Assembly (NCBI GenBank): GCA_023443925.1
Contig: JAEZSL010000189.1
Location: 1-26,140 of the forward strand
Origin: Bacillota bacterium
Lineage (GTDB): Bacteria > Bacillota_A > Clostridia > Lachnospirales > Lachnospiraceae
DNA length: 26,140 nucleotides
Direction of reading: 5' to 3'
Shown: in pieces, positions 1-26,140 of the stretch
How positions within the stretch are numbered: position 1 is the first letter of the stretch
How the letters are laid out: each line of letters opens with the position of its first letter
The notes under the pieces: generated by a model
The model's input: only the letters and a program-made list of their open reading frames with translations
Databases searched by the model: none
Told to the model about the DNA's origin: nothing
Made by a program: the position numbers and the translations under genes

Positions 1-2
1 TA

Positions 3-32
3 GTCATGAAAAATATTGCTCTTGCATATGCT
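3..32 (+). promoter_or_regulatory. candidate sigma-E promoter of spoIVA
   Basis: GTCATGA at 3-9 and CATATGCT at 25-32, 15 bp apart, resemble the mother-cell sigma-E -35 and -10 elements. spoIVA is a sigma-E gene in Bacillus. The match is imperfect and the upstream sequence is cut off by the window edge. Confidence 0.35.
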
Positions 33-59
33 TAATTATAACCGAAAGGAGGAAGGCAT

Positions 60-1568
60 ATGTTAGAGCAATTTTCGTCACTTGACTTATCAAATCAGAT
101 ATACGATGTATATAATGATATTAAGGCTAGGACAGGCGGTGACATATACATAGGTGTGGTGGGGCCGGTTAGGACGGGAAAATCTACCTTTATCAAAAGA
201 TTTATGGATCTGCTGGTGATTCCGAATATTCAGGATGTTCATAATAAGGAGAGGGCAATCGATGAACTGCCCCAAAGCGCTGCAGGAAAAACCATAATGA
301 CCACGGAGCCCAAATTCATACCCAAGGAAGCTGCACAGGTACAGCTTGGAAATAATACTAATGTTAATATACGCCTGATTGATTGCGTAGGATTTATGGT
401 AGAAGGAGCCTCCGGCCACATTGAAAATGAGCAGGAACGTTTAGTTAAAACTCCTTGGTATGACTACGAAATTCCCTTTACCCAGGCAGCAGAAATCGGA
501 ACTCAGAAAGTAATTAATGACCATTCCACCATTGGTATTGTTGTAACTACGGATGGCAGTTTCGGCGATCTGCCCAGGGATAATTACATACCGGCAGAAG
601 AAAGAACCATAACGGAATTAAAGAAGCTGAAAAAGCCTTTTATCGTACTTTTAAATACGAATAAACCTTATTCCGAAAGTTCAGCCGAATTAGCAAACGA
701 TATATCTGCAAAATACAATGTAACGGTAATGCCGGTTAACTGTGAGCAGTTAAAAAAAGATGACATCAACCATATTATGTCTAATATTGTATCGGTATTC
801 CCGGTATCGGAAATTAATTTCTTCATACCGAAATGGGCTGAAATGCTTCCGGATGATCACTGGCTGAAACAGGATCTAATTGAATCCGTAAAAGAGCTGT
901 TCAAGAAAATCACTTTGATACGGGATGCCAGACCGGATATTCTAGCAACTGACAGTCAGTATGTAAAGAAATTCAATATTGATAAGATTGAAATGGAAAA
1001 TGGCAAGGTCAAAGTCAATGTAGAATTTGATGATACATATTATTACACCATACTCAGTGATTTAATCGGGGTAACCATCGCAGACGAATACCAGCTGATC
1101 AGTACCATCAGAGAGCTTGCCAATATGAAGAATGAATATCAGAAAGTAAGTACTGCCTGCGACCAGGTTCGTGCCAGGGGTTACGGTGTTGTTGCTCCGA
1201 CAAGGGATGAAATTATGGTAGAAGAACCTGAAATCATGAAACATGGCAATAAATATGGTGTAAAAATAAAGGCAACCGCACCGTCAATCCATATGATCAA
1301 AGCTAATATCGAAACGGAAATCGCTCCCATTGTAGGCAGTGAAGAACAGGCTAATGATCTGGTGGCTTATATTAAGAAGAATTCTTCCGAGAATCCCTAC
1401 GGAATTTGGGATACGAATATTTACGGTAAATCCATTGAACAATTGGTTGATGACGGAATTAATGCCAAGGTAAATAAGCTGACGGATGAAAGCCAGCTCA
1501 AACTCCAGGAAACCATGCAGAAAATTATTAATGACAGCAACGGAGGAATTATTTGTATTATAATTTAA
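60..1568 (+). CDS. spoIVA: stage IV sporulation protein A (SpoIVA), spore-coat morphogenetic ATPase
   Basis: SpoIVA hydrolyses ATP to polymerise into the basement layer of the spore coat on the outer forespore membrane. The 502-aa product is close to the ~492 aa of the family. A P-loop GPVRTGKST lies at residues 35-43, a Walker-B-like IRLIDCVGF near residues 102-112, and the C-terminus GGIICIII is the conserved membrane-targeting tail. The ATG follows a strong site (AAAGGAGG at 45-52), and a possible sigma-E promoter lies just upstream. A stem-loop terminator follows directly, so it is probably monocistronic. The identification rests on the P-loop variant, the length and the very characteristic tail, and is secure. 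It shows that the organism makes endospores. Confidence 0.97.
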   Translation: MLEQFSSLDLSNQIYDVYNDIKARTGGDIYIGVVGPVRTGKSTFIKRFMDLLVIPNIQDVHNKERAIDELPQSAAGKTIMTTEPKFIPKEAAQVQLGNNTNVNIRLIDCVGFMVEGASGHIENEQERLVKTPWYDYEIPFTQAAEIGTQKVINDHSTIGIVVTTDGSFGDLPRDNYIPAEERTITELKKLKKPFIVLLNTNKPYSESSAELANDISAKYNVTVMPVNCEQLKKDDINHIMSNIVSVFPVSEINFFIPKWAEMLPDDHWLKQDLIESVKELFKKITLIRDARPDILATDSQYVKKFNIDKIEMENGKVKVNVEFDDTYYYTILSDLIGVTIADEYQLISTIRELANMKNEYQKVSTACDQVRARGYGVVAPTRDEIMVEEPEIMKHGNKYGVKIKATAPSIHMIKANIETEIAPIVGSEEQANDLVAYIKKNSSENPYGIWDTNIYGKSIEQLVDDGINAKVNKLTDESQLKLQETMQKIINDSNGGIICIII

Positions 1569-1581
1569 TCTGATTTATACA

Positions 1582-1616
1582 TTAGGCAGTCCATTAAAGA
1601 CTGCCTTAATTGTTTT
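1582..1616 (+). terminator. Rho-independent terminator of spoIVA
   Basis: Perfect 7-bp stem GGCAGTC (1585-1591) / GACTGCC (1599-1605) with a 7-nt loop, followed by TTAATTGTTTT, 17 nt after the spoIVA stop. Confidence 0.8.
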
Positions 1617-1992
1617 ACTGCTTCCGGTGCTATTATCCACCACATTACAATAAAACCATAGCATTTATAAGAGTAAGAGCCTTCACTATTTGTCCGGACA
1701 GGCTAATATAAATAAGTTCTATGGATAAATATAAACAAAATATTAAATTTGTACGGTTTTTTACAGTCAAATAATAATCCTATTGATACCTTTTACAAAA
1801 AAGAAATGTTGATTCCTGATTCAGAATTTCCTGTATTTTGTCATATTATACCACTTGCTGTCACTGGAAATTCAATTATATGCTTTATTCTACACGTAGC
1901 GAATGGAAAATAGGTCGAATTACCTTGTTTTTACGTATTTTTGGAACTAATTATTAAATATTACTACATTGTAAATTATTTCTGACACACAG
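1617..1992. other. AT-rich intergenic gap without a recognisable gene
   Basis: About 375 bases between the spoIVA terminator and the promoter of the NlpC/P60 gene. No ORF with a ribosome site was found on either strand. The only small symmetry noticed is GTCCGGAC near 1693. Confidence 0.5.
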
Positions 1993-2021
1993 TTGACAAA
2001 TTTATGAACAGTTGCTATAAT
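1993..2021 (+). promoter_or_regulatory. consensus sigma-A promoter of the NlpC/P60 gene
   Basis: TTGACA (1993-1998), a 17-bp spacer and TATAAT (2016-2021): a perfect match to both hexamers. The implied leader is about 75 nt and contains a small CAAC/GTTG hairpin around 2051-2066. Confidence 0.85.
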
Positions 2022-2103
2022 AAGTTAGAAATATATTTAATATATTTGTAACAACTTATTTGTTGCAGGTACATATTAAAGAAATGTTCACAGGAGGAAC
2101 CCG

Positions 2104-3156
2104 ATGATTCATGTAAATAAAAAGTTTCTGAAGATTTCAACTCTTTGTGTTGCTGGTACTGTTTTAATAATTTTTAATACAAAACACTCAAGTGCTGCTA
2201 CTGTTTATGGAGAGCAGCCTATTGCGGGAATAACTGTTACCTTAGATAATTATTATAATTCCTGCAGTACAGCAGCAGCTTCAGAAATAACCATAGCCGC
2301 GTTGGAATCCAGTGTTGCAGCTTATGATTATAGTAATTTAGGCATTGCTGATGTCGAGAATCACCTAAACATAAGGAAGGGACCCGGTGAAGACGAAAAG
2401 ATTATTGGTAAACTACCAAAGAATGCAGGGTGTACCATTCTGGATATTGATAAAGATGGATGGGCTAAGATAAAATCCGGTAAGGTTACCGGATATGTTA
2501 TGAGTTCTTTTTTAATCACTGGAGATAAAGCAGTGAGTCTGGCCAAAAAAGTTGGCAGCCTGATGGCTACGGTTAATACGGAGACATTAAATGTCAGAGC
2601 GGATGAAAGTCTTTTATCTGAAGTAATGACCAGTGTACCGATTGAAGAAGAACTGGAAGTTACGGAAGTTAGTACCGACTGGATAAAAGTAAATATTGAT
2701 AATGATGAAGGTTATGTAGCCAGACAATACATTGATCTGTCCTACTCCTTACAAAAAGCAGTAACAGTTGAAGAACTGCAGGCCGGTGTTTCCGGTGTGA
2801 GAGCTGATATGGTTGCATTTGCCAAACAGTTTTTGGGCAATCCATATGTATGGGGCGGTGAAAGCTTAACCTATGGTACAGACTGTTCCGGATTTACCAA
2901 AGGAATTTATTCTCACTTTGGTTATTCCCTGCCAAGAGTATCCAGGAGTCAGGCTTCAATCGGTTCTTCCATTAGTTCTTCCCAAATCAGACCCGGTGAC
3001 CTGGTGTTCTACGGAAGCGGAAGTTATATCAGCCATGTTGCTATGTATATCGGCAGCGGCCAGGTAATTCACGCAAGTAATCCAAGAACCGGTATTAAGA
3101 TCTCAAATATGTTTTACAGATCTCCAATCAAGATTATTCGTGTCATTAATGATTAA
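2104..3156 (+). CDS. secreted SH3b-SH3b-NlpC/P60 peptidoglycan endopeptidase
   Basis: Predicted exported cell-wall hydrolase cutting peptide stems, usually at gamma-D-Glu to diamino acid bonds in this family. A signal peptide covers roughly residues 1-32 (basic KK, hydrophobic core, cleavage near SSA-A). Two bacterial SH3 domains follow, about 80-140 (HLNIRKGPG) and 153-213 (TLNVRADES). The C-terminal NlpC/P60 domain, about 232-350, has catalytic Cys261 in GTDCSGF, His311 in ISHVAMYIG and His323 in VIHASNP. The ATG is preceded by CAGGAGGA at 2091-2098. It stands alone between its own consensus promoter and a terminator. Its place after spoIVA does not by itself make it a spore protein, since the promoter is sigma-A type. 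The precise bond cleaved is not visible from sequence. Confidence 0.93.
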   Translation: MIHVNKKFLKISTLCVAGTVLIIFNTKHSSAATVYGEQPIAGITVTLDNYYNSCSTAAASEITIAALESSVAAYDYSNLGIADVENHLNIRKGPGEDEKIIGKLPKNAGCTILDIDKDGWAKIKSGKVTGYVMSSFLITGDKAVSLAKKVGSLMATVNTETLNVRADESLLSEVMTSVPIEEELEVTEVSTDWIKVNIDNDEGYVARQYIDLSYSLQKAVTVEELQAGVSGVRADMVAFAKQFLGNPYVWGGESLTYGTDCSGFTKGIYSHFGYSLPRVSRSQASIGSSISSSQIRPGDLVFYGSGSYISHVAMYIGSGQVIHASNPRTGIKISNMFYRSPIKIIRVIND

Positions 3157-3194
3157 TAATGATGAAAACGTAAATTAAATAAAGTATTCGTATT

Positions 3195-3229
3195 AAAGAC
3201 TCAGTTTTGAATGAAGCTGAGTCTTTTTG
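3195..3229 (+). terminator. Rho-independent terminator after the NlpC/P60 gene
   Basis: Stem AAGACTCAG (3196-3204) / CTGAGTCTT (3217-3225) with a 12-nt loop, ending in a T run. Confidence 0.85.
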
Positions 3230-3350
3230 CTGCGTTCGGATTCTGCTAGGGTTAAGACTAAAACTTACAAAGTGAATAGAAGAATCTGGAATAATATTAC
3301 TAAAAATGGTATACTGGTGATAGTTAATCTGGGTGTAACAAGGAGGGTTC

Positions 3351-4964
3351 ATGTTAAAGATATTTTTAGTGGAAGATGAGATAATTGTAAGAGAAGGAAT
3401 TAAAAATAATATTAATTGGAATGAAAATGGTTTCCTGTTTTGCGGCGAAGCCAGTGACGGGGAACTGGCTTATCCTATGATACGGAATTTAAGGCCGGAT
3501 ATTGTTATAACTGATATTAAGATGCCTTTTATGGATGGCATTGAACTAAGCCGGTTAATCAAAAAGGAAATGCCTGAAATTAAGATTATATTTTTAAGCG
3601 GTTACAGTGAGTTTGAATATGCCAAGGATGCCATCCAAATCGGTATAACAGAGTATTTGTTAAAACCCATTAATAGTACTAATCTATTAAACAGTGTAAA
3701 ACAGGTAAGAGAAAATATTGAAAAAGAACAGGAAGAAAGAGCAAATCTGAATAAATACAGAAGAGAAATGACGGAGTATATAGCCGAAGAAAAAAGAAAG
3801 CTATTTATTGAGATTATACAAGGAACAACCTCCTACCTGGAGATTATGGATAAAAGTAAAAGCCTTAATCTGGAACTTGGAGCTTTAATGTATAACATTA
3901 TACTGCTTAAAATAAACAGAACTCAAAATAACGATGGTGTGAAACTGCTTCATGATATTACTAAAAAAATAGAACTGTTTCTGGAAGAAAGACCGGAAGT
4001 TATAAACTTTGACTGTACGATAGACGGATTATCGCTTTTACTCAAAGGGGATAGCGAAGCGGATATTGAAAAGACTCAGAGTGATTGTGTTAACCGTATG
4101 AAGGATATCATGAGTGAATATAAAACCACAGCATATTTTGGGGGGATTGGAAAGCCGGTTAAAAGATTCGGTGAAATACCCTTATCCTATCATGAAGCCA
4201 GTAAGGCATTGGCTTACCGCTATATTTGGGATTTCAATGAAATACTAAATAGTAAGGATATAGCTGTGAATAGTATGTCCTTGTCTTCCTCAACGGAACC
4301 GGATATGACTAATATTGTACTGCCGGATAAGAAAAGAGTGCTGGAGTTTTTAAAAACCGGTGAGATGGGGGATGTTGTATTTTTTGTGGAGGAATATTTT
4401 AAGATAATGGGTAAAGAGGGCAATAAATCCCTTGTATTAAGGCAGTATATACTGATTGACATGTATGTAATTGTTACCGGATATCTGGAAGAATTAGGCT
4501 ATCAACAAAAAGACATTTTAAGACCTTTTAAAAATATCGGACAGATGAACATGAGTCTGTCGGGATTAGAGGATATCAAAGGATACATAGAAACTATCTT
4601 CAGACAGGCAATTAGTATCAGGGATGAGCTTTGGGCTCAAAACATGAATGTTGTAATCCATAAAGCGAAAGAATTTGTGAATTCGAATTACTGTAATGAG
4701 GATATCTCTTTAAACCAGGTAGCCTCCAATGTATTCATAAGTTCCAGCCATTTAAGCAGTATTTTCAGCCAGAAAACCGGACAGACCTTCATCAAATATC
4801 TAACGGATTTACGTATGAATAAAGCAAAAGAACTGCTAAAGAGTACGAATCTGCGGACATCTGAGGTCGGATATCAGGTAGGGTACAGGGACCCTCATTA
4901 TTTTTCTTATCTTTTTAAAAAGACACAAAACTGTACACCGAAACAATACAGAAACGGAGAATAA
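3351..4964 (+). CDS. YesN-type response regulator with AraC DNA-binding domain
   Basis: Cytoplasmic transcription regulator of 537 aa. The receiver domain (about 1-120) shows the acidic pair Glu8-Asp9, phospho-acceptor Asp55 in VITDIKMP and the conserved Lys in EYLLKPI. A long central region (about 130-425) without a recognised motif is typical of this class. The C-terminal AraC helix-turn-helix pair covers roughly 435-535 and ends PKQYR. The ATG has AGGAGG at 3341-3346. The partner kinase gene follows directly, so the two form a two-component system. The carbohydrate ABC genes downstream are the obvious regulon candidates; that link is inferred from position only. Confidence 0.93.
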   Translation: MLKIFLVEDEIIVREGIKNNINWNENGFLFCGEASDGELAYPMIRNLRPDIVITDIKMPFMDGIELSRLIKKEMPEIKIIFLSGYSEFEYAKDAIQIGITEYLLKPINSTNLLNSVKQVRENIEKEQEERANLNKYRREMTEYIAEEKRKLFIEIIQGTTSYLEIMDKSKSLNLELGALMYNIILLKINRTQNNDGVKLLHDITKKIELFLEERPEVINFDCTIDGLSLLLKGDSEADIEKTQSDCVNRMKDIMSEYKTTAYFGGIGKPVKRFGEIPLSYHEASKALAYRYIWDFNEILNSKDIAVNSMSLSSSTEPDMTNIVLPDKKRVLEFLKTGEMGDVVFFVEEYFKIMGKEGNKSLVLRQYILIDMYVIVTGYLEELGYQQKDILRPFKNIGQMNMSLSGLEDIKGYIETIFRQAISIRDELWAQNMNVVIHKAKEFVNSNYCNEDISLNQVASNVFISSSHLSSIFSQKTGQTFIKYLTDLRMNKAKELLKSTNLRTSEVGYQVGYRDPHYFSYLFKKTQNCTPKQYRNGE

Positions 4965-4981
4965 CGAAACGTAAGGAGAAG

Positions 4982-5119
4982 TAGGTTGAAAAATAAAAAC
5001 TTTTTTCAACATCTTGATTTATATGTGCGCTTAAGCGCACAGATAGGAGTTAGGTTGAAAAATAAAAACTTTTTTCAACATCTTGATTTATTTGTGCGCT
5101 TAAGCGCACAGATAGGAGT
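4982..5119 (+). repeat. 69-bp tandem duplication with an 18-bp perfect palindrome, at the 5' end of the kinase gene
   Basis: Two copies, 4982-5050 and 5051-5119, differ at one base. Each holds a TTG codon inside a TTGAAAAA/TTTTTCAA inverted repeat (4986-5009 in copy 1), a perfect palindrome TGTGCGCTTAAGCGCACA (5024-5041 and 5093-5110), and an AGGAG ribosome site at its end. The beginning of a third, diverged copy is the TTGAAAAAG at 5124. The period is a multiple of three and stop-free, so the kinase frame stays open through it. Confidence 0.95.
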
Positions 5120-5123
5120 TAAT

Positions 5124-6563
5124 TTGAAAAAGATAAAAGAATGGCTTGGGGAAATAAGTTTAAGCATCAAAATACGGTTGTATTTTGCTGTTATTATTCT
5201 ACAGTTCTGTCTGGTGTTTTTTATGCTGTTTACAAATATGGTCCGGTATACGAAGGAATATAACCAAATCGTTCAGAGTGCCACCATTGCCAGTGGTTTT
5301 AGTATTGATTTTAAAAAGGATTTTGATTATAAAATGTACCGGATTATTATCGGCAGTGAAGTATTTACGGATGCGTCTCCCCATGAGGATATGAAAGCCG
5401 CCCAGGCAGTTGCCACCAAACTGTTAAACGCTGCCAGAACCACCGGTAATAGAGACAGGGCGGAAGGGATTCAAAAGTATTTAAATAACCTGAAAAAGCA
5501 TGTTGTTAAAATTGAAGAGAATTTAATAGAAACCGGCCATTATGATGAGAATATCTCAATTCTTGAAAATGATATAAGGGTTCTGACCTCTTTAATTCAG
5601 GATACGGTTTTAGAATACATATACTACGATACCATGGAAATGGAAACGGTAAGGCAGGAAATGGGTAACCAGACTATGGAGACCGTAGAAATCAGTATTA
5701 TTATGATTATTATTATGGTTTTGGGTGCTTTTGTTTTCTCTGTAATTATATCCGGCAGTATCTCAAAACCCATCCGGCTATTGAGTAATATTACAAAACA
5801 AGTGGCAAAAGGTGATTTGAGCGTCCGCTCCGATATAAAAAGCGGAGCGGAGGTAAAAATTCTGAGTGAGTCCTTAAATATCATGATTGAAAAATTAAGT
5901 AATCTCATTGAAACCGTTAAGGTAGAACAAAATAACTTAAGGGATGCCGAATTAAAATTATTGCAGGCCCAGATTAACCCGCATTTTTTATATAATACAC
6001 TGGATGCAATTATGTGGCTGGCGGAGGCGGATAAAAAGCAGGAAGTGATTGCAATGGTTGGTTCCTTATCAGATTATTTCAGAACCTCCTTAAGTAAGGG
6101 CAACGATTTAATTACTTTGGAGGAAGAGCTTCAACATATCAAAAGCTACCTGGAGATACAGCAATTTCGATATAAGGATATCTTAGACTATAATATTTAC
6201 ATACCTCCTGAGCTGAATCATTACAGAATACCTAAGATCACCCTGCAGCCCCTGGTTGAGAATGCTTTATACCATGGAATAAAAAATAAAAGGGGGAAAG
6301 GTAATATCAATATAGGCGGAAAAATAGCAGAAGAGAATATAATTCTGTTTGTTCGTGATAATGGTATGGGTATGAAGAGCGAAAGGGTCCGGCAGATCAT
6401 GTGCGATCTGAAAGAAAAAGCCGACCGTCAGGATACACAATTTTATGGTTTATTTAATGTTAATGAGAGGCTACAATTATATTATGGGAAAAATTATGGA
6501 CTGAATATAACCAGTATATATACAGAAGGAACTACCGTTGAGGTATATATTCCCTATTGCTGA
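5124..6563 (+). CDS. YesM-type sensor histidine kinase
   Basis: Membrane sensor kinase paired with the AraC-type regulator just upstream. From this start it has 479 aa: a short cytoplasmic lead, TM1 about 17-38, a mostly helical extracellular sensor of about 145 residues, TM2 about 190-210, HAMP about 211-262, then the His_kinase/HATPase module. His287 lies in the box QINPHFLYN; the N box LVENALYHG and G box RDNGMGM follow. The start is uncertain because three in-frame TTG codons (4986, 5055, 5124) each have a ribosome site. 4986 has the strongest (AAGGAG, 7-nt spacing) and would give 525 aa. I chose 5124 because the extra 46 residues are two copies of a repeat-encoded peptide, and this start gives the usual short lead into TM1. 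The ligand is unknown; a sugar is likely from context. Confidence 0.88.
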   Translation: MKKIKEWLGEISLSIKIRLYFAVIILQFCLVFFMLFTNMVRYTKEYNQIVQSATIASGFSIDFKKDFDYKMYRIIIGSEVFTDASPHEDMKAAQAVATKLLNAARTTGNRDRAEGIQKYLNNLKKHVVKIEENLIETGHYDENISILENDIRVLTSLIQDTVLEYIYYDTMEMETVRQEMGNQTMETVEISIIMIIIMVLGAFVFSVIISGSISKPIRLLSNITKQVAKGDLSVRSDIKSGAEVKILSESLNIMIEKLSNLIETVKVEQNNLRDAELKLLQAQINPHFLYNTLDAIMWLAEADKKQEVIAMVGSLSDYFRTSLSKGNDLITLEEELQHIKSYLEIQQFRYKDILDYNIYIPPELNHYRIPKITLQPLVENALYHGIKNKRGKGNINIGGKIAEENIILFVRDNGMGMKSERVRQIMCDLKEKADRQDTQFYGLFNVNERLQLYYGKNYGLNITSIYTEGTTVEVYIPYC

Positions 6564-6567
6564 TTTT

Positions 6568-6665
6568 GAAAAACGAACCATTATAATAAAAAAAACAAAC
6601 CATCATAATAAAAAACGAACCATTACAATAAAAAAACAAACCATTACAATAAAAAAACAAACTTT
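6568..6665 (+). repeat. AT-rich minisatellite, about 21-bp period
   Basis: Roughly four and a half copies of a unit like AAAAAACAAACCATTACAAT, with C/G and T/C changes between copies, just after the kinase stop. It lies between the two-component genes and the binding-protein gene. A small ORF through it (KKTNHHNKKRTITIKK-type peptide) is only the repeat translated and overlaps the kinase end. Confidence 0.8.
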
Positions 6666-6777
6666 CCCGGCAGTCATTAAAAAAATCACAATTTATTCCA
6701 AATATAATGAATTGAATCTAAAGCCCATTATTATAAAATATTTACTGTAATAAATAAATTTTAAGGAGGAGCGTATT

Positions 6778-7815
6778 TTGAAAGTAATGAAAAAAGTATT
6801 TACACTTTTATTAGCCGGTATTCTGGCTATGTCACTATGGGGTTGTGGCACTTCATCAAAAGTAACCACCAACAATGAGGTTGCCAATGAAGTGAGTGAT
6901 GAGGGCAAGAGCGGTGAAAGTAAGGATATACTCGTAGTAGGTTATGCACAGGTAGGAGCAGAATCCGACTGGAGAACAGCGAATACGGTTTCTTTTCAGA
7001 GTACCTTTGTAGAAAAAAACGGTTATAAGCTTATATTCGATGATGCACAGCAAAAACAGGAAAATCAGATTAAAGCAATTCGTAATTTTATTCAACAGGA
7101 TGTTGACTACATAGTTTTAGCACCGGTTGTGGAAACCGGCTGGGAAACCGTACTTGGTGAAGCAAAAGAAGCCGGTATCCCGGTGATTCTTTCTGACAGA
7201 ATGATTGATGTATCCGATGATACGCTTTATACCTGCTGGGTAGGCGGTAACTTTATTAAAGAAGGCGAGGATGCGGTAGCCTGGCTGGCTGAATATTTAG
7301 AAAAAGAAGGCCGTAAAGATGAAGAAATTAATATTGTTACTTTACAGGGTACCATAGGTTCTTCCGCACAGGTTGGACGTACGGACGGCGTGGAAGGTAA
7401 ACTCTCCGAGCATCCTAACTGGAAGATGTTAGACAGACAGACCGGCGAATTTACACAGTCAAAAGGTCAGGAAGTTATGGAATCTTTCTTAAAATCCTAT
7501 AGTGATATCGATGTGGTTATAGCAGAAAATGATAATATGGCGTTTGGAGCCATTGATGCAATTAAAGCAGCCGGCAAAGTTCCGGGCAAAGATATTATCA
7601 TTGTTTCTTTTGATGCGGTTCGTGCTGCCTTTGAATCTATGATTGCAGGAGATATGAATGTTTCCGTAGAATGTAATCCGCTTCATGGACCTCGTGTTGC
7701 TGAAATCATTCAGAAATTAGAAGCAGGAGAAACCGTGGATAAAGTTCAATATGTAGATGAAGGCGTATTCCCGGCGGAAACAGCAGCAGATATAATTGAT
7801 TCCCGTGCTTATTAA
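6778..7815 (+). CDS. ytfQ: YtfQ-like sugar-binding lipoprotein of an ABC importer
   Basis: Extracellular solute receptor delivering sugar to the importer encoded downstream. The 345-aa protein has a lipoprotein signal peptide ending in lipobox LWGC with Cys23, then a periplasmic-binding-protein type 1 fold. It is close to E. coli YtfQ (galactofuranose receptor) in VVGYAQVGAESDWR near residue 58, QQKQENQIKAIRNF and LAPVVETGWE. The start is TTG, chosen because AAGGAGGA at 6763-6770 sits 7 nt before it; the ATG three codons later would be too far. It is followed not by a terminator but by a long hairpin before the ATPase gene, suggesting it is made in excess over the membrane parts. Galactofuranose as ligand is by homology only. 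Confidence 0.9.
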   Translation: MKVMKKVFTLLLAGILAMSLWGCGTSSKVTTNNEVANEVSDEGKSGESKDILVVGYAQVGAESDWRTANTVSFQSTFVEKNGYKLIFDDAQQKQENQIKAIRNFIQQDVDYIVLAPVVETGWETVLGEAKEAGIPVILSDRMIDVSDDTLYTCWVGGNFIKEGEDAVAWLAEYLEKEGRKDEEINIVTLQGTIGSSAQVGRTDGVEGKLSEHPNWKMLDRQTGEFTQSKGQEVMESFLKSYSDIDVVIAENDNMAFGAIDAIKAAGKVPGKDIIIVSFDAVRAAFESMIAGDMNVSVECNPLHGPRVAEIIQKLEAGETVDKVQYVDEGVFPAETAADIIDSRAY

Positions 7816-7831
7816 GTAAAAATGTAAAATA

Positions 7832-7913
7832 AGTTAAGGTGCCATAAACCTCCATAATATGATAGCGGAAAAGATAAGCAGGAAAATCATATTGGATTTA
7901 TGGCACCTTAACT
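7832..7913 (+). promoter_or_regulatory. long intercistronic hairpin between binding-protein and ATPase genes
   Basis: A perfect 17-bp inverted repeat AGTTAAGGTGCCATAAA (7832-7848) / TTTATGGCACCTTAACT (7897-7913). Inner AATATGAT/ATCATATT pairing extends the stem. There is no T run after it, so it is not an ordinary terminator. The position fits an mRNA-stabilising or processing element that raises the ratio of receptor to transporter. Confidence 0.8.
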
Positions 7914-7971
7914 ATTAGAATACAGCAGGATAAGAGTGTTAACTTGTCGATGGAATTAAGGAGGTGACCTG

Positions 7972-9555
7972 GTGGAAGATAAAGATAGAGTCATACTTTC
8001 CATGAAGAATATTTATAAACATTTTCCCGGTGTAACTGCTTTGTCAAATGTAGATTTTACTTTAAGGTCAGGTGAAATCCATGCTCTTATGGGTGAAAAC
8101 GGTGCGGGTAAATCTACTTTAATAAAGATTTTAACAGGAGTTGAGGAATTTGAGTCGGGAGAAATCCGTATAAAAGGGCAGGATCATCCTATTATTAACA
8201 AGTCTCCCACAGAGGCTTTAAAAAACGGAATCAGTACCGTGTACCAGGAGGTTAATTTGTGTTCAAACCTATCCGTTGCGGAAAATATTTTTATTGGACG
8301 GGAAATTATGAAACACGGAAGAATCGACTGGAGAACGATTCACACAAAGGCCAGAGAGATTCTTAAAAAATTAAACATTCATATTGATGTTACGAAACCG
8401 CTGGGCAATTACTCCGTCGCCCTGCAGCAAATGGTTGCCATTGCAAGAGCCGTTGATATCTCCGCAAAAGTATTGATACTGGATGAACCTACTTCAAGTC
8501 TTGATGAGATGGAAGTGGTTAAATTATTTGAGGTAATGAGAAAGTTAAGAGAGGAAGGCCTTGGAATTATATTTGTCACCCATTTCTTAGAGCAGGTTTA
8601 CGAGGTAAGTGATAAAATAACTGTTCTTCGAAATGGCGGTCTTGTTGGCGAATATGAAACAAAAGCACTTCCCAGAGTACAGCTGGTTGCGAAAATGTTA
8701 GGTAAAGACTTTGACGATCTTGCCGAGATTAAGAATGAAGAAGAATTACACAAAGATAAACAGAAGGAAGAAAAACTAATTGAAGCGACAGATTTAGGCC
8801 ACATAGGAACCATAAAACCTTTTGGAGTAACCATTCATAAAGGTGAAGTAATCGGGTTGTCCGGACTTTTAGGTTCAGGCAGGTCGGAGCTTGCACGTAC
8901 CCTTTATGGTGCGGATAAGCCAGACATTGGAGAACTTAAAATAAAGGGGAAAAAAGTCAGTTTTAGTGCGCCTATTGATGCAATGAAATCCGGTATGGCA
9001 TATTTACCGGAAAACAGAATTGCTGAGGGGATTATTTCAGACCTCTCTGTCCGGGAGAATATTATTATCGCTTTACAAGCCAGAAAAGGCATGTTCCATC
9101 TCCTGACCGGAAAAGAACAGGAAGAATTCACAGACCGGTTTATTGATATACTGCAGATAAAAACCAGTGACAGGGAAGTGCCGGTTAAGCAGTTAAGCGG
9201 GGGAAACCAGCAGAAGGTCATACTGGGCAGGTGGTTACTTACAAATCCGGATTTCATGATACTGGATGAACCCACCAGGGGAATTGATGTTGGCACAAAA
9301 ACAGAAATTCTCAAATTAGTGTTGCAATTTGCAAGGGACGGGAAATCGATTATGTTTATTTCATCCGAAATTGAAGAAATGCTCCGGGTTTGCAGCAGAA
9401 TGGCAGTCATGAAGGATGGTGAGAAAATAGGTGAATTAGAGGGGGATAAATTAAACCAGACTGAAATTATGAAAGCCATTGCCAGCGGAGAGAAGCAGAC
9501 GAAGAGAGAAGAAGCCGGAATGAATAATAAAAAGAAGGAAGAGGAGGACGAATAA
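7972..9555 (+). CDS. ytfR: YtfR-like sugar ABC importer ATPase, two nucleotide-binding domains
   Basis: Cytoplasmic ATPase driving sugar import with the two permeases that follow. The 527 aa contain two fused ABC domains, as in MglA/RbsA/YtfR. Domain 1 has Walker A GENGAGKST (41-49), Walker B VLILDEPTSSLD and an unusual signature YSVALQQ. Domain 2 has the degenerate P-loop GLLGSGRSE typical of the family, signature LSGGNQQKV and Walker B FMILDEPTRGID. The start is GTG, preceded by AAGGAGGTGA at 7958-7967, a near-perfect anti-16S match. The C-terminus is a charged KKKEEEDE tail. It overlaps nothing and stops 1 nt before the first permease. It is placed in the YtfR group by the receptor and by two distinct permease genes. 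Confidence 0.93.
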   Translation: MEDKDRVILSMKNIYKHFPGVTALSNVDFTLRSGEIHALMGENGAGKSTLIKILTGVEEFESGEIRIKGQDHPIINKSPTEALKNGISTVYQEVNLCSNLSVAENIFIGREIMKHGRIDWRTIHTKAREILKKLNIHIDVTKPLGNYSVALQQMVAIARAVDISAKVLILDEPTSSLDEMEVVKLFEVMRKLREEGLGIIFVTHFLEQVYEVSDKITVLRNGGLVGEYETKALPRVQLVAKMLGKDFDDLAEIKNEEELHKDKQKEEKLIEATDLGHIGTIKPFGVTIHKGEVIGLSGLLGSGRSELARTLYGADKPDIGELKIKGKKVSFSAPIDAMKSGMAYLPENRIAEGIISDLSVRENIIIALQARKGMFHLLTGKEQEEFTDRFIDILQIKTSDREVPVKQLSGGNQQKVILGRWLLTNPDFMILDEPTRGIDVGTKTEILKLVLQFARDGKSIMFISSEIEEMLRVCSRMAVMKDGEKIGELEGDKLNQTEIMKAIASGEKQTKREEAGMNNKKKEEEDE

Positions 9556-9556
9556 T

Positions 9557-10609
9557 ATGAATCATAAAAGTATATGGAAAAAAATAACTGGTTACAAACT
9601 TTTTTTACCTTTTCTTTGTCTTTTTATTGTTTTAGTAATCAATCTGATCAGGACGCCCTCTTTCTTTGAAATAACCATAAAGAACGGTGTACTGTACGGT
9701 TATATTATTGATATTATAAACCGTTCCAGCGAGTTAATTATACTGGCGGTGGGTATGACACTTGTGGTAGCAGCTTCAGGAGGTACCGATATCTCCGTAG
9801 GTGCGGTAAGTGCCTTATCCGGTGCGGTTTGTGTGTATGCACTGGTAGGGGTAGGCGGTGAAAATTACCGCATTCCCTATGCATTCTCTATAATCCTGGG
9901 TATTATGGCAGGCGGGCTGTGCGGTGCCTGGAACGGCTTTTTAGTAGCGAAACTAAAGATACAGCCTATGGTTGCGACTTTAATCTTATTTACCGCCGGA
10001 AGGGGCATCGCACAGGTACTGACACAAGGTTTTATACTATATGTAAGAAAAGAAGAATTTAAGTTTCTTGGGAATTTTATTCCGGGAGTACCTTTACCAA
10101 CGCCCATATTTATTGCAGCATTTCTGGTACTTTTAACCGTAATTATATTGAAAAAAACAGCTCTTGGGCTCTATATACAAACGGTAGGTATTAATGGCAG
10201 AGCGGCCAGATTAGTCGGACTGAATTCCTCTCTCATTCAGTTTCTTACCTATACCTTCTGTGGTCTTTGTGCGGGAATCTCCGGCATGATAATAACCTCC
10301 AGGGTGTATTCCAGCGATGCCAATAATGCGGGACTTAATCTGGAACTGGATGCAATTTTAGCCGTTGCAATCGGCGGCAACAGTCTGTCCGGAGGAAAAT
10401 TTTCCTTAATGGGCAGTGTAATCGGTGCAATTACCATACAGGCTTTAACCACTTCTCTTTATGCTATGAAAGTTACTGCCGACCAGCTTCCGGTTTACAA
10501 AGCTGTGGTTGTGGTAATCATAGTAGCCTTACAGTCAAAGGAATTAAAAAGAATCCTTTTCAGGGGAAGAATACAACAAAGTAAAAGAACATTGGAGAAA
10601 GGGGTATAG
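9557..10609 (+). CDS. ytfT: YtfT-like sugar ABC importer permease
   Basis: Integral-membrane permease of 350 aa, BPD_transp_2 family (RbsC/YtfT type), with about eight to ten hydrophobic segments. The family motif GGTDISVGAVSALSG lies near residues 75-89 and the conserved AIGGNSLSGGKFSLMGS near 271-287. It forms a heteromeric pore with the next permease and couples to the two-domain ATPase. The ATG begins 1 nt after the ATPase stop, and its ribosome site GAGGAGG lies inside that gene, so translation is probably coupled. Confidence 0.92.
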   Translation: MNHKSIWKKITGYKLFLPFLCLFIVLVINLIRTPSFFEITIKNGVLYGYIIDIINRSSELIILAVGMTLVVAASGGTDISVGAVSALSGAVCVYALVGVGGENYRIPYAFSIILGIMAGGLCGAWNGFLVAKLKIQPMVATLILFTAGRGIAQVLTQGFILYVRKEEFKFLGNFIPGVPLPTPIFIAAFLVLLTVIILKKTALGLYIQTVGINGRAARLVGLNSSLIQFLTYTFCGLCAGISGMIITSRVYSSDANNAGLNLELDAILAVAIGGNSLSGGKFSLMGSVIGAITIQALTTSLYAMKVTADQLPVYKAVVVVIIVALQSKELKRILFRGRIQQSKRTLEKGV

Positions 10610-10634
10610 GCATGATATCTGGTAGGTGCAAAAT

Positions 10635-11660
10635 ATGAGAAGAGCAAATAAAATCGATGCCAATGTTTTTCTTTTAGTTATTACCATTGTATTGTTTTTG
10701 GCTATGTACATAATTGGAATTATTGTATTCCATGATAAGAATTTCGGAAGACTTCAGGTGTTCCTGAACTTGTTTATCAGTAATGCCGGATTAATCGTGG
10801 CTGCCGCCGGCATGACGGCGGTGTTGATTACCGGAGGAATCGATATCTCCATCGGATCTGTTGTGGCGATGACTTGTATGCTCTTAGCCTGGATGATGGA
10901 GAAGAAGGGAATCGGTGCGGTACCTGCAATCATCATCGTATTATTTATTGGTATAGTATTCGGTTTTGTACAAGGGTGGCTTATATCCTATCTAAAGATA
11001 CAACCCTTTATTGTAACACTTGCCGGAATGTTCTTTGCAAGGGGAATGACGGCAGTTATCAGCACTGAGATGATAACGATAAAGAATGAGGCATTTTTAG
11101 CAATGGCGAATGGTAAGCTTTATTTACCTTTCGGAGGTGTTGTAAATAAGAAGGGGGTATTGGTACAGCCCTACATTTACCCCAGTGTTATTATAGCAAT
11201 CATAATATTGGTTATCATGTATTTACTGCTTAAGTATACTAAATTCGGCAGGAGTATCTATGCTGTGGGCGGCAATGAACAATCCGCACTGTTAATGGGC
11301 TTAAACGTAAGAAGAACTAAATTATTGGTTTATATTATGAATGGATTTCTTGCAGCACTTGCCGGATTTGTATTTTGTTTAAATACCAGCGGCGGCTTTG
11401 TGGAGCAGGCCAAAGGTTTTGAAATGGAAGCCATTGCTTCGGCGGTTATAGGAGGCACCTTACTGACAGGCGGTGTAGGTAATGTGATTGGAAGTTTATT
11501 TGGGGTAATGATTAAGGGAACCATTGAAACTTTTATAACCTTTCAGGGAACCTTATCTTCCTGGTGGACAAAAATAGTAATTGCCGCATTACTTTGCTTT
11601 TTTATTGTTTTGCAAAGTGTATTCCTTTCTGCCAGAAAGAAGCTGCAAAAGGGTGAATAA
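10635..11660 (+). CDS. yjfF: YjfF-like sugar ABC importer permease
   Basis: Second integral-membrane permease, 341 aa from this start, same BPD_transp_2 family as its neighbour but clearly different in sequence, as with E. coli YtfT and YjfF. Motifs GGIDISIGSVVAM and SAVIGGTLLTGGVGNVIGS mark the family. I chose ATG 10635, with a GGTAGG site 8 nt upstream. The GTG at 10626 lies three codons earlier but has no ribosome site at a useful distance. A strong terminator follows, ending the sugar-uptake unit. Confidence 0.9.
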   Translation: MRRANKIDANVFLLVITIVLFLAMYIIGIIVFHDKNFGRLQVFLNLFISNAGLIVAAAGMTAVLITGGIDISIGSVVAMTCMLLAWMMEKKGIGAVPAIIIVLFIGIVFGFVQGWLISYLKIQPFIVTLAGMFFARGMTAVISTEMITIKNEAFLAMANGKLYLPFGGVVNKKGVLVQPYIYPSVIIAIIILVIMYLLLKYTKFGRSIYAVGGNEQSALLMGLNVRRTKLLVYIMNGFLAALAGFVFCLNTSGGFVEQAKGFEMEAIASAVIGGTLLTGGVGNVIGSLFGVMIKGTIETFITFQGTLSSWWTKIVIAALLCFFIVLQSVFLSARKKLQKGE

Positions 11661-11721
11661 TTCTATATGAAAATGAAATGATATGAGTTATGAATGGAAA
11701 TATAATATAAGGTAAAATGTG

Positions 11722-11766
11722 AAAAATACCGTAATTGTTTGATAAAAAACAAATACGGTATTTTTT
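11722..11766 (+). terminator. terminator of the sugar ABC operon, probably bidirectional
   Basis: Long stem around AAAAATACCGTA / TACGGTATTTTT, extended by ATTGTTT/AAACAAAT, with T6 on the + strand. The - strand copy also ends in T5, so it may serve both directions. Confidence 0.88.
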
Positions 11767-11945
11767 ATATCCAACGAGGAAATTTCGTCCTATAAGACAA
11801 AAAACCTCCGGAGTAAAACCTACCTCCAACCAGAAAGGATCGCACCGTGGCGGTATAGAATGCTGCAGCCGATCCGCTGCTTAAACATTGAGTTATCTTT
11901 ATGTAAATTAAGTACTCTTGGATTACTTATTTATTTAGATGTAAT
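11767..11945. other. intergenic block with inverted repeats and locally high GC; possible structured RNA
   Basis: Between the operon terminator and the next promoter. The part at about 11790-11882 is richer in G and C than its surroundings. It has nested pairings GGATCG (11837-11842) / CGATCC (11870-11875), enclosing CACCG/CGGTA, and a competing GCAGC/GCTGC pair, plus CTCCGGAG. No ORF with a ribosome site was found. I do not recognise an RNA family. Confidence 0.3.
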
Positions 11946-11974
11946 TTGACATCTACTTCTGAAATAACTATAAT
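11946..11974 (+). promoter_or_regulatory. consensus sigma-A promoter of the MutS-like gene
   Basis: TTGACA (11946-11951), a 17-bp spacer and TATAAT (11969-11974), perfect in both hexamers. The start codon is about 45 nt below the expected transcription start. Confidence 0.87.
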
Positions 11975-12027
11975 AAAGTAAAGTTTTAAAATAACAGGAA
12001 AGATGAAAGAACACGGTGAGGTACTGC

Positions 12028-13701
12028 ATGGAATTAGTAATAGCGATTGTGGTCATAATTGCGGCATTTTTTGCGAAAGCAATCTATGATAAAAAGAAGT
12101 ACTATGAGAAGACATTGGCACAATTAAAAAAATCCTGGGGAAAGATACCCGAACAGGAATATACCCACGAGGAATTTAAATCCTTAACGAAATTCTATCA
12201 ATCCATAAAAGATCCGGAGCATGATATCGATGATATTACCTGGAACGATATTGATATGGATGAAATATTTATGTTAATGAACAATACCGGCAGTGCAATT
12301 GGTGAGGAATATCTTTATTCAATACTTCGTAAGGTTAAATTTGAAAAAGAAGAGCTGGAAGAAAGAAACCGTTTGATTGAATTTTTTTCTACCCAGACAG
12401 AGAAAAGACTGAAATTGCAGATGGCTTTAAAGAATATTGGTAAATTAAAAAGTATCTCCGTCTATGAATACATTAACAGACTGGATCATGTAGAGGAGAA
12501 AAGCAGCTTACCCCATATTATAATGATCGCTGGATTGCTGCTCTCTATTATCTATGTTCCATTTAATCCGGCTGTAGGAGTAATTATTACGGTAGGCTTT
12601 ATTGCTAATAATATTATTCAGTATTACCGCAGAAAAGCTCAGATAGAGATTTATTTTAGTGTTTGTCTTTATGTAGTCCGGTTACTGGCTCGTTCTAAGG
12701 AGATCATTAAGTTAGAACTGCCTGAAATCAAGCAATATACGGATCAGCTGGATAAATCCATTCTAAGTTTTAGCAGTTTTTTAAAGGGTTCCAACATGCT
12801 TGGAAGTAAAAATCCGAATGGTGATATTTTAGATGTATTTGCCGATTATGGTAAAATGTTATTTCATTTTGATTTAATAAAATTTAACTCCATGTTGTCT
12901 GTATTTAAGAAGAACAGAGAAGCCTTAAATGAAATTTTCCATACTATCGGACTCTTAGACAGCATGATTGCGGCAGCATCCTTTCGTGAGATGATGGATT
13001 ATTACGCGATTCCCGAGTTGGAAAAATCGAAAGCTCCCTATCTAGAGGTAGAGGAATTATATCATCCCATGATTGAGAAACCGGTTACCAGTTCAATAAA
13101 GGAAAACAGATGCGTTGTGATAACTGGTTCAAATGCATCCGGCAAATCTACTTTTATTAAGACTGTAGCAATCAATGCAATATTATCCCAGACCATATAT
13201 ACCTCCTTAAGTAAAAAATATAAGGCCTGCTTTTTTCAAATTGCATCTTCCATGGCACTGCAGGACAATATTTTCAGCAAGGAAAGTTATTATATTGTTG
13301 AAATTAAATCTCTTAAGAGAATCCTTGACCGTCTGGATAAAAATGTACCTACGTTATGCTTTGTAGATGAAGTATTAAGGGGTACCAATACCCTGGAAAG
13401 AATTGCAGCCTCCTCACAGATTTTATATAATTTCTCGAAGGTAAATGCCTTGTGCTTTGCAGCGACCCATGATATTGAATTGACTCATATACTGGAAAAT
13501 TATTATTCCAATTACCACTTCCAGGAACAAGTGGTGGATAACAATATTCTATTTGATTATAAGCTATATGCCGGAAGAGCGGTATCTAAAAATGCCATAA
13601 AGCTGTTAGGGATCATTGGATATTCCGATGACATTATTCAAAGTGCCTCCGACAGCGCCAATCATTTTCTTACGGAAGGAACCTGGGAGGTATTGGAGTA
13701 G
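12028..13701 (+). CDS. membrane-anchored MutS-family ATPase
   Basis: 557-aa protein with a MutS-type ATPase domain at the C-terminus. Walker A is GSNASGKST (367-375), where MutS usually has GPNxxGKST. Walker B is LCFVDEVLRGTNTLER, and an ATHDIEL motif follows. The N-terminus is a membrane helix (about 1-20); another hydrophobic pair (about 163-197) lies in the middle, before a MutS core/lever-like helical region. The mismatch-reading domain I of true MutS is absent, so classical mismatch repair is unlikely; this is one of the poorly described MutS-related membrane proteins. ATG 12028 was preferred over GTG 12016 because GGTGAGG (12015-12021) precedes it by 6 nt. It has its own consensus promoter. 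Role unknown. Confidence 0.85.
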   Translation: MELVIAIVVIIAAFFAKAIYDKKKYYEKTLAQLKKSWGKIPEQEYTHEEFKSLTKFYQSIKDPEHDIDDITWNDIDMDEIFMLMNNTGSAIGEEYLYSILRKVKFEKEELEERNRLIEFFSTQTEKRLKLQMALKNIGKLKSISVYEYINRLDHVEEKSSLPHIIMIAGLLLSIIYVPFNPAVGVIITVGFIANNIIQYYRRKAQIEIYFSVCLYVVRLLARSKEIIKLELPEIKQYTDQLDKSILSFSSFLKGSNMLGSKNPNGDILDVFADYGKMLFHFDLIKFNSMLSVFKKNREALNEIFHTIGLLDSMIAAASFREMMDYYAIPELEKSKAPYLEVEELYHPMIEKPVTSSIKENRCVVITGSNASGKSTFIKTVAINAILSQTIYTSLSKKYKACFFQIASSMALQDNIFSKESYYIVEIKSLKRILDRLDKNVPTLCFVDEVLRGTNTLERIAASSQILYNFSKVNALCFAATHDIELTHILENYYSNYHFQEQVVDNNILFDYKLYAGRAVSKNAIKLLGIIGYSDDIIQSASDSANHFLTEGTWEVLE

Positions 13702-13859
13702 AAACTTAATTTATTTAAGCGTTTTAGATATAATCGTAATCGCAGCAGACCAGACACTTGTTTGGTTTGTGTAATTGTACCGCTGTCATTGCCAGAAGTA
13801 GTATTATACCAACAATAGCAGCGAATATGATAGGTATTGATAAGAGGAAAGGGGTTAAC

Positions 13860-14777
13860 ATGTTAAGAAATGAGATAACAGAAGCAATTGGAATTACCTG
13901 TCCTGGTAAAATGCCTCATATTGAATACAGACTGCTGGAATCTGTAAAGGAAAGTGGATATACAAGACATTTAATAGAGTATGATTCCTGCGAAGATAAA
14001 GTGATTGCTTTTCTTTTGCTGCCGGATATACTTGACAATAATCCCGCAATTCTTATCAATCATCAACACAATAGTGAACGTCATTTAGGAAAGAGCGAAG
14101 TTTGCGGATTAACTGGAAATCCCCTGCAAGCTTTCGGTCCTGCTTTGGCGAAAAAAGGATTCGTTGTATTGGCTCCTGATTCGATCTGTTTTGAAGAAAG
14201 ACGCAAGAATGCACAAGGAACAGAACCTCTTTCAGCCGATGGAGACTTTTTACAGCATTATAACGAAATGTGTTACCGTATCATAAAAGGTGACAACCTG
14301 ATGAAAAAAGTGCTGAATGATGCGATAAATGGGATTACCTTACTTTCCGGGCTTACTTATGTAGATAACAAAAATATTGGCACGCTTGGGCATTCCTATG
14401 GCGGCAATACTGTTTTATTTCTTTCTGCCCTTGATGAACGAATCGCCTACAGCTGTGCAAGCGGCAGCGCTTGTACGTATGAAAACCGCATGTTAAACGA
14501 TGTAGGTATTGAGATGGCGAGTGTAATTCCGAACTTTCATAGCAAATATGATATCTTCGATTTGGTATCCTGTATTGCACCAAGACGGCTTCTTATTGTT
14601 TCTGCAGAGGATGATAAATATTCAAGAGATGCGGATTATATTGTTGAAAAAGCCAGCCCGGCTTATGCAGAGCTTAATGCTTTAAAGCACCTGTACCACA
14701 AGAGATATCCAGGTGGTCATGGATTGACGAAAGAAAGATTCGATTTTATGATTGAATGGCTCAATTCAAAAACTTGA
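13860..14777 (+). CDS. alpha/beta hydrolase, dienelactone-hydrolase or acetyl-esterase-like
   Basis: Predicted soluble serine hydrolase of 305 aa with no signal peptide. The nucleophile elbow GHSYGG places Ser179, an acid follows in VSAEDDKYS (Asp251 or Asp252), and His287 in PGGHGL completes the triad. The IAPRRLLIVSAEDD block resembles acetyl-xylan-esterase/dienelactone-hydrolase relatives, which act on small esters. The ATG was chosen because a GAGGAAAGGGG site ends about 6 nt before it; an in-frame start at 13758 lacks one. The neighbours give no pathway. The substrate cannot be told from sequence. Confidence 0.85.
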   Translation: MLRNEITEAIGITCPGKMPHIEYRLLESVKESGYTRHLIEYDSCEDKVIAFLLLPDILDNNPAILINHQHNSERHLGKSEVCGLTGNPLQAFGPALAKKGFVVLAPDSICFEERRKNAQGTEPLSADGDFLQHYNEMCYRIIKGDNLMKKVLNDAINGITLLSGLTYVDNKNIGTLGHSYGGNTVLFLSALDERIAYSCASGSACTYENRMLNDVGIEMASVIPNFHSKYDIFDLVSCIAPRRLLIVSAEDDKYSRDADYIVEKASPAYAELNALKHLYHKRYPGGHGLTKERFDFMIEWLNSKT

Positions 14778-14905
14778 AGCTTTTCATCGGGTAGAAAACC
14801 CCGGTTCAGGTCGTGTTCTTCAAAAATCAGGCTTATTCCATACTGATAATGTTTTGCGCTATTCACAGCTGCCCAAAGCTCCTGATGGTTATATTTGCTA
14901 TGCAA
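14778..14905 (-). other. possible gene remnant on the - strand after the hydrolase
   Basis: The - strand reads a 62-codon frame (14905 to 14717) with an ordinary-looking peptide, including ELWAAVNSAKHYQYGISLIF and EEHDLNRGFLPDE. It has only a TTG start directly after two stop codons, no ribosome site, and overlaps the hydrolase end. I do not recognise the peptide. It may be decayed coding sequence or chance. Confidence 0.15.
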
Positions 14906-15003
14906 TTATTAATTAGCAATTTATATAAATTTTTCTAAGTGATTTGCTTTTTGACTATTGACTTTCTATAGCTGGTATTCTTACCAAATTCCTAATTTAA
15001 GAC

Positions 15004-15039
15004 AAAAAAACTACCAACTATATTGATAATTGGTAGTTT
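15004..15039 (-). terminator. terminator of the small membrane-protein gene
   Basis: Perfect 10-bp stem AAACTACCAA (15008-15017) / TTGGTAGTTT (15030-15039). Read on the - strand it runs into TTTTTTT. It lies just after the stop of the - strand gene. Confidence 0.85.
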
Positions 15040-15045
15040 ATAAAT

Positions 15046-15276
15046 TCATTTAATTTTTGATACAGACCTTAATATCATAGATAATATGAAACATAAAATA
15101 CTAGGAACTAAAAAAAACAATCCATGAATCCAATAATAAACAGATAACGGCGTAGAAGCATACGGTGAAGAATTAGTATAATAATCATAACGCAGATATA
15201 CTAATCCTCCTATAAAAATTATCATCAATATAGCACTTATTATTAATAGGATCTTTGCAAAAATAGATTTTACCAC
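15046..15276 (-). CDS. small two-helix membrane protein of unknown function
   Basis: 76-aa hypothetical protein with two hydrophobic segments, about residues 6-28 (AKILLIISAILMIIFIGGLV) and 47-68, separated by a Tyr/Ser-rich loop (YDYYTNSSPYAS). The GTG start is set by AAGGAG 6 nt before it. A longer reading from TTG 15339 is excluded because that codon overlaps the -35 element. It has its own promoter and a strong terminator and is the only convincing - strand gene here. No family recognised. Confidence 0.7.
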   Translation of the reverse strand: MVKSIFAKILLIISAILMIIFIGGLVYLRYDYYTNSSPYASTPLSVYYWIHGLFFLVPSILCFILSMILRSVSKIK

Positions 15277-15310
15277 CGTTTTCTCCTTTGCTGTTCCAGA
15301 TTCTAATTTA

Positions 15311-15339
15311 ATCTTACTACATTTTCTACCAACTATCAA
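15311..15339 (-). promoter_or_regulatory. sigma-A promoter of the small membrane-protein gene
   Basis: On the - strand TTGATA (15339-15334), a 17-bp spacer and TAAGAT (15316-15311), about 35 nt before the GTG start. Confidence 0.6.
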
Positions 15340-15496
15340 GATTCAGTTTTCAAAGTACTTAATTAACTAAATCCTAAAAAAGAGAGTTTTTTTATATTAA
15401 TGTTGCTTTTATATGACATTACATCTTTGGACTGAAAGTTGTTATTGTATATACACTATTATACTTTATACACCTTTTACATAAAAGCTCCAAATG

Positions 15497-15584
15497 TAAG
15501 ATATACTGCATTAGTAAGATACACTTCATTTGCAAGATACACTACATTTGTAAGATACACTGCTTTGCAAGGTAATCTGCTTTT
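15497..15584. repeat. 18-bp tandem repeat array, about five copies
   Basis: Units 15497-15514, 15515-15532, 15533-15550, 15551-15567 and a diverged last one follow the pattern yAAGATACACTnCATTTG. It lies in a gene-free stretch (15340-15906) that otherwise holds only AT-rich sequence and the promoter at 15710. On the - strand the middle of the array could read as a VYLTNx hexapeptide repeat, but there is no start codon or ribosome site. Confidence 0.75.
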
Positions 15585-15709
15585 AAATCGTATCCTGCTA
15601 TTATGTTGGTAAGCTGCATTAAGATAGCAAACTCTACATTAGTTGATTTGTACGTATACCGCTTTTAAGCAGGCTATTTGTTATTTGGAAAGAATATGGA
15701 AAAGCTCTG

Positions 15710-15738
15710 TTGCGGATCTAATATCAGCAGGGTATAAT
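15710..15738 (+). promoter_or_regulatory. candidate sigma-A promoter of the metallophosphoesterase gene
   Basis: TTGCGG (15710-15715), a 17-bp spacer and a perfect TATAAT (15733-15738). The leader would be about 160 nt. Confidence 0.5.
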
Positions 15739-15906
15739 ATGAACCTAAAGGTAATGAAGGGTTATTAGACGGCATTCGTATGATTACTATAAAACATGAG
15801 GCTAATAATTCATTTATCTTTGGTATTTTATAGATACCTGTTATTTATAAAATTCTGCTCGCAAGACAATAGAACGATCATGCATAAAAAAGGAGACAGA
15901 TAAAAA

Positions 15907-16761
15907 ATGATAAGAAAGGACAGGAGAAAAAAGATGTTCATTATTTGTTTGGGTGTGCTGCTGCTTATTTTGTTTTTCTATTGGCAGAATAATGATATCG
16001 TAATAACAAAGTCCGTATATTCTGCTTCGGGAGTACCAAAAGCTTTTGATGGGTTTAAAATTTTACAGATTTCAGATTTGCATAATAAAGAATTTGGTAA
16101 AAATCAGAGTGAATTAATAAAACATACGAAAAAGCTGCAGCCGGATATTATAGTGGTAACGGGAGATTTAATAGACAGCCACCGAACCGATCTTGCTGTT
16201 TCTATGGAATATATCAGCCAGGCAGTTAAGCTTGCACCAGTTTATTATGTTACCGGAAATCATGAAAAAAGAAGTGAACTGTATACAACGTTAGAAAAGC
16301 AATTGCTTAATGCAGGAGTCAATCTGTTAGACAACCGTTCGATATTATTGGAGAGAAACCAGGAGGCCATAGCACTTGCAGGAATGGGAGATCCCTATCT
16401 TTTACCCAGAGAATATGGAAGAGATGCCATCCTGGAGGATATCCTAAGCTCAGTTTCCAGTGAAGTACCAGCTGGATTTAAGATATTATTATCACACCGT
16501 CCGGAACTAATTGATCTCTATGCCAAACACGGGTTTGATCTGGTCTTTAGCGGTCATGCCCATGGCGGCCAATTCAGGCTTCCGGGTTTCGGAGGGGTTA
16601 TCGCTCCGGATCAGGGCTTATTTCCAAAATACACAAGCGGTGTAATCAAAAAGAATCAAACATCGATGTATGTTAGCCGTGGCCTCGGTAACAGTGTAAT
16701 ACCGGTAAGAATCTTTAACCGGCCTGAGCTGGTGGTTGTGACTCTTAAACATGAAGAGTAA
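15907..16761 (+). CDS. YkuE/YaeI-like membrane-anchored metallophosphoesterase
   Basis: Predicted calcineurin-type phosphoesterase held at the membrane by an N-terminal helix (about 11-26), active domain outside. All metal-site motifs are present: ISDLHN (Asp57, His59), TGDLID (Asp87), TGNHE (Asn118, His119), LSHRPE (His197) and GHAHGG (His217, His219). The 284-aa length fits the YkuE/YaeI group, members of which act on UDP-sugar or lipid phosphates; which substrate applies here is not visible. The ATG at 15934 has an equally good AGGAG site and would shorten the lead by nine residues. It precedes the nitrogenase-like cluster, but a new promoter lies between them. Confidence 0.88.
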   Translation: MIRKDRRKKMFIICLGVLLLILFFYWQNNDIVITKSVYSASGVPKAFDGFKILQISDLHNKEFGKNQSELIKHTKKLQPDIIVVTGDLIDSHRTDLAVSMEYISQAVKLAPVYYVTGNHEKRSELYTTLEKQLLNAGVNLLDNRSILLERNQEAIALAGMGDPYLLPREYGRDAILEDILSSVSSEVPAGFKILLSHRPELIDLYAKHGFDLVFSGHAHGGQFRLPGFGGVIAPDQGLFPKYTSGVIKKNQTSMYVSRGLGNSVIPVRIFNRPELVVVTLKHEE

Positions 16762-16807
16762 ATTGGAAAATATTCTTAAAAAGATTCAAAAATTCATACA
16801 AAACCTA

Positions 16808-16836
16808 TTGACAAAGAGATTTATTGACTGTATACT
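16808..16836 (+). promoter_or_regulatory. sigma-A promoter at the head of the nitrogenase-like/sulfur cluster
   Basis: TTGACA (16808-16813), a 17-bp spacer and TATACT (16831-16836). ATTGAC occurs twice here (from 16807 and from 16822), the second copy inside the spacer. The leader to the first DUF2292 gene is about 70 nt. Confidence 0.82.
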
Positions 16837-16913
16837 ATCAAAAAAGAGAAATACATAGAATTCATATTTGATTAGTAGGAATAGTTAAGCTTGTGTGTAA
16901 GAGGTGATTGTAG

Positions 16914-17081
16914 GTGGAGGATTGGAAGGGCAGTAATAATAAAAAGAATACGGTCAATGAAAAAGACATACAAAAGATTATTGAATTTATTGAGACCATA
17001 CAGTTTGGATCAATAATGCTTATCATTCAGGACGGAAAAATCGTCCAGATCGAAAAAAATGAAAAGGTAAGAATTAAGTAA
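16914..17081 (+). CDS. DUF2292 (YezD-like) small protein, copy 1
   Basis: 55-aa protein starting at GTG after a GAGGTG site (16901-16906). Core: IEFIETIQFGSIMLIIQDGK then IVQIEKNEKVRI. This matches the small DUF2292/YezD family, whose genes in Bacillus and others sit beside sulfate or sulfonate assimilation genes; the biochemical role is unknown. It is the first gene after the cluster promoter and is followed immediately by a terminator, so it can be expressed alone or in excess. A second copy lies at 18767, after the NifH-like gene. Confidence 0.85.
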   Translation: MEDWKGSNNKKNTVNEKDIQKIIEFIETIQFGSIMLIIQDGKIVQIEKNEKVRIK

Positions 17082-17092
17082 AACTAAGTTGA

Positions 17093-17104
17093 CTAGTTAA
17101 CTAG
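17093..17104. repeat. 12-bp perfect palindrome shared in outline with the region after the second DUF2292 gene
   Basis: CTAGTTAACTAG lies inside GTTGA-palindrome-AGGC. After the second DUF2292 gene the same frame occurs as GTTGA, CCAGTCCTCTGG (18946-18957), AGGC. The changes keep the outer pairing, so this may be a conserved RNA or DNA element. Confidence 0.6.
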
Positions 17105-17146
17105 AGGCTTTGGAAAGCACGAAAAGTGTATTCCAAAGCTTTTTTT
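17105..17146 (+). terminator. terminator after DUF2292 copy 1
   Basis: 9-bp stem GCTTTGGAA (17107-17115) / TTCCAAAGC (17131-17139) with an inner CAC/GTG pair, followed by T7. Confidence 0.88.
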
Positions 17147-17253
17147 GCTTATTAAAGCTATAACTTTTGATGTTTTGCTAGAGTAAGAGTTCATGTCTGA
17201 AAGGAGGCAGTGACATTAATATTAATTACCAGTTAAGAAGAAAGGAACAAAAA

Positions 17254-17694
17254 ATGGCAGCTTCGGAAGAAAAAATAAAAGAATACTTAAAAATGAACCA
17301 GACAATCATTTTAGCCACCGCAGATAAGGATGGAGTTCCGGATATACGGACACTTGGAGGATATGGTCTGTCGGATTACATAATATATTTTTCAACTTTA
17401 AAAACAAGCAATAAGGTTAAGCAGATTGAAAACAAGAAAGAAGTGGCTGTATTTATACAGCATGAAAATCAGTTTATCTCAAAATTTTTTAATGTTACCA
17501 TCTATGGAGAAGCAGTATTATTGCAAGAAGAATCGGAATATGACAACGGCAAAACCCTTATTTTATCCAGAAGGCCGTCTCTTAAAATTTGTAAGGATAC
17601 CCACAATATATATAAAGTAATACCTAAAAAATTAAAGGTGCTGGATTATAGCCAACAAAATCTTAAGGAGAGGATATCAATCCTTGAGTTTTAA
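17254..17694 (+). CDS. pyridoxamine-5'-phosphate-oxidase-like flavin split-barrel protein
   Basis: 146-aa cytoplasmic protein of the FMN-binding split-barrel (PNPOx-like) superfamily. The opening EEKIKEYLKMNQTIILATAD and the strand pattern PDIRTLGGYGLSDYIIYFST then SNKVKQIENKKEVAVFIQH are typical, and FNVTIYGEAVLL forms a later strand. Members bind FMN, F420 or haem, so this could be an electron carrier or an accessory redox enzyme for the reductase beside it; that is inference. The ATG has AAAGGA 7 nt upstream. A perfect AAAGGAGG also sits at 17200-17207 without an obvious partner start codon. No clear promoter is seen between it and the terminator upstream. Confidence 0.8.
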   Translation: MAASEEKIKEYLKMNQTIILATADKDGVPDIRTLGGYGLSDYIIYFSTLKTSNKVKQIENKKEVAVFIQHENQFISKFFNVTIYGEAVLLQEESEYDNGKTLILSRRPSLKICKDTHNIYKVIPKKLKVLDYSQQNLKERISILEF

Positions 17695-17831
17695 GACAGA
17701 ACCTTTCAAAACAGGCTGAAGAGGGGGAGCTCTAAGAATATTATCGAAGAATCAGTTCAAAGTTATCGTTAATAAAGGCTTTGTCACTAAAGCTTGAATA
17801 CAATCGTTTGACCTGAGAAGGAGAATAAAGC

Positions 17832-18707
17832 ATGGCAAAAATTAAGCAAATTGCAATCTATGGGAAAGGAGGCATCGGAAAGTCAACAACGACATCCAAC
17901 ATAAGTGCCGCATTATCAAAACTCGGATACAAAGTTATGCAGTTTGGCTGTGATCCAAAGAGTGATTCTACCAATACTTTAAGAGATGGGGAGTATATTC
18001 CCACGGTACTTGATACGTTGCGGGAAAAGAATACGGTAAAGGCAAGAGAGGTAATATTTGAAGGTTTTAACGGGATATACTGTGTGGAAGCCGGAGGCCC
18101 GGCACCCGGTGTGGGCTGTGCCGGCCGGGGAATTATTACGGCGGTCCAGTTATTTAAACAGCAGAATGTATTTGAAGACCTTGGTATCGATATTGTAATT
18201 TACGATGTGTTAGGCGATGTTGTCTGCGGCGGTTTTGCAGTACCGATCAGGGAAGGTATCGCAGAGCATGTATTTACAGTTTCCTCGGCTGACTTTATGA
18301 GTGTTTATGCTTCTAATAACTTATTTAAAGGGATACAAAGATATTCCAATAACGGCGGAGCACTACTGGGCGGCATTATAGCCAATTCCATTAATCAGCC
18401 CTATTCCAAAAATATAATAGACGATTTTGCAGAACGTACCCAAACACAAATAATGCAGTATGTTCCGCGTTCGGTCACGGTTACCCAAAGTGAGCTAAGG
18501 GGTAAAACCACCATCGAAGCAGCGCCTGATTCAACCCAGGCCGCCATCTATACCGAACTGGCCAAGAGAATTGCCGCTCATGAAAAGTCCACCGTACCGG
18601 CACCTTTAGATACGGCTGACCTGCGTAAATGGGCCTCCGATTGGGGAAATGAGCTTTTGGAGCTGGAAAGCGGAGTGGTAGTTGGCGGGCTCCAGGCAGG
18701 AATTTAA
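17832..18707 (+). CDS. NifH-like ATP-dependent reductase (Fe protein) of a nitrogenase-like complex
   Basis: Predicted homodimeric Fe-S ATPase that passes electrons to the NifD/NifK-like partner. The 291 aa contain P-loop [10 protein letters not shown] (11-20), switch region GCDPKSDST (39-47), and both ligands of the bridging [4Fe-4S] cluster: Cys96 in GVGCAGRG and Cys132 in DVVCGGF. Arg99 matches the arginine that is ADP-ribosylated in true NifH. AGAAGGAG ends 8 nt before the ATG. Similarity to NifH is high, but the rest of the cluster (no nifB, nifE or nifN, with sulfur genes nearby) argues for a nitrogenase-like enzyme rather than nitrogen fixation. A DUF2292 gene and a terminator follow, so it is transcribed apart from its partner subunits unless read-through occurs. 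Confidence 0.93.
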
Positions 18708-18766
18708 TAATATAAAGATAAAAAACAGTGTGAAAATAGAAGTGATAGGAAGAGGGGGATCATAGA

Positions 18767-18931
18767 ATGGACACGGACACATTTAAAAATCAGGTAGTAA
18801 ATCTGAAAAATCTAAAAGAGTTTGAATTGCTCATTAATTACCTGGCAGTACCCAGGTATGGATCTATTACTATTGTGATTCATGACGGGAAAGTGGTGCA
18901 GATCGAAAAAAATGAAAAATACAGGATTTAA
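18767..18931 (+). CDS. DUF2292 (YezD-like) small protein, copy 2
   Basis: 54-aa paralogue of the protein at 16914. The ends are nearly identical (YGSITIVIHDGKVVQIEKNE versus FGSIMLIIQDGKIVQIEKNE), and even the DNA of QIEKNEK is unchanged, while the N-terminal halves differ. The ATG follows AGAGGGGG. It lies 59 nt after the NifH-like gene and before a terminator, mirroring the arrangement of copy 1. It is too short for routine gene calling but supported by family match, ribosome site and paralogue. A link to sulfur metabolism is known for the family; the mechanism is not. Confidence 0.85.
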   Translation: MDTDTFKNQVVNLKNLKEFELLINYLAVPRYGSITIVIHDGKVVQIEKNEKYRI

Positions 18932-18959
18932 AAGCAGCAGGTTGACCAGTCCTCTGGAG

Positions 18960-19015
18960 GCCGGGTTGAAAACATAAGTAGTGCATAATACTTAAATTTC
19001 AGCCTGGCTTTTTTG
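18960..19015 (+). terminator. terminator after DUF2292 copy 2
   Basis: 12-bp stem with G-T pairs, GCCGGGTTGAAA (18960-18971) / TTTCAGCCTGGC (18997-19008), with inner AAGTA/TACTT pairing, then a T run. Confidence 0.82.
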
Positions 19016-19301
19016 TATCCAGCAGCAGGTAAATTATGTAAAAATTTGAAAGCCCAGAAAAAGCAATAGGATGGAGTTTATTATGGAAATTAAAAGATAA
19101 AAGAAATTTTATTATGAAAATAGAAAAGTTATAAAAAATATAATTGAAGTTATGTTAAATTAATTCAGACCGGAATGGCGGCAAAATGTTAAATTAATTC
19201 AGATCAGAATGGCGGAAAGTGGTATTTGTAATTTAAATGGCATGTAAAAAGTTAACAGAATAAAGTTGATAACGAAGTTGAATGTGAAGGGAGGATTTGT
19301 T
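19016..19301. other. intergenic region before the NifK-like gene, with a tandem direct repeat
   Basis: With the terminator above this makes a 370-base gap without a gene. It is AT-rich and holds the 30-bp repeat pair at 19152-19215. No convincing promoter hexamers were found, although transcription should restart here if the terminator works. Confidence 0.5.
19152..19215 (+). repeat. tandem 30-bp direct repeat, possible operator
   Basis: Copies at 19152-19181 and 19186-19215 match at 28 of 30 positions, with a 34-bp period. The unit begins ATGTTAAATTAATTCAGA and ends GAATGGCGG. It lies about 90 nt before the NifK-like start. Confidence 0.85.
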
Positions 19302-20636
19302 TTGGCAGAATTTATTGATCGTGCAAAATTTTCTTGTGCTCTTGGAGGAGCACTGACAACAATTGCGGGAATCCCGGGAGTAGTACCCATAGTTCATGCT
19401 TCAGGCGGCTGTGCGGCAGCCTTGTCGGGAACCTATAACCTGGCAGCAGGTTACCGGGGAACGGGTTACTGCGGCGGAGCCATGATACCGACTACAAATA
19501 TATCGGAAAATAACATCGTTTTCGGCGGGGAGGAACGGCTTACCGAACAAATAGAAAATTCTTTAGAAATTCTGGATGCCGACTTGTTTGTGGTCGTAAC
19601 CGGATGTCAGGTAGAAATCATAGGGGACGATGCGGTAAGCGTAGCCGGCAGATACCGGGACAAAAACGTAATCGGTGCCAGTACACCGGGGTTTTCCGGC
19701 AACACTTTTAAAGGTTATGATGCTGTCTTGAATACCATCATAAAAGAGGTAATAGAACTTTCTCCGGAAAAGGATGAAAATACGGTAAATCTGTTGGGTA
19801 CGGTACCGGGGCATGATGTATTTTACCGGGGTAATCTGGATGAAATAAAAAGGCTGCTGGGTTTAATCGGGGTGAAGACAGGTACTTTTTTTGGAACCGG
19901 TGAGAGTGTGGACTCCATCCGTCAGTATGGGAAAGCGTCCTTAAATATCCTGTTTTCCGAACAGGCCGGTCTAAAACCCTGCGAGACCTTTAAAGAACTG
20001 CATAACATTCCTTATATTACGGCGGATTTACCGGTTGGCCCCTCCGGCACGGAAGAATTTCTAATCCGGGTCGGCAATGAATTAAATATCAGTCCCTATA
20101 TTATTAATAATGTCATCGAAGAAGAAAAAAAGAATTATTATTCCTATCTGGAACGAATTGTTGATATTTATTCGGACATTGATTTTCAAAGATATGCCAT
20201 TGTTGTTGCAGACAGTTATTATGCCTTTGCTCTTACCAGGTTTTTAGCCAATGATTTAGGGTGGGTTCCTCATCTGACCTCCATAAATGATATTCGTACC
20301 GGGGAGGAGCAGCATGCTTATCTGGCTAAATTTAGTGGGTTGACCTCAGAAACCAGACCCAAAGTAATATTTGAGGAAAATGCCGGAGCTCTGGTAAAAG
20401 AAATCAGAAACAGCTGGCCTTATCCTTCGAATGAAAAATATTATGATGCCCTGGGTCCGGCCTTTGTAATAGGCAGCGGGATAGAGCGGAATCTGGCGGA
20501 AAAAATCGGTGCCGGCTTTTTAGCCGTAGCATTTCCGGTCAGCAACCGGGTGGTGTTAAATAAAGGATATGCTGGTTTTAAAGGCGGCCTGACACTGGTG
20601 GAAGATTTAATAACCCAGTTAGTTGCGGCACGGTAA
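19302..20636 (+). CDS. NifK-like subunit of a nitrogenase-like complex
   Basis: 444-aa member of the nitrogenase component-1 family, probable partner of the NifD-like protein that follows. Cys12 (KFSCALGG), Cys37 (ASGGCAA) and Cys102 (TGCQVEIIGDD) match the P-cluster ligand positions, and Cys57 is an extra nearby cysteine. The C-terminal FPVSNRVV then GYAGFKGGL is NifK/NifN-like, and no cofactor ligands are apparent, as expected for the beta-type chain. The start is TTG because AAGGGAGG (19287-19294) stands 7 nt before it; an upstream in-frame TTG at 19266 has no site. The gene precedes its NifD-like partner, the reverse of nifHDK. Distinguishing K-like from D-like relies on motif reading by eye. 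Confidence 0.87.
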   Translation: MAEFIDRAKFSCALGGALTTIAGIPGVVPIVHASGGCAAALSGTYNLAAGYRGTGYCGGAMIPTTNISENNIVFGGEERLTEQIENSLEILDADLFVVVTGCQVEIIGDDAVSVAGRYRDKNVIGASTPGFSGNTFKGYDAVLNTIIKEVIELSPEKDENTVNLLGTVPGHDVFYRGNLDEIKRLLGLIGVKTGTFFGTGESVDSIRQYGKASLNILFSEQAGLKPCETFKELHNIPYITADLPVGPSGTEEFLIRVGNELNISPYIINNVIEEEKKNYYSYLERIVDIYSDIDFQRYAIVVADSYYAFALTRFLANDLGWVPHLTSINDIRTGEEQHAYLAKFSGLTSETRPKVIFEENAGALVKEIRNSWPYPSNEKYYDALGPAFVIGSGIERNLAEKIGAGFLAVAFPVSNRVVLNKGYAGFKGGLTLVEDLITQLVAAR

Positions 20637-20655
20637 CAGAGAGAGGAGATCTGAA

Positions 20656-22194
20656 ATGGCAAATTCCAATTACGTTGAAAGTTTAACTTATCAGTTTTTA
20701 AAGGCGGCAGCACCGCCGACCCGTGAAGAAAGAATCGGTGCCTGTCATGCCTTCTGTGGTTCCTGCAGACAGCTAAAGGACGGTCTGCAAAGCGGCTGTG
20801 CACAGCTGCAGGACCGGAAGTTTTCCCAAAGCGGCGGCTGTCAGCTGACCCTGGCCGTTGGGATCGTAAGCAGTTTATCCAATGTGGTGATGATTATCCA
20901 TTCCCCTCTGGGGTGCTGCTCCAATTTCGTTGGCACCGGAGGCCTGCGTAAAACCATGAGGGCTTCAAAAGGCAAACCAGAGGAGGAGTTTGTATGGCTC
21001 CATACCAATCTGGATGAGCTGGATGTTGTACAGGGAGGTACGGATAAATTAAGAAAGGCAATTCTCTATGCCGAAAAGGAATACCATCCGGAAGCCATCA
21101 TCATTGCCAACGGCTGTGTACCCGGTATAATCGGTGATGATATTGATTCCCTGGTAAATACCCTGCAGGAAAGGGTTTCTGCCAGATTAGTACCGGTTCA
21201 CTGTGAAGGGTTTAAAAGTAAATTTGTAGCCTCCGGGTATGATTCTGCTTATCATGGAGTTTTACGGTATCTGCTGGAACCGGCGAAAAAGTATGAAAGC
21301 ATCATACCAAGGGAAGAGAGTGCTGCACTGGATCAGGTTAAAATAAGCCGCACCGTTAATATTTTTAATGTGGGCTCCAACAGTTACGGGGACGAAGCTG
21401 AATTATCTAGACTTGTCCGTGCTTTGGGATTGATACCAAAGGTTCTGCCTCTGCATGCATCTTTAGAGGAGCTGGCCCATATGGGGGAAGCGGCTTTAAA
21501 CGTCAGTATCTGTGCCCCCCACGATGATTATCTGCTGGGACATTTGAAAGAACGATTTGGAACGGATTACCTCATTGATACCCTGCCGATTGGTATCCGA
21601 AATACCAATCAGTGGATTCGTCTCATTGCCGGGCGTTTTCATCTGGAGGAGGAAGCGGAAAAACTCATACGTTTTGAAAATGCTCAGCTGCTGGAAGCAT
21701 TGGAACCCCTTAAGCATGTTTTAGAGGGAAAAAGCATTTTTGTTGGAGGGGGAGAAACCAGAATCTTAACAACTGCGGAATTTTTTGCTTCTCTTGGCAT
21801 GAATCTGGTAGGTGTCAAAGCCCATAATGTTGACCGGTTTGTAGAAAATATTCTGGATGACCTGGATAACCAGGAATTAATCATTGAAGTAGCGGCGGGA
21901 CAGCCGGCAGAGGAATTAAATCTTTTAAAAAGGTTAAAGCCGGATCTGTACATCGGCCATATGAATGCCAATGGCTGGGTTACAAAACTTGGGATACCAA
22001 ATCTTCCGTTATTCGGCCAGACCCTTAATTATATGGGATATTCCGGTGCCTTCGAACTGGCCAGAAAGGCGGTTAAAATATTAAAGAACACCAATTTTGT
22101 CAGGAATATCTCTGCTAATGTAAAACTGCCATTAAGCGAGGCCTGGTATGCAAGAGATCCAAAAGAAAACATTAAGGAGCTTGATATTTATTAA
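20656..22194 (+). CDS. NifD-like catalytic subunit of a nitrogenase-like complex
   Basis: 512-aa component-1 family protein, probable active-site chain. Cys62, Cys87/Cys88 and Cys154 (ANGCVPGIIGDD) fit the P-cluster ligands. Cys286 in LNVSICAPHDD aligns with the cofactor-ligating Cys275 of NifD. The His195 position is Tyr195 (ASGYDSAYHG), and the segment that carries His442 in NifD reads FGQTLNYMGYSG with no His. An added N-terminal set Cys30, Cys34, Cys37, Cys48 could bind another metal cluster. The ATG is preceded by AGAGGAG at about 8 nt. It follows the NifK-like gene by 19 nt. The pattern suggests a complex metal cofactor and a substrate other than N2. Alignments were made by eye. Confidence 0.88.
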   Translation: MANSNYVESLTYQFLKAAAPPTREERIGACHAFCGSCRQLKDGLQSGCAQLQDRKFSQSGGCQLTLAVGIVSSLSNVVMIIHSPLGCCSNFVGTGGLRKTMRASKGKPEEEFVWLHTNLDELDVVQGGTDKLRKAILYAEKEYHPEAIIIANGCVPGIIGDDIDSLVNTLQERVSARLVPVHCEGFKSKFVASGYDSAYHGVLRYLLEPAKKYESIIPREESAALDQVKISRTVNIFNVGSNSYGDEAELSRLVRALGLIPKVLPLHASLEELAHMGEAALNVSICAPHDDYLLGHLKERFGTDYLIDTLPIGIRNTNQWIRLIAGRFHLEEEAEKLIRFENAQLLEALEPLKHVLEGKSIFVGGGETRILTTAEFFASLGMNLVGVKAHNVDRFVENILDDLDNQELIIEVAAGQPAEELNLLKRLKPDLYIGHMNANGWVTKLGIPNLPLFGQTLNYMGYSGAFELARKAVKILKNTNFVRNISANVKLPLSEAWYARDPKENIKELDIY

Positions 22195-22342
22195 CGGGAT
22201 TATTGATTTTTGCAGCCGGTGGTTCCGGATGCTATAAAAACAGGGAGCTCCAGTTGCTGTTTTAAGCGGATGGTAGCTTGTATTATCCAGAACCAGTAAC
22301 AGGAATTTTAAGAAGCGAATCAATTACGGAAAAGAGGGAAAG

Positions 22343-23311
22343 ATGAGCAGAATCGTTGAGAATTTAACAGAATTAATCGGTGACACACCCATATTAAAGC
22401 CACTGGCATTTTCAAAACTGGCTAAAATCAGGGAATCCGAACTGCTTTTTAAATTGGAGTATTTTAATCCTTTGGGCAGTGTAAAAGACCGGATTGCTTA
22501 TTCTATGATAAACGACGCGGAGGAAAAGGGTTTGTTAAGCAAAGACAGTGTCCTTATTGAACCCTCCAGCGGTAATACCGGGGTAGGCCTGGCTTTTGTA
22601 GCAGCTGCCAAAGGATATAGACTGATTATAACCATGCCGGATTCCATGAGTATCGAAAGACGCAGTCTGTTAACGGCACTTGGTGCGGAGCTGGTTTTGA
22701 CACCGGGGAGCCTTGGAATGAAGGGAGCCATACGAAAAGCGGAAGAACTAAATATACAAGTACCGAATAGTCTGATTTTACAGCAGTTTAATAATGGTGC
22801 GAATCCGGAGATACATAGGAAAACCACCGGGCCGGAGATCTGGGAGGCTACCGGTGGGAAAATTGATATTCTGGTGGCGGGAGTTGGAACCGGCGGAACC
22901 ATAACCGGAGCCGGAAGTTACTTAAAAGAGAGAAAAAAGGAGCTTCAGGTTATAGCGGTGGAACCCACAGCTTCCCCGGTACTCTCAGGGGGTAATCCGG
23001 GACCTCACAAAATTCAGGGAATCGGCGCGGGCTTTGTTCCTAAAGTATTAAAACTGGATGTGGTAGATGAAATATACAAAGTGCGAAACGAAGAAGCCAT
23101 AGATACCTCCAGAGTTCTGGCACGGGAGGAAGGCTTACTGGTGGGTATCTCTTCGGGAGCAGCCGCTTTTGCAGCCGCTAAGATAGCAAACCGGACGGAA
23201 AACAGGAACAAAGTAATACTGGCAATCTTGCCGGATACGGGGGAACGTTATTTATCCACGGAATTATTTAATTCGGTGCCGGAAGAAAAAAGCAGATTGT
23301 GGTATAGGTGA
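22343..23311 (+). CDS. cysK: cysteine synthase (O-acetylserine sulfhydrylase) family PLP enzyme
   Basis: 322-aa cytoplasmic enzyme joining sulfide to an activated serine to give cysteine. PLP-binding Lys48 lies in NPLGSVKDR, the substrate loop SSGNTG at 75-80, and the phosphate-binding GTGGTITG near 184-191; [13 protein letters not shown] at the N-terminus is classic for CysK. The ATG follows AGAGGG. It sits 148 nt after the NifD-like gene in the same direction, and its stop is 9 nt before the NifX-like gene. In this setting it would trap the sulfide or thiol released by the neighbouring reductase; that is inference. A cystathionine-forming or homoserine-acceptor activity cannot be excluded by sequence alone. 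Confidence 0.93.
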
Positions 23312-23320
23312 GGGAAGTTT

Positions 23321-23680
23321 ATGAAATATCGTATTGCCATCGGAAGCAGGGACAGAATTAATGTAACAGAGCATTTCGGACAGTGCAGCCGGTTTTATAT
23401 TATTGAGATAGACCAGGAGAATGACCGGATAATTCCGGTGGAAGAAAGAGAAACCGGAAGCAATAACCAATGCGGAAATCATCAGGAGGAACGGATCCGG
23501 GAAAAGATTGAGGCCTTAATGGATTGCCGGATTATTCTGGTGAAGCAAATCGGAGGTCAGTCCGAGAAACTGTTAAACCATTATGGTATCATCTCTCTGC
23601 AATATAATGGGCTGATAGAAGATGCCCTTAAGAAAATAATAAAATTTTATAAAAAGCAATTACTTGTACGGGAGGAGTAA
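23321..23680 (+). CDS. NifX/NafY-like iron-molybdenum-cofactor-binding domain protein
   Basis: 119-aa single-domain protein of the dinitrogenase iron-molybdenum cofactor biosynthesis family (as in NifX, NafY and the NifB C-terminus). The pattern RIAIGSRDRINVTEHFGQCSRFYI, with His18-Phe19-Gly20, marks the family; a second Cys-containing stretch near residue 51 (NNQCGNHQEE) is His/Cys-rich. Such proteins carry or guard Fe-S cofactor precursors, which fits a reductase with a complex cofactor. It is spaced 9 nt after cysK, and the ribosome site of the next gene overlaps its end. Confidence 0.85.
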   Translation: MKYRIAIGSRDRINVTEHFGQCSRFYIIEIDQENDRIIPVEERETGSNNQCGNHQEERIREKIEALMDCRIILVKQIGGQSEKLLNHYGIISLQYNGLIEDALKKIIKFYKKQLLVREE

Positions 23681-23684
23681 TTTT

Positions 23685-24671
23685 ATGGCCAAAGACTTAA
23701 AGGATACACATAAAACAGGTTTTGGGTTTGACTACCGGTCCGCCATTCCTGTTATTGCATTAACCATAACCTTGTTGACGGATATCTGCATACCCAACAG
23801 TCAGGAAGCAAAATACCGGGAACTTACCAATTTTCAAAGCATACTGTTTTTCTCCCTGGCAGTATCCGTAGTTTTATTGGTGCTGGCTTTATTCCGGGAA
23901 AACTTCCGAGAGAAATATTCGCATAAAGGCTGGTTTGTGGGAGGATTTATACTGTTTTTTAATGTGCTGAACATAGTAACGGTTAAATTTCTTTTATTGC
24001 CTCAGATTTATTTTCCAAGCTTAAACCGTGTTCTGAATGTTTATATAGAAGACCGATTGTTTTTACTGACTTGTCTTGGAAGTTCTTTCAGTCTGCTGGT
24101 TGAGGGCTTGGTTTTTGGAACCGCAGCCGGTGTGTTTACGGGAATACTGGTTGGCTGGAGCTTAAACTGGAATTATTGGATTTATCCGATTATCCGGATT
24201 CTTGGGCCTATACCTTCTTCTACCTGGATACCACTTGCATTGGTACTGTTCCCTACACCACGCTGGGCGGCTGTGTTTTTGATTGCTTTTGGTGTATGGT
24301 TCCAGATTACCATATTGACCAGTTCGGGAATTCAGAGCGTGAAGAAAACTTATTTTGAAGTTTCCTCAACACTTGGTGCCACCAATCTTCAGAATCTGTT
24401 TCGTATTGCCATACCGGATGCTCTGCCTTCTATTTTTCTGGGTTTTTTTAATGCCACCTGCAGCTCCTTTGTTGCGTTAATGGCGGCAGAAATGCTGGGG
24501 GTGAAAGCCGGAATCGGGTGGTATATCAACTGGCAGAAAGAAATGATATCCTATCCCAATGTATATGCAGCTTTAATTCTCATAGCCTTATTCTGCTATC
24601 TCTTTATTACCTTGCAGTTTAAGGTACGGGACAGACTGCTGGGCTGGCAGAAGGGAGTTATCAAATGGTAA
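23685..24671 (+). CDS. SsuC/TauC-like ABC importer permease with N-terminal extension
   Basis: Integral-membrane permease of the nitrate/sulfonate/taurine family, 328 aa against the usual ~260. The core from about residue 85 has the standard fold and the EAA loop EVSSTLGATNLQNLFRIAIP, which contacts the ATPase. The first ~80 residues add hydrophobic segments (about 21-41, 51-70) not usual for SsuC. ATG 23685 is chosen from GGGAGGAG at 23670-23677, inside the end of the NifX-like gene. It overlaps the ATPase gene by 7 nt, indicating coupled translation. Likely cargo is an organosulfur compound, by family and context. Confidence 0.88.
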   Translation: MAKDLKDTHKTGFGFDYRSAIPVIALTITLLTDICIPNSQEAKYRELTNFQSILFFSLAVSVVLLVLALFRENFREKYSHKGWFVGGFILFFNVLNIVTVKFLLLPQIYFPSLNRVLNVYIEDRLFLLTCLGSSFSLLVEGLVFGTAAGVFTGILVGWSLNWNYWIYPIIRILGPIPSSTWIPLALVLFPTPRWAAVFLIAFGVWFQITILTSSGIQSVKKTYFEVSSTLGATNLQNLFRIAIPDALPSIFLGFFNATCSSFVALMAAEMLGVKAGIGWYINWQKEMISYPNVYAALILIALFCYLFITLQFKVRDRLLGWQKGVIKW

Positions 24672-25489
24672 TTACAGAACTTGCAAAACCACAGGAAGGG
24701 ATCGGCAGTATTTCGGCCAAAGATATAAGCAAAGAGTTTATACGTCCGGATGGCGGAAAAACGGTTGCAATCAATCATCTGAAGGCAGATATTAAAGCAG
24801 GGGAATTCGTCTGTTTGATCGGACCCTCCGGATGCGGTAAATCCACTTTATTAAGGCTGATTGCCGGCCTTGACCGGCCTGATTCCGGTGAGCTCAGCCT
24901 GGATGGCCAGCTTATTAAAGGACCGGGCTATGAAAGAGGTCTGGTATTTCAGGATCCAACTTTATTTCCGTGGCTGAATATTTATGACAATGTTGCCTAT
25001 GGTTTAAAAATCCGGCATGTCTACAATAAGCATAAGCAGGATGTGAATGACTTCCTTGGACTGGTAGGCCTTGAAGGCTTTGAAAAATCCTATCCGCACC
25101 AACTTTCCGGCGGAATGGCACAAAGAGCCAGTTTGGCCAGAGCACTGGTAAATAATCCGAAGGTGCTTTTACTGGATGAACCTTTAGGAGCCCTGGATGC
25201 CTTTACAAGAATGAATATGCAGGATGAGATTTTACGTATCTGGAAAGAGAGAGGTACTACCATGCTTATGGTAACCCATGACGTGGATGAGGCTATTTAT
25301 TTAAGCGACCGTATCTTTGTCATGACGCCAAGACCCGCAAAGATCGAAGAAATTATAGAGGTAACCATAGGCCGGGGTGAAAATCAGGGCAGGCAAAGAG
25401 ACAGCAGCGATTTTTTAAACCTGCGTTCTAAGATATTGCAGATACTGGATTTTACAGGTAAATCCCAGCCTCCGGAATATTATTTGTAG
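24665..25489 (+). CDS. SsuB/TauB-like ABC importer ATPase
   Basis: 274-aa cytoplasmic ATPase for the permease it overlaps. Walker A GPSGCGKST (53-61), Q loop VFQDPTLFPW, signature LSGGMAQRASLARAL, Walker B VLLLDEPLGALDA and switch His in VTHDVDEA are all intact. FQDPTLFPWLN and the FVMTPRPAKIEEI tail are typical of the nitrate/sulfonate/taurine ATPases. The ATG lies in the last codons of the permease gene. A 304-nt leader with repeats separates it from the receptor gene. Confidence 0.92.
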   Translation: MVITELAKPQEGIGSISAKDISKEFIRPDGGKTVAINHLKADIKAGEFVCLIGPSGCGKSTLLRLIAGLDRPDSGELSLDGQLIKGPGYERGLVFQDPTLFPWLNIYDNVAYGLKIRHVYNKHKQDVNDFLGLVGLEGFEKSYPHQLSGGMAQRASLARALVNNPKVLLLDEPLGALDAFTRMNMQDEILRIWKERGTTMLMVTHDVDEAIYLSDRIFVMTPRPAKIEEIIEVTIGRGENQGRQRDSSDFLNLRSKILQILDFTGKSQPPEYYL

Positions 25490-25793
25490 GAGTGGGTTAT
25501 TAAAGAACCGGACTTAGTTAAACGGCAAGTAAAGATTTATAAAAAATGAAATGAAAAATGAAATGATGAGCGGGATATCAAAATAAAGACATAGCATTGA
25601 ACTGTGAAAATAGAAGATATTACATTGAAGTGTGAAATAAAAGGCATTTTCACATTTTATTTGGGCGGTGCTGCAAGCAGGCTTGTGGTTTGCAATGGTT
25701 TTAATATGAATTATGAAGTTCATAATTCTAACAGAAAATTGAAAGAAGCTGATATTAACAGATCAAAAAAACGAAAAAGGGAAGGATTATGCT
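25490..25793 (+). promoter_or_regulatory. leader region of the substrate-binding lipoprotein gene with repeats
   Basis: No gene is seen in this stretch. It holds a direct repeat CATTGAAnTGTGAAA at 25595-25609 and 25623-25637, a small hairpin TGTGAAA (25631-25637) / TTTCACA (25648-25654), and an inverted repeat 25708-25728 made of perfect 10-bp arms GAATTATGAA / TTCATAATTC with a 1-bp centre. The last looks like a repressor operator. Promoter hexamers are not clear. Confidence 0.5.
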
Positions 25794-26140
25794 ATGAAAA
25801 AATTAAGAAAATATATTTCATTACTAAGTATTATTACCGTAATGGCTATAATTTTGGCTGCCTGCGGTTCTAAGGCAGAAGAGAGTGCTGGAAAACAGGC
25901 TGTTACGGAGGATACCAAAGCTGCGGAGGCTATCACTTCAACAACCGGTGAGACCAAGGAGACTGCTGAGAACAAAACTGCGGAACAGACAACAGAGGAA
26001 GCTGCTGATTCTTCAGAAACGGCTGAAGCAAAGGCGGTAAGTGCGGAGGATAAAAAACCAATTAAAATTTTATACGGTGCCGGGTTGTGCGGCATACCGC
26101 TGCATCTTGCCAAGCAGCTTCAGTTTTATGAAGCGGAAGG
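25794..26140 (+). CDS. SsuA/NMT1-like substrate-binding lipoprotein, 3' end beyond the window
   Basis: Start of an extracellular solute receptor for the ABC importer encoded just upstream; 115 codons are present and the frame runs off the window. A lipoprotein signal ends in LAAC with Cys24. A linker of about 60 residues rich in Glu, Thr and Ala follows (ESAGKQAVTEDTKAAEAITS and on), then the receptor domain begins: IKILYGAGLCGIPLHLAKQL then FYEAEG, a typical NMT1/SsuA opening. GGGAAGG precedes the ATG. The ligand is unknown; sulfonates or other organosulfur compounds fit the neighbours. Confidence 0.85.
   Translation, partial: MKKLRKYISLLSIITVMAIILAACGSKAEESAGKQAVTEDTKAAEAITSTTGETKETAENKTAEQTTEEAADSSETAEAKAVSAEDKKPIKILYGAGLCGIPLHLAKQLQFYEAE

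Follow-up and report, generated by a model that had tools for sequence, protein, structure and literature searches.

A cysK-linked nitrogenase-like reductase of a widespread anaerobe clade, sister to methylthio-alkane reductase, with a likely role in desulfurization of organic compounds

Nitrogenase-like genes lying among genes for sulfur acquisition raise the question of whether the encoded enzyme reduces N2 or an imported organosulfur compound and, in the latter case, which sulfur species it releases. Such a locus occupies positions 16808..26140 of the stretch of DNA that we analyzed, a window of 26,140 nt (contig JAEZSL010000189.1 of GCA_023443925.1, Lachnospiraceae). Every gene named in an earlier sequence-only reading was recovered, all on the + strand and with genuine family scores (Table 1). 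The K gene likely begins with a TTG codon, its open frame extending from 19266. The NifX-like protein scores 53 bits against the NifX model, under the cut-off of 112, and no radical-SAM (NifB/MarB-like) gene was seen among the open frames of the window; in relatives, such a gene adjoins these genes or lies elsewhere. The promoter-like site is a sequence match only, given that 27 such sites occur, compared with 20.0 (sd 4.3) when the region is shuffled.

Table 1. Features of the region under study, in window coordinates
Feature	Position	Strand	Evidence or remark
Promoter-like site TTGACA-17-TATACT	16808..16836	+	Upstream of first DUF2292 gene; consensus scan 11/12
DUF2292 (YezD-like) small protein 1, 55 aa	16914..17081	+	PF10055, 59.5 bits, E 2.4e-16
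RNA element 1 (RGYUGA-stem-loop-stem-RAGRCY)	17086..17110	+	Model R1, 35.3 bits, E 0.0021 in 1.36 Mb; in training set of R1
Terminator-like hairpin + T-run	17104..17146	+	Starts inside RNA element 1
PNPOx-like flavin split-barrel protein, 146 aa	17254..17694	+	PF01243, E 2.7e-11
NifH/MarH-like reductase component	17832..18707	+	PF00142, 333 bits
DUF2292 small protein 2, 54 aa	18767..18931	+	PF10055, 56.1 bits, E 2.8e-15
RNA element 2	18939..18963	+	Model R1, 29.5 bits, E 0.027; in training set of R1
Terminator-like hairpin + T-run	18958..19014	+	Ahead of K gene
NifK/MarK-like catalytic subunit	19302..20636	+	PF00148, 235 bits
NifD/MarD-like catalytic subunit, 512 aa	20656..22194	+	PF00148, 243 bits
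cysK, O-acetylserine sulfhydrylase	22343..23311	+	TIGR01139
NifX-like cofactor carrier	23321..23680	+	PF02579, E 4.5e-17
ABC importer permease	23688..24671	+	PF00528
ABC importer ATPase	24665..25489	+	PF00005
Lipoprotein substrate-binding protein	25794..26140	+	115 aa seen; 3' part past window end

The H protein is 75% identical to Rhodospirillum rubrum MarH, the reductase component of methylthio-alkane reductase (Mar, group IV-C), and scores 475.6 bits against 9fmg_D and 274.6 bits against 1cp2, entries that we take, in part after PMC12552129, to be Mar and C. pasteurianum NifH. The nearest solved structure of K is MarK (9d9u_C, 249.7 bits, 36% identity; runner-up 75 bits) and that of D is MarD (206.8 bits, 35% identity; best non-Mar structure 114 bits), which establishes that the gene order H-K-D was correctly assigned. 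In a tree of 259 D and K proteins, the window D falls in an 81-member clade (support 0.999) that is sister to a 16-member Mar clade, and the two are separate for both subunits (0.999 on both sides for D; 1.0 for Mar and 0.884 for the window side in the case of K), these supports resting on one method and one alignment. The clade of the window D includes a subclade with 47 surveyed loci (W47) and a sister group with 28 loci (W29), the latter including Paenibacillus sequences. In this tree, in which Vnf and Anf are not singled out, neither D nor K of the window falls within the NifD, NifE, or NifK clades drawn from the same genomes; thus, the earlier assignment to the group-IV nitrogenase-like proteins holds, with Mar nearest, and, judged by its sequence, the enzyme is not Nif.

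All six P-cluster cysteines are retained, three in K and three in D (Cys62, Cys87, and Cys154), as are both [Fe8S9C] cluster ligand positions, Cys286 and His435 of D. The P-cluster cysteines and the equivalents of MarD Cys270/His429 are present in D throughout the W47 subclade (47/47), and among the best 120 database relatives, Cys270, His429, Cys91, and Cys158 are each invariant (120/120), with Cys66 conserved in 117 and three showing gaps. At the pocket sites, Val191, Tyr195, and Gly434 stand in place of MarD Trp195, Phe199, and Arg428: Val, Tyr, and Gly occupy them in all 120 best relatives, and Trp, Phe, and Arg in all 120 of the Mar comparison set listed. Arg428 beside His429 is a suggested hallmark of Mar (PMC12552129).

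The window cysK scores 445 bits against TIGR01139 (cut-off 351), with cysteine synthases as its best PDB matches. In 42/47 W47 loci, the first known gene to follow D is cysK, as against 5/28 in the W29 sister group and 0/14 in the Mar clade. Among the other W47 loci, three have no cysK within 7 kb (L020, L032, and L037, the last of which stops 232 bases after D) and two have one that is not directly after D (L038, L043). The order K-D is found in 42/47 W47 loci and D-K in 13/14 Mar-clade loci; 10/47 W47 loci have a PNPOx-like gene no more than 7 kb from D. The survey thus upholds the proposed tie to cysK, and also the claim of a layout distinct from the Mar operon, namely K-D with cysK as opposed to D-K, except that it is not peculiar to the window: the arrangement belongs to a widespread clade, and the pattern is present in many anaerobes. 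Group IV-A genes near CysK have already been drawn in print, where MarHDK-like genes by type I mlp clusters are accompanied by sulfur genes, with CysK in a figure legend (PMC10418091); that account concerns corrinoid methyltransferases, whereas uroD and corrinoid genes were found within 7 kb at 0/47 W47 loci.

Each DUF2292 gene is followed by an RNA element and then by a strong terminator-like hairpin, and both transcription units (PNPOx-H and K-D-cysK-nifX-importer) are preceded by a short covarying RNA hairpin overlapping the terminator. The stretches 17095-17150 (-22.6 kcal/mol, z -5.34) and 18945-19025 (-29.9 kcal/mol, z -4.44) each fold better than all shuffles (0/200 as good). In relatives, the element occurs ahead of nifB/nifH, marD, metY, and importer genes, the marD genes in question matching R. 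rubrum MarD at 73% and 72% identity. An Rfam 15 scan of the window gave no matches at gathering score and, at E values up to 5 over 16780-19320, just Spd-sr07 (E 4.2), which lies on the opposite strand. By competing with the terminator, the hairpin probably gates both units.

From these features, the most likely role of the enzyme is the desulfurization of an organic compound instead of N2 fixation; we further consider it probable, with some reserve, that what the reductase frees from an imported organosulfur compound, for use by CysK, is sulfide rather than sulfite or methanethiol. The encoded two-component enzyme, a nitrogenase-superfamily reductase with methylthio-alkane reductase as its sister, would be driven by ATP, and its NifH-like dimers would pass electrons via the P-cluster to an [Fe8S9C] cluster on D Cys286/His435, as the conserved ligands suggest. 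The SsuABC-like importer would bring in a small organosulfur compound, the enzyme would reductively cut its C-S bond to yield inorganic sulfide, and CysK would combine this with O-acetylserine to form cysteine, a step suggested by the conserved K-D-cysK cassette and the genomes in which sulfite reductase was not found. CysK could instead answer a general cysteine demand or take other nucleophiles. The cluster may be supplied by the NifX-like protein and a NifB-like maturase, adjoining or elsewhere: a NifB-like match was found in 21/21 W47-subclade genomes, above the family cut-off in 12, by a search that was positive in 7/14 known control genomes and above cut-off in two. In four genomes, three of them bins (G007, G008, G016, G021), PF00148 was found just twice, as this K/D pair.

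The released species might alternatively be sulfite, if an isethionate-reductase-like enzyme acted on an imported sulfonate and sulfite reductase then provided sulfide for CysK. There is a published precedent in NflHDK with an SsuCAB importer; isethionate reductase IsrBHDK of Rhodobacter capsulatus joins nitrogenase-like HDK to an SsuCAB-type importer in sulfur assimilation (PMC11423573). The importer of the window is SsuA-like, with every part below family cut-offs; the complete L001 homolog of its binding protein, whose window copy is incomplete, scores 112 bits against TIGR01728 (SsuA; cut-off 163.5). The sulfonate/oxyanion-binding fold hints at sulfonates as cargo, and the sequence-only reading of a sulfonate-type importer stands as to family and fold, but four cysteines conserved in 13/14 aligned binding proteins make it look unlike an ordinary sulfonate binder. 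The sulfite-reductase domain (PF01077) is present in 13/21 W47-subclade genomes, where sulfite could hence still be the product, and was not found in the other eight, which favors sulfide, although six of these are metagenome bins and two are labeled as isolates. ATP-sulfurylase was found in 0/14 genomes by a search recovering it in 5/14 controls, and a PAPS-reductase domain in 7/14 (controls 14/14); five genomes showed neither of these nor PF01077. Moreover, according to the published description, IsrD has one of three P-cluster cysteines and no Cys275 equivalent, IsrB is BciD-like, and sulfite is the product (PMC11423573), whereas all these cysteines are kept here and the relatives' maturase is NifB-like (272 bits in L022, under the cut-off of 344). 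We regard sulfite release as unlikely, and a bolder version of the sulfide-releasing reaction, in which the same cluster would reduce a sulfonate fully to sulfide, as very improbable.

Mar-type chemistry, in which methylthio compounds would give methanethiol and the CysK-like protein would make S-methylcysteine or serve another pool, draws on the sister-clade relationship, the identical cluster ligands, and the closeness of H to MarH, and the two systems share a NifB-like maturase (in relatives of the window) and a sulfur setting; cysK, too, lies within 7 kb at 7/14 Mar-clade loci, though never next to D. This is nevertheless decidedly unlikely: the three pocket residues are replaced, cysK stands beside D, and metY, whose product would consume methanethiol, occurs within 7 kb at 4/47 W47 loci versus 7/14 Mar-clade loci. 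Certain genomes, among them the one containing L027, carry a Mar-clade pair as well. D and K are just 35-36% identical to their MarBHDK counterparts, and the window also differs in its K-D order and importer.

The H protein also exceeds the curated NCBIfam nifH cut-off (402.2 versus 394.35 bits), in keeping with a group IV-A nitrogenase fixing N2 in vivo. However, the sites of NifD V70, Q191, and H195 hold Gly/Ile, Val, and Tyr in window-type D, and a Phe aligns with H442, the FeMo-co ligand within HSYDYSG of NifD. The group IV-A NfaDK/NflDK proteins (Endomicrobium proavitum, Paenibacillus riograndensis, Heliophilum) probably belong to the same broad clade, a likeness judged from the Paenibacillus members of W29, and their H reportedly groups with MarH (PMC9147875). 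That source reports 15N2 incorporation by E. proavitum, with P. riograndensis proteins nearby, and another calls the group IV-A enzyme a functional nitrogenase (PMC11257099). The W47 subclade, for its part, is marked by a cysK cassette of its own, and cysK, the importer, and an RNA element common to metY point to sulfur. In G001, a close relative, nif D, K, and E are encoded separately (L088 and L108 group with Nif). N2 fixation appears quite improbable. Very improbable is an action on a soft-metal thiolate or an organometal(loid) with sulfur incidental, for which the best models of the permease (SaoP, 87 bits, then NtrB, 81 bits, both far under cut-off) and the ATPase (SaoA, 246 bits, cut-off 360), of which SaoP and SaoA are tied to organometal biochemistry, and the four binding-protein cysteines might speak, but which sits poorly with cysK next to D and with the different SsuA-like proteins (SBP13, SBP18) at other W47 loci, of which 12 examined have one or two cysteines and one has four.

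Returning to desulfurization with sulfide as the product, we tentatively suggest that the enzyme could be a third kind of C-S reductase in the nitrogenase superfamily, converting a thiol- or thione-type compound to sulfide for CysK without sulfite reductase in an RNA-switched sulfur regulon; it would be an [Fe8S9C]/P-cluster enzyme with an antitermination-type hairpin that Mar, metY, and importer operons also have. If this is right, surveys of N2 fixation that use nifH as a marker would miscount these organisms, as the window H passes the nifH cut-off. With the ligands kept and the pocket changed, the clade offers a natural test of how the reaction is determined by the protein as opposed to the cluster, an issue raised previously (PMC12552129), and the shared RNA element makes control by sulfur versus nitrogen directly testable. 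If the proposal is true, nitrogenase-type clusters would be desulfurizing catalysts that yield sulfide, and anaerobes unable to reduce sulfite would have a route to cysteine.

The gene content given in the sequence-only reading is borne out, with all the genes on the + strand and clear family matches to DUF2292, PNPOx-like, NifH-like (H), a second DUF2292, NifK-like (K), NifD-like (D), cysK, NifX-like, permease and ATPase genes, followed by a lipoprotein binding protein of which just the start lies in the window. No NifB-like gene was seen among the window's frames. The frames at 3351-11660, which by eye resemble a response regulator, a sensor kinase and a sugar-type ABC importer, are apparently unrelated. 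Among solved structures, H, K and D each match the methylthio-alkane reductase (Mar) of R. rubrum best: H with 475.6 bits vs 274.6 to true NifH, K with 249.7 vs 75 for the next best, and D with 206.8 vs 113.7 for the next best outside Mar (identity to Mar: H 75%, K 36%, D 35%).

For phylogenetic placement, 80 loci of named genomes were kept of 108 qualifying places, along with nif loci of some of those genomes; their 286 D/K-like frames, limited to 380-600 residues, stripped of exact duplicates and joined by MarD and MarK, gave 259 sequences. The resulting tree (one method and one alignment, with FastTree local support) recovers an 81-member D clade comprised of a 47-member subclade that includes the window (W47), a sister subgroup of 29 (W29) and a small third group of five (U5). 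This clade is sister to a 16-member Mar clade and lies outside NifD and NifE. The phylogenetic comparison proposed in the sequence-only reading hence sets the subunits near Mar, with the window D outside NifD/NifE. In four genomes, viz., G016, listed as an isolate, and the bins G007, G008 and G021, the nitrogenase D/K-type domain PF00148 occurs solely as this pair, and so no nitrogenase accompanies it there, as far as the assemblies show. Three other genomes (G012, G015, G028) have 27 to 32 PF00148 matches each, several distinct group-IV pairs among them.

One study assigns Mar to group IV-C and the Endomicrobium NfaDK, with 15N2 incorporation, to IV-A (PMC9147875). Because Paenibacillus sequences fall inside W29, the window clade may be part of the so-called IV-A; no Endomicrobium name appears among the 360 proteins listed, most of whose entries are unnamed or truncated. 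IV-A MarHDK-like genes are placed near mlp clusters, with CysK in a figure legend, in a further study (PMC10418091).

The neighborhood survey likewise upholds the view that the cluster is distinct from the Mar operon: the cysK link is conserved and the layout, K-D with cysK vs D-K, is unlike that of Mar loci. In 42 of the 47 W47 loci K is directly upstream of D, whereas the order is D-K in 13/14 Mar-clade loci; within the 2.5 kb that follow D, cysK is the first recognized gene in 42/47 W47, 5/28 W29 and 0/14 Mar-clade loci. The five W47 exceptions to this are L020, L032, L037 (which stops 232 bases past D), and L038 and L043, where cysK is near and not next. Within 7 kb, cysK is found in 17/28 W29 and 7/14 Mar-clade loci, and metY in 7/14 Mar-clade vs 4/47 W47 loci; NifB-like, NifX-like and H genes occur at that distance in 13, 20 and 15 of the 47 W47 loci, respectively. 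Nine loci (L001, L004, L005, L015, L018, L019, L022, L026, L062) contain genes for a DUF4418 protein and an FtsX-like permease, in most cases together with an ATPase, and these often lie downstream of the cluster. The literature searched, where coverage of subscription journals is thin, yielded no account of the K-D-cysK cassette. DUF2292 is present in 18/19 searched genomes carrying these enzymes and in 1/14 controls (Bacillus subtilis); the literature search returned no paper linking it to nitrogenase-like enzymes, and nothing on DUF2292/YezD function among the matches listed.

In the best 120 of 408 D relatives passing E 1e-30, the equivalents of Cys270 and His429 are present in 120/120, and that of Cys66 in 117/120, with a gap in the other three. 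In contrast, three MarD residues close to the cluster, Trp195, Phe199 and Arg428, kept in all 120 Mar proteins listed, are replaced by Val, Tyr and Gly in 120/120; Arg428 with His429 has been suggested as a Mar hallmark (PMC12552129). The window-type D likewise lacks the FeMo-co histidine and the residues with which nitrogenase surrounds S2B. Given the conserved ligands and the replaced Mar and Nif pocket residues, the scaffold is predicted to hold nitrogenase-type clusters in a pocket that would be neither Nif nor Mar. An AlphaFold model of D was set aside (mean pLDDT 64.8). The U5 members (L049, L061, L070, L078, L079) keep Trp195 and have Gly at position 428; they show D-K order in 4/5, uroD-type genes within 7 kb in 3/5 and corrinoid genes within 7 kb in 3/5.

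As to the product, isethionate reductase (Isr) is reported to release sulfite (PMC11423573), and sulfite as the product would require a sulfite reductase. Of 21 genomes carrying a W47 D (L028 is counted here, its D being identical to that of L027 and hence out of the tree), eight gave no match to the corresponding domain, PF01077, and the other 13 have it; the same search found it in 11/14 known genomes. Two of the eight are listed as isolates, Herbinix hemicellulosilytica and Butyrivibrio sp. YAB3001, and six are bins. ATP-sulfurylase was found in 0/14 W47 genomes vs 5/14 controls, the PAPS-reductase domain in 7/14 vs 14/14, and five W47 genomes lack matches to all three. The missing sulfite-route genes in some genomes, with the adjoining cysK, favor sulfide as the putative product, even as the bins are incomplete and 13/21 genomes do carry PF01077. 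A NifB-like match occurs in 21/21 W47 genomes, above the cut-off in 12 (controls: 7/14, two above the cut-off).

In the binding protein of the SsuABC-like importer, Cys68, Cys140, Cys248 and Cys249 are kept in 13 of 14 aligned proteins (L001:15119-16249 and homologues), the window part (25794-26140) holding the first of them; four conserved cysteines are unusual for a sulfonate-type binder. Foldseek, relied on for the fold class only, ranked the HMP synthase Thi5 first and SsuA 12th.

A strong terminator-like hairpin lies 3' of each DUF2292 gene in the window, and both are directly preceded by a common short hairpin motif, RGYUGA-stem-loop-stem-RAGRCY.

RNA elements of the window and their overlapping terminators
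Feature	Position	Strand	Remark
RNA element 1 with overlapping terminator	17086-17146	+	motif just before hairpin
RNA element 2 with overlapping terminator	18939-19014	+	motif just before hairpin

Across 17 genomes with such enzymes, the pattern gave 44 matches vs 9 for its reverse; 38 have the full four-pair stem, five lie within predicted frames and six lack a T-run hairpin after them. Genes downstream include nifB, H, K, D, metY, permeases, binding proteins and marD (identity to R. rubrum MarD of 73% and 72%); several sites follow unrelated or unidentified frames. At E <= 0.5 the covariance model, R1, recovered 30 sites in 1.36 Mb, 29 of them on the D-gene strand (p 6e-8, the sites not all being independent). 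Thirteen have a core that already occurs in the training set; the 17 new ones, all on the D-gene strand, lie ahead of nifB, of K genes from both W47 and W29, and of importer and further genes. At E <= 0.001 R1 gave 0 matches in 12 genomes, with just 150 candidates per genome scored, too few to be informative. The bare pattern shows no enrichment across 150 genomes from the family of G001 (31 matches vs 44 reversed; nine with a full four-pair stem, G-U allowed, of which six are in PF00148 genomes), and thus the association is with these loci and not general. One full-stem copy (L162, G018:C5:85005-85026) lies 133 nt before a frame that is metK-like by eye, without a T-run hairpin. Ahead of the first DUF2292 gene stands an imperfect 23-base dyad, ATTCATATTTGATTAGTAGGAAT (16860-16882), which L001 shares and of which L004 and L005 have near copies; a pattern search of G001 and G003 gave 7 matches vs 7 reversed and so gives no sign of a regulon.

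Across 45 sites, a set without near-duplicates and without L028:305 with its long loop, pairing holds in 99.7% of cells, a figure biased towards pairing in the inner stem as sites were gathered by pattern and model, and drops to 22-57% when the pairing is slid; five of seven pairs vary on both sides, and both-side changes fill 50 cells vs 12.8 in shuffles. The outer pair, outside the model and with its purine fixed by the pattern, has G opposite C in 13/13 and opposite U in 14/32 (p 0.0004). Rfam returned no match, and no description was found in the literature searched, with its thin coverage of subscription journals. K-turn, ANTAR and BglG-type readings were judged by eye and set aside. The terminator stem begins with the 3' GRCY of the hairpin, so that the two would compete, and the element is most naturally read as an antitermination switch. 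By the features tested, the window enzyme is outside Mar, Isr and Nif, and its mode of action is probably that of a C-S reductase, in a system that is real, conserved and coherent.
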